In this document: one piece after another, positions 1 to 64,000 of the stretch | Layout: each line of letters starts with the position of its first letter | How positions within the stretch are numbered: the stretch's first letter is position 1 | DNA from: Rhodanobacter soli | GTDB taxonomy: Bacteria; Pseudomonadota; Gammaproteobacteria; Xanthomonadales; Rhodanobacteraceae | DNA: 64,000 nucleotides | Reading direction: 5' to 3' | NCBI RefSeq assembly: GCF_040548735.1 | Contig: NZ_JBEPSD010000001.1 | Span: 1,364,001-1,428,000, forward strand | Made by a program: the position numbers and the translations under genes | The notes under the pieces: generated by a model | What the model was told of the DNA's origin: nothing | What the model saw: the letters and a program-made list of their open reading frames with translations, nothing else | Database searches by the model: none

Positions 1-51
1 CATGGCGCGCGAGCAGTCGCCGTCCACGGCCGCGGTGGCCTGAACCTCGCC

Positions 52-651
52 GTGCCGACCTATCTCGCCCTCGGCGACTCGTACACCATCGGCGAGGCGG
101 TGGCCGCGCACGAGCGCTGGCCGGCCGTGCTGGTGCAGCGCCTGCGCCACGGCGGCATGCCGATCGACGAGCCGCGGATCGTTGCCGTCACCGGCTGGAC
201 CACCGACGAACTGGCGCAAGGCATGGATGCCGCGGCACTGATGCCGCCCTACGGCCTGGTGACGCTGCAGATCGGCGTGAACAACCAGTACCGCGGCCGC
301 CCGGCCGACGACTACCGCGAACAGTTCGCCGGCCTGCTGGATCGCGCGATCGTGCTGGCCGGCGGCCGTGCCGCGCGCGTGGTGGTGGCGTCGATCCCCG
401 ACTGGGGCGTCACCCGCTTCGCCCGCGAACAGGGCCGCGACCGCGCACGCATCGCCGCCGAGCTGGACGCCTACAACGCGCTGGCCCACGCTGAAACCGA
501 ACGCGCCGGCGCCCGCTTCGTCGACATCACCGGCACCTCGCGCCAGCACCCCGAGCTGCTCGCCGACGACGGCCTGCACCCTTCCGCGGCGCAGTACGCC
601 TTGTGGGTGGAAGCGATCGAACCGGCCGTGCGCGCGGCACTTCGCTCCTAG
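52..651 (+). CDS. SGNH/GDSL-family hydrolase
   Basis: Small esterase of the SGNH hydrolase superfamily, about 199 residues. Visible blocks are GDS at residues 8-10 (nucleophile Ser10), a Gly-Trp at 48-49, GVNN at 75-78 and the C-terminal DGLHP, giving the Asp173/His176 pair of the catalytic triad. No signal peptide, so it is probably cytoplasmic. The start is GTG. The frame stays open to the window edge, so a start outside the window cannot be excluded, but family members usually begin just before the LALGDSYT motif, as here. A different frame ends with TGA at 41-43 and may be the tail of an upstream gene. The substrate cannot be told from sequence. Confidence 0.85.
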   Translation: MPTYLALGDSYTIGEAVAAHERWPAVLVQRLRHGGMPIDEPRIVAVTGWTTDELAQGMDAAALMPPYGLVTLQIGVNNQYRGRPADDYREQFAGLLDRAIVLAGGRAARVVVASIPDWGVTRFAREQGRDRARIAAELDAYNALAHAETERAGARFVDITGTSRQHPELLADDGLHPSAAQYALWVEAIEPAVRAALRS

Positions 652-737
652 CCGCAACCGCGCTGCAACCTGTTCGCCATCGCACGGTGACGTGACGTCT
701 GCACACTGGCGCCCCGGGCAACCACCTGGGATCGGCC

Positions 738-1595
738 ATGACCAGCCTGCACTGCCGCAGCGCCTTCATCTCCGACGTGCATCTGGGCACGCCGGACTGC
801 AAGGCCGCCTACCTGCTCAACTTCCTGCGCCAGCTGCGCTGCGAAAAGCTCTATCTGGTGGGCGACATCGTCGACCTGGAGGCGCTGTCCCGGCGCCACT
901 GGTGGCATGCCGAACACAGCGCGGTGATCGCCGAGATACTGGAACTGGCGCGCCGTGGCGTCGACGTCGTCTACATCCCCGGCAACCACGACGCGCCCAT
1001 GCGCGGCCTGCACGGGCAGAACTTCGGCGGCGTGCGGATCGCACTGGATGCGGTGCACGTCGGCGCCGATGGTCGCCGCTACCGGGTCAGCCACGGCGAC
1101 GAGTTCGACCCCGAGCGGATCGGCCGCCGCTGGATGCAGCAGTTCGGCGAGGCGATGCATCGACTCATCTGCTGGGGCAATCGCCGGCTGCATGCAATGC
1201 GGCGACGGCTGCGGCTGCCGTATCTGCCGCTGTCGATCATCCTCAAGTCGCACGTCGGCAAGGCGCTGGCGTACATCCGCGCGTACGAACAACGCGTCGC
1301 CGCGGACGCGCGCGAACGCGGCTTCGACGGGCATATCTGCGGGCACATCCACTTCGGCCACGTGCGCGAGCTGGCCGGCGTGCTCTACCTCAACGACGGC
1401 GACTGGGTCGAGCATTGCACCGCGCTGGTCGAGGATCACACCGGTGCGATGGAACTGATCCACTGGAGCGAGCAGTCCACCGCGCTGGGTCGCGCCAGCC
1501 GCGAACTGGTCTGGCCCTCGCCCGCCGCGGTGCTGGCGCTGGCGCCGCTGGGCGCCCGCCGGCGCCACCTGGGCGAGCTGCACCGGGCCGCCTGA
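738..1595 (+). CDS. LpxH-type metallophosphoesterase (UDP-2,3-diacylglucosamine diphosphatase family)
   Basis: Calcineurin-like phosphoesterase of the COG2908 type, 285 residues. The metal ligands are all visible: DVH (Asp13, His15), GD (Asp43), GNHD (Asn83, His84), His119 in SHGDEFD, and GHIH (His203, His205). LpxH hydrolyses UDP-2,3-diacylglucosamine to lipid X in lipid A synthesis. This protein is about 45 residues longer than E. coli LpxH and carries a basic insert around residues 145-165, so a related phosphatase role (LpxH-like paralogue) is equally possible. It sits alone, 86 bp after the SGNH gene and 80 bp before the glutaredoxin gene. Confidence 0.8.
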   Translation: MTSLHCRSAFISDVHLGTPDCKAAYLLNFLRQLRCEKLYLVGDIVDLEALSRRHWWHAEHSAVIAEILELARRGVDVVYIPGNHDAPMRGLHGQNFGGVRIALDAVHVGADGRRYRVSHGDEFDPERIGRRWMQQFGEAMHRLICWGNRRLHAMRRRLRLPYLPLSIILKSHVGKALAYIRAYEQRVAADARERGFDGHICGHIHFGHVRELAGVLYLNDGDWVEHCTALVEDHTGAMELIHWSEQSTALGRASRELVWPSPAAVLALAPLGARRRHLGELHRAA

Positions 1596-1675
1596 GCGGG
1601 GGCAACCTTGAAGGCCGGCAAGTCCCCCGCATATCGGACGGCGTATCATTGAAGCCTTCTTTGCCGGAGTTCCCC

Positions 1676-2599
1676 ATGTCTCTCGACGCCGCCACCCGCG
1701 AACGTATCGAAACCCTGCTCAAGGACCACCGCGTGGTGCTGTTCATGAAAGGCAACCGCCAGCAGCCGATGTGCGGCTTCTCGGCCGCGGCCACCAACAC
1801 GCTCAATGAATTGCTGCCCGAGTACCACACGGTCAACGTGCTGGACGATCCGGAGATCCGCGAGGGCATCAAGGCCTACGGCGACTGGCCCACGATCCCG
1901 CAGCTGTACGTGGAAGGTGAACTGGTCGGCGGCGCCGACATCATCCGCCAGATGTACGGCAGCGGCGAACTGCACCAGCTGTTCGGCGTCGCCGCGCCGG
2001 ACCGGACCCCGCCGGAAATCACCATCACCGACGCCGCCGCCGAGGCGATTCGCCAAGGCACCGCAAATGCGCAAGGCGTGGCACTGCATCTGGAGATCGG
2101 TCCCGACCACAGCGCCGGCTTCCAGCTGGCGCCGGCCGGCGAGCACGACATCGTGGCCCATGCGAACGGCCTCGAAGTGCATTTCGACCCGGCCAGCGCA
2201 CAGCGCGCCAAGGGCATCGTGATCGACTGGGTCTCCACCGTGCAGGGCGAGGGCCTGAGCCTGAAATTCCCCGGCGCCACCGAGATCAAGCCGCTCAGCG
2301 TGCAGCAGCTGAAGCAGCGGCTGGCCGCCAACGACATCACCCTGATCGACGTGCGCCCCGCCGCCGGCCGCGCCCAGGCCGCACCGCTGGCGCAGGCGCG
2401 GGTGCTGGAAGAGGAAGGTTACGAGAGCCTGGCCAACCTGCCGAAGGACACCGCGCTGGCCTTCATCTGCCACCACGGCATGTCCAGCCGCGCCATGGCC
2501 GAACGCTTCGCCGCGCACGGCTTCAGCAACATCTACAACGTGGAAGGCGGCATGGATGCGTGGGCCAGCGAGGTGGATTCCAGCGTGCCTCGCTACTGA
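1676..2599 (+). CDS. Grx4-family monothiol glutaredoxin fused to A-type-like and rhodanese domains
   Basis: Three-domain protein of 307 residues. Residues 1-105 are a monothiol glutaredoxin with the CGFS active site at Cys33, the class that carries Fe-S clusters. Residues about 115-205 resemble an IscA/HesB A-type scaffold but contain no cysteine, so they cannot bind a cluster in the usual way. Residues about 210-307 are a rhodanese domain with Cys265 in the loop CHHGMSS. The combination suggests Fe-S trafficking or sulfur transfer in the cytoplasm. The start was set at the ATG that opens the glutaredoxin fold, preceded by CCGGAG; the frame is open about 1.3 kb further upstream, but that part is antisense-like shadow over the two preceding genes. 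Confidence 0.9.
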   Translation: MSLDAATRERIETLLKDHRVVLFMKGNRQQPMCGFSAAATNTLNELLPEYHTVNVLDDPEIREGIKAYGDWPTIPQLYVEGELVGGADIIRQMYGSGELHQLFGVAAPDRTPPEITITDAAAEAIRQGTANAQGVALHLEIGPDHSAGFQLAPAGEHDIVAHANGLEVHFDPASAQRAKGIVIDWVSTVQGEGLSLKFPGATEIKPLSVQQLKQRLAANDITLIDVRPAAGRAQAAPLAQARVLEEEGYESLANLPKDTALAFICHHGMSSRAMAERFAAHGFSNIYNVEGGMDAWASEVDSSVPRY

Positions 2600-2634
2600 T
2601 CCGAAAGGGCTTTCGTCCGGTACTCGACGAAGCA

Positions 2635-2664
2635 CGGAGAGCGCCCTTGGAAGGGCGCTCTCCG
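2635..2664. terminator. Bidirectional hairpin terminator between convergent genes
   Basis: Perfect inverted repeat with 14-nt arms (CGGAGAGCGCCCTT and its complement) and only GG between them, lying between the convergent glutaredoxin and hydroxylase genes. No strong T run follows on either strand, so efficiency is uncertain. Confidence 0.75.
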
Positions 2665-2692
2665 TTCCGCCGGATCATGCCTAGTGTCAGGC

Positions 2693-4012
2693 TCAACCCT
2701 TGGGGGTAAGTACTTCGCTCTCCCGGTTGAAATCGCCGATCGCCCCGACCAGATCATTCACGGCTGCCCGTTCGGCCTCGCTGAGATCCGGATTCCAGCT
2801 GTCGAGAATCAGCACTACCCGCGTTTCGCCACTGTTGTTCCAGGCCTCGTGCTCGAACGTGTCATCGAAGGTCACACAGCGTCCCTCCTGCCACGCATGG
2901 ATTTCTCCGCCAACGCGCAAGGCACAATCGGGCGGCACGATCAGCGGCAGGTGCGTGACCAGTCGGGTGTTGGTGACGCCACGGTGCGGCAGGATATGCG
3001 TGCCGGGCCGCAGCACCGAGTACAACGTTTCCGGTGAGTGTTCGCGCACGTACACGAGCGGCAGCGCGTCGAGCAGTGCGGCCGTCTGCGGACAGCGCGC
3101 GCAATGCGCGTCGTAGCGCTCGCCGTGGCGATGGAAGAAATACGCATCCCAGGCCGCCCGGGTACCGGAGGAGCGCACCAGGTCGGCCGCGTCCTGTGGC
3201 GAATCCGTCTGCAGAAACGGTTCGAGGTCCTGCGGCTGCGACAGCACGGCGCGCAGCTCCTCGCGAATCACGGCAGTGTTGGCCTCCAGTTCCGCCTGCC
3301 ACGGAAAACGCTCGCGCGGGTAATACGGCTGGCTCGGCACGCTCGGGAAATAGAGGAACTTCGGTCGCTGCCGCGAATCGGGCGGGGTCATCGCCTTTTC
3401 GCCGAGATAAATGGACAGACAATCCTCCACGCGTGCAAGTTCGGAGCGACCGTAACGCTGCCGCAGGGGTTCGAGCACTTGATCGAAAAGCTGCCGGCGC
3501 CCGGCATCGATGAAACCAATCGCATGCCTGACCGCATCGCGCAGACCGGGTGCTGTGTTCGCATCGCCAAGCCAGCGGCCTTGTGCCTGGGCAGCGTTTA
3601 CCGCGCCGAAATAAGCCACCAGTGCACGGTGCGTTTCCCCCAGCTTTTCAAGCGCCATACCCAGGCGAAGACGCGCCACAAACATGTGCGGCGCCAGCGC
3701 CGTTCCACGTTGCAGGCTGCCCACTGCGCCGGGCAGATCCCCGGCGGCCATCTGCGCGGCACCCAACTGGTGCAGCGTATTGGCATCATCCGGATGCGCC
3801 TGATCAGCCGCGAGCAGCATGGCCACGGCACGAATGGCATCCCCGCGAATCAGATGGCGGCTGGCGACGAACTGCAGCGCCTCGACGTCACCGGGAATCA
3901 TCTCCAGCAGCCGCGCAAAGTGCTGCTCGGCCAGTACCGGATCACCACGCTGCAGTCCGTTGTGCGCCATTTCGCGCAAGGCCACAGCACCCTCATGAAG
4001 CTCGCTGTTCAT
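2693..4012 (-). CDS. TPR-fused aspartyl/asparaginyl beta-hydroxylase
   Basis: About 439 residues. The N-terminal half (residues about 10-190) consists of TPR-like helical pairs; the C-terminal part is an aspartyl/asparaginyl beta-hydroxylase fold, an Fe(II)/2-oxoglutarate dioxygenase. His343 in LPHRGVTNTRL and His388 in DDTFEHEAWN are the likely iron ligands, with a Gly where other dioxygenases have Asp, as in human AspH. Arg398 in GETRVVL would hold 2-oxoglutarate. No signal peptide or membrane segment, so it acts in the cytoplasm, unlike AspH or LpxO. The start is the ATG opening MNSELHEGA; an upstream in-frame start would overlap the divergent sulfotransferase gene. The target is unknown. 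It lies divergent from two TPR-sulfotransferase genes. Confidence 0.85.
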   Translation of the reverse strand: MNSELHEGAVALREMAHNGLQRGDPVLAEQHFARLLEMIPGDVEALQFVASRHLIRGDAIRAVAMLLAADQAHPDDANTLHQLGAAQMAAGDLPGAVGSLQRGTALAPHMFVARLRLGMALEKLGETHRALVAYFGAVNAAQAQGRWLGDANTAPGLRDAVRHAIGFIDAGRRQLFDQVLEPLRQRYGRSELARVEDCLSIYLGEKAMTPPDSRQRPKFLYFPSVPSQPYYPRERFPWQAELEANTAVIREELRAVLSQPQDLEPFLQTDSPQDAADLVRSSGTRAAWDAYFFHRHGERYDAHCARCPQTAALLDALPLVYVREHSPETLYSVLRPGTHILPHRGVTNTRLVTHLPLIVPPDCALRVGGEIHAWQEGRCVTFDDTFEHEAWNNSGETRVVLILDSWNPDLSEAERAAVNDLVGAIGDFNRESEVLTPKG

Positions 4013-4048
4013 CGTCTGATTACCGCCAAACGGGTTCTGTTCAGGAAG

Positions 4049-4074
4049 AAAAACGTCAGTCAGCCTCGCTGACG
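4049..4074 (-). terminator. Attenuator-like hairpin in the hydroxylase leader
   Basis: On the minus strand CGTCAG and CTGACG flank 9 nt and are followed directly by five T residues (plus-strand A run 4049-4053), 36 nt before the hydroxylase ATG. An alternative fold GTCAGC-GAG-GCTGAC overlaps it. The stem is short, so this is a candidate only. Confidence 0.4.
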
Positions 4075-4176
4075 GTGCGTACCAAGCATAATAATGAGGT
4101 TCGAGAGACAGCGCGCCCATTCCCTGTATTCGCAGGATGCCGCACCGCAGAAACCACGTCCTGATCAGAGACCTCG

Positions 4177-5754
4177 ATGAACCCACGTCTGCACGGGCTG
4201 AGCCCCGTCGTCATCCAACATGTATTGGCTGCGGGACAGGCGCTCGACGGTGGCCATCTGGACGAGGCCGATCGGCAACTGTCGCATGCATTGGCGGCGT
4301 ACCCGGACCATCCCGAAGTGCTGCGGCTGCTGGCAGGTATCCACAACTTGCGCGGCCAACACCTCGATGCCTTGCGCGTGATGCGCCGGGCGCTGGCGCA
4401 ACGCCCGCAGGATCCGCTCTATCACAACACCCTCGGATCGCTGCTGGGCGCAGCGGGCGACTACGAATTGGCGATCGATGCGTTGCGCGTTGCCTGCAAG
4501 CTCCAGCCAGGCCTGGCCATCGCCTGGTTCAACCTCGGCGTTATGCTGACCAAATCCGTGCGCAACGACGAAGCTGTGGAGGCGCTGCAACGGACCGTCT
4601 CGCTCGCACCCGACCATATCGCCGCGCGGGCGCTGCTCGCCGACATACTGCGCACGCGAGGGCAGCTCGAAGAAGCGGCCGCCGAATACCGCCAACTGAT
4701 CGCCCAGCACCCCGCGGCCGGGATCGCCTGGTGGGGACTGGCCGACCTCAGGACACAGCGCTTCACCGAAGAAGACATCAAGCGCATGCGCGCTGCGCTG
4801 CAGCTTCCCGCGACCAACGACAACGACCGCATCACGATCGGCTTTGCCCTGGCCAAGGCTCTCGATGATGCCGGCAACTACGCCGCTTCACTTGCCGCAC
4901 TGGAACAGGCCAATGCCATTGCGCGCCGCCGCCAGGACTGGAATGCCGAAGCGTTCTCCAGCAGCGTCGCGGCCATCACTGCTGCGTTCGATCCACCACC
5001 TGCCGGCGCGATGGAACCACTTGGCCGCGAGGCCATCTTCATCGTCAGCCTGCCGCGCGCGGGCTCTACCCTCGTCGAACAGATCCTGGCTTCGCATTCG
5101 TCGGTGGAAGGCGCCGGCGAATTGCCCGATCTGCCGCACGTGCTGGCCGAGGAATCGCGTCGCCGCGGCAAGCCGTTTCCGCAGTGGGTCGACCATATGC
5201 AACCGTCCGACTGGGAACGACTCGGCCGACGCTACCTGGAACGCACCGCGCACTGGCGACGCCGGCGTCCCATCTTCACCGACAAGCTGCCCAACAACTG
5301 GATCTACATCGGCGCCATCCGCGCCATGTTGCCGGCCGCTCATATCGTGGTCTGCCGGCGCGACCGGCTGGAAACGTGTTTCTCGTGCTACCGGCAACCA
5401 CTGGACAGCAGCAACGGTTACACGCGCAGCTTCGCCGACCTGGCCAGCTTCTGGCGCGATTTCGACCGCAGTGTGCAGCATTGGACCGCGCTGCATCCCG
5501 CTTCGGTGCACGAGCACCGCTACGAGGTGCTGCTGGCCGAGCCGGAAGCGCATATCCGTGAACTGCTGGATTTCTGCCGGCTGCCATTCGAGAACGCGTG
5601 TCTGCACTTCCACGAGAACCGGCGCGAGGTACGCTCACCCAGTGCCACCCAGGTGCACCAGCCGTTGCGCCGGGACACGGCACGCGCACATCTTTACGGA
5701 AATCTGCTCGACCCGCTCAGGAAGGCACTTGACCTGCCGTCGTGGCAGCCATGA
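4177..5754 (+). CDS. TPR-containing sulfotransferase (paralogue 1)
   Basis: 525 residues. Residues about 10-265 are TPR repeats; the rest is a Sulfotransfer domain that uses PAPS as sulfate donor. The 5'-phosphosulfate-binding loop is FIVSLPRAGST at residues 288-298. The 3'-phosphate-binding strand begins at Ile390 (IVVCRRDRLETCFSCYRQ). No signal peptide or membrane segment, so the acceptor must be cytoplasmic. The gene overlaps the next sulfotransferase by 4 nt (ATGA) and so is in one transcription unit with it. It is divergent from the hydroxylase, with 164 bp between the two start codons. The acceptor (protein, glycan or small molecule) is unknown; the TPR part is a plausible protein-binding surface. 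Confidence 0.88.
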   Translation: MNPRLHGLSPVVIQHVLAAGQALDGGHLDEADRQLSHALAAYPDHPEVLRLLAGIHNLRGQHLDALRVMRRALAQRPQDPLYHNTLGSLLGAAGDYELAIDALRVACKLQPGLAIAWFNLGVMLTKSVRNDEAVEALQRTVSLAPDHIAARALLADILRTRGQLEEAAAEYRQLIAQHPAAGIAWWGLADLRTQRFTEEDIKRMRAALQLPATNDNDRITIGFALAKALDDAGNYAASLAALEQANAIARRRQDWNAEAFSSSVAAITAAFDPPPAGAMEPLGREAIFIVSLPRAGSTLVEQILASHSSVEGAGELPDLPHVLAEESRRRGKPFPQWVDHMQPSDWERLGRRYLERTAHWRRRRPIFTDKLPNNWIYIGAIRAMLPAAHIVVCRRDRLETCFSCYRQPLDSSNGYTRSFADLASFWRDFDRSVQHWTALHPASVHEHRYEVLLAEPEAHIRELLDFCRLPFENACLHFHENRREVRSPSATQVHQPLRRDTARAHLYGNLLDPLRKALDLPSWQP

Positions 5755-7316
5755 CAGCATCGGCGACAAGCACGGCAATCCTCGTCGCGCTCGAGCAAGC
5801 GCCGGAGCAGGAGTGGCTCGAGCATGGTCGCGCGCTGGCCCTGCGCGCCGATCTGGCCGGCGCGCTGGCCGTTTTCTCGGCGGCGGCACGGCGCTATCCC
5901 GCATCGGGAGAAGTGCGCGTTGGTCTGGCCGGGCTGCATTGGCAAATGCAGCAGCAAACACAAGCCGAGGCGTTGCTGCGCGACTGGCTGGCGCAGCATC
6001 CCGCCCATGTCGCCGCCACGTTCCTGCTGGTCCGGCTGCTACGCGAGCAGGGCCGCATGCAGGCGGCGGCACAATCGATGCGACAGCTGTTCGAGCACGG
6101 CCCGCACGATACGGACACCGTGATCCAGGCGGTGGAGATGCTTGACGACTATGGCCGCCCGCAGGATGCCGCCGTGATTTGCGAAGCTGAGCTCGCTGCC
6201 GGCTCGACCGACCCGCGCATGCATGCCTACGCCGGCATGCTGGGCATCCAGCTGGGTGAATTCGAGCGCGTGCGCGAACGTTATGAGTTTGCGCTTGCCC
6301 ACAGTCCCGTGGCGGTCGAATGGAATATCCCGATCGGCTTGTCCGGCCTGCAACGCTATCAGGACTCCAGCCATCCGGACTTCGCGCTGTTTCGCGAGGT
6401 GCTGAATCGACCCGGGCTGAGCGACAAGACGCGCATCACCACATTGTTCGCCCTCGGCAAGGCGCATGACGACATCGCCGACTATGCCCAGGCGGCAAGC
6501 TATCTGCGCGAGGCCAACACGCTCGCACACGCCGCCGGTTCATGGTCGCGCAAACAGTGGAACCGCTCCGTCGAGGCACGCCTCGCAGCCAAGCCCTATC
6601 CGTTCACGTTGCCCGCACCCGCCGACTGGACGCCGATCTTCATCGTCGGCGTACCACGCTCCGGCACCACCTTGCTGGCCGAACTGATCGCACGTCACCC
6701 GCAGGTCCGCAACCGCGGCGAACTCGGCTGGCTCAAGGCGCTGGCGCAGCGGCTTTCGCTGACGACCGCCAGCCAGCAGGACCCCTACGAACAGGCCGCC
6801 GCCATTTACGCGGCGCAGTTGCGCCAGGACGATGGCGACGCGCACTGGTTCATCGACAAACAGCCGCTGAACCTGCTGCATGTCGACCTGATCATGGCAT
6901 TGTGGCCCAACGCGCGGATCATTCATTGCCAGCGCCACGCGCGCGACACGGCACTGTCGCTTTGGTCTCAGTCCTTTCATGACCAGGCCCACGACTATGC
7001 CTACGATTTCGGCGACATCAGCGCGCTGATACGGGGCTGCCGCCGCCTGGCCATGCACTGGAGCGCACGCTACCCGGAAGCATTTCGCACCGTCCATTAC
7101 GAAGACCTGGTGACAGCACCGGATGACATCGTGGCAGCGCTGATCGACTGGCTGGGACTGCCGGCCATGAGCCCTTCCGACCCGATGCAGAAGCCACACG
7201 GCATCAGTACCGCCAGTGCATGGCAGGCGCGCCAGCCGGTGCATACCCGCTCCGCCGGACGTTGGCGCGAATACGCAGCTTACCTGCCGGAACTACTGCG
7301 GGTTCCCTTGCCATAA
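5751..7316 (+). CDS. TPR-containing sulfotransferase (paralogue 2)
   Basis: 521 residues, TPR repeats at about 5-250 followed by a PAPS-dependent sulfotransferase domain. The phosphosulfate loop is FIVGVPRSGTT at 297-307 and the 3'-phosphate strand starts at Ile390 (IIHCQRHARDTALSLW). I chose the ATG that overlaps the stop codon of paralogue 1 (ATGA); a GTG 9 nt upstream is possible. It is clearly diverged from paralogue 1 outside the motifs, so the two may differ in acceptor. No export signal. It is convergent with the third paralogue. Confidence 0.87.
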   Translation: MTASATSTAILVALEQAPEQEWLEHGRALALRADLAGALAVFSAAARRYPASGEVRVGLAGLHWQMQQQTQAEALLRDWLAQHPAHVAATFLLVRLLREQGRMQAAAQSMRQLFEHGPHDTDTVIQAVEMLDDYGRPQDAAVICEAELAAGSTDPRMHAYAGMLGIQLGEFERVRERYEFALAHSPVAVEWNIPIGLSGLQRYQDSSHPDFALFREVLNRPGLSDKTRITTLFALGKAHDDIADYAQAASYLREANTLAHAAGSWSRKQWNRSVEARLAAKPYPFTLPAPADWTPIFIVGVPRSGTTLLAELIARHPQVRNRGELGWLKALAQRLSLTTASQQDPYEQAAAIYAAQLRQDDGDAHWFIDKQPLNLLHVDLIMALWPNARIIHCQRHARDTALSLWSQSFHDQAHDYAYDFGDISALIRGCRRLAMHWSARYPEAFRTVHYEDLVTAPDDIVAALIDWLGLPAMSPSDPMQKPHGISTASAWQARQPVHTRSAGRWREYAAYLPELLRVPLP

Positions 7317-7322
7317 CCCCCT

Positions 7323-7344
7323 GGCGGGGCAACTTTGCCACGCC
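7323..7344. terminator. Hairpin between convergent sulfotransferase genes
   Basis: Ten-base arms GGCGGGGCAA and TTGCCACGCC pair with one mismatch around a CT loop, in the 56-bp gap between convergent genes. No T run follows. Confidence 0.45.
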
Positions 7345-7372
7345 GCGCGGTTGTCCCGATCAGCGCTGCCGG

Positions 7373-9220
7373 CTAATTCGCAGGCGAGCTGCTGTACATC
7401 TCGGTGTCGTAGCCCCAATGCCGCAGCATGGGTTCGAGGATCGGCAGGACCGGCTCGAACTCGCTGCGGTACCGATGCCAGCGTCCCAGTCCTTTCCGGT
7501 TCACCGGCTCGATCACCTGCGAGTAGCTGGGCGTGCCGATATACGTCTTGCTGCGTGCATGCTGGTCGAAGCTCAGCATGGGAACGGCATCCTCCAGTTC
7601 CAGGAACTGTGCGATGCGCGCAGCCTGCTGCGGAAAGTCCAGCACGAGATCTTCGTAGCGCGACACCATCATGTCCGGCTGCAGAATGCTCACCTCTTCC
7701 AGCCAGCACGTCATGATCTCCACGTAGGCGTGCGCCAGCCGCGTGAGCGTATTGCAGGCTGCCGCCAGGCCGCTGGAGCGGAAATTCTGCATATAGCAGC
7801 TGAGAATCACGTCGCAGGGATGACGTAGCGCGAAGATGATCTTTGCCGCCGGAAACAGTCGATGGATCATCGGCAACCACTGCATGTTCAGTGGGTTCTT
7901 GTCGACCAGCTGTGCATCCCACCGCCGTGCTATGCGCTCGGCGACCATCGCGTGGTAGCGCTTGCGCAGTTCGTCACAATCGAACTGCCGCAGTACGCCG
8001 AAGTCGTCCAGGATGCGTGGATCGTGCTGGCGCAGCGTATCGGCCAGGTTATTGAAGAATGGATTCTCGTCCATCGACTGCAAACCCGGGTGCGCATCCA
8101 GCATCTGCTCGAGCAAGGTGGTGCCCGAACGCGGAAAACCCACCACAAAGACTGGCGAATCGTGCGCCTCGGGCGCGATCAGTTGCGGCCAGCGAGCATA
8201 CTGTTCGGCCGACACCCGCGGAGCATCCGTCGGCATGGCCGGCGCAGCAGGCGTGAAATGCTCCAGCGATTCGAACCGCCGCTCCCGCGCCTCCAGGCGA
8301 TGCGCCTCGCGCAAGGCGCCCATCGCCGCCGTGGTATCGCCCAGCTTGTCGTACACGGAAGCCAGCTGGAAATAATGGGCATAATCGTCGTCGCCCTGTG
8401 GCCCGCATAGCTCCAGCAGCTGCCTCGCACCGACCAGGTCCTTCCGGCGCAATGCCAGCGTGGCCAGCAGATGGTCCGCCTCATTGCGCATGGCGTCAGT
8501 CCAGTCCGCCGCCATGCGAACCATCGGCGACACCATCGCCTCCGCGTCCGCCAACCGATTGAACCGCTCATACACGCTGGCCAGCAGGAGCCGTGCTTTC
8601 GGGTGAGCAGGCCGGCGGGCAATCAGGTCCTCCAGCAGCTCAGCCGCTGCGGGCACATCGTTCCGCAGCGTCAGTACCTGCGCCAGCTCCAGTTGCAGCC
8701 CGTCGTCGTTCAGCGGCAACCAGTGGCGCCAGGGTTTGAGCAAGTCGCCGGCACCCCGGATATCCTGACTGAGGCAGCACGCCCTGGCGGCCTGAATACG
8801 TGCCTGTACCGACTCCTGATCCAGCGCAACGAGGTCAAGCAACACGTCACGTGCGGCCAGATAATCGTGTTGCTCGATCAGCAAAAGCCCCAACTGGCTC
8901 TTGGGCAGCGGATTGGTCGGGTCCAGCTGGATCGCCTTTGCATAGGCCGCCTGCGCCTCGTCGTGCGCGCCGGCATCCGCCAGCACGGTGGCGTAATTGT
9001 TCCAGTGCAGACTGCTCGCCGGGGCCAGCCGTGTCAGCTCGGCATAGATCGACCGGGCGGCGGCCAGCTGCTGTTGGGCATGCAGGCTCATGGCCAGCAG
9101 CAACAGCAGATCCTCATCCTGCGGGAATTCGGGCAATGCCTGCCGGCACAGTTGTTCTGCGCGAGCGGGGTGGCCGGCGTTTATCGCGGCGGCAATCTGG
9201 GAAACGGTATGGGCGTTCAT
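7373..9220 (-). CDS. TPR-containing sulfotransferase (paralogue 3)
   Basis: About 615 residues, the longest of the three. TPR repeats fill residues about 5-330. The sulfotransferase domain follows, with phosphosulfate loop FVVGFPRSGTT at 358-368 and a 3'-phosphate strand from residue 461 (IIFALRHPCDVILSCY). The C-terminal region has the GLGRWHRYR segment common in this family. The start is set at the ATG opening MNAHTVSQI. A GTG 30 nt upstream lies inside a terminator hairpin and is unlikely. The chosen ATG is preceded by TTTTTTGAGCTC with no Shine-Dalgarno sequence, so translation may be weak or leaderless. It lies downstream of the TonB receptor on the same strand, with the terminator between them. 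Confidence 0.85.
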   Translation of the reverse strand: MNAHTVSQIAAAINAGHPARAEQLCRQALPEFPQDEDLLLLLAMSLHAQQQLAAARSIYAELTRLAPASSLHWNNYATVLADAGAHDEAQAAYAKAIQLDPTNPLPKSQLGLLLIEQHDYLAARDVLLDLVALDQESVQARIQAARACCLSQDIRGAGDLLKPWRHWLPLNDDGLQLELAQVLTLRNDVPAAAELLEDLIARRPAHPKARLLLASVYERFNRLADAEAMVSPMVRMAADWTDAMRNEADHLLATLALRRKDLVGARQLLELCGPQGDDDYAHYFQLASVYDKLGDTTAAMGALREAHRLEARERRFESLEHFTPAAPAMPTDAPRVSAEQYARWPQLIAPEAHDSPVFVVGFPRSGTTLLEQMLDAHPGLQSMDENPFFNNLADTLRQHDPRILDDFGVLRQFDCDELRKRYHAMVAERIARRWDAQLVDKNPLNMQWLPMIHRLFPAAKIIFALRHPCDVILSCYMQNFRSSGLAAACNTLTRLAHAYVEIMTCWLEEVSILQPDMMVSRYEDLVLDFPQQAARIAQFLELEDAVPMLSFDQHARSKTYIGTPSYSQVIEPVNRKGLGRWHRYRSEFEPVLPILEPMLRHWGYDTEMYSSSPAN

Positions 9221-9226
9221 GAGCTC

Positions 9227-9258
9227 AAAAAAGGGCCGCGTAAACGTCACGCGGCCCT
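9227..9258 (-). terminator. Intrinsic terminator after the TonB receptor gene
   Basis: On the minus strand a perfect 9-bp GC-rich stem (AGGGCCGCG and its complement, 9-nt loop) is followed directly by six T residues. It ends the receptor transcript 24 nt after its stop codon and 6 nt before the ATG of the downstream sulfotransferase, so it also acts as a gate on that gene. Confidence 0.88.
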
Positions 9259-9282
9259 CAGGTTAGCGCTTGAGTCGATGAC

Positions 9283-12225
9283 TTAGAACTTGACCGTCAC
9301 GCGAGCGTAGTAGTAGCGGCCCATGAAGTCGAAGTCGCTCGGGTCGCTGTTGGCATTGAGCGTGTTGTTCGCGTACAGCATGGGCGGCTGCTTGTCGAAC
9401 ACATTGTTCACGCCAAAGTCCACGCGCGTGTTCAGCAGTGCGATGTTGTAGCCGACTGACACGTCGTTGTAGACCGTTGCGCCGTACTTGAGCACGCTAC
9501 CGTTCTCTCCGTTCGGCAACGTGTCCTGCAGCGTAAAAGCCGGGCCGCCATTCTGGAACCGGCCGATGTAGCGCATGCGCCACGAAGCATTCCAACCGCC
9601 CATCTGCCAATCCACAAACCCTTGCCCACGCCAGCGCGGAAACAGGCAGACACCTACGGCATCCGGGCAGGCGGAGGCCTGTGCGGAACCGAACGGCAGG
9701 AGATGACCGGCATCGTGGTACGTCACGTTACCTGCCACACCCGGTGCCGTCTGCTGGTTGAAGTACTTCAGGTAGGTGGCGTTGATGCCCATGCTGAACT
9801 GACCGAAGCTGAACTGCGGCAGCTTGTAGTTTGCCGACCAGTCGACGCCGCCGGTGCTCACGCTGCCCAAGTTGCCAAATGGCTCAACCGTGGACTGCAG
9901 CAACTGACCCTGATTGGCGCCAGGGTTGGGATTACGGTGAATGTACTGGCAATACTGGGTCGAACCGGCGGCACATAGGTTGAGCAGACTCTGCAGGCCC
10001 ACGTTGGTGATGGTGTCGTTCAGGTTCACATGCCAGAAGTCGATGCTGGTGGACAAGCCCGACACATACGACGGACTGTAGACCAAGCCAAGGTCGAAGG
10101 TCTTGCCATGTTCCGGCTTGACCGGGAAGCCGGCCACGCGAGCACCTTGTACAACCGTGCTCGCCTGGGTCTGCGTCGCCACGGCGACGTCCCGGAACGA
10201 GCCATCGGTGGGTACGAACTGACAGGCCTGGGCGAGTGGCGAACCGGCCGGCGCGCCGGTATAGCCGTCACACGGGTCACTGTGGATCAACGGCGCGTCG
10301 GAGCCCGCCGTGAAGAGCTCGGTGAGGGACGGCGCGCGGAACACCTCTTCCATCGAGCCACGCAGCAACAGATCGTCGATCGGCCGCCACTCCAACGCCA
10401 CCTTCATGTTGTTCGTGCTGCCGAAACCCTGGATTCTCGAATAACGGTCGCCGACGGTGACATTCAGCGACTTCACACCCGGCAAATCACTGAGGACCGG
10501 AATGAACGCTTCCGCGTAGACGTCCTTGGTGTTGTAACCGCCCTGCACCGCGGTAAGGCACTGGCTGCCCAAGACACAGGTACCTGTGGAATTATCGATC
10601 TGCAACTGCGGAGCGGGGGTGGCGTGCTGATAATCCTTGCGATATTCCGCACCGACCGCCAACTGTACGGCGCCTGCCGGCAGGCTGAACACCTCACCAT
10701 TGATACCGGCGTGCCAGGTCTTCTGGATCACGAAGTTATTGCTGGGGGCCGTCACATTGGCCGCCTTGATTGCCGCAACGGTACCAGGGGCGGTCATGTC
10801 GAACGGATTGAACTGGCAGGCCACCGTGCTGACACCGGGAGGGCACGACGCCGTACCGTCCGCGTTCAGCGTGGAGGCGCCTGTATACAGCGCCCCCTGA
10901 TCCACCAGGCCACCAGTGGTGGTGACAATGCTTTGATGACCGTAGTTGAAGCCGACGTCCCAGGTCCAGTTTTTGTCGAAGACCGTGAAGTCGCCCCTGA
11001 AACCGGTGTTGATCTGGGCGTCCGTCCTGCCAATCCCGGCCATGCGGGGGCCGTTCGAGGTCAGCCGCGAGCGGAACTGGTTGCCAGTGGTCCCGAACGG
11101 TACGCCGAACGGATTGAACGCATTATTCATGTCAAGCGACGCGCCCGTCGTATCGGTGCCATAGACCGCGGGCGCCAACTGGAAACTGGCCGACGTCTTC
11201 TGGTAGATCGCTTCCAGGTAGGCCGAGACGTGCTCACCGAGGTTGTACGAACCGTTGATGAACCCGCCGGTACGCTCCTGCGGGGTCATGATCAGGTTGA
11301 TCGCCGCGTAATTGTACTTGTCGGCGTTGCCATAGCAGTGGTAATTGGCCGTGGTGACCACCTGACTGTTGCCACCCGGGTTCAGCGACACGTTAGAACA
11401 GCCGAAGGCGCCCTGCATGCTGACCGGCAGTTGGATACGACCGACCGGCGTGGACGACGAACCGCCGATGACGACCTGGCTGCCAGAGAGGGTCAGCGCA
11501 TCCTTGGCGAAGCCGCGCGCGGCCGATAATACGCCGTCCTGCTTGTTGTAGTTGACGCCGGCCATGATGCTTCCCTTGTCGGACGTCTGTCCGAAAGTGA
11601 AGCTGTAGCCACTCTGATCACCGTCGCCACGGTCGGACTCGCCCACGTTGGCTGTGAACGTGGCGCCTTGGTAGTCCTTGCGCAGGATGAAGTTGACCAC
11701 GCCACCGATGGCGTCCGAACCGTAGGTTGCCGAAGCACCGTTGGGTAGCACTTCGATGCGCTCGATCGCGTCGACTGGAACGGCGTTCGGGTCCTTGCTC
11801 AGCAGGCGACGACCATCAACCAGGATCAACGTGCGACGCGAACCCAAGCCGCGCAGATTGATGCTCGACGAACCCGTACCGCCGCCGTTGTTGACCTGCG
11901 GATTGACAGCACCGCCGGTCATTGCCGGGAGCTGCTGCACCAGATCGCCCAGGGTTAACTTGCCGGTAGCCAGAATCGCCGCACGGTCAATGACAACCAC
12001 CGGATTGGACGTTTCCAGGTCGACGCGACGGATATTCGAGCCTGTGACCACGATGGTCTGCAGGGTAGTGGGTGCCTTCTGATTTGGTTGCTGATCCTGC
12101 GTGGACTGATCCTGCGCGCCCGAGTCCTGGGCAAGTGCAGTGCCCGATACGCCTACCGCGATGACCGCACCCAGCGAGAGTGCCAGGCGGACTGCCGAAG
12201 AAAGTTTCTTGACCCCAAGTTTCAT
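9283..12225 (-). CDS. TonB-dependent outer membrane receptor
   Basis: 980 residues. A signal peptide (basic MKLGVKK, hydrophobic core, cleavage near ALAQ) is followed by a Gln/Asp-rich linker, a TonB-box-like TIVVTG and the plug domain starting at GSNIRRVDLETSNP. The rest is the beta-barrel, ending in the usual aromatic residue (VTVKF). It imports a ligand across the outer membrane with TonB-ExbBD energy; the ligand is not predictable. SD GGGAGG stands 9 nt before the ATG. The gene has its own promoter far upstream and a terminator right after the stop. Its neighbours (three TPR-sulfotransferases and a TPR-hydroxylase) suggest that substrate handling or modification is tied to it. Confidence 0.92.
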   Translation of the reverse strand: MKLGVKKLSSAVRLALSLGAVIAVGVSGTALAQDSGAQDQSTQDQQPNQKAPTTLQTIVVTGSNIRRVDLETSNPVVVIDRAAILATGKLTLGDLVQQLPAMTGGAVNPQVNNGGGTGSSSINLRGLGSRRTLILVDGRRLLSKDPNAVPVDAIERIEVLPNGASATYGSDAIGGVVNFILRKDYQGATFTANVGESDRGDGDQSGYSFTFGQTSDKGSIMAGVNYNKQDGVLSAARGFAKDALTLSGSQVVIGGSSSTPVGRIQLPVSMQGAFGCSNVSLNPGGNSQVVTTANYHCYGNADKYNYAAINLIMTPQERTGGFINGSYNLGEHVSAYLEAIYQKTSASFQLAPAVYGTDTTGASLDMNNAFNPFGVPFGTTGNQFRSRLTSNGPRMAGIGRTDAQINTGFRGDFTVFDKNWTWDVGFNYGHQSIVTTTGGLVDQGALYTGASTLNADGTASCPPGVSTVACQFNPFDMTAPGTVAAIKAANVTAPSNNFVIQKTWHAGINGEVFSLPAGAVQLAVGAEYRKDYQHATPAPQLQIDNSTGTCVLGSQCLTAVQGGYNTKDVYAEAFIPVLSDLPGVKSLNVTVGDRYSRIQGFGSTNNMKVALEWRPIDDLLLRGSMEEVFRAPSLTELFTAGSDAPLIHSDPCDGYTGAPAGSPLAQACQFVPTDGSFRDVAVATQTQASTVVQGARVAGFPVKPEHGKTFDLGLVYSPSYVSGLSTSIDFWHVNLNDTITNVGLQSLLNLCAAGSTQYCQYIHRNPNPGANQGQLLQSTVEPFGNLGSVSTGGVDWSANYKLPQFSFGQFSMGINATYLKYFNQQTAPGVAGNVTYHDAGHLLPFGSAQASACPDAVGVCLFPRWRGQGFVDWQMGGWNASWRMRYIGRFQNGGPAFTLQDTLPNGENGSVLKYGATVYNDVSVGYNIALLNTRVDFGVNNVFDKQPPMLYANNTLNANSDPSDFDFMGRYYYARVTVKF

Positions 12226-12478
12226 GAAAACACCCTCCCGATTAATTTAAGACCCTCCGATTGGCTGCTGTCTTGGGCCTCGATAATTCCCGCCCCAAAA
12301 CCTCAACCTCGGCCCACCTCCCAAACCAATGAACCTCTGACTCACGGAACTCCCGGTCCGGGTCGATACCGCGACAGGCAACAACGCCGCGTTAACACGC
12401 GGCACACCTGCCCATCCATTAGTCCCACCCCGGTGCAGAGCCAATCCTGTCATTGCACTTGATGCAGCTCGGTCTGAT
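12226..12478 (-). other. Long untranslated leader of the TonB receptor
   Basis: About 250 nt between the predicted transcription start and the receptor ATG, without a convincing gene on either strand. On the minus strand it holds a 6-bp hairpin (GCCGCG arms, 12386-12403) and several G-rich blocks that could pair with the C-rich ones, plus the strong SD at the end. I recognise no known riboswitch class. The remaining 12513-12633, up to the end of the AMP nucleosidase gene, holds nothing I can name. Confidence 0.45.
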
Positions 12479-12483
12479 GCGTA

Positions 12484-12512
12484 CTTATTACGCTTCATTT
12501 ACATACTGTCAA
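12484..12512 (-). promoter_or_regulatory. Sigma-70 promoter for the TonB receptor
   Basis: On the minus strand a perfect -35 TTGACA (12507-12512), a 17-nt spacer and a -10 AATAAG (12484-12489). It is the most AT-rich spot of the region. No other gene lies downstream before the receptor. Confidence 0.7.
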
Positions 12513-12633
12513 CAAATTTTGTACTGTAGAAACTTACGTTTGGGTGTCGATTCAGGCTGCCCTGGCAGGCTGCTGCCTGGATTATCGGAGGGCAAACCGG
12601 CCTCCATCAGCCGACCCAGCCGCCGGATCGCGA

Positions 12634-13425
12634 CTATTCTGTGTCTCCGTCCGCCTCGAAACGCAGGTGTTTCACGCTGCGTCCGTTGCGGCGCACCAAT
12701 TTGAGGGCCTCGATGCCGATCTTGATGTGCGCCTCGACGAACTGCGAGGTGATGCTGCGGTCGCTCGCCTCGGTTTTCACCCCTTCCGGGATCATCGGCT
12801 GGTCGGACACCAGCAGCAGGGCGCCGCAGGGGATCCGGTTGGCGAAGCCGGCGGCGAAGATGGTCGCCGTCTCCATGTCCACCGCCATGCAGCGGGTGCG
12901 CCGCAGATAATCCTTGAACGTGTCGTCGTGTTCCCACACGCGGCGGTTGGTGGTGTACACCGTGCCGGTCCAGTAGTCGTGGCCGAGGTCGCGGATCATG
13001 GTGGAGACCGCGCGCTGCAGCTGGAACGCCGGCAGCGCCGGCACCTCCGGCGGCAGATAGTCGTTGCTGGTGCCTTCGCCCCGGATCGCGGCAATCGGCA
13101 GCACCAGGTCGCCGAGCTGGTTCTTCTTCTTGACCCCGCCGCACTTGCCCAGGAACAACGCGGCGCGTGGCTCGATCGCGCTGAGCAGGTCCATCACGGT
13201 GGCGGCGTTCGGGCTGCCCATGCCGAAGTTGATCAGGGTGATGCCGTCGGCGGTGGCATTCGGCATCGGCCGGTCGCGGCCCTGCACTTCCACCCCGTGC
13301 CACTGCGCGAACAATTCCACGTAGTGACCGAAGTTGGTCAGGAGGATGTGTTCGCCGAATTGTTCGAGCGGCGTGCCGGTATAGCGCGGCAGCCAGTTGG
13401 AGACGATTTCCTGCTTGTTCTTCAT
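12634..13425 (-). CDS. amn: AMP nucleosidase, short form
   Basis: 263 residues of the PNP/UDP phosphorylase superfamily. AMP nucleosidase splits AMP into adenine and ribose 5-phosphate in purine turnover. Family landmarks are the opening MKNKQEIVSNWLPRYTG, the glycine-rich LFLGKCGGVKKKNQ and the nucleoside-binding VDMETATIFAAG. It corresponds to the catalytic part only; E. coli Amn is about 484 residues with an N-terminal regulatory domain missing here. The frame is open about 70 codons further upstream, but the chosen ATG matches the family N-terminus. It is divergent from the DegV gene; the 191-bp gap holds the putative promoters of both, which I cannot place exactly. Confidence 0.85.
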   Translation of the reverse strand: MKNKQEIVSNWLPRYTGTPLEQFGEHILLTNFGHYVELFAQWHGVEVQGRDRPMPNATADGITLINFGMGSPNAATVMDLLSAIEPRAALFLGKCGGVKKKNQLGDLVLPIAAIRGEGTSNDYLPPEVPALPAFQLQRAVSTMIRDLGHDYWTGTVYTTNRRVWEHDDTFKDYLRRTRCMAVDMETATIFAAGFANRIPCGALLLVSDQPMIPEGVKTEASDRSITSQFVEAHIKIGIEALKLVRRNGRSVKHLRFEADGDTE

Positions 13426-13616
13426 TGCGAAGCGATATCCGATTGCGTTACCGGCGACGCCACGCCGGCGAGATGCCAGATGAGGTTGCGCCATCTTAGG
13501 TGGCTGCCCCTCCACCCGCCAGCTTCCCGCCTCGCCGTGCGGCCACCCGGCAAACACCGCCACCACGGCCCCCCATGCTATGTTTCGGCTGCCATTCATG
13601 ATCGGGGGATCAGGTG

Positions 13617-14561
13617 ATGCGGATGGGTCTGGCAATCGATGCGGCCTGCGATCTTTCGCAGGCGTTCCTGCAGAAGCACGATATTGCGGTGATGCCGATC
13701 ACCGTGCGGGTGAACAGCGAAGTCTTCATGGACGACCGCAAACCGGCCGAGATCCAGCGCTTCATCGATCGTCGCCTGGGCAGCCGCAGCCATTCGGCGG
13801 AAACCGAACCCTGCCCGGTGGAAGAGGTGCAGAAGCTGTTCCTGGAGAAGCTGGTGCTGGAGCAGGACTGCGTGTTCTGCCTGACCATCACCGCCACCCG
13901 CAGCCCGATCAACGAACACGTCAACAAGGCCAGCTTCGGCATCCTGAAGAATTATCGCCAGGTGCGCGAGCAGGCCGGCGTGCCGGGTCCGTTCATGATG
14001 CGTGTGATCGACACGCGCAACATCTTCGCCGGAGCCGCGCCGGTGATCTACGAGGCGGCCCGGCTGATCGCGGCCGACGAGCCGCCGGCCACGATCCGCG
14101 AACGGCTTACCCATCTCGCGAACCACACCTACGGCTACATGCTGCCGCGCGACCTGTACTACCTGCGCGCCCGCGCCAAGAAAAAGAACGACCGCAGCGT
14201 CGGCCTGGTCAGCGCGATGCTGGGCTCGGCGCTGGACATCAAGCCGATCCTGCGCTGCTTCCGCGGCGAGACCGGCCCGGTCGGCAAGGTGCGCGGCTTC
14301 GAGCAGGGCGCCGAAGCGTTGTTCGGCTACGCCGCGCAACGGGTGCGCGCCGGGCTGCTGGTACCGCTGGTGTGCGCCAGCTACGGCGGCGACCTCGCCG
14401 TGCTGTCGCATCTGCCCGGCTATGCCGAATTGCGCCAGGCCTGCGAGGAATGCGGCGTCGAGCTGATGGAGGCGCCGATGAGCATCACCGGCATGGTCAA
14501 CGTGGGCGAAGGCGCGGTCACGATCGGCTTCGCCGCCGAGGAACATGTCGCCGAGTTCTGA
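13617..14561 (+). CDS. DegV family protein
   Basis: About 314 residues with the DegV fold, which binds a single fatty acid; the related FakB proteins present fatty acids to a kinase. Typical features are the N-terminal AIDAACDLSQAFL (strand plus Ser/Asp-rich loop), the TITATRSPINEHV loop in the middle and a C-terminal glycine-rich strand. No FakA-type kinase is seen in this window. A GGGGGA stretch stands 7 nt before the chosen ATG; a GTG directly upstream is the alternative. It is followed after 13 nt by the DUF4124 gene and may share a transcript with it. Confidence 0.82.
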   Translation: MRMGLAIDAACDLSQAFLQKHDIAVMPITVRVNSEVFMDDRKPAEIQRFIDRRLGSRSHSAETEPCPVEEVQKLFLEKLVLEQDCVFCLTITATRSPINEHVNKASFGILKNYRQVREQAGVPGPFMMRVIDTRNIFAGAAPVIYEAARLIAADEPPATIRERLTHLANHTYGYMLPRDLYYLRARAKKKNDRSVGLVSAMLGSALDIKPILRCFRGETGPVGKVRGFEQGAEALFGYAAQRVRAGLLVPLVCASYGGDLAVLSHLPGYAELRQACEECGVELMEAPMSITGMVNVGEGAVTIGFAAEEHVAEF

Positions 14562-14574
14562 GGATGGCCGCCGC

Positions 14575-15210
14575 ATGCCGCACCCGAGCGCCCTGCTGCT
14601 CTTGCTTGCCGTGACCGGCACACCGGCCGTCGCCGGCACGGTATACAAGTGCAGCGGCGCGGATGGCCGAGTGATCTATCAGGACACGCCGTGCGCGAAG
14701 ACACAGCGGCAGCAGACCCTGCAGTTGCCGGACGACACGACCGCGCCGCCGCCGACCAGCGTAGTCACCAGGCCCGACCGCCCGCCGCCCGTGGCGGCGC
14801 CCGCCCCGCCATCCACGCCAGGCGTGCCGCTGGTCCAGCTGTACCAGTGCAGGCACGCCGTCGACGGCAGCCTCTACGTCAGCCGCAACGGCAATCCGCC
14901 ACCGTTCCGCGCACCGCTGGGCATGCTCGGCGCGCTGTCGACGCCGCTGGGCGAGGTCTACGGATCACCGAACCACGCCGGCATCTCCGCGCCGGAGGCG
15001 AACCGCGGCCGGGTCAGTGCCGGGCTGGTCGCCAACAACTACGTATGGGTGCAGGACCGGTGCCGGCCGATGAGCGTGCCGGAGATCTGCAGCGAGTTGC
15101 GCGACGAGCAGGAACAGAACGCGCGCAAGCTGCAGCGCGCGTTCAAGAGCGACCGGCCGCCGCTGCAACGCCGCGACGACGAGCTGCAGGCGCAGTTGAC
15201 CCACTGCTGA
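14575..15210 (+). CDS. DUF4124-containing exported protein
   Basis: 211 residues. A signal peptide (MPHPSALLLLLAVTGTPAVA) precedes a DUF4124 segment with GTVYKCSGADGRVIYQDTPC. A Pro/Ala/Thr-rich linker follows at about residues 55-85, then a second cysteine-containing domain without a recognisable family and a charged C-terminus. Function unknown; such proteins are common in Xanthomonadales envelopes. The start is the ATG with GAGG 11 nt upstream; an in-frame ATG 30 nt earlier lies inside the degV end. It converges with the SDR gene, 6 bp apart. Confidence 0.8.
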   Translation: MPHPSALLLLLAVTGTPAVAGTVYKCSGADGRVIYQDTPCAKTQRQQTLQLPDDTTAPPPTSVVTRPDRPPPVAAPAPPSTPGVPLVQLYQCRHAVDGSLYVSRNGNPPPFRAPLGMLGALSTPLGEVYGSPNHAGISAPEANRGRVSAGLVANNYVWVQDRCRPMSVPEICSELRDEQEQNARKLQRAFKSDRPPLQRRDDELQAQLTHC

Positions 15211-15216
15211 GGCCGC

Positions 15217-15999
15217 TCAGAAACCGTAGCTCATGAAGCCGCCGTCCACCGCCAGCACCTGGCCGGTGATGTAGCTGGCCGCCGGCAGGCACAGGAACGC
15301 GATCGCGGCGGCCACTTCCTCGGGCTCGCCGATCCGCTTCAACGGCGTGCGCTCGAGCACCTCGTCCAGGTAATCGGCGTCGGCCAACGCCGGTTCCGAG
15401 CGCTGGGTGCGGATGTACCACGGCGCCACCGCGTTGACGCGGATGCCATCCACCGCCCACTCCGCGGCGAGGTTGCGGGTGAGCTGGTGCAGCGCCGCCT
15501 TGCTCATCCCATAGGGCGAGCCGGTGCGCACGTGCGTCATCGCCGAGACCGAGCCCACGTTGACGATCGCCGCGTTCGCGTGCTGCACGAGTTGCGGATG
15601 CGCCAGCCGGCACATCTCGAATGCGGAGAACAGGTTCTGCTCGAAGACCGCGCGCACCTCGCTGGTGTTGTAGTCCAGCGTGGCCATGGGCCGGTTGCCG
15701 CCGGCGTTGTTGATCAGCAGCGACACCGGCGCAGCCAGGTCGGCGATCCAGTCGAACACCGCCAGGCGCTCCTCCGCCTCGGCCAGGTCCGCGCCGAATG
15801 CCAGCACTTCGACATCGGCGAATTCATCGGCCAGCTCCACCCGCACTTGCTCGAGGTAATCCTCGTCGCGCGCCACCAGCAGCAGGTCGGCGCCGAGGCT
15901 GGCCAGTTCGCGCGCGGTGGCGTAGCCGATGCCCTTGCTGGCACCGGTGATCAGGGCGGTATGGCCTTGCAGCTGCCAGGTGTCGGGACGGCTGTTCAT
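15217..15999 (-). CDS. SDR family oxidoreductase (tropinone-reductase-like)
   Basis: 260 residues, classical short-chain dehydrogenase/reductase. The NAD(P)-binding motif TGASKGIG is at 18-25, NNAGG at 97-101, the catalytic Ser150 and YxxxK (Tyr163, Lys167) are present, and the C-terminal ITGQVLAVDGG is typical. Arg at DEDYLEQVR and the acidic stretch after strand two do not settle NADH versus NADPH. The sequence style is close to plant-type tropinone reductases, but substrate specificity in this family cannot be inferred from that. Confidence 0.88.
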   Translation of the reverse strand: MNSRPDTWQLQGHTALITGASKGIGYATARELASLGADLLLVARDEDYLEQVRVELADEFADVEVLAFGADLAEAEERLAVFDWIADLAAPVSLLINNAGGNRPMATLDYNTSEVRAVFEQNLFSAFEMCRLAHPQLVQHANAAIVNVGSVSAMTHVRTGSPYGMSKAALHQLTRNLAAEWAVDGIRVNAVAPWYIRTQRSEPALADADYLDEVLERTPLKRIGEPEEVAAAIAFLCLPAASYITGQVLAVDGGFMSYGF

Positions 16000-16110
16000 G
16001 GGCGCAGCTTAAAACGTCGTTCCGGCGGCGCCTAGTGACGCGCCGCGGATCCTTGCCTGCGAACGTGCATGGCGGGACACTCGGCACTTCGACCACGCGC
16101 GAGAACCGCC

Positions 16111-16320
16111 ATGAAGCCGCTGCCGCTCCTGCTCTGCGTCCTTGCCCTCGGCGCCTGTTCCAGCAAGCCGCCGGAACCCCAGGCCAAGCCGGCGGCGGCC
16201 GACACCGCCACGCCGTTCGACGCGCTGAAGGCGGACGAGCAGCGCGCCAAGGACGTGCAGAAGGTCGTCGACAAGCAGGCCGAGGAGCAGCGCAAGCAGA
16301 TCGAGGCGCAGGAACAGTAA
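16111..16320 (+). CDS. Small lipoprotein
   Basis: 69 residues. Signal sequence MKPLPLLLCVLALGAC with a lipobox (LGAC, lipidated Cys16), then a Pro/Ala linker and a highly charged alpha-helical tail rich in Lys, Glu and Gln (about residues 38-69) that should be a coiled coil. No known domain. An in-frame ATG 42 nt upstream would bury the signal peptide and was rejected. Transcribed alone, convergent with sppA. Confidence 0.72.
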   Translation: MKPLPLLLCVLALGACSSKPPEPQAKPAAADTATPFDALKADEQRAKDVQKVVDKQAEEQRKQIEAQEQ

Positions 16321-16346
16321 GGTCCGTTTCCGCTCAGTGACGGACC
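16321..16346. terminator. Hairpin between lipoprotein gene and sppA
   Basis: Seven-base arms GGTCCGT and ACGGACC with a 12-nt loop in the 30-bp gap between convergent genes. A second small hairpin (CCCGC/GCGGG) follows and overlaps the sppA stop. Confidence 0.5.
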
Positions 16347-16350
16347 CGCT

Positions 16351-18231
16351 TCAACGCGGGCTGCATAGGCAGTCCGCGTAGATGTTCGGCGTACCGGCCT
16401 TCGCGTTGCGCAACAGCTGCAGTTCCGGCGCCAGCGCGGGCAGTTGGGCGAACCAGTTCGGCAGGCGCACGCCCCACGACCGCAGCACGTGCACGCTGGC
16501 GGTCTGGTTGAGGCCGATCAGGAAACGCTCGAAGCCGCCCAGCGGCGCCTCCACGTAGCGCACCGGGTAGCCCTTGCCCAGCTTGGCCAGGCTGGCCGCA
16601 TCGGCGACGGCGGCCTGCAGCCCGCCGAGCCGATCGACCAGGCCGCGTTCGAGCGCCTGCTGGCCGGTCCACACCCGGCCCTGCGCGATCGCGTCGACCG
16701 CCTCGTAGCTCTTGCCGCGCGCCTTCGCCACGTTGCCGACGAAGTCGCGGTAACCCTTGTCGATGATCGCCTGGATCACCGTGCCGACCTTCGGATCGAG
16801 CGGACGGCTGATGTCGAACGCGCCGGCCATCGGCCCGGTGCCGACGCCGTCGCTCTGGATGCCGAGCTTGGCCAGCGTGTTCGGCACCGTGTAGTACATG
16901 CCGAAGATGCCGATCGAGCCGGTGATGGTGTTCGGCTCGGCGAAAATGTGGTTCGCGTTCATCGCGATCCAGTAGCCGCCGCTGGCCGCCACGTCGCCCA
17001 TCGACACCACCACCGGGATGCCCGCGCGGCGGGTCAGCTCGACCTCGCGGCGGATCTGCTCGGCCGCGTACACCTCGCCGCCGGGCGAGTTGACCCGCAG
17101 TACCAATGCCTTGGTCTTGCGGTCCTCGCGCGCGCTGCGGATCAGCGCCGCGGTGGACTCGCCGCCGATCGAACCGGCCGCGCGCTTGCCGCCGGCGATC
17201 TCGCCCTCCGCCACCACGATCGCCACGCCCGGCGCGAACAGGTCGCCGTCGCGCGGCACGCCGGCCGCGTAGCGGGCGAAGTCGACCTGGCGGAAGCTGT
17301 GGCCTTTCCGGTCGGCCGGGATGCCTTCCTTGCGCATCATCGCGATCAGTTCGCCGCGGGTGGCCAGGCCGTCCACCAGGTGCTGGTTCAGCGCCAGCTG
17401 GGCCAGGTTGCCCTGGGTGCTGGCGATGTGCTGCGGCAGGTTGTCGATGTCGTCGCGCAGCGCCGCCGGGTCCAGCTTGCGCAGTTGCGCCACTTCGGCG
17501 AGGTAGCCGTCCCACAGGCCGCCCATCCAGTAGCTGTCGGCCTGTTTCGCCTCGGCCGAGGCGTGGTCGAGGATGTACGGCTCGGCCGCGCTCTTGAACT
17601 CGCCGACGCGGAACAGGTGCACGTCGACGCCGAGCTTGTCCAGCAGGTCCTTGTAGAACAGGCGGTAGTTGGCCAGTCCGGTGATCAGCACGCCGCCCTG
17701 CGGGTCGACCAGCAGGCGATCGGCATGCGCGGCCAGGTAGTACTGGCCCTGGTCCAGGTTCACCGCCCACGCGACCACCGGCTTGCCCGCCGCGCGGAAG
17801 CGGTCCAGCGCCGCGCCCACCTCGCGCAACGCGGCAAAGCCGCCGCCCTGCAGCTCGTCCGGCAGCAGCAGGATGCGGCTGATCCGCTTGTCCTTGGCCG
17901 CCGCGTCGATCGCGCCGACCAGGTCGCGCACCTGCACCTGCTTCGGCTGCTCGCCGGACAAGCCGGCCAGCGCGCGCTGCAGCGGCTCGATGCTGTACTG
18001 CTCGACCAGTTGGCCCTGCGGCTTGATCACCAGCACGCTGTCGTCCTGCACCGCGCGTTCCATCCGGCTGCCGGCCACGCCGGCGGTCAGCAGCAACAGC
18101 AGCACGAACAGGACGCCGAAGAACACCAGGTTGATGATCACCAGCCGCAGCATGTTGATGCCGCGCCCGAGCGCGCGCAGGAAGGCCCAGAAACCGTTGC
18201 GGCGTGGCGGTGGCGGTGGTGGCAGCGTCAT
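16351..18231 (-). CDS. sppA: Signal peptide peptidase SppA (67K type)
   Basis: 626 residues, inner-membrane serine protease that degrades cleaved signal peptides. A Pro-rich cytoplasmic start (MTLPPPPPP) is followed by one membrane anchor at about 28-52. It has the two tandem ClpP-like domains of the long form. The Lys/Ser dyad is split as in E. coli SppA: Lys213 in GEFKSAAEPY of the first domain and Ser417 in GDVAASGGYW of the second. Also visible is NSPGGEVYA before the serine. Length fits the family. It is 36 bp downstream of the MATE gene on the same strand. Confidence 0.94.
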   Translation of the reverse strand: MTLPPPPPPRRNGFWAFLRALGRGINMLRLVIINLVFFGVLFVLLLLLTAGVAGSRMERAVQDDSVLVIKPQGQLVEQYSIEPLQRALAGLSGEQPKQVQVRDLVGAIDAAAKDKRISRILLLPDELQGGGFAALREVGAALDRFRAAGKPVVAWAVNLDQGQYYLAAHADRLLVDPQGGVLITGLANYRLFYKDLLDKLGVDVHLFRVGEFKSAAEPYILDHASAEAKQADSYWMGGLWDGYLAEVAQLRKLDPAALRDDIDNLPQHIASTQGNLAQLALNQHLVDGLATRGELIAMMRKEGIPADRKGHSFRQVDFARYAAGVPRDGDLFAPGVAIVVAEGEIAGGKRAAGSIGGESTAALIRSAREDRKTKALVLRVNSPGGEVYAAEQIRREVELTRRAGIPVVVSMGDVAASGGYWIAMNANHIFAEPNTITGSIGIFGMYYTVPNTLAKLGIQSDGVGTGPMAGAFDISRPLDPKVGTVIQAIIDKGYRDFVGNVAKARGKSYEAVDAIAQGRVWTGQQALERGLVDRLGGLQAAVADAASLAKLGKGYPVRYVEAPLGGFERFLIGLNQTASVHVLRSWGVRLPNWFAQLPALAPELQLLRNAKAGTPNIYADCLCSPR

Positions 18232-18267
18232 GTGGATATCCGGAATCGTCGGGTCAAGCGTAGCCGG

Positions 18268-19653
18268 TCAGGCCGGCGCGGTCATCGGCATGTGACGGCG
18301 CCAGCGCTGTTTCCACGCGCTGCGCCAGAAGCGGGTGAACAGCATCACGGCGGCCACCGACAGGCCGGCGATCAGGCCGATCCACATCCCGCGTGCGCCC
18401 ATGCCGTGATGGAAGGCCAGCCACCAGCCCACCGGCATGCCGATCATCCAGTATGCGAACAGGGTGATCGCCATCGGCACGCGGGTGTCCTTGAGGCCGC
18501 GCAGCGCGCCGTTGGCGGCGACCTGGACGCCGTCGGAGAACTGGAACAGCCCGGCCAGCATGATCAGCTGCGCAGCCAGCGCGATCACCTTCGGCTCATG
18601 CGTGTACAGCGTGGCGATGAAATGCGGCAAGCCCAGCATCAGGCCGGCGGAGAACACCTGCGTCACCAGGGTCAGGCCGATTCCGCACAAGCCGGCGTAG
18701 CGCACACCGCGTTCGTCGCCGCGCCCCACCGCATTGCCCACGCGTACGGTGATCGCCATCGCCAGGCCGAGCGGGATCATGAAGAACAGCGAGGCGATGT
18801 TGATCGCCACCTGATGGCTGGCGATCACGTCCTCGCCCAGCGTGGCGATGATCAGCGCGGTCGCCACGAACAGGCCGGCCTCGGCCAGCAAGGTCACCGC
18901 CATCGGCAGGCCGATGTGCACCAGCTGGCCGATCCGGCGCAGGTCCGGCCACTCGAAACGATCGAACAGGCCCAGCCCGCGGTAATTGCGCCGGAAGATC
19001 ACATAGACGCCGAACGCCAGCATCTCCAGCCACAGCACGATCGCCGTGGCCACGCCGCAGCCGTGCGCGCCCTGCGGCGGGATGCCGAGCTTGCCGAACA
19101 TCAGCACGTAGCCCAGCGGCACCAGCAGCACCAGGCCGCCAAGGCTGAAGTACATCGACGGCCGGGTCAGCGACAGTCCTTCGGACAGGCCGCGCAGTGC
19201 GAAGTAGCAGGTCAGCGCCGGCGCGCCCCAGCTGATCGCCAGCAGGAAGCGTTGCACGTCGTGGCGCAGGCTCGCCGTCACCCCGATCAGCTCGATCAGC
19301 AGCTCCGCGTGCCGCACCGCGAACCACAGCACCACGCCCATGCCCAGCGCCAGCCACAGCGCCTGGCGGAATACCGCGCCGACCTCGTGGCGCCGGCCCG
19401 CGCCGTCGAGCTGCGCCACCGACGGCGGCACCGCCATCATCATGCCGATGCCGCTGACGATCGCCAGCGACCAGATGCTGGCGCCCACCGCCACCGCACC
19501 CAGCACGTGCGCGCTGACGTGCCCGGCCAGCACCGCGTCGATCACGTTGCTGCCGACCGCTGCCAGCTGGGCCGCGATCAGCGGCAGCGCGAGACGTACG
19601 GTGGCGCGCACCTCGTGGAACAAGTGAGCACGCTCGGGACGAAAGGGTTTCAT
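18268..19653 (-). CDS. MATE family efflux transporter
   Basis: About 461 residues with some 12 hydrophobic segments, multidrug and toxin extrusion family, which exports cationic compounds using Na+ or H+. Recognisable are ALPLIAAQLAAVGSNVIDAVLAGH near the N-terminus in the first helices and the repeated two-lobe layout (second half from about residue 235). An upstream in-frame ATG 42 nt away is an alternative start; the chosen ATG begins with the basic MKPFRPERAHLF. Probably co-transcribed with sppA. Drug specificity is unknown. Confidence 0.88.
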   Translation of the reverse strand: MKPFRPERAHLFHEVRATVRLALPLIAAQLAAVGSNVIDAVLAGHVSAHVLGAVAVGASIWSLAIVSGIGMMMAVPPSVAQLDGAGRRHEVGAVFRQALWLALGMGVVLWFAVRHAELLIELIGVTASLRHDVQRFLLAISWGAPALTCYFALRGLSEGLSLTRPSMYFSLGGLVLLVPLGYVLMFGKLGIPPQGAHGCGVATAIVLWLEMLAFGVYVIFRRNYRGLGLFDRFEWPDLRRIGQLVHIGLPMAVTLLAEAGLFVATALIIATLGEDVIASHQVAINIASLFFMIPLGLAMAITVRVGNAVGRGDERGVRYAGLCGIGLTLVTQVFSAGLMLGLPHFIATLYTHEPKVIALAAQLIMLAGLFQFSDGVQVAANGALRGLKDTRVPMAITLFAYWMIGMPVGWWLAFHHGMGARGMWIGLIAGLSVAAVMLFTRFWRSAWKQRWRRHMPMTAPA

Positions 19654-19759
19654 GGGCACAGCAGACTCCAGGGCCGCACATTCTACCTGAGCCATTCGTC
19701 ACGACCGCCGGTCCACCGTCCTGTGCGAAGATTCCCCGCTGCACCGAACGGGAACCTCG

Positions 19760-20920
19760 ATGAAGCAGCTGACCAGCTACGAAGGATTGCACTGCGCCAA
19801 CTGCGGCGCCGGGATGCAGGGCGAGTTCTGCCACGAATGCGGGCAATCGATCCACAGCGTGCTGAAGCCGATGCACCACATGCTCGAGGAAACCGTCGAG
19901 ACGGTGCTGCACATCGACGGCCGCATCGTGCATACGCTGCCGCCGCTGCTGCTCAAGCCCGGCTTCCTCACCCTGGAATACTTCGCCGGCCGGCGGGTGC
20001 GCTACATCGCGCCGTTCCGGCTGATGTTCGTGCTGTGCCTGCTGTCGTTCTTCGTGGTTCATCTGGCGATCGACCAGATCTCCGTCAAGGTGGCGGCGCA
20101 CCAGGGCCCCACGGTGACCGTGACCGGCGAGGCTTTCAGCGATGCCGACACCCCGAAGGAAGTGCGCAAGGTACTGAAGAGTCAGCTCAAGACCCTGCCG
20201 CACATCGCCGCGTATGGCGTGCTGCCGCAACAGCAGCTCCAATTGGCTGCCGAGAACATGCAGCAGCAGGCCAACAAGCGCCTGATCGAACTTGGCGCCG
20301 CCCCGATACCGGCCGCCTCCGTCGCCGCGAATCTCGCGGTCGCCGTCCGGGCCAGCGGAGCCCAGGACCACGAGCCCCAGCCGATCCACATCAGCTGGCT
20401 GCCGGAGGCGGCCAACGCCAGGCTGACCCGGCTGGGCCAGCAGATCCAGCACAACTGGCGAACGTTCAAGGACGGCGACCCGTCCACCCGCGCCGAAGCA
20501 AAGCAGCGGATGATCAATGGCGCGTTCGGCGCACTGCCGGCCACCATGTTCGTGCTGATTCCGGTATTCGCCGGCCTGCTCAAGCTGTTCTACGTATTCC
20601 GCCGGCGGCTGTACATGGAACACCTGACCGTGGCCCTGCACAGCCACGCCTTCATGTTCCTCGGCGTGATGCTGATCACCGTGACCGGCATGCTGTCGAC
20701 CTGGCTACGGCCTCATGCCGCCTGGACCGGCTACGCACTGGGCTGGATACAAGCCGTGCTCATGCTGTGGATCCCGACTTATCTGCTGATCATGCAGAAG
20801 CGGATCTACCACCAGGGCTGGCCGATGACCCTGTTGAAATTCTGGTTCATTGGCTGGTGTTACTTCTGGCTGCTGATGCTCGCGCTGACGGTCGCAGCGG
20901 CCTTGGGCCTGGCCCACTGA
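19760..20920 (+). CDS. DUF3667 membrane protein
   Basis: 386 residues. The N-terminus holds a zinc-ribbon-like pair, CANCGAGMQGEFCHECGQ, then the DUF3667 core. Membrane segments are visible at about 88-106 and as four helices in the last 140 residues. Between them lies a loop of about 160 residues that is probably periplasmic. Function unknown; DUF3667 proteins are common in Xanthomonadales and Bacteroidetes. Divergent from the MATE gene with a 106-bp gap. It is followed by a 401-bp gene-free stretch. Confidence 0.8.
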   Translation: MKQLTSYEGLHCANCGAGMQGEFCHECGQSIHSVLKPMHHMLEETVETVLHIDGRIVHTLPPLLLKPGFLTLEYFAGRRVRYIAPFRLMFVLCLLSFFVVHLAIDQISVKVAAHQGPTVTVTGEAFSDADTPKEVRKVLKSQLKTLPHIAAYGVLPQQQLQLAAENMQQQANKRLIELGAAPIPAASVAANLAVAVRASGAQDHEPQPIHISWLPEAANARLTRLGQQIQHNWRTFKDGDPSTRAEAKQRMINGAFGALPATMFVLIPVFAGLLKLFYVFRRRLYMEHLTVALHSHAFMFLGVMLITVTGMLSTWLRPHAAWTGYALGWIQAVLMLWIPTYLLIMQKRIYHQGWPMTLLKFWFIGWCYFWLLMLALTVAAALGLAH

Positions 20921-21321
20921 GGCCGCTTGCCGGCCGGTGGCGTGGCGGGTTTTGCACAGCGTCATGAGCTTGTCAAGGCAACCGGTGTCGGCTTGTCAAT
21001 TGTGTGAACTGCGGCTGGATGCCATTTGCAGGTCATTGAAGGAAAAAGCTTTTTTTACGTGACCAAAACCTCGTCAGGCTGTCGTGAAAGGCGCCACGAC
21101 GCGCTTTGAGGCACCCCCTCCCCGCTGCATCCACAGACTTATCCACAGCTATTGTGGATAAGCGCAAAAACCTCCCGGGGATAGCCACTTACCCGCGACT
21201 CCTCGATAACCGGGCAGCAAGTTCGCGCAACTCGCTCGACGTGGCTCCCCCGGCATCGCAGCTATCGAAACATGAGGCCCCGCGGACGCCGCAGTTACAC
21301 TGGGCCGCCACGAGGTAGCTC
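20921..21321. other. Gene-free region before priA
   Basis: 401 bp without a credible gene (one short frame at 21106-21318 has no SD and runs through the DnaA boxes). It holds a 9-bp direct repeat GCTTGTCAA at 20968-20976 and 20991-20999, an A5-GC-T7 block at 21043-21056, and the inverted DnaA-box pair described separately. The region is clearly more AT-rich than its surroundings around 21000-21060 and 21130-21170. Confidence 0.6.
21138..21162. promoter_or_regulatory. Inverted pair of perfect DnaA boxes
   Basis: TTATCCACA at 21139-21147 and its complement TGTGGATAA at 21153-21161, both perfect matches to the DnaA-box consensus TTATNCACA, form a 10-bp inverted repeat around GCTAT. A weaker box (GCATCCACA, 21127-21135) lies just upstream. 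The pair is about 160 bp before priA. Confidence 0.7.
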
Positions 21322-23496
21322 ATGCCCGCCGTCCTTCGCGTCGCCCTGCCGGTACCCCTGCCAACCCTGTTCGACTACCTGCCGCCCGCGGCGGGCGAGG
21401 CCTGCGTGGGCAGCCGGGTGCTGGTGCCGTTCGGCCGCCACAAGCTGGTCGGCGTGGTGGTGGCGATCGACGCCGAGGCGGCGGTCGGCAGCAGCCGGCT
21501 GAAGCAGGTGCTGCGCCTGCTCGACGACGACGCACTGCTCGACCCCGAACTGATGCAGACGCTGGCCTGGGCCGCCGGCTACTGGCTCGGTGCGCCGGGC
21601 GAGGCTTACGCCAATGCCTTGCCGCTGGCCCTGCGCGAGGCGAAGCCGCTGCCGCCGATCGGCGACGAATACTGGTCGCTCACCGGCGCCGGCCGCAGCG
21701 CGCACGATGCCGGCAGCCGCCGCGGCGGCAGCAAGGCCTTGCTGGACTTGTTGGCGGCCGGCGCGTTGAGTGCGCAGGAGTTGAGCGAGCGCCAGCCCGG
21801 CTGGCGCGATGCGGCGCGCCGGCTGGCCGCAGCCGGCCTGCTCGAGCCCAGCGAACGACCGCCGCCCGATCGTCCGCTGCCACCCTCGCTGGCGCCGCAA
21901 CTCAGCGACGAACAGCAACAGGCGGTCGCCGCCGTGAGCGCCAGCCTCGGCCAGTACCAGCCGTTCCTGCTGGATGGCGTCACCGGCAGCGGCAAGACCG
22001 AGGTCTACCTGGCGCTGATCGAACAGGTGCTGGCGCAGGGCAAGCAGGCGCTGCTGCTGGTGCCGGAGATCGGCTTGGCCCCGCAGACCGTGCGGCGCCT
22101 GCGCGAGCGGCTCGGGGTGATCGTCGAGGTGTTGCACTCGAACCTGTCCGAAGGTGATCGCGCGCGCGCCTGGCTGCGTGCCCGCGCCAGCAGCGCGCGG
22201 GTGATCCTGGGCACCCGCTCGGCGGTGTTCACGCCGCTGCCGCAGGCCGGGCTGATCATCGTCGACGAGGAACACGACAGCGCCTACAAGCAGCAGGAAG
22301 GCTTCCGCTACCACGCCCGCGACCTGGCCCTGGTGCGTGCCCGCGCGCTCGGCGTGCCGGTGCTGCTGGGCTCGGGCACGCCGTCGCTGGAATCGCTGGC
22401 GAATGCCGAGGCCGGCCGCTACCGCACCCTGCACCTGCGCGCGCGCCCCGGTGCGGTGCGGCCGCCGCAGGTGCAGATCATCGACATGCGCGCGCAGCGG
22501 CTGGAGCACGGCATGTCGCCGGCGCTGCTCGGCGCCGTGGCCGATACGGTGGCGCGCGGCGAACAGGCGCTGGTATTCCGCAACCGCCGCGGCTACGCGC
22601 CGGTGCTGCTGTGCCACGCCTGCGGCTGGCACGCCGGCTGCCCGCGCTGCGACCGCCCGCTGACCCTGCACGCGGGCCGGCGCCAGCTGATCTGCCACCA
22701 TTGCGACTATCGCCAGCGCCTGCCCGCCGCCTGCCCGACTTGCGGCGCCGGCGACCTGAAACCGCAGGGCCAAGGCACCGAGCGGCTGGAGGAAGCGCTG
22801 CTCGCGCAGTTCCCGCAGGTGCCCGTGCTGCGCGTGGACCGCGAGACCACCCGCCGCCGCGACGCGTTCGAGCAACTGCTGGCCACGCTCAGCGACGACC
22901 AGCCAGCGATCCTGGTCGGCACCCAGATGCTGGCCAAGGGCCACGACCTGCCCAACCTCACCCTGGTCGCGATCGTGGGCGTGGACGAGGGCCTGCACAG
23001 CGTGGATTTCCGCGCCGGCGAGCGGCTGGCGCAGCTGGTGGTGCAGGTGGCCGGCCGCGCCGGCCGCGCGCGCAAGCCCGGCCGCGTGGTGCTGCAGACG
23101 CACCAGCCGGAACACCCGCTGCTGCGCAGCCTGTTGGCACAGGGTTATGCCGCCGCGGCGCGCGAGCTGCTGGCCGAGCGCCGGCTGATCCAGCTGCCGC
23201 CGTACAGCCACCAGGTGCTGCTGCGTGCCGAGGCGCCGCAGCGCGAGCAGGTCGATGCGTTCCTCGCCGCGGCGCATGCCGCGCTGCCGACCAACGCGCA
23301 GTTGCAGATCGCCGGGCCGATGCCCGCGCCGATGCCGTTGCGCGCGGGCCGGCATCGCGGCCAGCTGCTGCTAGAGGCGGCCAGCCGCCGCACGCTGCAC
23401 GGCATGCTGCGCTCATGGCAGCTGGCGCTGATCGCGCTGCCGGCGGCGCGGAAGGTGCGCTGGTCGCTGGATGTCGACCCGATCGACCTGTATTGA
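21322..23496 (+). CDS. priA: Primosomal protein N' (replication restart helicase PriA)
   Basis: 724 residues, superfamily 2 3'-5' helicase that reloads the replisome at stalled forks. Order: N-terminal DNA-binding domain (1-105), winged helix, helicase with Walker A GVTGSGKT at 219-226 and DEEH at 315-318, zinc-binding insert starting at Cys431 (CHACGWHAGCPRC, then CHHC and CPTC), and helicase C-terminal part with VAGRAGRA. Length and motifs are complete. SD GAGG 7 nt before the ATG. DnaA boxes lie in its upstream region. It converges with tatC, 21 bp apart. Confidence 0.96.
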   Translation: MPAVLRVALPVPLPTLFDYLPPAAGEACVGSRVLVPFGRHKLVGVVVAIDAEAAVGSSRLKQVLRLLDDDALLDPELMQTLAWAAGYWLGAPGEAYANALPLALREAKPLPPIGDEYWSLTGAGRSAHDAGSRRGGSKALLDLLAAGALSAQELSERQPGWRDAARRLAAAGLLEPSERPPPDRPLPPSLAPQLSDEQQQAVAAVSASLGQYQPFLLDGVTGSGKTEVYLALIEQVLAQGKQALLLVPEIGLAPQTVRRLRERLGVIVEVLHSNLSEGDRARAWLRARASSARVILGTRSAVFTPLPQAGLIIVDEEHDSAYKQQEGFRYHARDLALVRARALGVPVLLGSGTPSLESLANAEAGRYRTLHLRARPGAVRPPQVQIIDMRAQRLEHGMSPALLGAVADTVARGEQALVFRNRRGYAPVLLCHACGWHAGCPRCDRPLTLHAGRRQLICHHCDYRQRLPAACPTCGAGDLKPQGQGTERLEEALLAQFPQVPVLRVDRETTRRRDAFEQLLATLSDDQPAILVGTQMLAKGHDLPNLTLVAIVGVDEGLHSVDFRAGERLAQLVVQVAGRAGRARKPGRVVLQTHQPEHPLLRSLLAQGYAAAARELLAERRLIQLPPYSHQVLLRAEAPQREQVDAFLAAAHAALPTNAQLQIAGPMPAPMPLRAGRHRGQLLLEAASRRTLHGMLRSWQLALIALPAARKVRWSLDVDPIDLY

Positions 23497-23517
23497 ACCG
23501 GCCGTGCAGAAGCGCGC

Positions 23518-24276
23518 TCAGCTCGCGTCCGGTTTCAGCGAGCCCGGCTTCACCAGCCAGCGCACCGCCAGCACGCCCAGCTCGTAGAGCAGGCACATCG
23601 GCACCGCCAGCATGATCATCGAGGTGATGTCGGGCGGGGTGATGAAGGCGGCGATCGCGAACGCGCCGACGATGGCGTAGCGCCGGCTGCTACGCAGCTT
23701 GTCGACGTCGACGATGCCCATCGCGGCAAGCACCACCACCGCCACCGGCACCTCGAAGCACAGCCCGAACGCGAAGAACATCAGCATCACGAAATCGAGG
23801 TAGTGGGTGATGTCGGTCATCATCTCCACCCCCTGCGGCGTGATCGCGGTGAGGAAGCGGAACGCCGCCGGCAGCACCAGGAAATAGGCGAACGCGCAGC
23901 CGATGTAGAACAGCACCAGCGCCGCGGCGAGCAGCGGACGGGCGAGGCGCTTCTCGTGCTTGTACAGGCCCGGGCTGACGAAGGCCCACAGCTGGTACAG
24001 GATCATCGGCATGCTGATGAACAGTGCCGCGTAGAACGCCAGCTTCAGCGGCGTGACGAACGGGCTGGCGACCTCGGTGGCGATCAGGTGCGCGCCCTCG
24101 GGCAGCCGCGCCACCAGCGGCGCGGCCAGTTCCGTGTACAGGCGGTTGGCGAACGGCACCAGCGCCAGCAGCACCACCAGCACGGTGGCGCAGGCCCTGA
24201 GCAGGCGCGTGCGCAGCTCCAGCAGGTGCGAGAACAGCCCCTGCTGCAGGTCGATCCCGGGGTCAGGCGTGGCCAT
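23518..24276 (-). CDS. tatC: Sec-independent translocase TatC
   Basis: 252 residues, six membrane helices, twin-arginine signal-peptide receptor of the Tat system. The N-terminal cytoplasmic HLLELRTRLLRA is the conserved recognition surface, and the FEVPVAVVVL and FITPPD motifs are typical of TatC. Last gene of tatABC; its start overlaps the end of tatB by 14 nt. Confidence 0.96.
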   Translation of the reverse strand: MATPDPGIDLQQGLFSHLLELRTRLLRACATVLVVLLALVPFANRLYTELAAPLVARLPEGAHLIATEVASPFVTPLKLAFYAALFISMPMILYQLWAFVSPGLYKHEKRLARPLLAAALVLFYIGCAFAYFLVLPAAFRFLTAITPQGVEMMTDITHYLDFVMLMFFAFGLCFEVPVAVVVLAAMGIVDVDKLRSSRRYAIVGAFAIAAFITPPDITSMIMLAVPMCLLYELGVLAVRWLVKPGSLKPDAS

Positions 24277-24700
24277 GCGGCGGCTCCTTCGGTGCCGTCG
24301 AGGCCGGGCCGCTCATGCCGGCGAACAGGTCGCCGGTGGCGTTGTCCGGCTCGTCCGCGGCCGTGGCTTCGGTGGCGGGACCGGTGACCGCCGCCACCTC
24401 GTCCGCCACCGTTTCATCGCGCGCAGGCGCGGCGTTCTGCAGGTCGCGCACCTGCTGCAGCGTGGCGTCCAGTTCCGTCTGCGCCGCCTCCGCCCGCGCC
24501 GCGACTTCGCGGGCGTTGCGCTTGATTTCCTCGATCTGCAATTCGCGTTCCACCTCGGCGCGCACGTCGTCCCAGCCGCTGCGCATGCGCCGCAGCAGGG
24601 CGCCGGCGGTACGCGCCACGCCCGGCAGTTTCTCCGGGCCGAGCACGATCAGCGCGATGAGCGCGAGCAGCACCAGCTTGCCGAAGCTGATCTCGATCAT
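24263..24700 (-). CDS. tatB: Sec-independent translocase TatB
   Basis: 145 residues. The N-terminal membrane helix MIEISFGKLVLLALIALIVL is followed by the Gly-Pro hinge (GPEKLPG), an amphipathic helix and a long charged tail, ending in a low-complexity Ala/Glu/Thr-rich segment. The glutamate near the start of the helix and the length distinguish it from TatA. It works with TatC in signal-peptide binding. Spaced 26 nt from tatA. Confidence 0.94.
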   Translation of the reverse strand: MIEISFGKLVLLALIALIVLGPEKLPGVARTAGALLRRMRSGWDDVRAEVERELQIEEIKRNAREVAARAEAAQTELDATLQQVRDLQNAAPARDETVADEVAAVTGPATEATAADEPDNATGDLFAGMSGPASTAPKEPPHGHA

Positions 24701-24726
24701 CGCCGCAACCCGCCCGTCGCCGCGGC

Positions 24727-24966
24727 TTACTTCGGGTCGCTGGAGTCGCGCTGACTCTGCGTCGCCTTGTCAGCGGGGCTGGCCGGCGGATCGGCACGCA
24801 GCCGGTCGGCTTCTTCCTTGCGCTTGACCTCGTCCTCGTCGCCGCTGAGGCCTTTCTTGAAGTCGCGCATGGCATTGCCGAGGTCGGAGCCGATGTTGCG
24901 CAGCTTGCCGGTGCCGAAGATCACCACCACCACGACCAGCAGGATTACCAGATGCCAGATGCTCAT
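24727..24966 (-). CDS. tatA: Sec-independent translocase TatA
   Basis: 79 residues. Short membrane helix ([14 protein letters not shown]), the [14 protein letters not shown] hinge and amphipathic helix, and a charged tail, the classical pore-forming TatA. First gene of the operon, 63 bp downstream of the SYLF gene on the same strand. Confidence 0.95.
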
Positions 24967-25029
24967 GTGCTACCTCGAAAACGGATGGAACCGGAAACCC
25001 GTCGCGCAGCGCGCACCGGCCTTTCCGTA

Positions 25030-25719
25030 TCAGCGTGAAGTGTACTCTTCGAGCCGGTCGCGAAAGTCGACCACGGGCGCCGGCACGTTGCTGACGCCGC
25101 CCTCGAAGATGCGCCGCGGCGTGATGCCCGCGCCATACACTGCCGCGTTCGCATCATAGTCGATACGCAGCGCCGAACCGTCCAGCGCCACGCCGGCGAA
25201 CAGGCCACGGGTGCGCGAGTAGGAATAGATCTCGGCCTTCAATTGCGCGTCGGTGGCGGCGGTGGCGGTACGCCCGACCGGGCCGGCCGCGGCGGACGCG
25301 TCGGCGCCGAGGGTGAACTTGCCGTTGACGATCGAATCCACGCCGCGCTGGGTGCGGAACACCAGGATCACGTCGGTCGACGACACGCCGGCCTGGAAGC
25401 CCACGCTGCCGCCGGTCATGGTGATGAAGCTCGGATTGGACCAGGTGCCGTCGGCGCCTTTCACCGAGATCAGGCCTTCGCCGCGGCGGCCGCCGAAGAT
25501 GAAGCCGGCCTTGATCATGTCCGGGATCACCGCGATCGCCCTGGCGTTCTGCAGCAGATCCTTCGGGATCGCCTTGTCCGGCGCCTGCATGATGTCGTTG
25601 AGCACGCGCACGGCGTTGGTGGCGCGTACCAGCGGCGGATCCTCGGCGTGTGCGGCCATCGCCGGCAGCAGCAGGGCCAGGCCGGTCAGCAGCAGACGTT
25701 GCACGGATGTCTTCAACAT
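25030..25719 (-). CDS. SYLF (Ysc84-type) lipid-binding domain protein
   Basis: About 229 residues. Signal peptide (MLKTSVQRLLLTGLALLLPAMAAHA) then a SYLF domain, recognisable by AIAVIPDMIKAGFIFGGRRGEG, the GGSVGFQAG strand and DVILVFRTQRGVDSI. SYLF domains bind phosphoinositides in eukaryotes; the bacterial role in the envelope is unknown. Start at the ATG with GGAG 8 nt upstream; an earlier in-frame start would precede the signal peptide by 13 residues. Divergent from hemH. Confidence 0.86.
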   Translation of the reverse strand: MLKTSVQRLLLTGLALLLPAMAAHAEDPPLVRATNAVRVLNDIMQAPDKAIPKDLLQNARAIAVIPDMIKAGFIFGGRRGEGLISVKGADGTWSNPSFITMTGGSVGFQAGVSSTDVILVFRTQRGVDSIVNGKFTLGADASAAAGPVGRTATAATDAQLKAEIYSYSRTRGLFAGVALDGSALRIDYDANAAVYGAGITPRRIFEGGVSNVPAPVVDFRDRLEEYTSR

Positions 25720-25796
25720 GGGCAGCTCCACACGGGTTCGGGGAAGGGCGCGGCGCAACGCAGTGCGCCGGGCTTGTGGCAGACTCCACGGCTGAT

Positions 25797-26870
25797 ATGG
25801 CCACGACTGTCACGATGCCACGCAGCAGCAACTATACCGGCGTTGCCGGCCATTCCGATGCGCCGTCCGTTCAGCCCGTTCAGGCAGCCGTGCTGCTGGT
25901 CAACCTGGGTACGCCAACCGCTCCCACCGCCGGCGCCGTGCGGCCGTATCTGGCTGAATTCCTGGGCGATCCACGGGTGATCGACTACCCGCGCTGGCTG
26001 TGGTGGCCGATCCTGCACGGGGTAATCCTGCGCGTGCGGCCGCGGCGCTCGGCGCATGCCTACGCGCGGATCTGGAACGAACGCGGCTCGCCGCTGCGCT
26101 ACGGCAGCGAGGCCCTGGCGGCCGGCCTGCAGGACGCACTGGACCGGCAGCAACCCGGCACGCTGCGGGTGGCGCTGGCGATGCGCTACGGCGAACCGTC
26201 GGTGGCGCATGCGATCGGGCAGCTGCAGCGCGAAGGCGTGCGCCGGCTGCTGGTGCTGCCGCTGTATCCGCAGTATTCGGCGACCTCCACCGGCTCGGTG
26301 ATCGACGCGGTCGCCGACGCATTCAAGCACCTGCGCTGGCCGCCGGAGCTGCGCATCGTCAACGACTACCACGACGACCCCGGCCACATCGACGCGCTGG
26401 CCACCAGCATCGAGCGCTGGTGGGCGGCGAACGGCCGCGGCGAGAAACTGCTGCTGTCGTTCCACGGCATTCCCGAACGTTACGTGCGGCTGGGCGATCC
26501 CTACGCGGAACAATGCCAACGCACCGCGCAACTGCTGCGTGAGCGGCTGCAGCTGGGCGACGACGAATTGATCGTCAGCTTCCAGTCGCGGGTGGGTCGC
26601 GAGCGCTGGCTGCAGCCGTACACCGACGCCACCGTGCGCCGACTCGCCGCCGACGGCGTACGCAAGCTCGACGTGGCCTGCCCCGGTTTCGCGGTGGACT
26701 GTCTGGAGACGCTGGAGGAGATCGCGATGCAGAACCGCGACTTCTTCACCGCGGCCGGTGGCGAGGCGCTGCGCTACATCCCCGCGTTGAACGACAGCGT
26801 CGAACAGGTGGACAGCCTCGCTGCGCTGGTGCGCAGGCATCTGCAGGGCTGGCCGGAATCCGTCGGGTGA
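25797..26870 (+). CDS. hemH: Ferrochelatase
   Basis: About 357 residues. Inserts Fe(II) into protoporphyrin IX, the last step of haem synthesis. Features: AVLLVNLGTP near residue 31, YPQYSATSTGS, the catalytic His223 in LLSFHGIPERYV, and the C-terminal ACPGFAVDCLETLEEI with the metal-binding acidic residues. The first 27 residues are not conserved in the family. Two ATGs (the chosen one and one 18 nt later) lack a clear SD. It overlaps the next gene by 4 nt. Confidence 0.95.
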   Translation: MATTVTMPRSSNYTGVAGHSDAPSVQPVQAAVLLVNLGTPTAPTAGAVRPYLAEFLGDPRVIDYPRWLWWPILHGVILRVRPRRSAHAYARIWNERGSPLRYGSEALAAGLQDALDRQQPGTLRVALAMRYGEPSVAHAIGQLQREGVRRLLVLPLYPQYSATSTGSVIDAVADAFKHLRWPPELRIVNDYHDDPGHIDALATSIERWWAANGRGEKLLLSFHGIPERYVRLGDPYAEQCQRTAQLLRERLQLGDDELIVSFQSRVGRERWLQPYTDATVRRLAADGVRKLDVACPGFAVDCLETLEEIAMQNRDFFTAAGGEALRYIPALNDSVEQVDSLAALVRRHLQGWPESVG

Positions 26871-27712
26871 GCGCAGCGGCCGAGCAGCGCATCGCCCTGC
26901 CGCATCTCGCACTGCACGCGCAGGTGTGGGGCCACGCGACGTTGCCGTCGCTGGTGGCCCTGCACGGCTGGCTCGACAACGCCGGCAGCTTCGCCCGTCT
27001 GGCGCCGCTACTGGCCGCACGCTACCGGGTGATCGCGCTGGACCTGCCCGGTCACGGCCATTCCGGCCATCTCGCCGCCGGCGCCAGCTACCACTACGTC
27101 GACTACGTGCAGGCCGTGCTGGCCGCCGCCGACGCATTGCAGCTGGATCGCTACACCTTGCTCGGCCACTCGCTGGGTGCGGGCATCGCCGCGCTGGTCG
27201 CCGCCGCCTCGCCCGAGCGGATCGAGCGCCTGCTGCTGATCGAGGGCCTCGGCCCGCTCGGCGACGACGGCTCGCACACGCTGCAGCGCTTCCGCGATGC
27301 GCTGGCGCCGCGTGGCGACAACGGCAAGCCGCTGCGCATATTCCGCGACGTCGCCCAGGCGGTCGCCGCACGCAGCATGGCCAGCGGGCTGCCCGCCGAG
27401 CTGGCGCGGCCGATCGTCGAGCGTGGTCTGGTCGAAACCGATGGCGGCTGGCGCTGGCGCAGCGATCCGCGGCTGACCCGCCCCAGCGCCGTGCGCCTGG
27501 CCGAAACGCAGGTGCACGCGTTGCTGCGCGGCATCGCCGCGCCCACCGCCCTGCTGCTGGCGCAACCGACCACCTCATACCTGCCCGGCGCACTCATGCA
27601 GGCCCGCGCCGCATGCGTGGCGAACATCACCGTCAGCCATCTCGACGGCGGCCACCACCTGCAGCTGGAACATCCGGCCGACGTCGCCGCGTGGATCGAC
27701 GCGGCGACGTGA
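26867..27712 (+). CDS. Alpha/beta hydrolase
   Basis: 281 residues. Alpha/beta-hydrolase fold with oxyanion HGWLDNAG at 33-40, PGHGHS, the nucleophile elbow GHSLGAG (Ser102) and the C-terminal His in DGGHHLQLEHP. GTG start overlapping the hemH stop (GTGA), so translationally coupled with hemH. Substrate not predictable. The lid region and length fit esterases of the serine-hydrolase-like group. Confidence 0.87.
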   Translation: MSAAAEQRIALPHLALHAQVWGHATLPSLVALHGWLDNAGSFARLAPLLAARYRVIALDLPGHGHSGHLAAGASYHYVDYVQAVLAAADALQLDRYTLLGHSLGAGIAALVAAASPERIERLLLIEGLGPLGDDGSHTLQRFRDALAPRGDNGKPLRIFRDVAQAVAARSMASGLPAELARPIVERGLVETDGGWRWRSDPRLTRPSAVRLAETQVHALLRGIAAPTALLLAQPTTSYLPGALMQARAACVANITVSHLDGGHHLQLEHPADVAAWIDAAT

Positions 27713-27722
27713 CGCATGCGCC

Positions 27723-29447
27723 TCAGGGTTTCTTCAACCCCAGCACGTCCAGCCCCTGCTCGAAGCGGATGTCGACCGGGATGTGCGCCTGGTCGAGTCG
27801 CTTCAGGTCGCCGGCGAGCTGGGCGTCGACGGCGCCCAGCTGGTCGGTGAGCTGTTTCGCGGCTTCGTAGTCGCCGTCGCCCTGGATGGTCAGCAGCTTG
27901 GCCGACAGCGCGTTCATCGCCGCGGTCATCTTGTCGAAGTCGACGCGGTAGCGGCCGGTGTTTTCATCGCGGGTGAACGCGCCCTGCTGCTTGAAGAAGT
28001 TGAAGCGCACCATGTTCGCCTTGGCGTGCGCGTCGCTGGCGCCGAAGCGCACCGAACGCAGGATGCCGGCGAGGAAGGTGACGTAGTTGTCCATCAGCTT
28101 CGACTTGTCCAGCTCGCCCTTCTCCGCCAGCTTGCTGACCATGTACAGGCCGAGGATGTCGGCCTTGCCTTCCTCGAAGCTGGACGCCTGGTCCTTCAGC
28201 GCCTTGCGCACGGTGCCCTTGCCGTCCAGCGTGTTCTTGATGCCGAGGCCGTGCGCCACTTCGTGGAACATGGTGTTCTGGAAGAACGCGTCGAAGGTGA
28301 GATTGCGCTGCTGGTCCTCGGCGATCAGCTCCTTCGCGATCGGCAGCATGATCTGGTCGAATTTCGCCTGCATCACGTTTTCCAGCTGCAACCGGCGGGT
28401 GCCCTTCTTCAGCTGCACCTGTTCGTCGTTGGGCAGGTTGATCGCGATGGTCTTGGCGCCGACGTTGGCGTCGCCGCCGTAATACACCGCGAAGTAGGCG
28501 TTGAGGTCGGCATCGGAGCCGGGCTTCTCCGCCTTGTACCGGTCGGCCACCGGCAAGCCGCGCTGCAGTTCGGGCAGGTACTTGGCGAAGCGCGCCAGCT
28601 TCTTGCTCCAGGCCTGGTCCTTGATCAGCACGTAGGATTCGTAGCTGGCCTTGTAGCCGTACAACTGGTCCTCGTAGGTCTCGATCGGGCCGATCACGAT
28701 GTCGACCGGGTTGTTCTTCATGTCCATCCAGGCGAAGTCGCTGGGCTGGTAGTCGTCGCTGAGCAGGGCATCGGCGCGCAGCGTCAGGTATTTCCTGAAA
28801 CCGGGATCCTTCGCCAGTTTCGCCGCCTGACGCAGCAGGCCGGCGACCTTCTCCAACTCGGCCTTGTACGCCTCGTGGTAAGGCACGGTAATCAGCTGGC
28901 CCTGCGCGTCGCGGCGCAGCAAGGTGTACAACGCGGTCTTGTCCTTCAGCGGTGATGCCTCGAACTCGGCCTTGGTCATGTCGGCCGGGTAGAACTGCGC
29001 AGCGGCCGGGCGTGCGCCGATGCCGTCGACGAACGGCTTGTCGTTGTCCAGCCGGTTCCACGGACCGTAGTTGATCTCGGCGAATTCGCGCGTAGCCGGG
29101 TCGCCGATCTTCTGCAGCAGCGCATCCTTGTCGCCCCATGCCTGCTGCCAGTAGATCGTGTTCATGCTGTCGGCCGCCTCGATCAGCAGCGCGATCATCT
29201 TCTTCTGCCTCGCGTCAAACTTCGACAGGTCGGCACTGAGCTTCACCGTGGCGTAGTCGGCCAGGTGCTTCTGCACCGCCGCGCTGGCGCTGGCGTCGGT
29301 CGACGCCGCCGGCGCCACGGCCGCGCTGCCGGTCGGCGCCGGAGCAAGTTCCTCCTTCGACACCGGTGCCGTGGCGGGAGCGTCGTGGTTGGAGGAGCAG
29401 GCGGCCAGCGCCAGCAGCAGGCATACGGGAAGCAGACGTCGGACCAT
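27723..29447 (-). CDS. M49-like zinc peptidase lipoprotein
   Basis: About 574 residues. Lipoprotein signal MVRRLLPVCLLLALAAC followed by a low-complexity Ala/Pro/Ser linker to about residue 60. The catalytic part carries HEVAH at 395-399 and EEGKAD at 425-430, the HExxH + EExxxD arrangement of dipeptidyl-peptidase III-like (M49) enzymes, here with a single-residue-shorter HExxH than the classical HExxxH. A membrane-anchored periplasmic peptidase is therefore likely; the peptide substrate is unknown. SD AAGGAA 6 nt before the ATG. It converges with the hydrolase gene. Confidence 0.82.
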   Translation of the reverse strand: MVRRLLPVCLLLALAACSSNHDAPATAPVSKEELAPAPTGSAAVAPAASTDASASAAVQKHLADYATVKLSADLSKFDARQKKMIALLIEAADSMNTIYWQQAWGDKDALLQKIGDPATREFAEINYGPWNRLDNDKPFVDGIGARPAAAQFYPADMTKAEFEASPLKDKTALYTLLRRDAQGQLITVPYHEAYKAELEKVAGLLRQAAKLAKDPGFRKYLTLRADALLSDDYQPSDFAWMDMKNNPVDIVIGPIETYEDQLYGYKASYESYVLIKDQAWSKKLARFAKYLPELQRGLPVADRYKAEKPGSDADLNAYFAVYYGGDANVGAKTIAINLPNDEQVQLKKGTRRLQLENVMQAKFDQIMLPIAKELIAEDQQRNLTFDAFFQNTMFHEVAHGLGIKNTLDGKGTVRKALKDQASSFEEGKADILGLYMVSKLAEKGELDKSKLMDNYVTFLAGILRSVRFGASDAHAKANMVRFNFFKQQGAFTRDENTGRYRVDFDKMTAAMNALSAKLLTIQGDGDYEAAKQLTDQLGAVDAQLAGDLKRLDQAHIPVDIRFEQGLDVLGLKKP

Positions 29448-29621
29448 GGCAATTCCTTGACGAGGGGATTGCCCATGGTATCGCGCCATGCAACACCCCG
29501 GCGCCCCGCGCGGCGGGTCGTGTGCAGCGCGGCGCCGGACCGGTGGGCTGTGCGATACCTGACCAGATGCACATGCCGCACCGTCGTCGTTCGGCTATCG
29601 TGCCTCTCCCATCGCTTCGCC

Positions 29622-30980
29622 ATGCCCATGGACCCGTCGCCGACTCCCGCCGCACCACGCCACCGTGCCGCGCTGGCCTTCATCTACGTCACCGTGCTGC
29701 TGGACATGCTGGCGTTCGGCATCATCATCCCGGTGCTGCCGCACCTGATCGAGCAGCTGGCCGGCGGCGGCATCGCGAAGGCGGCGTGGTGGGTGGGCAT
29801 CTTCAGCACCGTGTTCGCGATCGTGCAGTTCGTGTTCTCGCCGGTGCAGGGCGCGTTGTCGGACCGCTATGGCCGGCGGCCGGTGATCCTGATCTCCAAC
29901 CTGGGCCTGGCGGTGGACTTCGTGGTGCTGGCACTGGCGCCCACGCTGTGGCTGCTGTTCGCGGCGCGCATCCTGCTCGGCATGACCGCTGCCAGCTTCA
30001 GCACCGCCAATGCCTACATCGCCGACATCATCCCGAAGGAGAAGCGCGCCGCCGCGTTCGGCATCCTCGGCAGCGCGTTCGGCCTCGGCTTCATCATCGG
30101 GCCCGGCCTGGGCGGCTTCCTCGGCGGCATCGCGCTGCGGCTGCCGTTCTGGGTGGCCGCCGGCCTGGCGCTGTGCAACTTCCTGTACGGCTGCTTCATC
30201 CTGCCCGAGTCGCTGCCGAAGGAGCGCCGCACGACCCGGCTCGAATTGCACAGCGCGCACCCGTTCGGCTCGCTGAAGCTGTTGCGCCGCTACCCGCAGG
30301 TGCTCGGCCTGGCGGTGGTGCTGTTCCTGGTCTACCTGGCGCACTACGTGCTGCAGACGGTATTCGTGCTGTACGCGGATTACCGCTACCACTGGGGTCC
30401 GCAGGCGGTCGGCTACGTGCTGATGCTGGTCGGCGCCTGCGACGGTTTCGTGCAGGCGGTGCTCACCGGCAAGCTGGCGCCGCGCTTCGGCGAGCGCCGC
30501 GTGCTGCTGGCCGGCATGCTGTTCGGCGTCGGCGCCTTCATGGTGATGGGCGTCGCCGATGTCGGTTGGGCGTTCCTGCTCGGCATCCCGCTGCTGGCGC
30601 TGTGGGGGCTGGCGATGCCGCCGATCCAGTCGATCATGACGCAGCAGGTCGATCCCTCCGAGCAAGGCCGGCTGCAGGGTGCGATCGGCAGCCTCGGCAG
30701 TTTCGCCGGCATCTTCGGGCCGTATCTGTTCGCCCAGGTCTTCGCCCTGTCGATCGCGCCGTCTTCGCCCATCCACTTGCCCGGTGTAGCCTTCGTGCTT
30801 TCCGCGGCATTGATGCTGGTCGGCATGCTGATCGCGGCCCGGGTCACCCGCCACCTGCCGGCCACCGCCAGGCCCCAGCCCATCGAGGTCGGCCCCGCCG
30901 TGTTCCCCGGCGACCTGCCCCCGCTCGCCACCGCCCATCCATCCGAACCCCCTCACCCACCACAGGAAGATCACCTATGA
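29622..30980 (+). CDS. MFS transporter, TetA-like (TCR/Tet group)
   Basis: About 452 residues with 12 predicted membrane helices. The loop 2-3 motif GALSDRYGRRPVILIS and the N-terminal DMLAFGIIIPVLP are typical of the tetracycline-resistance-like efflux subfamily. Many chromosomal members are not tetracycline pumps, so substrate is open. C-terminal 40 residues are Pro-rich and cytoplasmic. ATG at 29622 or 6 nt later. Overlaps the DUF1993 gene by 4 nt. Confidence 0.88.
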   Translation: MPMDPSPTPAAPRHRAALAFIYVTVLLDMLAFGIIIPVLPHLIEQLAGGGIAKAAWWVGIFSTVFAIVQFVFSPVQGALSDRYGRRPVILISNLGLAVDFVVLALAPTLWLLFAARILLGMTAASFSTANAYIADIIPKEKRAAAFGILGSAFGLGFIIGPGLGGFLGGIALRLPFWVAAGLALCNFLYGCFILPESLPKERRTTRLELHSAHPFGSLKLLRRYPQVLGLAVVLFLVYLAHYVLQTVFVLYADYRYHWGPQAVGYVLMLVGACDGFVQAVLTGKLAPRFGERRVLLAGMLFGVGAFMVMGVADVGWAFLLGIPLLALWGLAMPPIQSIMTQQVDPSEQGRLQGAIGSLGSFAGIFGPYLFAQVFALSIAPSSPIHLPGVAFVLSAALMLVGMLIAARVTRHLPATARPQPIEVGPAVFPGDLPPLATAHPSEPPHPPQEDHL

Positions 30981-31483
30981 CCATCTCGATGTACCAGGTC
31001 GCCGTTCCCGTTTTCGTCCGCGCGCTGGGCAATCTCGCCCAGGTGCTGAAAAAGGGCGAGGAACACGCAAAGTCGAAGAACGTCAGCGACGAAGTGCTGC
31101 TGCAGACCCGGCTGATCCCCGACATGCTGCCGCTGATCAAGCAGATCCAGATCGCCTGCGACATGGCCACCCGCGGCACCGCCCGCCTCGCCGGCGTGGA
31201 GCCGCAGAGCTTCGAGGACAACGAGACCACGCTGGAGCAGGCCTACAGCCGCATCGAGCGCTCGATCGAGTACATCAAGAGCTTCAAGCCGGAGCAGATC
31301 GACGGCAGCGAGACCCGCGCGATCCAGCTGAAGATGCGCAACGGCGAGATGAATTTCGAAGGCCAGGCCTACCTGCTGCACTTCACCCTGCCGAACCTGT
31401 TCTTCCACTGCACCACCGCCTACGACATCCTGCGCGAGGCCGGCACCGACATCGGCAAGTCCGACTTCATCGGCAACGCCTGA
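30977..31483 (+). CDS. DUF1993 protein
   Basis: 168 residues, soluble and helical, DUF1993 family. Recognisable by the start MTISMYQVAVPVFVRAL and QTRLIPDMLPLIKQIQIACD, and the C-terminal LPNLFFHCTTAYDILREAG with a His often conserved in DinB-like folds. Function unknown. ATGA overlap with the MFS gene and SD AGGAAGA place it in the same operon. Confidence 0.85.
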   Translation: MTISMYQVAVPVFVRALGNLAQVLKKGEEHAKSKNVSDEVLLQTRLIPDMLPLIKQIQIACDMATRGTARLAGVEPQSFEDNETTLEQAYSRIERSIEYIKSFKPEQIDGSETRAIQLKMRNGEMNFEGQAYLLHFTLPNLFFHCTTAYDILREAGTDIGKSDFIGNA

Positions 31484-31625
31484 ACCGGCATGGCGGGGTG
31501 GCCCGGGGAAGGGTCGCCCCGCCAAATGACCGAACTGTGATGCGTGCCACATTTCACCGCTGACCCATGGCCTGGCTCCTGCTTGCGTGGAGGTGACTCC
31601 TCCCAGCCTCTCGAGCAAAAACATC

Positions 31626-31844
31626 ATGGAACAGATCAAATGCATCATCGTCGGTGGCCCGCAACACGGCCTGGTCCTCCGGCGCCTGTGGGACCAGCGC
31701 CGCCCGGCTCCATGCGTAACCGCTGTCGACGGCGAACCGTGCATTGCGGCCGCCCGCCGGCACGACAAAGGCATGGGCACGCGCTACCTGCTGCTGCATC
31801 CACGTGCCACGGGCGAACAGATCCTGACCATGCTGGCGGCCTGA
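31626..31844 (+). CDS. Small protein of unknown function
   Basis: 72 residues, MEQIKCIIVGGPQHGLVL at the start and a C-terminal TRYLLLHPRATGEQILTML. Third codon positions are G/C-rich like the neighbours, which supports it being real; no strong SD is seen. A GTG start 39 nt upstream is an alternative. It is alone between the DUF1993 and COG2509 genes, with 142 and 173 bp of empty DNA on its sides. No family recognised. Confidence 0.55.
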   Translation: MEQIKCIIVGGPQHGLVLRRLWDQRRPAPCVTAVDGEPCIAAARRHDKGMGTRYLLLHPRATGEQILTMLAA

Positions 31845-32017
31845 ACTGACCCAGCGGGTCACCTCCGCGAGTGCCGGATGTGCGAGCACTGGCGCGCACC
31901 GGAAGGCGACAAACGATCTGGCGGGCTGACGCGCGCCTTGTCCGGCAAGCAGCATCGCGTCGACAATAGCTGGCCGGGCCAATGCCCCTCCACGCCGATC
32001 GACCGCCCCGGACCCCC

Positions 32018-33664
32018 ATGCTGCGACTGACCGACCTCAAGCTGCCGCTCGATCACGGCGAGGCCGCACTCACCGCCGCGATCCTCAAGCGGCTGCACAT
32101 CGAAGCCGCCGCGCTCACCGGCTACAGCATCGCCCGGCGCGGCTACGACGCCCGCAAGCGCGGCGCGATCACGCTGATCTACGCGCTGGACGTCGACACC
32201 CCGCGCGAGGCCGAACTGCTGCAGCGCTTCGCCGACGACCCCCATGTGCAACCCACGCCGAACACCGACTACCACTTCGTGGCCAAGGCCCCGTCACGGC
32301 CGGAACACCGCCCGCTGGTGGTCGGCTTCGGTCCGTGCGGGCTGTTCGCCGGGTTGATCCTGGCGCAGATGGGATTCCGCCCGATCATCCTCGACCGCGG
32401 CAAGGAAGTGCGCGAGCGCACCAAGGACACCTGGGATCTGTGGCGCAAGCGCAACCTGCATCCCGAATCCAACGTGCAGTTCGGCGAGGGCGGCGCCGGC
32501 ACGTTTTCCGACGGCAAGCTGCACAGCCAGATCCGCGACCCGCTGCATCACGGCCGCAAGGTGCTGACCGAGTTCGTCAAGGCGGGTGCGCCGGAGGAAA
32601 TCCTCTACGTCAGCAAGCCGCACATCGGCACGTTCCGGCTGGTGACGATGGTGGAGAACATGCGCGCCACGATCGAATCGCTGGGCGGCGAGATCCGCTT
32701 CAGCCAGCGCGTCGACGACCTGCTGCTGGAGCCGTGCGCGGATGGCCAGCAGCAGATCCGCGGCGTCACCTTGGCCAGCGGCGAACAGATCCGTGCCGAC
32801 CACGTGGTGCTCGCGCTCGGCCACAGTGCGCGCGACACCTTCGAGATGCTGCATGCGCGCGGCGTGTATCTGGAGGCCAAACCGTTCTCGATCGGCTTCC
32901 GCATCGAGCATCCGCAGTCGGTGATCGACCGCGCCCGCTTCGGCCCGCAGGCCGGCCACCCGGCCCTCGGCGCGGCCGACTACAAGCTGGTGCATCACGG
33001 CAAAGACGGCCGCTCGGTGTACAGCTTCTGCATGTGCCCCGGCGGCACCGTGGTCGCCGCCGCCAGCGAGCCCGGTCGCGTGGTGACCAACGGCATGAGC
33101 CAGTACTCACGCAACGAGCGCAACGCGAACGCGGCGGTGGTGGTCGGCATCGACCCGTCTGACTTCGCGCCCTACGACTCCACATCTGGTGAAGGCGGCG
33201 GCAGCCCGCTCGCCGGCATTGCCCTGCAGCGCGCGCTGGAAAGCCACGCCTATGTGCTCGGCGGTGAAAACTACAGCGCCCCGGCGCAACTGGTCGGCGA
33301 CTTCCTGGCCGGCCGCGCCTCGCGCGAATTCGGCGACGTGCAACCTTCCTACAAACCCGGCGTCGTGCTGGGCAGCCTCGACAGCGCCCTGCCCGACTAC
33401 GCGATCGCCGCGATCCGCGAGGCACTGCCCGCGTTCGAGCGGCAGATCAGGGGCTATGCGATGCACGACGCCATCCTTACCGGCGTCGAGACGCGCACCT
33501 CCTCGCCGGTGCGCATCAAGCGCGACGACAGCCTGCAAAGCCTCAACACCCGCGGCCTGTACCCTGCCGGCGAAGGCGCCGGCTACGCCGGCGGCATCCT
33601 GTCGGCCGCGGTGGACGGCATCAAGATTGCCGAGGCAGTGGCGCTGAGCATCACTGCAAGCTGA
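32018..33664 (+). CDS. FAD-dependent dehydrogenase, COG2509 type
   Basis: 548 residues. A small N-terminal domain (1-90) is followed by the Rossmann motif VVGFGPCGLFAG at 101-112, an FAD-binding core with FGEGGAGTFSDGKL, and a C-terminal ATG-like segment LYPAGEGAGYAGGILSAAVDG that contacts FAD. COG2509 flavoproteins are widespread and their substrate is unknown; some are annotated as NAD(FAD)-utilising dehydrogenases. The ATG chosen opens MLRLTDLKLPLDHGE, 36 nt after an alternative start. Confidence 0.85.
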   Translation: MLRLTDLKLPLDHGEAALTAAILKRLHIEAAALTGYSIARRGYDARKRGAITLIYALDVDTPREAELLQRFADDPHVQPTPNTDYHFVAKAPSRPEHRPLVVGFGPCGLFAGLILAQMGFRPIILDRGKEVRERTKDTWDLWRKRNLHPESNVQFGEGGAGTFSDGKLHSQIRDPLHHGRKVLTEFVKAGAPEEILYVSKPHIGTFRLVTMVENMRATIESLGGEIRFSQRVDDLLLEPCADGQQQIRGVTLASGEQIRADHVVLALGHSARDTFEMLHARGVYLEAKPFSIGFRIEHPQSVIDRARFGPQAGHPALGAADYKLVHHGKDGRSVYSFCMCPGGTVVAAASEPGRVVTNGMSQYSRNERNANAAVVVGIDPSDFAPYDSTSGEGGGSPLAGIALQRALESHAYVLGGENYSAPAQLVGDFLAGRASREFGDVQPSYKPGVVLGSLDSALPDYAIAAIREALPAFERQIRGYAMHDAILTGVETRTSSPVRIKRDDSLQSLNTRGLYPAGEGAGYAGGILSAAVDGIKIAEAVALSITAS

Positions 33665-33757
33665 GACTGCGCCGATGATTGATTCACCGCGGTGCGGCCA
33701 TATTTCAATCGGGTCCGCAGCGCGCCCGTGCTGCCCGCTCCTGATGAGGGTATCCCG

Positions 33758-34420
33758 ATGTCCACGCCAGCCACGTCCGCTCCGCTTCGTATCGACTTCG
33801 TCTCCGACGTCTCCTGCCCATGGTGCGCGATCGGCCTGGCTTCGCTGCAGCGGGCGCTGGCGAAGCTGGATGGCGAGGTCAGCGCGCAGATCCACTTCCA
33901 GCCGTTCGAGCTGAACCCGCAGATGGCACCCGAAGGCGAGGATTCCACCGAGCACGTGGCACGCAAGTACGGCAGTTCGGTCGAGCAGGTCATGGCGAAC
34001 CGGGAGGCGATCCGCGCGCGTGGCGCGGCGCTCGGTTTCACGTTCAACATGGATCGGCGCAGCCGCGTCTACAACACCTTCGACGCGCATCGGCTGTTGC
34101 ACTGGGCCGAGCTGGAGGGGCGCCAGCTCGCCCTGAAGCAGGTTCTGTTTCGCGCCTATTTCACCGATGGCGAGGATGTGGGCGCGCACGACACGCTGCA
34201 GCGGCTGGCTGCCGAAGCGGGCCTCGATGCCGAACGCGCACGGCAAATTCTCGCCGGCGACGAGTTCGCCAACGAGGTGCGCGCGCAGGAGCAGTTCTTC
34301 CAGAGCCGCGGCATCCACTCGGTGCCGGCGACCATCGTCAACGGCCAGCACCTGATTTCCGGCGGGCAGCCGCCGGAAGCGTTCGAGCAGGCGTTGCGGC
34401 AGATCGTCGCCAGCGCGTAA
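33758..34420 (+). CDS. DsbA/FrnE-type thiol oxidoreductase
   Basis: 220 residues, DsbA family of the FrnE type, cytoplasmic (no signal peptide). Active site CPWC at 20-23, then the all-helical insertion and the cis-Pro loop GIHSVPATIVNGQHLISGGQP. FrnE-like proteins are disulfide isomerases in oxidative-stress defence or polyketide pathways. SD GATGAGGG upstream of the ATG. Convergent with the GGDEF/EAL gene with only 8 bp between. Confidence 0.88.
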   Translation: MSTPATSAPLRIDFVSDVSCPWCAIGLASLQRALAKLDGEVSAQIHFQPFELNPQMAPEGEDSTEHVARKYGSSVEQVMANREAIRARGAALGFTFNMDRRSRVYNTFDAHRLLHWAELEGRQLALKQVLFRAYFTDGEDVGAHDTLQRLAAEAGLDAERARQILAGDEFANEVRAQEQFFQSRGIHSVPATIVNGQHLISGGQPPEAFEQALRQIVASA

Positions 34421-34428
34421 CCCCGCAC

Positions 34429-37386
34429 TCACGCGTCGACGGCACGCGGCTCCAGCCAGTGTGCGATCGGCGCCGGATGGCCGAGCAGGTAACCCTGGCC
34501 CATCTCGCAGCCCATCGCCATCAGCGCGCCGTGCTGGATCGCGGTTTCGATGCCCTCGGCGATCACCTGGATGTTCAGCGCGCGCGCCAGCGCCAGGATC
34601 GCCGCCACCACCGTGGTGCTGGAGGTGTTGGCGCCCTTGTCCAGCTCCTGCACGAAGGCGCGGTCGATCTTCAGGATGCGCAGCGGCAGCGAATGCAGGT
34701 AGCTGAGCGAGGAGTAGCCGGTACCGAAATCGTCCAGCGCCGCGCCGACGCCGATCGTGCGCAGGCGTTCCAGCGTGGCGCGCACGCGCTCCGGATTGTC
34801 CAGCAGCGCACCTTCGGTGACCTCGACCACCAGCCGCGACGGCGGCAGGCCGGTGCGTTCCAGCAGCTGGATCAGGCGCCGGTCGAAGTCCGCATGGCGC
34901 AGGTGCAGCGCCGAGACATTCACCGTCATGAAGGTGTCGCCGCCACCGTGCCGCAGCAGCTGCCGGCAGCTGAGTTCGAACATGCGCCAGTCGATCGACT
35001 CGATCAGCCCGCTGTCCTCGGCGATCTTCAGGAAATCGCCCGGCCGCAGCACGCCGCGCTGCGGATGGTTCCAGCGGATCAGCGCCTCGTAGCCGAGCAC
35101 CTGGCCGGTACCGTCGAGCGCGCAGATCGGCTGGAAGTACGGCTCGAACTGATCGTGCAGCAGCGCCTGGCGCAGCTCGCCCTCCAACGCCAGCACGTCG
35201 ACCACGTTCTTCGCCAGCGTCTCGTCGAACAGCTCGAAGCGCTTGCGCCCCAGTTCCTTGGCCCGGTATAGCGCGATGTCGGCGTCGCGCAGCACCTCGT
35301 CGGCCGCCGCGTAGTGATCGTCGCCGATCGCGATGCCCACGCTGGCGGTCACCTGCAGCTCCTTGCCGGCGACCAGCATCGGCGCACCCAGTGCGTCCAG
35401 CACGCGCTGCGCCACGGTCGTGGCCGCCTGCGGCAGGTCGTCCTGTTCCAGCAGGATGGCGAACTCGTCGCCGGACAAGCGTGCCACCAGATCGGGATGG
35501 CGCACGCAACTGGCCATGCGGGTCGCCACCTCTTTCAGCACGTCGTCACCGGCCAGGTGGCCGAGGCTGTCGTTGATGATCTTGAAGCGGTCCACATCCA
35601 GGTACAGCAGTGCGCAGCGCTGCTGCGGCTCGCGCCGCATGGTGGCCAGCACGCGATCGATGCGGTCGCGCAGGTAGCTGCGGTTCGGCAGGCCGGTCAG
35701 CGAGTCGTGCATGACCTGGTGGCGCAGCTGGTCCTGCATGCGCTCGCGTTCGATGATTTCCTTGCGCAAGGCCAGGGTGCGCTCTTCCACCCGGTGTTCG
35801 AGCTGCTCGTAGGCGCGCTTCAGCGATTCGGCGGAACGGCGCCGGGTCAGGCTGTTGGCGATCTGCGAGGCAACGAAGCTGAGCAGTTCCTGGTCGGCCG
35901 GACCGTACACCACCTCGGGCCGGTAGCTCTGCACGGTGACCAGGCCGATCACCTCGTCGGCCACGATCAGCGGCACGCCCAGCCAGCACATCGCCGGCGA
36001 GCCCATCCGCCCCGGCGCGATCTCGCCGCGCCGGTCGAGTTCCTCGATGTCGGCATTGTCGACGCGCAACGCCCGCCCCAGGCGCAGCACGTACTCGCTC
36101 AGGCCACGGCCCAATGGGCGCTCGGCCGGCGGCGCCAGCACCGCGTCCACCGAGTAGGGAAACGTCAGCCGAAGGCGGTCGTCGGAGAGCAAGGCGATGA
36201 AGAAGTTTTCCGCATTCAGCAGCTCGCCGACCACCGCGTGCACGCGTCGATAGAACGCATCCTGGTCGATGTCCGCCGTGGCCAGCTCGGCGATCTGGAA
36301 CAGCGCGGCCTGCAGGTGCTCGGCGCGCTGCCGTTCCAGTATCTCCAGCTGCAGGCCACGGTTAGCCTCGGCCAGCTGCTGGGTGCGCAGTTGCACGCGG
36401 TGCTCCAGGTCTTCCTTGCCCTGCTTGCGCTCCAGTGCGGTGAGAATGTGGCTGCCGACGAACTCCAGAAGCGTCAGGTCCTCGTCGCTGAAACCGACGT
36501 CCGGCCGGTAGCTCTGCACCACCAGCGCGCCACACGGCTGGGCGTCGCGCAGCATCGGCACGCCCAGCCAGTCGTAGCTGTCCGGGCCGATCAGCGTCAC
36601 CGGCCCGGTCACCTGCTTGCGCAGCTCCTCGGCATCGCCCATGCGTGCCTTGCCGTCGCTGATCACATACCAGGTCAGCGAGTGCTCGATCACGCTCAAC
36701 GGCAGGTCATGGCCAATCTCGAACGGAGGGAGTGATTCGACATCGACGAAATACAGGAAGCGGATCGTGCTCCGCGCCGCGTCGTGCAGCACGATGAAGA
36801 AATTTTCGGCGTACATCAGCGTGCTGACGATGGCATGGATGCCGCGCAACATGTCCGGCATGTCGCGCTCGGAGCCGGCGAGGTCGGAGATCGCGAACAG
36901 CGCGCGTTGCAGGTTCTCCGAACGCTCCAGCTGCTCGTGCGAGTCCTGCAGTTCGGCCCACTCCAGCGCCCGCCGCAGGTGCTGGCCGGCCAGCTGCAAC
37001 GGCACCTCCAGTTCCGCGAAGAACCCCCCATCGGCATGCGCGGGCTGCAGTTGCAGCAGCAACACGGCCGGCTCGGGCTTCGCGCACAGCCGGATCGCCA
37101 CGCGCTGGCGGTCCGGATGCCAATGCGGCCCTTCCCCATGGTTGGCAGCAGCCAGCCATGGTCCGTCAGCTGCCGCGAACGGCGCCGTCGCCACGCCGGG
37201 CGCGGCCGCCATACCATCCAGTCCCCACAGCACGCTGGCAGCGACGCAGCCCGGTCTGGCCTGGGCCAGCGCAGCGATCGCCTCGGCCACCTCCTCCGGC
37301 GTATGCGCAACGATCAGCCGGGCCAACCAGCTCAGCTGCAACGATCCGTCGTGCGGCATCGGCTCAACAGCATCGGCATGCTTCAT
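34429..37386 (-). CDS. Triple-GAF GGDEF/EAL cyclic-di-GMP protein
   Basis: About 985 residues, no membrane segment. The first 170 residues look GAF-like, then come two clear GAF domains joined by coiled coils (about 195-360 and 380-540), a GGDEF domain with SGDEF at 638-642 and an EAL domain with YEALIR (Glu767). The EAL motif and DDFGTGYSSL look intact, so phosphodiesterase activity is likely; the first GGDEF position is Ser, so cyclase activity is uncertain. The ATG (MKHADAVEP) has SD GGGGGAG. The same frame is open far upstream, but that part is antisense to dinG. 219 bp separate it from divergent dinG. Confidence 0.9.
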   Translation of the reverse strand: MKHADAVEPMPHDGSLQLSWLARLIVAHTPEEVAEAIAALAQARPGCVAASVLWGLDGMAAAPGVATAPFAAADGPWLAAANHGEGPHWHPDRQRVAIRLCAKPEPAVLLLQLQPAHADGGFFAELEVPLQLAGQHLRRALEWAELQDSHEQLERSENLQRALFAISDLAGSERDMPDMLRGIHAIVSTLMYAENFFIVLHDAARSTIRFLYFVDVESLPPFEIGHDLPLSVIEHSLTWYVISDGKARMGDAEELRKQVTGPVTLIGPDSYDWLGVPMLRDAQPCGALVVQSYRPDVGFSDEDLTLLEFVGSHILTALERKQGKEDLEHRVQLRTQQLAEANRGLQLEILERQRAEHLQAALFQIAELATADIDQDAFYRRVHAVVGELLNAENFFIALLSDDRLRLTFPYSVDAVLAPPAERPLGRGLSEYVLRLGRALRVDNADIEELDRRGEIAPGRMGSPAMCWLGVPLIVADEVIGLVTVQSYRPEVVYGPADQELLSFVASQIANSLTRRRSAESLKRAYEQLEHRVEERTLALRKEIIERERMQDQLRHQVMHDSLTGLPNRSYLRDRIDRVLATMRREPQQRCALLYLDVDRFKIINDSLGHLAGDDVLKEVATRMASCVRHPDLVARLSGDEFAILLEQDDLPQAATTVAQRVLDALGAPMLVAGKELQVTASVGIAIGDDHYAAADEVLRDADIALYRAKELGRKRFELFDETLAKNVVDVLALEGELRQALLHDQFEPYFQPICALDGTGQVLGYEALIRWNHPQRGVLRPGDFLKIAEDSGLIESIDWRMFELSCRQLLRHGGGDTFMTVNVSALHLRHADFDRRLIQLLERTGLPPSRLVVEVTEGALLDNPERVRATLERLRTIGVGAALDDFGTGYSSLSYLHSLPLRILKIDRAFVQELDKGANTSSTTVVAAILALARALNIQVIAEGIETAIQHGALMAMGCEMGQGYLLGHPAPIAHWLEPRAVDA

Positions 37387-37605
37387 CGATGGAGCTCCCC
37401 CTGGCGCGGGCCCGCCAACGCCGATGGGCTCCCCTCCAAGGGGTGCGCCACGCGGGCGTCGGGCTTTGCTGAGCCTGCCCCCATGCGGGCGAACGCGCAA
37501 TACCGATAAACTGCCCGACTGCACCGACCGGCCCGGCGCCGTCGGCCGCCGCCATGCTTCACGCGGCTTCACGCGCCATCCGCAGCACAGGTTTCTGATC
37601 CGTCC

Positions 37606-39726
37606 ATGCTCGCCGACACCACCAAAGACGCCATCCGCGCCGCCTATGCACGCCTGAAGGATGGCTTGCCCGGCTTCCGCGCGCGCGCCTCGCAGGGGCG
37701 GATGATCGCCGAAGTGGCCAAGGCATTCGGCCAGGCCGGCGGGGTGGCGGTGATCGAGGCGCCCACCGGCACCGGCAAGTCGATGGCCTACCTGATCGCC
37801 GGCGTGGAAGTGGCGCGTTTCCAGAAGAAGAAGCTGCTGATCGCCACCGCCACGGTGGCGCTGCAGGAACAGCTGGTACAGCGCGACATCCCGCTGTATC
37901 TGCAGCTCAACGGCATCGAGGCGAAGGTGGCGCTGGCCAAGGGCCGCGGCCGCTACCTGTGCCCGCGCAACCTGATGATGGCGGCGAACAGCATCAACGA
38001 CACCGCGCAGATGGGATTGGCCGGCTTCGACGCGGATCTGGTGCTGTGGACGAAGCCGCCGCAGGCGCGCGACAAGCAGGCACTGGCGAAACTGCGCAAC
38101 GCGTTCGACCGCAACGAGTGGGATGGCGACATGGACAGCGCGCCGGAGCCGGTCAGCGACCTGCTGCGGCCGATGATCACCACCAGCGCCGGCGGCTGCA
38201 CCAACCGCAAGTGCGGCCAGTTCATGATCTGCCCCTTCTTCGCTGCGCGCCGCGCGGTGGATGACGCCGAGATCATCGTGGCGAACCAGGACCTGGTGCT
38301 GGCCGACCTCACCATGCCGGGCGAGGACGAAGGCGGCGGTGTCCAGGCATGGGGTGGAGTGATCCTGCCGCGGCCGGACGAAACGCTGTACATCTTCGAC
38401 GAAGGCCATCACGTGCCGGGCAAGGCGATCGACCGCGGCGCAGCCGAGGTTTACATGACCGCCACCGTGCGCCAGCTCAGCCGGCTCGGCCGGCAGGTGC
38501 ACGCGGCCTACTCGCTCACCGACAAGGAAACCCTGGGCAAGCTCACGCTGGATGCCGGCGACGCGAAGCTGCAGGAACTCAGCGATGCGCTGGAGGAACT
38601 GGAAAAGGAAATCCGCCTCGGCTGGCTGCCCGATCCGGCCGAGACCGAACCGATGTACCGCGGCTCGCTGGGCCAACTGCCCGAATCGTGGATGGAACAC
38701 GCGCGCGGGCTCAGCCTGTGCACCGGCGAGGTGCAGCGCTGGCTCGGTGCGGTGCGCCGCGCCGTGGTCGAGATGACCGACGGCGGCCCGACCCAGGAAG
38801 CGCTGTCGCGCGAGCTGGGCATCGCGCTGGAACGCATCGGCAAGCAGGCCAGTTGCTGGCGCGCGTGGTCCAGCGACGATCCGGACGACGCGCCGCCGCT
38901 GGCGCGCTGGGTCACGCTGGGTGCCGACCAGCAGCTGGTCTGCCATGCCTCGGCGGTCTCTGCCGCCGGGCTGCTGCGCAGCGTGCTGTGGGGCAACGCC
39001 AGCGGCGTGCTGATGACCTCGGCCACGCTGAGCGCGGGCGGCAACTTCCGTGGCTTCGCCGACGCCGTGGGCCTGCCCGACGATGCGGTGACCCTGAGCC
39101 TGCCCTCGCCGTTCGACCTTGCTTCACAAGCACGACTCGAAGTGCCGGCGATGCGCACGCTACCGGATGCGCGCGAAGCGCACGCCGAGGAAATCAGCGA
39201 ATGGCTGGCCGAGAACCTCGACTGGGACGCCGGCAACCTGGTGCTGTTCACCTCGCGCGTGAAGCTCGACCGCGTGTTGCAGAAGCTGCCGATTGCGCAG
39301 GTGCGCAAGGTGCGCGCGCAGGGTTCGCTGGGCAAGTCGCAGCTGGTCGCCGAACACTGCGCCGATATCGAGGCCGGCAAGGGCAGCACGCTGTTCGGGC
39401 TGGCCTCGTTCGGCGAGGGCCTGGACCTGCCCGGCAAGCTGTGCGAGACGGTGGTGATCACCCAGCTGCCGTTCGCGGTACCCACCGACCCGGTCGGAGC
39501 CACCTACGCCGAGTGGCTGGAATCGCGCGGGCGCAACCCGTTCATCGAAGTCAGCATCCCCGAGGCCACGCGCCTGCTCACCCAGTACTGCGGCCGCCTG
39601 ATCCGCAACGAGACCGACCGCGGCCGCATCGTGCTGCTGGACCGCCGCGTGGTCACCAAGCGCTACGGCAGCGGCATGCTGAAGGCGCTGCCGCCGTTCC
39701 AGCGCATCATCGAGAGGACCGCATGA
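37606..39726 (+). CDS. dinG: ATP-dependent DNA helicase DinG
   Basis: 706 residues, XPD-like 5'-3' helicase that unwinds R-loops and G-quadruplexes in repair. Walker A APTGTGKS with Lys58, DEGH at 265-268, and the four 4Fe-4S cysteines Cys119, Cys198, Cys203 and Cys209. C-terminal YCGRLIRNETDRGRI is helicase motif VI. The ATGA junction with the HutD gene suggests co-transcription. No LexA box was found by eye in the 219-bp upstream gap. Confidence 0.94.
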   Translation: MLADTTKDAIRAAYARLKDGLPGFRARASQGRMIAEVAKAFGQAGGVAVIEAPTGTGKSMAYLIAGVEVARFQKKKLLIATATVALQEQLVQRDIPLYLQLNGIEAKVALAKGRGRYLCPRNLMMAANSINDTAQMGLAGFDADLVLWTKPPQARDKQALAKLRNAFDRNEWDGDMDSAPEPVSDLLRPMITTSAGGCTNRKCGQFMICPFFAARRAVDDAEIIVANQDLVLADLTMPGEDEGGGVQAWGGVILPRPDETLYIFDEGHHVPGKAIDRGAAEVYMTATVRQLSRLGRQVHAAYSLTDKETLGKLTLDAGDAKLQELSDALEELEKEIRLGWLPDPAETEPMYRGSLGQLPESWMEHARGLSLCTGEVQRWLGAVRRAVVEMTDGGPTQEALSRELGIALERIGKQASCWRAWSSDDPDDAPPLARWVTLGADQQLVCHASAVSAAGLLRSVLWGNASGVLMTSATLSAGGNFRGFADAVGLPDDAVTLSLPSPFDLASQARLEVPAMRTLPDAREAHAEEISEWLAENLDWDAGNLVLFTSRVKLDRVLQKLPIAQVRKVRAQGSLGKSQLVAEHCADIEAGKGSTLFGLASFGEGLDLPGKLCETVVITQLPFAVPTDPVGATYAEWLESRGRNPFIEVSIPEATRLLTQYCGRLIRNETDRGRIVLLDRRVVTKRYGSGMLKALPPFQRIIERTA

Positions 39727-40283
39727 TCATCCGCCTGGCCGATTGTCCCTCGCAACCATGGAAAAACGGCTTGGGCCGCACCCGCGAAATAGCCGTCCAG
39801 CCGTCCGTCGACGGCGGCGACGGTTTCCTGTGGCGAGTGAGCGTGGCCGAAGTCGACAGCGCCGCGCCGTTCTCCGCGTTCCCCGGCATCGACCGGCAGA
39901 TCGTGCTGCTCGACGGTGCCGGCTTCACGATGAAGCTGGACGACGGTCGTGTGCACGCGCTGACCACGCCGTTCGTGCCGTTCGCGTTTGCCGGCGAGGC
40001 GAAGGTGGACGTGGCGCTCGCCGGCGGCCCTACCCGCGATTTCAACCTGATGGTGCGGCGCGCGCAGGCGCGCGGCGAGGTGTTGCCGTGGCACGAACCG
40101 GCAACGCGCAGGCCCGACCCGGCGACGGTGCTGGTCTTCTGTGCCCGCGGCTCGATCGACACCGCCGGCGGTCGCCTGCACGTCGGCGACGCATGGCGAC
40201 CGCCGCCGCGCGCGGTCGATCCGCTCACGCTGTGCGACGGTGCGCTGGCGCTGGTCGTCCGGGTCAAGCCTCGCGCCAGCTGA
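39723..40283 (+). CDS. HutD/Ves family protein
   Basis: 186 residues, cupin-like HutD/Ves fold. Signature WKNGLGRTREI near the N-terminus and RDFNLMVRR in the middle. E. coli Ves is cold- and stress-linked; HutD of other bacteria goes with histidine use. No hut genes are present here. Start ATG overlaps the dinG stop. Confidence 0.84.
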   Translation: MIIRLADCPSQPWKNGLGRTREIAVQPSVDGGDGFLWRVSVAEVDSAAPFSAFPGIDRQIVLLDGAGFTMKLDDGRVHALTTPFVPFAFAGEAKVDVALAGGPTRDFNLMVRRAQARGEVLPWHEPATRRPDPATVLVFCARGSIDTAGGRLHVGDAWRPPPRAVDPLTLCDGALALVVRVKPRAS

Positions 40284-40337
40284 TCGGCCGCTGCGCTCGC
40301 CTATACTCGGGCCACCCACCTGAGCAAGGCGAACTTC

Positions 40338-40916
40338 ATGTCCATCCTGATCCTCGGCCTGCTGATCTTTCTTGGCGTGCATTCGCTGCGCCTGTTTGCC
40401 GACGGCTGGCGCAACCGACAGCTGGCGCGGCTGGGCGAGTGGCGCTGGAAAGGCCTGTACACGCTGGTATCGCTGATCGGCTTTGCGCTGATCTGCTGGG
40501 GCTTCGGCCTGGCGCGCCAGCACGCCGTGCTGCTCTACGTGCCGCCGCTGGCCTTGCGCCACGCCAACGCGCTGTTCACCCTGGTCGCGTTCGTGCTGGT
40601 GGCTGCCGCCTATGTCCCGCGCAACCATCTCAAGGCGAAATTCGGCCACCCGATGCTGCTCGGCGTAAAGGTGTGGGCGTTCGGCCACCTGCTGGCCACC
40701 GGCATGCTGCACGACGTGCTGCTGTTCGGCGCCTTCCTGCTGTGGGCGGTGGCGCTGTTCATCGTGTCGCGTCGACGCGACCGCGCGGCGGGCACCGTCT
40801 ATCCGGCCGGCACGCTGCAAGGCGACGTGCTGGTCGCTGTGATTGGCATCGCCGCCTGGGCCGTGTTCGCGCTGTGGCTGCACCTGTGGCTGATCGGCGT
40901 CAATCCGATGGCATGA
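40338..40916 (+). CDS. NnrU family membrane protein
   Basis: 192 residues, five or so hydrophobic helices, NnrU domain with VHSLRLFADGWRNRQLARLGEWRWKG split across the first loop (residues about 13-38). NnrU was named from a nitric-oxide/denitrification cluster, but most homologues occur without denitrification genes, as here. 54 bp after the HutD gene, on the same strand. Confidence 0.85.
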   Translation: MSILILGLLIFLGVHSLRLFADGWRNRQLARLGEWRWKGLYTLVSLIGFALICWGFGLARQHAVLLYVPPLALRHANALFTLVAFVLVAAAYVPRNHLKAKFGHPMLLGVKVWAFGHLLATGMLHDVLLFGAFLLWAVALFIVSRRRDRAAGTVYPAGTLQGDVLVAVIGIAAWAVFALWLHLWLIGVNPMA

Positions 40917-41007
40917 ACCGATGCCGCGGGGGTGTCGGGAGTCATCTGCGCACGCGTGCCGATCTGCGCTAGAGTTCGCCGCACTCCCCACCCGCGAGGA
41001 CCGACGC

Positions 41008-41205
41008 ATGACCGGTTTCCTGCTCTGGCTGTTGCTGCTGGTGTTCTGCTGGCCGCTCGCGCTGCTGGCGCTGGTGCTGTACCCGATCGTGTGGCTGCTG
41101 TTGCTGCCGCTGCGTCTGGTCGGCATCACCGTGAGCGCCGTGTTCGCCTTCCTCGGCGCCCTGCTGATGCTGCCGGCGCGCGTGCTGCGCGGTCATCCGG
41201 TCTGA
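41008..41205 (+). CDS. Tiny membrane protein
   Basis: 65 residues, almost entirely hydrophobic: two helices from about 4-28 and 31-55, ending in a basic tail. SD GCGAGGA 8 nt before the ATG. No known family. High codon G/C matches neighbours. Confidence 0.65.
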   Translation: MTGFLLWLLLLVFCWPLALLALVLYPIVWLLLLPLRLVGITVSAVFAFLGALLMLPARVLRGHPV

Positions 41206-41266
41206 CACCGGCTCCGCCCTTCAGGCCGGCATCCCGCTAATTTGAAGGCCCCAAGCCATTCATAAC

Positions 41267-41319
41267 TTTACAATGGGACCGGATAACTATCCAATAGGCA
41301 CCGCATACTTTATGGTGCC
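41267..41319 (+). promoter_or_regulatory. Promoter and operator-like repeats of the HTH-GHKL-STAS gene
   Basis: A -35-like TTTACA (41267-41272), 17-nt spacer and -10-like TCCAAT (41290-41295). Overlapping them are near-repeats CAATGGGACCG and CAATAGGCACCG starting 21 bp apart, two helical turns, with GATAACTATC between, and an inverted repeat GGCACC/GGTGCC at 41297-41302 and 41314-41319 that ends just before the ATG. No SD is present. Confidence 0.45.
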
Positions 41320-41322
41320 CCC

Positions 41323-42384
41323 ATGGCCCGACCCAGCCGTTCCGCGGAAATTGATGCCTCGTTGTTGGCCCAGGTCCAGAGCCATCCCAACGACCTGGTG
41401 CGCGTCGTCGCCGACGCATTGGGACTCAGCCGCGCCGCCGTAGCCACGCGCGCGCGCGCGCTGATCGGCGAAGGCTATCTGGCCAAGGTCGGAACAACGC
41501 GACCAACCTACCGTCCCGGCACCTCCCGCCGCGCCACTTTTCGCCATCTGCTGCACGGTCTCGCTGAGGATCGCGTATGGGCACGTGATATCGCGCCACT
41601 GCTGAAAGGCCTGCCGGCAAACATCGTCGACATCAGCCACCACGGCTTGACCGAAATGGTCAACAACGCCATCGATCACTCCGAAGGGAAACACCTCAGG
41701 GTTCTCCTGGATCGCAATGACCGCCAGGTTGCCATGATGGTGGCGGACGATGGAGTCGGCATTTTCCGCAAGATCACTCGCGCACTGGATCTTCCCGACG
41801 AGCGGCTGGCACTGCTTGAGCTTTCAAAGGGAAAGTTGACCACCGATCCAAGGCGCCATTCCGGCGAAGGTGTGTTTTTCACTTCGCGCATGTTCGACCG
41901 TTTCCAGATCGCTTCCGGCGATCTGGTCTTCGACCATGACGATGGAGCGGGCGACGATCTGCTTTTCGACATCGACATGCGCCATGTCAACCATGGCACG
42001 ACGGTGCTTATGGAAATCGGGACCGACACGACCAGGACGGCCAAGGAAATTTTCGACCAGTACTCCAGCGGACCGGACGATTACACCTTTGCCAAGACGG
42101 TCGTCCCGGTCAGGCTGGCCAGGGTTGGCGACGAGAACCTGATCTCGCGCTCGCAAGCCAAGCGCCTGATGCAACGGGTAGAGCGATTCCGCACCGTGGT
42201 ACTCGACTTCGAAGCGGTAACCAGCATCGGCCAGGCCTTTGCGGATGAAGTGTTCCGTGTCTTTGCGCACGACCACCCCGATGTCACCCTCGTTCCGATG
42301 CACGCGGTTCCCGCAGTTCAACAGATGATTCGTCGAGCGGAAGTCGCTCGCGATGCGGAAAGCGATCGACTCCCGTTGCCCTGA
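41323..42384 (+). CDS. HTH + GHKL ATPase + STAS-like (DUF4325) switch protein
   Basis: 353 residues with three parts. Residues 1-60 form a winged-helix-like DNA-binding head (VVADALGLSRAAVATRARAL). Residues 75-235 are a GHKL ATPase with N box EMVNNAIDHS (111-120), DDGVG (142-146) and GEG (181-183). Residues 255-340 match the STAS-like DUF4325 fold. This looks like an anti-sigma kinase and its antagonist domain joined to a DNA-binding domain, hence a self-contained switch, but the regulated genes are unknown. Codon third positions are less G/C-rich than in the neighbours, suggesting transfer. No SD; the operator-like repeats upstream suggest autoregulation. A methyltransferase gene starts 2 nt after its stop. 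Confidence 0.8.
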   Translation: MARPSRSAEIDASLLAQVQSHPNDLVRVVADALGLSRAAVATRARALIGEGYLAKVGTTRPTYRPGTSRRATFRHLLHGLAEDRVWARDIAPLLKGLPANIVDISHHGLTEMVNNAIDHSEGKHLRVLLDRNDRQVAMMVADDGVGIFRKITRALDLPDERLALLELSKGKLTTDPRRHSGEGVFFTSRMFDRFQIASGDLVFDHDDGAGDDLLFDIDMRHVNHGTTVLMEIGTDTTRTAKEIFDQYSSGPDDYTFAKTVVPVRLARVGDENLISRSQAKRLMQRVERFRTVVLDFEAVTSIGQAFADEVFRVFAHDHPDVTLVPMHAVPAVQQMIRRAEVARDAESDRLPLP

Positions 42385-42386
42385 CC

Positions 42387-42986
42387 ATGGCCATCAAACC
42401 TCACTCGCCTTCGAGCGAGCGCAATCGCGAACCGATCCTCGGCGTGCTGCGCGAGTATTTTTCCGATCGCCGGAATGTGCTGGAGATCGGCAGCGGCACC
42501 GGCCAGCACGCGGTGCATTTCGCCGCGGCGCTGCCCTGGCTGACCTGGCAAAGCTCCGATCGCGCGGAGAACCTGCCCGGCATCCGCGCCTGGCTGGATG
42601 AGGCCGCGCTGCCGAACACGCCGGCACCGCTGGAGTTCGACGTCAACGACACCTGGCCGCCGGGCCCGTTTGACGCCGTGTTCAGCGCCAACACCTTGCA
42701 CATCATGGCCTGGCCGGAGGTGCAGCGGCTGTTCGCGCAATTGCCCGCGATCACCACCGACGACGCGGTCCTGGTCATCTACGGCCCGTTCAACGCGCAG
42801 GGCCGCTACAGCAGCGAGAGCAATGCCGCGTTCGACCAGTGGCTCAAGGCACGCGGCGCGCACATGGCGATCCGCGACGCCGAAGCCGTCGACGCACTGG
42901 CCGACGCCGCCGGCTTCCGTTTGCTCGCGGACATCGCGATGCCGGCGAACAACCGCTGCCGCGTGTGGCGGCGCAGGCACGGCTGA
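42387..42986 (+). CDS. DUF938 SAM-dependent methyltransferase
   Basis: 199 residues. Class I methyltransferase fold with [11 protein letters not shown] at 31-41 binding SAM, then [15 protein letters not shown] and the DUF938 C-terminal segment. Substrate unknown. It begins 2 nt after the switch gene and is thus likely co-transcribed. Confidence 0.85.
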
Positions 42987-43041
42987 GTACCCGCCTGCAC
43001 GGGGGCCTGCACAATCGCGCCGAACCGGGTACAAAGGCGGC

Positions 43042-43443
43042 ATGAAGTCGATCGACACGCTGACCCCTTGCCCCTGCGGCAACCCGGCCGGCTACAGCCA
43101 GTGCTGCGGGCCACTGCACGACGGCGCTGCCGCCGCCACGGCCGAACAATTGATGCGCTCGCGCTACAGCGCCTACGTGCTCAAGCGTGAGGACTATCTG
43201 CTTGCCAGCTGGCATCCCGACACGCGGCCAGCCTCGTTGCGGCTGGCCGCGCAGCAACCGCCGCCGACTTGGCTGGGACTGGAAGTGCGGCGCAGACAGG
43301 CGATCGACGACCACCACGCCATCGTCGAGTTCGTCGCCCGCTACCGCCTCGGCGGCGGCCGCGCACAGCGCCAGCACGAGACCAGCCGCTTCGTGCGCGA
43401 GGACGGCCGCTGGTACTACCACGACGGCGAATTGAAGAGCTGA
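43042..43443 (+). CDS. YchJ family protein with SEC-C-like zinc motif
   Basis: 133 residues. N-terminal zinc ligands PCPCG and QCCGP (Cys10, Cys12, Cys21, Cys22), then the YchJ domain with [25 protein letters not shown] zinc motifs bind the SecB surface or ribosomal partners; function of YchJ unknown. SD AAGGCGG. Convergent with ligB, 3 bp apart. Confidence 0.86.
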
Positions 43444-43446
43444 CGC

Positions 43447-45171
<1,725 letters not shown>

Positions 45172-45231
45172 CTAGCCAGCGGCCAGCGGCGCCGGCAGCC
45201 GCCGATGCCGATCGCATGCGTAGGCGTCGGG

Positions 45232-46008
<777 letters not shown>

Positions 46009-46017
46009 GCGCGCAAC

Positions 46018-52075
<6,058 letters not shown>

Positions 52076-52144
52076 CTACCCCTCCGGGCTGCGCAGGTCG
52101 CCGCGATGCCGAGGGCACCAATCGTTTGCGCAGGATCGGCTCCG

Positions 52145-52173
52145 ACTAAAACACAATTGTTGCGTCGCGTCAA
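52145..52173 (-). promoter_or_regulatory. Sigma-70 promoter for gltB
   Basis: Minus strand: -35 TTGACG (52168-52173), 17-nt spacer, -10 TTTAGT (52145-52150), about 63 nt of leader to the gltB ATG. AT-rich relative to surroundings. Confidence 0.65.
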
Positions 52174-52243
52174 AGAGGGGAATGGACGTCTAGACTTCTT
52201 AACGTTTGCCGCAGCCGGCGGACCGCGCCACATGGCCGTTGCA

Positions 52244-52306
52244 CGAGGCACGCGCGCCGGTTGCCCGGCGCACGTGCCTCGCCGGCCGAAGCCTCCGCAT
52301 CGGCCG
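52244..52306. terminator. Twin hairpins between TonB receptor 2 and the gltB promoter
   Basis: Hairpin 1 (52283-52306) has arms CGGCCGA/TCGGCCG. Hairpin 2 (52244-52281) is a 17-bp stem with a single mismatch and loop TTGC. They lie 8 nt and beyond downstream of the receptor stop and in front of gltB; no T run follows, so factor-independent termination is not certain. Besides these hairpins and the gltB promoter the 238-bp gap holds nothing else I can name. Confidence 0.6.
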
Positions 52307-52313
52307 GTCGGGT

Positions 52314-55160
52314 TTACATCTTGTACTTCACTCCCACCGTGTAGAACCGGCCGACCATGCCGGCCTGCGCCCAGGTCGGGTTGTAGTTGTTGCCTGCGTA
52401 ATTGCTCGGGTCGAACGGCGCTTCGCGATTGAAGGCATTCAGGATCGATGCGGTCAACGCGAAGTGGTCGTTGAAGTCGTAGCTTCCGGTCAGGTCGAAC
52501 GTGGTGAACGAAGCCACATGGCAGCTCGGCGGGAACGGGTTGCCGTTGTCGTCCACCGAGATGCAGCCCTCGCCGTTGTCCGGCGCGGTCATGGTGATGG
52601 CACTGGTGTAGTAGAACGTGCCGGTGACGGTCGCCTTGCCGAAGCTGAGGCTGTTCGACCAGGACGCGCGGTCGCGTGGCGTGCCCGCGCCCGAGGACAG
52701 CGCGTACGGCCCATGCGTGCCGACGAAGCGCTCCACCGTGCCGTCCTGCAGGGTCAGGTTCCACTCGAAGATGCGCGTGGCGCTGAACTCGCTGCGCAGC
52801 TTCGCGCCGGCGCCGAGATCGAAATTGCCGATTAGGTCAAGGTCGATGCCCTTGGTCTGCAGCGAGTTCTGATTGACGTACGGCGCCATCACCACGACCG
52901 GCTTCGGCAGCAGGTCCGGATGCTCAGGGTCGGGGACGTCGGCGATGACGGCCGAGTTCGGCGGCAGCGGCTGGCCGGCGAAGTACGCATCGAGAACGGC
53001 CTGCGTGTCCTGCTGGCCGATCACGCCGGTCTTCTTGATGTCGTAGTAGTCCAGCGAGGCGCTCAGCTGCTCGATCGGCTGGTAGACCACGCCGAAGGTC
53101 CAGCTCTTGGAACGTTCCGGCTTGATGTTCGGGTTGCCGATGGTGTCGTAGGCGAGTCCGTAGGGCCGCACATAGGCGTTGTTGCCGTGCGCCGCGGCAT
53201 AGTCGTCCGGCACCGTGTAGGTAGCGAAGCCCTCCGATTCGCTGGAGCCGTTCTCGGCAAAGCTCGGCGCGCGGAAGCCCTTGGACCAGGTGCCGCGGAC
53301 CGCCAGCGATTCGGTCGGCTTCCACTTGAAGCCGATCTTCGGCGAGAAGTTGTTGCCGAAGTCGGAGTAGTGGTCGAAGCGGCCGGAGGCATCGACTTCC
53401 AGCGATTCCAGGAAGGGCGCGTCGAGCTCGGCGTAGGCGCCGGACACGGTGCGCTTGCCGAAGGTATGCGCCACACCGAGGCCCTGGGCCTGCAGCCCCG
53501 GGTTCAGATCCGGATCGTGCTGCTCCTCGTGGCGCACGTCGACGCCGGTGGCAAAGCCCAGCGAGCCGCCGGGCAGGTCCACCAGGGGGCGCGAAACGTG
53601 GAAGTCGATCGACTGCAGGTCGGTGGTCGATTTCTTGTGCAGCACCGGCGCCAGCTCGGCGAGCAGCTGCGGCGAATTCTGCGACGGATCGAGGAAATTG
53701 TAGCTGCCGTCGTTCACGACCTGGACCAGCTTGTTGTAGTTGAGGAAACCATAGTTGTCGACGGTCAAGTCGTTGTGGTTGAACACCAGCGCGCTGTCGT
53801 AATTCCATTCGCCCATGGTGCCGTGGATGCCGCCGACCAGACGCGTGTTGTTGTTGTCCTGCTTCGCGCCGCCCCGGATGCCGCCGAACGCATAGGTGAT
53901 CAGCGCGGGCTGGTCGAACGGATTGTTCGGATTGTCCGAGCCGTCCGGCAGGGTCACCGGCAGGACGATCGAACGCGTGTTGACCGGCGTGCCCGCGCGG
54001 ATCTGCGGCGGGGCGCCGGCGACCTCGGTCTTGTTGCTGTACACGCTGGCACCCAGATAGGCCTCGCTGGTATCACCGACCTTGATGGTCAGGCGGCCGT
54101 AGGCGCCGAGGCGCTTCTCCTTCGGCTGCAGGTCGGTGTACTGGCTGACGAAGTTCTGCTCGCAACCGCTGCCGAGGTCATTGGTCACCGGTGTCGTGTC
54201 CGGACCGCAGGGGCGCAGCGGCTGCCACAGCGAGCCGTCGACCGCGGTGCCGGTCAGCATGCCGCCCGGTCCGTTCGGACCGAGCACGGCCGGCCGGACC
54301 ATGCCGTAGATCGAGCCGGCGTTGAAACCGGGCTGGCCGTTCGTGGCGTCGCTGCCGCCGATCCGGCTGAGGTCGGTGGAGTTGTACGGATAGCCGCGGT
54401 CGCGCGCCCAGATGCGATTGTCGTTCTGCGCCTCGATGCTGCCATAGGCATTCCAGCCGTCCTTCGCGAGATCGCCGCCGCCGAACAGCAGGGTGGCGCG
54501 GCGCGTGGTGCCGCCACCTTTCTGCGACGTGCCGACATCGGCCGTCGCCTGCAGCCCCTTGAAGTCATGCTTGAGAATGATGTTGACGACGCCGGCGATC
54601 GCGTCGGCGCCGTACAGCGAGGAGGCGCCGTCTTTCAGCACGTCGATGCGCTCGATCGCGTTCACCGGGATCGTGTTGAGGTCGACGAAGGTGCGCTGGC
54701 CGTCGTCCGCCAGCGGGTAATTGGCCGAGCGGCGGCCATCGATCAGCACCAGGGTCGAGTTCACGGTCAGGCCGCGCAGCGCGACGCCGGCGGAACCCGC
54801 GGCGAATCCCGCGGTGAAGGCCGTGGGAATCGAACCGCTGTTGTCCGCGGATATCGCGCGCACCACGTCGTTGACGGTCTTCAGGCCGCTGCGTTCGATC
54901 TGTGCGGCGGTGATCACGGTGACCGGCGAGGGCGTCTCCAGGTCGACGCGCGGGATCGCCGAGCCGGTCACCGTGACGGACTGCAACTCCTGCACGTTCT
55001 GGCCGGTGGGTGCAGGCGGGTTTTGCGTAGCCTGCGAATTCTGCGTAGCGGTCTGGGTCTGGGTCTGCGGGGTGTCGGTGGGCTGTGCGCTTTGCGCAAG
55101 GGCTGCAGCTATCGGGGACAGGGCCAGGCCCGCCAGCGAAATGACAAGCGTACGTTTCAT
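52314..55160 (-). CDS. TonB-dependent outer membrane receptor 2
   Basis: About 948 residues. Signal peptide MKRTLVISLAGLALSPIAAALAQ, then a Gln/Thr-rich linker of about 35 residues, a TonB-box-like SVTVTG and a plug starting at GSAIPRVDLETPSP, then the beta-barrel. The last residues (VKYKM) lack the usual terminal Phe. The ligand is unknown. The start was set at the second ATG: GGAGGT lies 8 nt before it, but only 1-2 nt before the ATG 6 nt upstream. Monocistronic between gltB and envC. Confidence 0.9.
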   Translation of the reverse strand: MKRTLVISLAGLALSPIAAALAQSAQPTDTPQTQTQTATQNSQATQNPPAPTGQNVQELQSVTVTGSAIPRVDLETPSPVTVITAAQIERSGLKTVNDVVRAISADNSGSIPTAFTAGFAAGSAGVALRGLTVNSTLVLIDGRRSANYPLADDGQRTFVDLNTIPVNAIERIDVLKDGASSLYGADAIAGVVNIILKHDFKGLQATADVGTSQKGGGTTRRATLLFGGGDLAKDGWNAYGSIEAQNDNRIWARDRGYPYNSTDLSRIGGSDATNGQPGFNAGSIYGMVRPAVLGPNGPGGMLTGTAVDGSLWQPLRPCGPDTTPVTNDLGSGCEQNFVSQYTDLQPKEKRLGAYGRLTIKVGDTSEAYLGASVYSNKTEVAGAPPQIRAGTPVNTRSIVLPVTLPDGSDNPNNPFDQPALITYAFGGIRGGAKQDNNNTRLVGGIHGTMGEWNYDSALVFNHNDLTVDNYGFLNYNKLVQVVNDGSYNFLDPSQNSPQLLAELAPVLHKKSTTDLQSIDFHVSRPLVDLPGGSLGFATGVDVRHEEQHDPDLNPGLQAQGLGVAHTFGKRTVSGAYAELDAPFLESLEVDASGRFDHYSDFGNNFSPKIGFKWKPTESLAVRGTWSKGFRAPSFAENGSSESEGFATYTVPDDYAAAHGNNAYVRPYGLAYDTIGNPNIKPERSKSWTFGVVYQPIEQLSASLDYYDIKKTGVIGQQDTQAVLDAYFAGQPLPPNSAVIADVPDPEHPDLLPKPVVVMAPYVNQNSLQTKGIDLDLIGNFDLGAGAKLRSEFSATRIFEWNLTLQDGTVERFVGTHGPYALSSGAGTPRDRASWSNSLSFGKATVTGTFYYTSAITMTAPDNGEGCISVDDNGNPFPPSCHVASFTTFDLTGSYDFNDHFALTASILNAFNREAPFDPSNYAGNNYNPTWAQAGMVGRFYTVGVKYKM

Positions 55161-55478
55161 GGACATAACCTCCACTTGCGGAGCAATCGCGAGTCGCTCG
55201 GATCGATCGGGCAATGGAGAAGCAGGCAGTTGGGGTGGGGGAAGCCAGCTTCTGCAACCGGCGAAAGGCCACGAGCGGGGGAAGGCCTTCGCAAACGCGG
55301 TTTAACACTTCCCTAATTCACGCTCAAGTGCCTAATTTCATGATGTATTTCATGCATATTCCGGACCAAGGCGCGCCACTTTGCCAACATGCCGGGGGCG
55401 CGCTTTCCCGGATATCCGGCGATGCCGGGAGCGGCAGCCGTCTCGCCGTGCCCGCTCCGCTCGGGGATAATCGGCCGC
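55161..55478. other. Divergent control region of TonB receptor 2 and envC
   Basis: 318 bp without a gene. It carries the AT-rich part 55300-55365 in which promoters for both directions must lie; a minus-strand TTGAGC-16 nt-TTAAAC is the best but weak candidate. TTTCATG occurs twice close together (55337-55356), and CCGGATATCCGG is a perfect 12-bp palindrome at 55408-55419. Confidence 0.5.
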
Positions 55479-56696
55479 ATGCCCAAACCTGCCCGCTTCG
55501 CCGCCCGCCCCGTCCACTGCCTGATGTTCGCCGCACTGCTGGGCTGTCTGGCCATCACTCCGCTGCAGGCACGCCAGGACAGCAAGAGCGAACAGGCCGA
55601 GGCGAAGCAGAAGCTGGCCGAGCTGCGCCACAAGATGGAGGCGCTCGCCAAGGAGCAGGCCGACACCGCGGCCCGGCGCGACAGCGTCAACGCCGAACTG
55701 GCCAAGCAGGCCAACGCGCTGGCCGGTGCAGCGCGCGCGGTACGCCAGACCGATGCCGAGCTGGCTGCCAAGCAGCAGCAGCTGGATCAATTGCAGCAAC
55801 AGCGCACCGCGCTGAAGCAGACGCTGGACAGCCAGCGTGCCGCGATCGCCGACCTGCTGCGCGCCACCTACGCGCTCGGCCACGGCTCGGACCTGCGCCT
55901 GCTGCTGGGCGACGAGGACGTGGCGCGCATCGCGCGCGCGCTGATCTACTCGAAGTACTTCCAGCAGGACCGCGTGCAACGCGTGCAACGGTTGATGGCC
56001 GACCTGGCCAAACTGCAGGAATTGGAGGATGCGATCACCGCCGAACAGCGGGCTCTGCAGGCGACCCGGACCCAGCGCGAGCAGCAGGCGGCCGCGCTGG
56101 CCAAACAGCGCGCCGCGCAGCAGAAGTTGGCCGCCGAAACCGACGCCCAGTACAAGGACCAGGCGCAGCGGCTGGCCGCGCTGAAGCAGAACGCGCAATC
56201 GCTCAACAACCTGCTCGACAAGCTGCAGAAGGCGATCGACGAAGCCGCCGCCCGCGCCGCCGCCGAACGGGCCGCGGCGATCAGGAAGCACCCCGGGCGC
56301 AAGCCGCCACCGCCGCTCGAAGTCGGCGGCGCCGGCGCCAACATCCGCGGCAACCTGCCGTGGCCGGCCAGCGGCGTGGTCAACAGCTACGGCAACGGCG
56401 TGCTGATCAAGGCCAGCGGCGGCAGCGAGATCCACGCGGTGGCGCGCGGCCGGGTGATCTACGCCGGCTTCCTGCGCGGCTACGGCATGCTGCTGATCCT
56501 CAACCACGGCAACGGCTGGATGAGCATGTACGGCAACAATGAGACCCTGCTGCACGACGTCGGCGATCAGGTTGAAGCGGGCCAGGCGATCGGCACCGCC
56601 AGCCCGCCCACCGGCGCCAACACCGGCGTCTATTTCGAGCTGCGCCGGAACAATCAGCCGGTCGATCCGCGCAGCTGGCTGAGCCAGCGCCGTTGA
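55479..56696 (+). CDS. envC: EnvC-like murein hydrolase activator
   Basis: About 405 residues. Signal peptide (MPKPARFAARPVHCLMFAALL, cleavage near LQA), a long coiled coil at about 35-265 rich in Ala, Gln and Lys, a short Lys/Pro linker and a LytM/M23 domain at 285-405. The LytM domain lacks the zinc ligands: the first His/Asp pair is replaced in NSYGNGVLIKA, and the HxH motif reads GVYFEL. EnvC-type proteins do not cut murein but activate AmiA/AmiB amidases at the septum. Its known partner in E. coli is FtsEX, also in this window. 131 bp before the protease gene. Confidence 0.9.
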   Translation: MPKPARFAARPVHCLMFAALLGCLAITPLQARQDSKSEQAEAKQKLAELRHKMEALAKEQADTAARRDSVNAELAKQANALAGAARAVRQTDAELAAKQQQLDQLQQQRTALKQTLDSQRAAIADLLRATYALGHGSDLRLLLGDEDVARIARALIYSKYFQQDRVQRVQRLMADLAKLQELEDAITAEQRALQATRTQREQQAAALAKQRAAQQKLAAETDAQYKDQAQRLAALKQNAQSLNNLLDKLQKAIDEAAARAAAERAAAIRKHPGRKPPPPLEVGGAGANIRGNLPWPASGVVNSYGNGVLIKASGGSEIHAVARGRVIYAGFLRGYGMLLILNHGNGWMSMYGNNETLLHDVGDQVEAGQAIGTASPPTGANTGVYFELRRNNQPVDPRSWLSQRR

Positions 56697-56827
56697 CGCG
56701 CTCGCCGCCGCATCGCAGGCTAGGAACGGGTTAACGCTGAATTACCCCGGCATCTGGTTGTCTCATGCCTGACCACATTTTTCCGCCGCGCTCCGGCGCG
56801 GCGCTGTCTGCTGTACGGAGTCACACG

Positions 56828-58231
56828 ATGCGTCTTTCCCCTTCTAGCCCGACGATCGGCATGGCAGCCCTGCTGCTGGCCGTTCCGTTCCTGCTGGCCA
56901 CGCCGGATGCCCGCGCGCAGAGCGCACCGGCCGCTGCCGCCAGCGTGGCAGCGCCGCCGGTCGACCTGCCGGCCACCAACAGCAGCGCCGACGCACCGGC
57001 CCGCGCCAGCTCCACCGACCAGGTGGATCTGGATGACATCCGCAACTTCAGCCGCGTCTACGAAGTGGTGCGCCAGGCGTACGTGGAGAAGGTCGACAAC
57101 AAGACCCTGATGAAGGCCGCCATCACCGGCATGCTCAGCGGCCTCGACCCGCACAGCGAATACCTGGACAAGGACGGCCTGGCCCAGCTCAGCGAGGACA
57201 CCACCGGCGAGTACAGCGGCCTCGGCATCGAGGTGCTGCAGGTCGACGGCGGCCTGCGCATCGTCTCGCCGATCGACGACACCCCGGCGGCGCGCGCCGG
57301 CATCAAGCCGGGCGACAGCATCGTCAAGATCAACGGCACGCTGATCGACGCAGAGAACGTGGACGAGATGTTCAAGCAGCTGCGCGGCAAGCCGGGCAGC
57401 AAGATCGACCTGACCATCGTGCACCAGAACAGCGACAAGCTGATCGACCTGCATCTCGTGCGCCAGAACATCTCGATCAGCAGCGTCAAGGTGCGCGAGC
57501 TGGAGCCTGGCTACGTCTACGTGCGGATCAGCCAGTTCCAGGACGACACCGCCGGCGACCTGGAACAGAAGCTGGGGCAGCTGATCGCGAAGAACGGCGC
57601 GCCGAAAGGCGCCGTGCTCGACCTGCGCAACAACCCGGGCGGCCTGCTCACCGCGGCCGTGGGCGTCAGCGACGACTTCCTCGACGCCGGCACCATCGTC
57701 ACCACCCGCGGCCGCCTGCAGGACGCGAACATGAGCTTCAATGCGCATCCGGGCGACCAGCTCGGCGGCGCCCCGATGATCGTGCTGACCAACAACGGCA
57801 CCGCCTCGGCCGCCGAGATCGTCTCCGGTGCGCTGAAGGACAACCGCCGCGCACTGGTCATGGGCCAGCGCACGTTCGGCAAGGGCGTGGTGCAGACCGT
57901 GCTGCCGCTGGATGCCGAGCATGCGGTGAAGATCACCACGGCGCGCTATTACACGCCGAACGGCACGTCGATCCAGGCCGAGGGCATCAAGCCCGACATC
58001 GCGCTGGCCGACCTCACCGTGAACCCGTCCGACCGCGGCCCGGTGCTGATCAGCTCGGAGGCCGACCTGCCGAACCACCTGGCCAACGAGAACGCCAAGG
58101 CCGCTACCGACATCAACGACGACGGCAGCGCCGCCGATGCCAAGCTGGCCACCAGCGACTACGCGCTGTCGCAGGCACTGAACGTGCTCAAGGGCATGGC
58201 GCTGCGCCAGCCTGCCGCCGTTCGGCGCTGA
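56828..58231 (+). CDS. ctpA: S41 family C-terminal processing protease
   Basis: About 467 residues. Signal peptide ending near DARAQ, a PDZ domain at about 130-210 and an S41 catalytic core with Ser327 in NGTASAAEIVSG and Lys352 in TFGKGVVQT, 25 residues apart as in CtpA/Prc. Periplasmic serine protease that trims C-termini and controls murein hydrolases. CGGAG 7 nt before the ATG. The envC-protease pair is a common arrangement. An in-frame ATG 63 nt upstream is the alternative start. Confidence 0.92.
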   Translation: MRLSPSSPTIGMAALLLAVPFLLATPDARAQSAPAAAASVAAPPVDLPATNSSADAPARASSTDQVDLDDIRNFSRVYEVVRQAYVEKVDNKTLMKAAITGMLSGLDPHSEYLDKDGLAQLSEDTTGEYSGLGIEVLQVDGGLRIVSPIDDTPAARAGIKPGDSIVKINGTLIDAENVDEMFKQLRGKPGSKIDLTIVHQNSDKLIDLHLVRQNISISSVKVRELEPGYVYVRISQFQDDTAGDLEQKLGQLIAKNGAPKGAVLDLRNNPGGLLTAAVGVSDDFLDAGTIVTTRGRLQDANMSFNAHPGDQLGGAPMIVLTNNGTASAAEIVSGALKDNRRALVMGQRTFGKGVVQTVLPLDAEHAVKITTARYYTPNGTSIQAEGIKPDIALADLTVNPSDRGPVLISSEADLPNHLANENAKAATDINDDGSAADAKLATSDYALSQALNVLKGMALRQPAAVRR

Positions 58232-58235
58232 CAGA

Positions 58236-59546
58236 TTGCACGCCGCTGCCGACAACGCCAGCGCCAGCCTGCCGCATGTCGTGATCCTCGGCGGGGGCTT
58301 CGGCGGCATGGCGGCGGCACGGCGACTGGACGGCGCGTCCGTGCGGGTCACCCTGCTGGACCGGCGCAACCACCACCTGTTCCAGCCGTTGCTGTATCAG
58401 GTCGCCACCGCGAGTCTGGCGGCACCGTCGATCGCCGCACCGCTGCGGCAGATCCTGCGCCGCCAACGCAACCTCGGCGTGCTGCTGGACGAAGTGACCG
58501 GGATCGACCTGGCGGCGCACCGGGTGCAATGCGCACATGGTTCGCTGGATTACGATTTCCTGGTGGTCGCCACCGGCGCCACCCACGCCTATTTCGGGCA
58601 CGACGAATGGGAACGCTACGCCCCGGGCCTGAAGACGCTGGACGACGCCTTCCTGATCCGCCGTCGCGTGCTGCTGGCGTTCGAGCACGCCGAACGCGAA
58701 ACCGACCCCGCACGTCGTCAGGCCTGGCTCAACTTCGTCGTGGTCGGCGGCGGTTCCACCGGCGTCGAGCTGGCCGGCACGCTGATCGAACTGGCCCGCC
58801 ATACGTTGCCGCGCGAGTTCCGCCACAGCGATCCGCGCCGCGCCTCGGTACGCCTGATCGAAGCCGGGCCGCGCCTGTTGCCCGCCTTCGATCCGACGTT
58901 GTCGGACAAGGCGCGCGGGCAACTCGAACGCCTCGGCGTGGAAGTGCACACGGGTGTCGCCGTTACCGGCATCGATGCGGACGGCGTCAAGCTGGGCGAG
59001 CGCCGGCTACCCGCGCGTACCGTGTTGTGGGCTGCCGGGGTGGCGGCCTCGCCGGTAGGGCGCCTGCTTGGCGCCGCGCTTGATCGTGCCGGCCGCGTGC
59101 AGGTGCTGCCCGACCTGAGCCTGCCCGGGCACCCGGAGGTCTTCGTCATCGGCGATCTCGCCGGGGTGGTCCAGGCCAACGGCAAGCCGGTGCCCGGCGT
59201 GGCGCCGGCCGCCAAGCAGATGGGCCGGCATGTCGGCGCGATGATCCGCGCATGCCTGCAAGGTAGCGATGAACGGCCGCCGTTCCGTTACCGTGACGAC
59301 GGCTCGCTCGCCACGATCGGACGGATGGCGGCGGTGGCGCAATTCGGAAAACTGAAACTCTCCGGGTTCTCCGCCTGGTCCGTGTGGCTGCTGGCGCACA
59401 TCTACTTCCTGATCGGTTTCCGCAACCGGCTGGTGGTGATGCTGGACTGGGCGTGGGCGTACTGGACGCACCAGCGGCACGCGCGCATCGTCAGCGGCGG
59501 CGACATACCGGACGACAGCCCTGAACCGCCACCCGGAAGCCCCTGA
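58236..59546 (+). CDS. NDH-2-like NAD(P)/FAD oxidoreductase
   Basis: 436 residues, pyridine-nucleotide-disulfide fold. First Rossmann motif VVILGGGFGGMAAARRL, second FVVVGGGSTGVELAG, the ATG motif VVATGATHAYFG and a C-terminal amphipathic/hydrophobic segment (KLSGFSAWSVWLLAHIYFLIGF) that would anchor it to the inner membrane. This layout matches type II NADH:quinone dehydrogenases; a sulfide-quinone or related reductase is less likely, as catalytic cysteines are lacking. TTG start, 4 nt after the protease stop; no other start fits the fold. Confidence 0.85.
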   Translation: MHAAADNASASLPHVVILGGGFGGMAAARRLDGASVRVTLLDRRNHHLFQPLLYQVATASLAAPSIAAPLRQILRRQRNLGVLLDEVTGIDLAAHRVQCAHGSLDYDFLVVATGATHAYFGHDEWERYAPGLKTLDDAFLIRRRVLLAFEHAERETDPARRQAWLNFVVVGGGSTGVELAGTLIELARHTLPREFRHSDPRRASVRLIEAGPRLLPAFDPTLSDKARGQLERLGVEVHTGVAVTGIDADGVKLGERRLPARTVLWAAGVAASPVGRLLGAALDRAGRVQVLPDLSLPGHPEVFVIGDLAGVVQANGKPVPGVAPAAKQMGRHVGAMIRACLQGSDERPPFRYRDDGSLATIGRMAAVAQFGKLKLSGFSAWSVWLLAHIYFLIGFRNRLVVMLDWAWAYWTHQRHARIVSGGDIPDDSPEPPPGSP

Positions 59547-59557
59547 CCCACAAGCAA

Positions 59558-59575
59558 ACGGCCCCGCAGGGCCGT
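59558..59575. terminator. Terminator between NDH-2-like gene and rpoH
   Basis: Stem ACGGCCC/GGGCCGT with loop CGCA, followed on the minus strand by TTTGCTTG. It ends rpoH and the convergent dehydrogenase gene. Confidence 0.65.
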
Positions 59576-59602
59576 CGATTGCTCTCTTGCGAGGGACTCA
59601 CG

Positions 59603-60466
<864 letters not shown>

Positions 60467-60496
60467 GGGTGGAACCTCCTGAAACGACGTCAAAGT

Positions 60497-60523
60497 TTAG
60501 CACTCGGGTAGTTGGAGTGCTAA
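60497..60523. promoter_or_regulatory. CIRCE element (HrcA operator) of rpoH
   Basis: TTAGCACTC at 60497-60505, nine spacer bases, and GAGTGCTAA at 60515-60523: a perfect match to the CIRCE consensus bound by the heat-shock repressor HrcA, about 30 nt before the rpoH ATG and within the transcribed leader. Confidence 0.95.
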
Positions 60524-60548
60524 AGCGCGGGGTTGGTTCCGCGCTTTA
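60521..60548. repeat. Second inverted repeat next to CIRCE
   Basis: TAAAGCGCGG and CCGCGCTTTA form a perfect 10-bp inverted repeat with an 8-nt loop. It shares its first three bases with the CIRCE element and begins at the predicted transcription start. Confidence 0.8.
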
Positions 60549-60557
60549 ATGAACTAA

Positions 60558-60586
60558 ATGGTATAGATATTGGCCGCCCTTGTCCA
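60558..60586 (-). promoter_or_regulatory. Predicted rpoH promoter
   Basis: Minus strand: -35 TGGACA (60581-60586), 17-nt spacer, -10 TACCAT (60558-60563). It would start transcription near 60551, placing both inverted repeats in the leader. Confidence 0.55.
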
Positions 60587-60626
60587 GCGTCTCATCCAGC
60601 CCGATATGAGGCTGGCAAAAGCGCAT

Positions 60627-61349
60627 TCAAGCGGGCGTGAAACCGCTCTGCAATGCGGCTTTCGGCGGCAATGACCAGTCGACCGGCGGCTGCCCGTGGG
60701 CTTCCAGGTAGCGGTTGGCGGCGGAGAAGTGGCCGCAGCCGAGGAAGCCGCGATGAGCCGACAGCGGCGACGGGTGCACCGAGCTCAGCACGTCATGCCG
60801 CCGGGTATCGATGAGCTGGCCCTTGCGCTGGGCGTACGAACCCCACAGCAGGAACACCAGGCCTTGGCGCTCGCGGTTGAGCGCATCGATCGCCGCATCG
60901 GTGAAGCCCTCCCAACCCTTGCCCTGGTGCGAGCCGGCGCGACCTTCTTCCACCGTCAGCACGCTGTTGAGCAGCAGCACGCCGCGATCGGCCCAGGGCG
61001 TGAGGCAGCCGTGGTCGGGCCGCGGGATGCCGAGGTCGCGCTGGATCTCCCTGAAGATGTTCTCCAGCGACGGCGGTACCCGCACGCCGGGACGCACCGA
61101 GAAGCACAGACCGTGCGCTTGGCCGGGGCCGTGGTACGGGTCCTGGCCCAGGATCACCACCCGCACCGCGTCGAACGGGGTGTGATCGAACGCCGCGAAG
61201 ATCTCCGAACCGGGCGGGTAGATCCGTTTGCCGGCCTGCTTCTCCGCACGCAGGAACGCCGCCAGCGCCTGCATGTCGGGGCGCAGCAGGTAGTCGCCGA
61301 TGCGCGCCTTCCACGACGGTTCCAGCTTGATCTGCGCCGCGTCGCTCAT
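60627..61349 (-). CDS. ung: Uracil-DNA glycosylase
   Basis: 240 residues, family 1 UDG that removes uracil from DNA. Catalytic GQDPYHG with Asp70 and His73, HPSPLS with His192, and LLLNSVLTV for the uracil pocket. Complete. Its start overlaps the end of the double-receiver gene by 4 nt, so the two are co-transcribed; ung reads away from the rpoH control region. Confidence 0.96.
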
Positions 61350-62188
61350 GCCTCGGCCGTGTGCCCGCGCACGTGCTTCGCCACGCGCAGCTGGAACAGC
61401 AGCTTGGTGACCAGCAGTCTTTCCTCGACCGGCTTCTCGACCAGGTCGTTGGCGCCCGCCCTGATCAGCGCGGCCTGGTTGGCCGGATTCTCGTCGCCGG
61501 TCATCACCAGCACGGGCAACCGGCCCTTGCCGTAGCCGAACGCGCCGCGGATGTGCTCGAGCAGGTCGCCGCCGGTGAGCTCGCCCTTCAGGCTGACATC
61601 GGTGAGCACCACGTCGGCACCCACTTCGCCCTGCGCCTTCGACGTTTCCAGCAAGGCCAGCGCATCCTCCACGCTGACCACGTGGCGTACGGTGAGGCCG
61701 ATCTTCTCCAGCATGCGGCGGGTCGCCAGCGCCACCACGCGGCTGTCCTCGACGTACAGCACCACGCCTTCGGCGGCGGCGTCCGGCCGCACGTAGCCGC
61801 GGATGAACTCGGCCAGCGCCTGGAAGCCCAGCGCCTTGTCGAAATAGTCGGTGACGTGTTCGCCCAGCGAGCGGCGGTGCAGCCGGTCATCCACGTCGCC
61901 GGAGACCACCACGATCGGCACGTAGGCCTGCGGCGCCGACTCGCGCACGAAGCGCGCCAGCTCCAGCCCGTCCATGTCGGGCAGGCGCAGCGCGATGGTG
62001 ATGAAATCGAACACGCCATCGCCAAGCATCTGCTGCGCCTCGGTGCCGCTGCCGCAGCCGACTACCTCGACGCCCGGCAGCTCGGCCTGCAGCACACGGG
62101 TGATCAACTGGCGCACCACGCGCGAACCGTCGACCACCAGCACCCGCGGTGCGTCGGTCAGCAGACGGCTGCTGATATTCGTACTCAT
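61346..62188 (-). CDS. Double-receiver response regulator
   Basis: 280 residues with two REC domains and no output domain. REC1 (about 14-133) keeps Asp20 and the Pro-Asp-Met-Asp-Gly loop but has Ala66 where the phosphorylated Asp should be. REC2 (about 141-275) keeps the acidic pocket and Asp197 (VVLTDVSL) and the Lys near 263 (DLVEKPV). So REC2 probably receives phosphate and REC1 is a pseudo-receiver. Histidine kinase partner unknown. Upstream of ung in one transcript. Confidence 0.86.
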
Positions 62189-62327
62189 TCCCTAACTCAC
62201 CCACCCGACTCGTGGCAGTCCTTCGCCGATGAACCTGCGGGTGCACCCCTGCACCCGCCGCAACTGGGGATAGTGCACCGGATACGGCACCGGCGGCTGC
62301 GATTCACGTCACCCCGGCGCAAGACCG

Positions 62328-63308
62328 TCATATCGCCTTGCGCAATTGCCACGCGCTGACCAGTCGCGCGCCGAGCCAACCCAGCGCCGCGGCGACCAGC
62401 GGCACGGCCAGCAACAGCCATGGCGGCAAGCCGCCGACCTGCAGCTTGCCATCATAAGCCTGGCTCAACTGCGCCACCGGCGTGGCCAGCGCCAGCTCGA
62501 TCAGCACCGCCAGCAACGCGGCCAGGATGCCGCTGAACAGGCCATACCAGATTCCGGCGTACAGGTAAGGCCGGCGCACGAACGCGCCGCTGGCGCCGAC
62601 CAGCAGCAGCACGCCGATCTCCTCGCTGCGGCTGGCGATGTCCACCCGGATCGTATTGCCGACCACCAGCAGCGCCGCCAGCGCCAACAGCGAAGCCAGC
62701 ACCAGCACCACGCGATTGCCCACGCCGAGCAAGGCGTCCAGCCGCTGCCGCCAGCTGCCGCTGTCCTGCACCAAGTCGACGCTGCGCAGCGTACGCACGT
62801 CGGCCACCATCTGCTCCAGCGCGAGCGCACTCACTCCCGCACGCGGCTGCAACTGCAGCACGTACGGCAGCGGGTTGTCGTCCAGCGTCTGCAGGGCGCC
62901 GGAAAAGCCCTGCATCTGCGCCAGTTCGTCCATGCCCTGCTGCGGCGTCTTCACCACCACCGCGGCCACCTCGGGGCGGTCGCCCAGTTGCTGGGCGAGC
63001 AGTTGTGCCTGCGACGCGGTCTGGCCCGGCTGCAGGAACACGCTGATCGCCTGGCTCTGGCCCAAGGCACGGCCGAGCTGCTGCACATTGCCCAGCAACA
63101 GGTAGAACGCCAGCGGCAAGGCCAGCGCCAAGCCCATCACCGCGATGGTGAGCAAACTGCCGAACGGACGCGAGGCGAGCCGGCGCAGGCTGGACGCCGC
63201 GCTCCAGCGGTGATGCTCCTGCCAGCTGGCGAAGCGGTTGCCGCGGCTGTGGATATTGCGCTGCGGCGCATCCGCGGGCACGTGCAGGGTTTCCGGCACC
63301 GTGTTCAC
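62328..63308 (-). CDS. ftsX: Cell-division protein FtsX
   Basis: About 326 residues, four membrane helices, permease-like partner of FtsE. A cytoplasmic N-terminal stretch, then a helix at about 45-70, a periplasmic domain (70-190) that in E. coli contacts EnvC, and three C-terminal helices with the FtsX-type DIASRSEEIGVLLLVGAS. The GTG start overlaps the ftsE stop (GTGA); a longer reading would run through ftsE and was rejected. Confidence 0.92.
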   Translation of the reverse strand: MNTVPETLHVPADAPQRNIHSRGNRFASWQEHHRWSAASSLRRLASRPFGSLLTIAVMGLALALPLAFYLLLGNVQQLGRALGQSQAISVFLQPGQTASQAQLLAQQLGDRPEVAAVVVKTPQQGMDELAQMQGFSGALQTLDDNPLPYVLQLQPRAGVSALALEQMVADVRTLRSVDLVQDSGSWRQRLDALLGVGNRVVLVLASLLALAALLVVGNTIRVDIASRSEEIGVLLLVGASGAFVRRPYLYAGIWYGLFSGILAALLAVLIELALATPVAQLSQAYDGKLQVGGLPPWLLLAVPLVAAALGWLGARLVSAWQLRKAI

Positions 63309-63982
63309 AGCACCTCCTGCGCGGCCAGGTCGGCCACCAGCCGGCCATGATCCAGCACGATCACGCGCTTCTTCATGCGCTTGATCAGCGGCAGGTCGTG
63401 GCTGGCGATCAGCACGGTGGTGCCGACCTGCTGGAACTCGCCGAACAGGCCCATGATCTCCACCGCCAGTTGCGGGTCGAGGTTGCCGGTGGGCTCGTCG
63501 GCGATCAGCAGCGCGGGGCGCGCCACGATCGCGCGGGCGATGCCCACGCGCTGCTGCTCGCCAGTGGACAACGTCGCCGGCAGCTGCCGCTCGTAGGCGA
63601 GCAGGCCGACTTTCTCCAGCGCCGCGCGCACCCGCCGGGCACGTTCGGCGCGGGCGATGCCGCCGATCGCCAGCGGCAGCTCGACGTTGGCGAACACGCT
63701 GCGATCCAGCAGCAGGCGATGATCCTGGAACACCATGCCGACATGCCGGCGCCACTTCGGGATGCCGCTGTGGCGGATCTTGGCCAGGCTCCGGCCGTCC
63801 ACGCTGATCACGCCGTGCGAGGGCCGCTCGATCAGTCCCAGCAGCTTGAGCAAGGTGCTCTTGCCGGCGCCGGAATGCCCGGTGACGAAGGCCATCTCGC
63901 CCGTCGGCACCTCGAAGGAAAGCTGCGAGAGCGCCTCATGGCCGCCCTCGTAGCGCTTGCTGACTTGATCGAAATGGATCAC
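63305..63982 (-). CDS. ftsE: Cell-division ATP-binding protein FtsE
   Basis: 225 residues, ABC ATPase. Walker A GHSGAGKST at 35-43, Q-loop FQDHRLLLD, signature LSTGEQQR (Ser-Thr-Gly instead of the usual Ser-Gly-Gly), Walker B LLIADEPTGN and H-loop SHD. With FtsX it controls septal amidase activation through EnvC. GTG start near the window edge; the upstream 18 bp hold nothing. Confidence 0.95.
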   Translation of the reverse strand: MIHFDQVSKRYEGGHEALSQLSFEVPTGEMAFVTGHSGAGKSTLLKLLGLIERPSHGVISVDGRSLAKIRHSGIPKWRRHVGMVFQDHRLLLDRSVFANVELPLAIGGIARAERARRVRAALEKVGLLAYERQLPATLSTGEQQRVGIARAIVARPALLIADEPTGNLDPQLAVEIMGLFGEFQQVGTTVLIASHDLPLIKRMKKRVIVLDHGRLVADLAAQEVL

Positions 63983-64000
63983 CGAGCGTCCCCGAGCCTG

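Follow-up and report, generated by a model that had tools for sequence, protein, structure and literature searches.

TPR-linked putative modifying enzymes encoded with a TonB-dependent receptor in Rhodanobacter soli, and their possible action on that receptor

Human AspH requires its TPR domain to hydroxylate protein substrates and requires those substrates to be closed by a disulfide. The histidines of its iron site are His679 and His725, and its substrate factor X presents a ten-residue cysteine ring that contains Asp and Tyr (all as given in PMC6817910). Among enzymes that sulfate protein tyrosine, a bacterial example, RaxST of Xanthomonas, is described in PMC6637879; the eukaryotic TPST1/2 have solved structures. 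Here we describe a locus of Rhodanobacter soli that brings relatives of such enzymes together beside a TonB-dependent receptor (TBDR). It lies in a stretch of 64,000 nucleotides, which we call the window and whose numbering we use for its features. The enzymes are of known kinds with a potentially surprising function, and their pairing with receptors is stronger and wider than a first-pass annotation, made from this stretch alone, could know.

Layout of the locus and predicted chemistry of its enzymes

The first-pass annotation had recognized five genes, namely a TPR-linked hydroxylase, three TPR-linked sulfotransferases and a receptor, and Pfam confirms all of them. The hydroxylase gene, HYD, occupies 2693–4012 on the minus strand and encodes about 439 amino acids; its ORF reaches 4186, and 4012, the methionine used by most aligned orthologues, is probably its start. 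Over 2693–4186(−) Pfam finds TPRs and an aspartyl/asparaginyl beta-hydroxylase domain of the 2OG-Fe type (Asp_Arg_Hydrox, PF05118; 9.9e-48). Divergent from HYD run two genes for TPR-fused PAPS sulfotransferases, ST1 (PF13469) at 4177–5754(+), with 525 amino acids, and ST2 at 5751–7316(+), with 521 amino acids and a second possible start, a GTG, at 5742; the two overlap by 4 bp. ST3, at 7373–9250(−), encodes up to 625 amino acids that join an OGT-like TPR superhelix to a TPST-like sulfotransferase. In all three, Sulfotransfer_3 and TPRs are found, with values of 6.3e-36 for ORF 4177–5754(+), 1.2e-35 for 5742–7316(+) and 1.8e-34 for 7373–9250(−). The receptor gene, at 9283–12225(−), encodes 980 amino acids with a signal-like N-terminus, a plug (PF07715, 1.7e-22) and a TonB barrel (PF00593, 2.6e-27). 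The set thus divides into two units: HYD is divergent from ST1-ST2, and TBDR and ST3 are co-directional. ST3 lies on the same strand 32 bp downstream of TBDR, and the two are likely to form one operon.

Spacing between the five genes runs from −4 to 164 bp, which gives no room for a linked precursor gene. The 408-bp intergenic region upstream of TBDR-ST3 (12226–12633, minus strand), a likely promoter, holds no clearly conserved small ORF; its tblastx matches were weak, fell in several frames and were best with one relative (L014). Hence the small linked precursor gene that the first-pass annotation had proposed to look for was seen neither within the set nor in this upstream gap, and a RiPP-like precursor was rejected because neither place offers a clear candidate ORF. 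No type I exporter was recognized among the flanking genes scanned, which make up a minority of the flanks. A regulatory RNA was likewise rejected, since an Rfam scan of positions 1–16000 returned no family above its gathering score.

HYD shares with human AspH the order of its parts, N-terminal TPRs and then a 2OG oxygenase, and a two-histidine iron site. Both histidines are kept in an HxG...H setting, the alignment with human ASPH spans both, and they align with the iron-site region of the human enzyme, which is also the best natural-enzyme PDB match of HYD (1.7e-29, phmmer). From this likeness we predict that HYD hydroxylates Asp or Asn in a protein. It differs from human AspH in being bacterial, receptor-linked and without a visible membrane anchor or signal. 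Hydropathy analysis of the N-termini of HYD and ST1–ST3 (HYD read from upstream of 4012, ST3 from 9214) revealed no stretch as hydrophobic as that of the receptor, and so agrees with the earlier statement that the enzymes lack an export signal. A disulfide-closed substrate, of the kind that human AspH requires, is unlikely in a cytoplasm.

ST2 and ST3 retain the PRSGTT P-loop and DK.P.N, and in ST1 the P-loop reads PRAGST; together with the two histidines of HYD, these residues agree with the claim that the catalytic motifs are intact. ST3 is the one that we compared with solved sulfotransferases. The nearest solved relatives of its catalytic domain are TPSTs (2e-15 to 7e-12), with which it has in common the P-loop, a Glu (E395) that aligns with the TPST GEET and a C-terminal motif, S..QVI.P.N...L..W. 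Its AlphaFold2 model (613 residues, mean pLDDT 88.2) matches the TPR proteins OGT and SPINDLY first, with a tick TPST at rank 48. OGT and SPINDLY likewise join a TPR superhelix to a transferase domain, but that domain and its chemistry are not those of ST3. ST3 may transfer sulfate to protein tyrosine. PAPS supply is likely because the genome encodes APS kinase (two matches, E < 1e-58). RaxST is compared with ST3 here by its description. ST3 differs from TPST and RaxST in its long fused TPR arm, in the lack of an export signal and in that the receptor of the window has no acidic tyrosine; unlike in raxX-raxSTAB, no RaxX-like small precursor was seen beside the sulfotransferases. The TPST-like domain of ST3, its OGT-like TPR arm and the TPR requirement of AspH therefore argue for polypeptide substrates.

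Recurrence of the receptor–enzyme pairing

The closest relatives of HYD, at about 75% identity, are found in Rhodanobacter and Dyella. We gathered 51 loci with HYD relatives and counted neighbourhoods in 24 xanthomonad ones (L014–L037), setting aside 27 mostly distant ones (L038–L064); L039 entered the alignment and the tree and L038 the tree, both outside the neighbourhood counts. All five genes occur together in 12 of the 24 (L014, L015, L019, L021, L023–L025, L027, L029, L033, L034 and, rearranged, L037). On the receptor side, most five-gene relatives have PNP or DegV in common; on the HYD side, several have glutaredoxin and metallophosphoesterase genes, which are replaced in L015, L019 and L021 among others. 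A receptor lies within the stretch examined at 19 of the 24 loci, a count to be read with the fact that the stretches of L017, L018 and L028 end inside ST3 and that of L016 starts at a contig end. A second arrangement, with HYD, TBDR and an ST3-type gene and without ST1-ST2, is found at L022, L026, L030 and, in the R. soli genome itself, L065. In two Pseudoxanthomonas loci (L035 and L036) HYD is accompanied by a TBDR-ST pair, a Lysobacter locus (L032) has TBDR-HYD without a sulfotransferase, and a Dokdonella locus (L031) has HYD without a receptor across 21 kb.

Three of these loci, from Rhodanobacter and Dyella, contain within their HYD/ST clusters a non-TPR protein that fuses an AspH-like 2OG oxygenase to a sulfotransferase (L017:3185–5044, L018:3100–4950 and L028:3051–4934). 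By eye its oxygenase half has an HxD...H pattern, which sets it apart from the subfamily of HYD. Among 274 genomes of the class, 7 contain relatives of the fusion, a few of which align over one half only. Because both activities are fused, they may act as consecutive steps on one substrate, and the fusion lends support to the earlier proposal that one locus performs both oxidation and sulfation. As a separate observation, in L035, the one locus scanned in this way, genes for a TPR-2OG-FeII_Oxy_5 protein and a TPR-GT41 (OGT-like) protein (16833–20213) adjoin TBDR-ST-HYD, and a small 2OG oxygenase is present too; four kinds of TPR-fused modifying enzyme thus lie in one place.

Comparison of distance matrices indicates how closely the genes diverge together. 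Over 14 window-type loci the correlation was highest for TBDR and ST3 (r 0.97), followed by HYD and ST1 (0.90); the ST2 row of L020 is a non-orthologue (27%) that spoils the ST2 correlations of this set. Without L037 and L020, TBDR-ST3 reached 0.98, pairs within HYD/ST1/ST2 reached 0.89–0.94, and pairs between the two units 0.81–0.88. In L037, TBDR and ST3 look as if they had been replaced together, with identities of 50% and 40% against 55–67% for HYD, ST1 and ST2. The signal extends to 32 hand-chosen TBDR-ST pairs that include paralogues (Mantel r = 0.38, p = 2e-4) and to the 26 that remain without close orthologues (r = 0.20, p = 0.006). In 19 of the 32, the partner of the nearest sulfotransferase was among the three nearest receptors (chance about 0.10 each). 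Co-inheritance of adjacent genes could yield the same signal.

The R. soli genome holds ten sulfotransferase genes at seven loci and 40 plug domains. A co-directional receptor neighbours five of the seven loci (the window, L065, L067, L068 and L070; not L066 or L071): L065 is a second HYD-TBDR-ST cassette, with a receptor 45% identical to that of the window, and L067, L068 and L070 add three further TBDR-ST pairs. At a limit of 5 kb, five of the seven have a plug nearby, against 0.72 expected under random placement (p = 2.3e-4). This result depends on the distance chosen, with 1/7 at 3 kb (p 0.36), 4/7 at 4 kb (p 0.0014) and 5/7 at 6 kb (p 5e-4).

Other loci of the same genome offered observations of their own. 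L066 carries two divergent TPR-sulfotransferases without an adjoining receptor (7820–11249), one of which has a degenerate P-loop, PHAGVGL, lacks the DK lysine and is perhaps a pseudo-enzyme. Genes of the PF04820 tryptophan-halogenase family directly adjoin two other receptors (L084:9573–11156 and L095:1655–3163), and a gene for a PKHD-type 2OG hydroxylase directly follows yet another (L074:8701–11708).

Contrary to the first-pass annotation, which had taken both fusions to be rare, TPR-sulfotransferases were matched in 70 of the 150 genomes sampled from the phylum and are therefore common, and TPR-AspH proteins were matched in 32 of 398 genomes (E ≤ 1e-40). For the sulfotransferases we examined 40 loci in 28 genomes, picked by family before their context was seen, out of 69 that matched besides R. 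soli, so that the remainder may include further TBDR-rich genomes. Single matches in G147, G090, G067 and G024 stand outside these counts, and G031:C22, with a receptor 1149 bp from the sulfotransferase, was counted apart as L107. By number of plugs the genomes divided into 11 TBDR-rich (17–55) and 17 TBDR-poor (0–5) ones. In the TBDR-rich genomes, 16 of 18 TPR-sulfotransferase loci, among the matches listed, lay within 2 kb of a receptor, against 1.41 expected (P ~2e-16 by a Poisson estimate that takes loci as independent, with the 2-kb limit set after the distances had been seen). By contrast, none of the 22 loci in TBDR-poor genomes has a receptor nearby, and their TPR-sulfotransferases therefore probably have another role. 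Unrelated contexts without association, which the first-pass annotation had named as telling against its proposal, are thus not what TBDR-rich bacteria present. The search profile may favour receptor-linked relatives because it was built from the R. soli sulfotransferases, several of which are themselves receptor-linked. The pairs of this survey comprise 11 oriented TBDR>ST, three ST>TBDR and three opposite, and the receptors that partner the sulfotransferases belong to at least three groups, each group with its own sulfotransferase. In the TBDR-poor genomes, some of the TPR-sulfotransferases stand in tandem (L163–L184).

The hydroxylase survey covered 40 TPR-AspH loci of the phylum (43 matches minus two in the R. 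soli genome and G107). A receptor is present at 16 of them and a sulfotransferase at ten, with L106 a weak eleventh; 24 have no receptor nearby, and the tree of HYD relatives contains subclades without receptors. The receptors at TPR-AspH loci number 19, of which 17 have the AspH domain no more than 3.5 kb away. Fourteen of the 19 fall by single linkage into the group of the window receptor and come from the class of the window and at least one other, in keeping with the co-occurrence with this receptor clade that the first-pass annotation had proposed to survey. Outside the group are the receptors of L114, L115, L118 and L121 and one of L122. Receptor and sulfotransferase are oriented TBDR>ST at three of these loci and opposite at three. 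Two loci of Acaryochloris, a cyanobacterium, show three tandem AspH-domain matches (L041:10001–12172 and L042:5293–7458).

The receptor as a candidate substrate

The AlphaFold2 model of the receptor (mean pLDDT 71.6) has a fold like those of PfeA, FepA and BtuB and is too generic to identify a ligand by structure, an approach that we rejected. We examined the receptor for residues that the enzymes might modify. By the rule used, the window receptor contains no tyrosine in an acidic context. Such tyrosines were not significantly enriched in sulfotransferase-linked over unlinked receptors (p 0.09; the 57 linked ones include near-orthologues from many genomes, and the 34 unlinked ones come from the R. 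soli genome only), and we rejected their enrichment as support for receptor sulfation.

A second feature is a cysteine loop, CAAGSTQYC, at residues 751–759 (window 9949–9975, minus strand), which has nine residues and no Asp or Asn. In the model it sits in a long loop between strands 724–741 and 780–801, which would be extracellular. Its cysteine pair is present throughout the receptor clade. We compared the loop after collapsing the receptors to 44 clusters at 55% identity, 18 HYD-linked and 26 unlinked, part of the unlinked loci being judged on 1.5-kb flanks. Cysteine loops of ten residues occur, for example, in the receptors of L065 and L110. A ten-residue loop whose second cysteine is preceded by Phe or Tyr was found in 10/18 linked and 2/26 unlinked clusters (Fisher p 0.0012), a post hoc result and the best of seven variants. 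Other definitions gave 11/18 against 5/26 for an aromatic loop of up to ten residues (p 0.0096), 11/18 against 7/26 for a length of ten alone (p 0.03), 13/18 against 11/26 for a length of up to ten alone (p 0.07), 15/18 against 16/26 for any Asp or Asn in the loop (p 0.18) and 12/18 against 12/26 for the aromatic alone (p 0.23). The strict AspH substrate motif is C-x-[DN]-x4-[FY]-x-C. It occurs in one of the 18 linked clusters and none of the 26 unlinked ones, and the window receptor lacks it, a further difference from the human AspH system. A tree-based test of the ten-residue aromatic loop gave a median p of 0.25; its nine independent pairs, of which about 3.4 spoke for the association and 0.1 against it, were too few for significance. 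The association of the ten-residue aromatic loop with HYD linkage, and its resemblance to the substrate ring of AspH, are thus at most suggestive.

The neighbours of TBDR-ST pairs add no obvious other candidate. Among 56 of 96 neighbours, taken from crude gene calls at 17 of 19 loci, none of the 25 families listed was seen more than three times. The most frequent were BCCT transporters (three, near the pairs of L145–L161 and L067) and MFS transporters (three). Because no precursor ORF is evident and no family recurs more widely among these neighbours, the receptor is the only conserved non-enzyme, and the simplest inference is that it serves as the substrate.

We therefore favour, tentatively and at somewhat less than even confidence, a locus of cytoplasmic, TPR-guided protein-modifying enzymes that are dedicated to the co-encoded receptor and most likely act on it. 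The cassette would comprise two co-evolving units, TBDR-ST3 and HYD/ST1-ST2, in which the TPR arm of each enzyme recognizes a polypeptide, as in human AspH and OGT. In the cytoplasm, ST3 would sulfate a hydroxyl side chain with PAPS as the donor, and HYD would hydroxylate a residue of the Asp/Asn type; at loci with both activities, sulfate may be added to a hydroxyl that the hydroxylation has first introduced. The receptor would be modified before its export, and the sulfate and hydroxyl groups would end up on the plug or the outer loops, where they may tune the binding of ligands or partners.

Alternative readings and implications

It is also conceivable, though rather unlikely, that the target of the enzymes is a peptide or small molecule, such as a siderophore-like or signalling compound, which is exported and, once modified, taken back or sensed by the receptor. 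Several findings point this way: the receptor model is closest to the siderophore receptors PfeA and FepA (a weak guide, with BtuB and others close behind), CurM, a sulfotransferase of a polyketide pathway, is detectably similar to ST3 (2.6e-6), and BCCT transporters are among the neighbours of the pairs. Yet no precursor gene was seen, none of the families listed recurs in more than three of the 56 neighbours, several receptor groups have each their own sulfotransferase, and the TPR arms are of a protein-binding type. The same findings divide the inference of the first-pass annotation, that a cytoplasmic protein, peptide or metabolite is modified and travels with the receptor: the enzymes do look like protein modifiers, but a precursor to be exported or imported did not appear.

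A general surface component, such as LPS, an exopolysaccharide or an ornithine lipid, is an unlikely target, with the receptor nearby merely through a shared cell-surface programme. The TPR-sulfotransferases of TBDR-poor genomes, which have no receptor neighbour, would fit this view, as would the PF05118 domain that HYD has in common with the lipid hydroxylases OlsC and LpxO. However, HYD scores 76.5 and 119.7 with the LpxO and OlsC models (NCBIfam equivalogs), far under their cut-offs of 500 and 450, and an LpxO-like gene is encoded elsewhere in the genome (L069:8016–8975, 1e-123, yet itself under the curated cut-off); for both reasons we rejected HYD as an LpxO/OlsC-type lipid 2-hydroxylase. 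To our knowledge, moreover, OlsC and LpxO have no TPRs, whereas HYD has a TPR arm. The one-to-one co-divergence of TBDR and ST3 also speaks against a general surface target.

Quite improbable is the modification of another protein of receptor function, such as a TonB/ExbBD partner, an anti-sigma factor or a chaperone. TPR arms would accept such a protein, and a common partner could explain why several receptor groups have sulfotransferase partners; but a common substrate needs no separate sulfotransferase for each receptor, and no such partner was recognized among the neighbours annotated, which are a part of all neighbours. That the genes are co-localized without direct functional meaning, through ancestry or horizontal islands, is very improbable: adjacent genes do co-inherit, and HYD subclades without a receptor exist, but the same pairing appears across arrangements, receptor groups and classes, at 16 of 18 loci against 1.4 expected.

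Modification of the co-encoded receptor, the reading that we prefer, can be extended, more doubtfully, to a broader proposition. Many Gram-negative bacteria may tailor individual receptors before export, by TPR-guided, TPST-like sulfation and, in one receptor group, by AspH-type hydroxylation as well, possibly with hydroxylation and then sulfation on the same residue. Our literature search, for which subscription papers and preprints were mostly outside reach, found no paper on TPR-ST/TBDR pairs, and within that literature bacterial outer-membrane receptors have not been described as sulfated. Such tailoring, if true, would be a bacterial counterpart of the modification of receptors in the ER and Golgi. 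Part of the large TPR-sulfotransferase family would thereby gain a function, it would become clear why certain receptors come with modifying enzymes of their own, and there would be consequences for nutrient specificity and for the binding of phages or bacteriocins. The pairing recurs in distant bacteria, and it hints at a little-known chemical tailoring of surface receptors.
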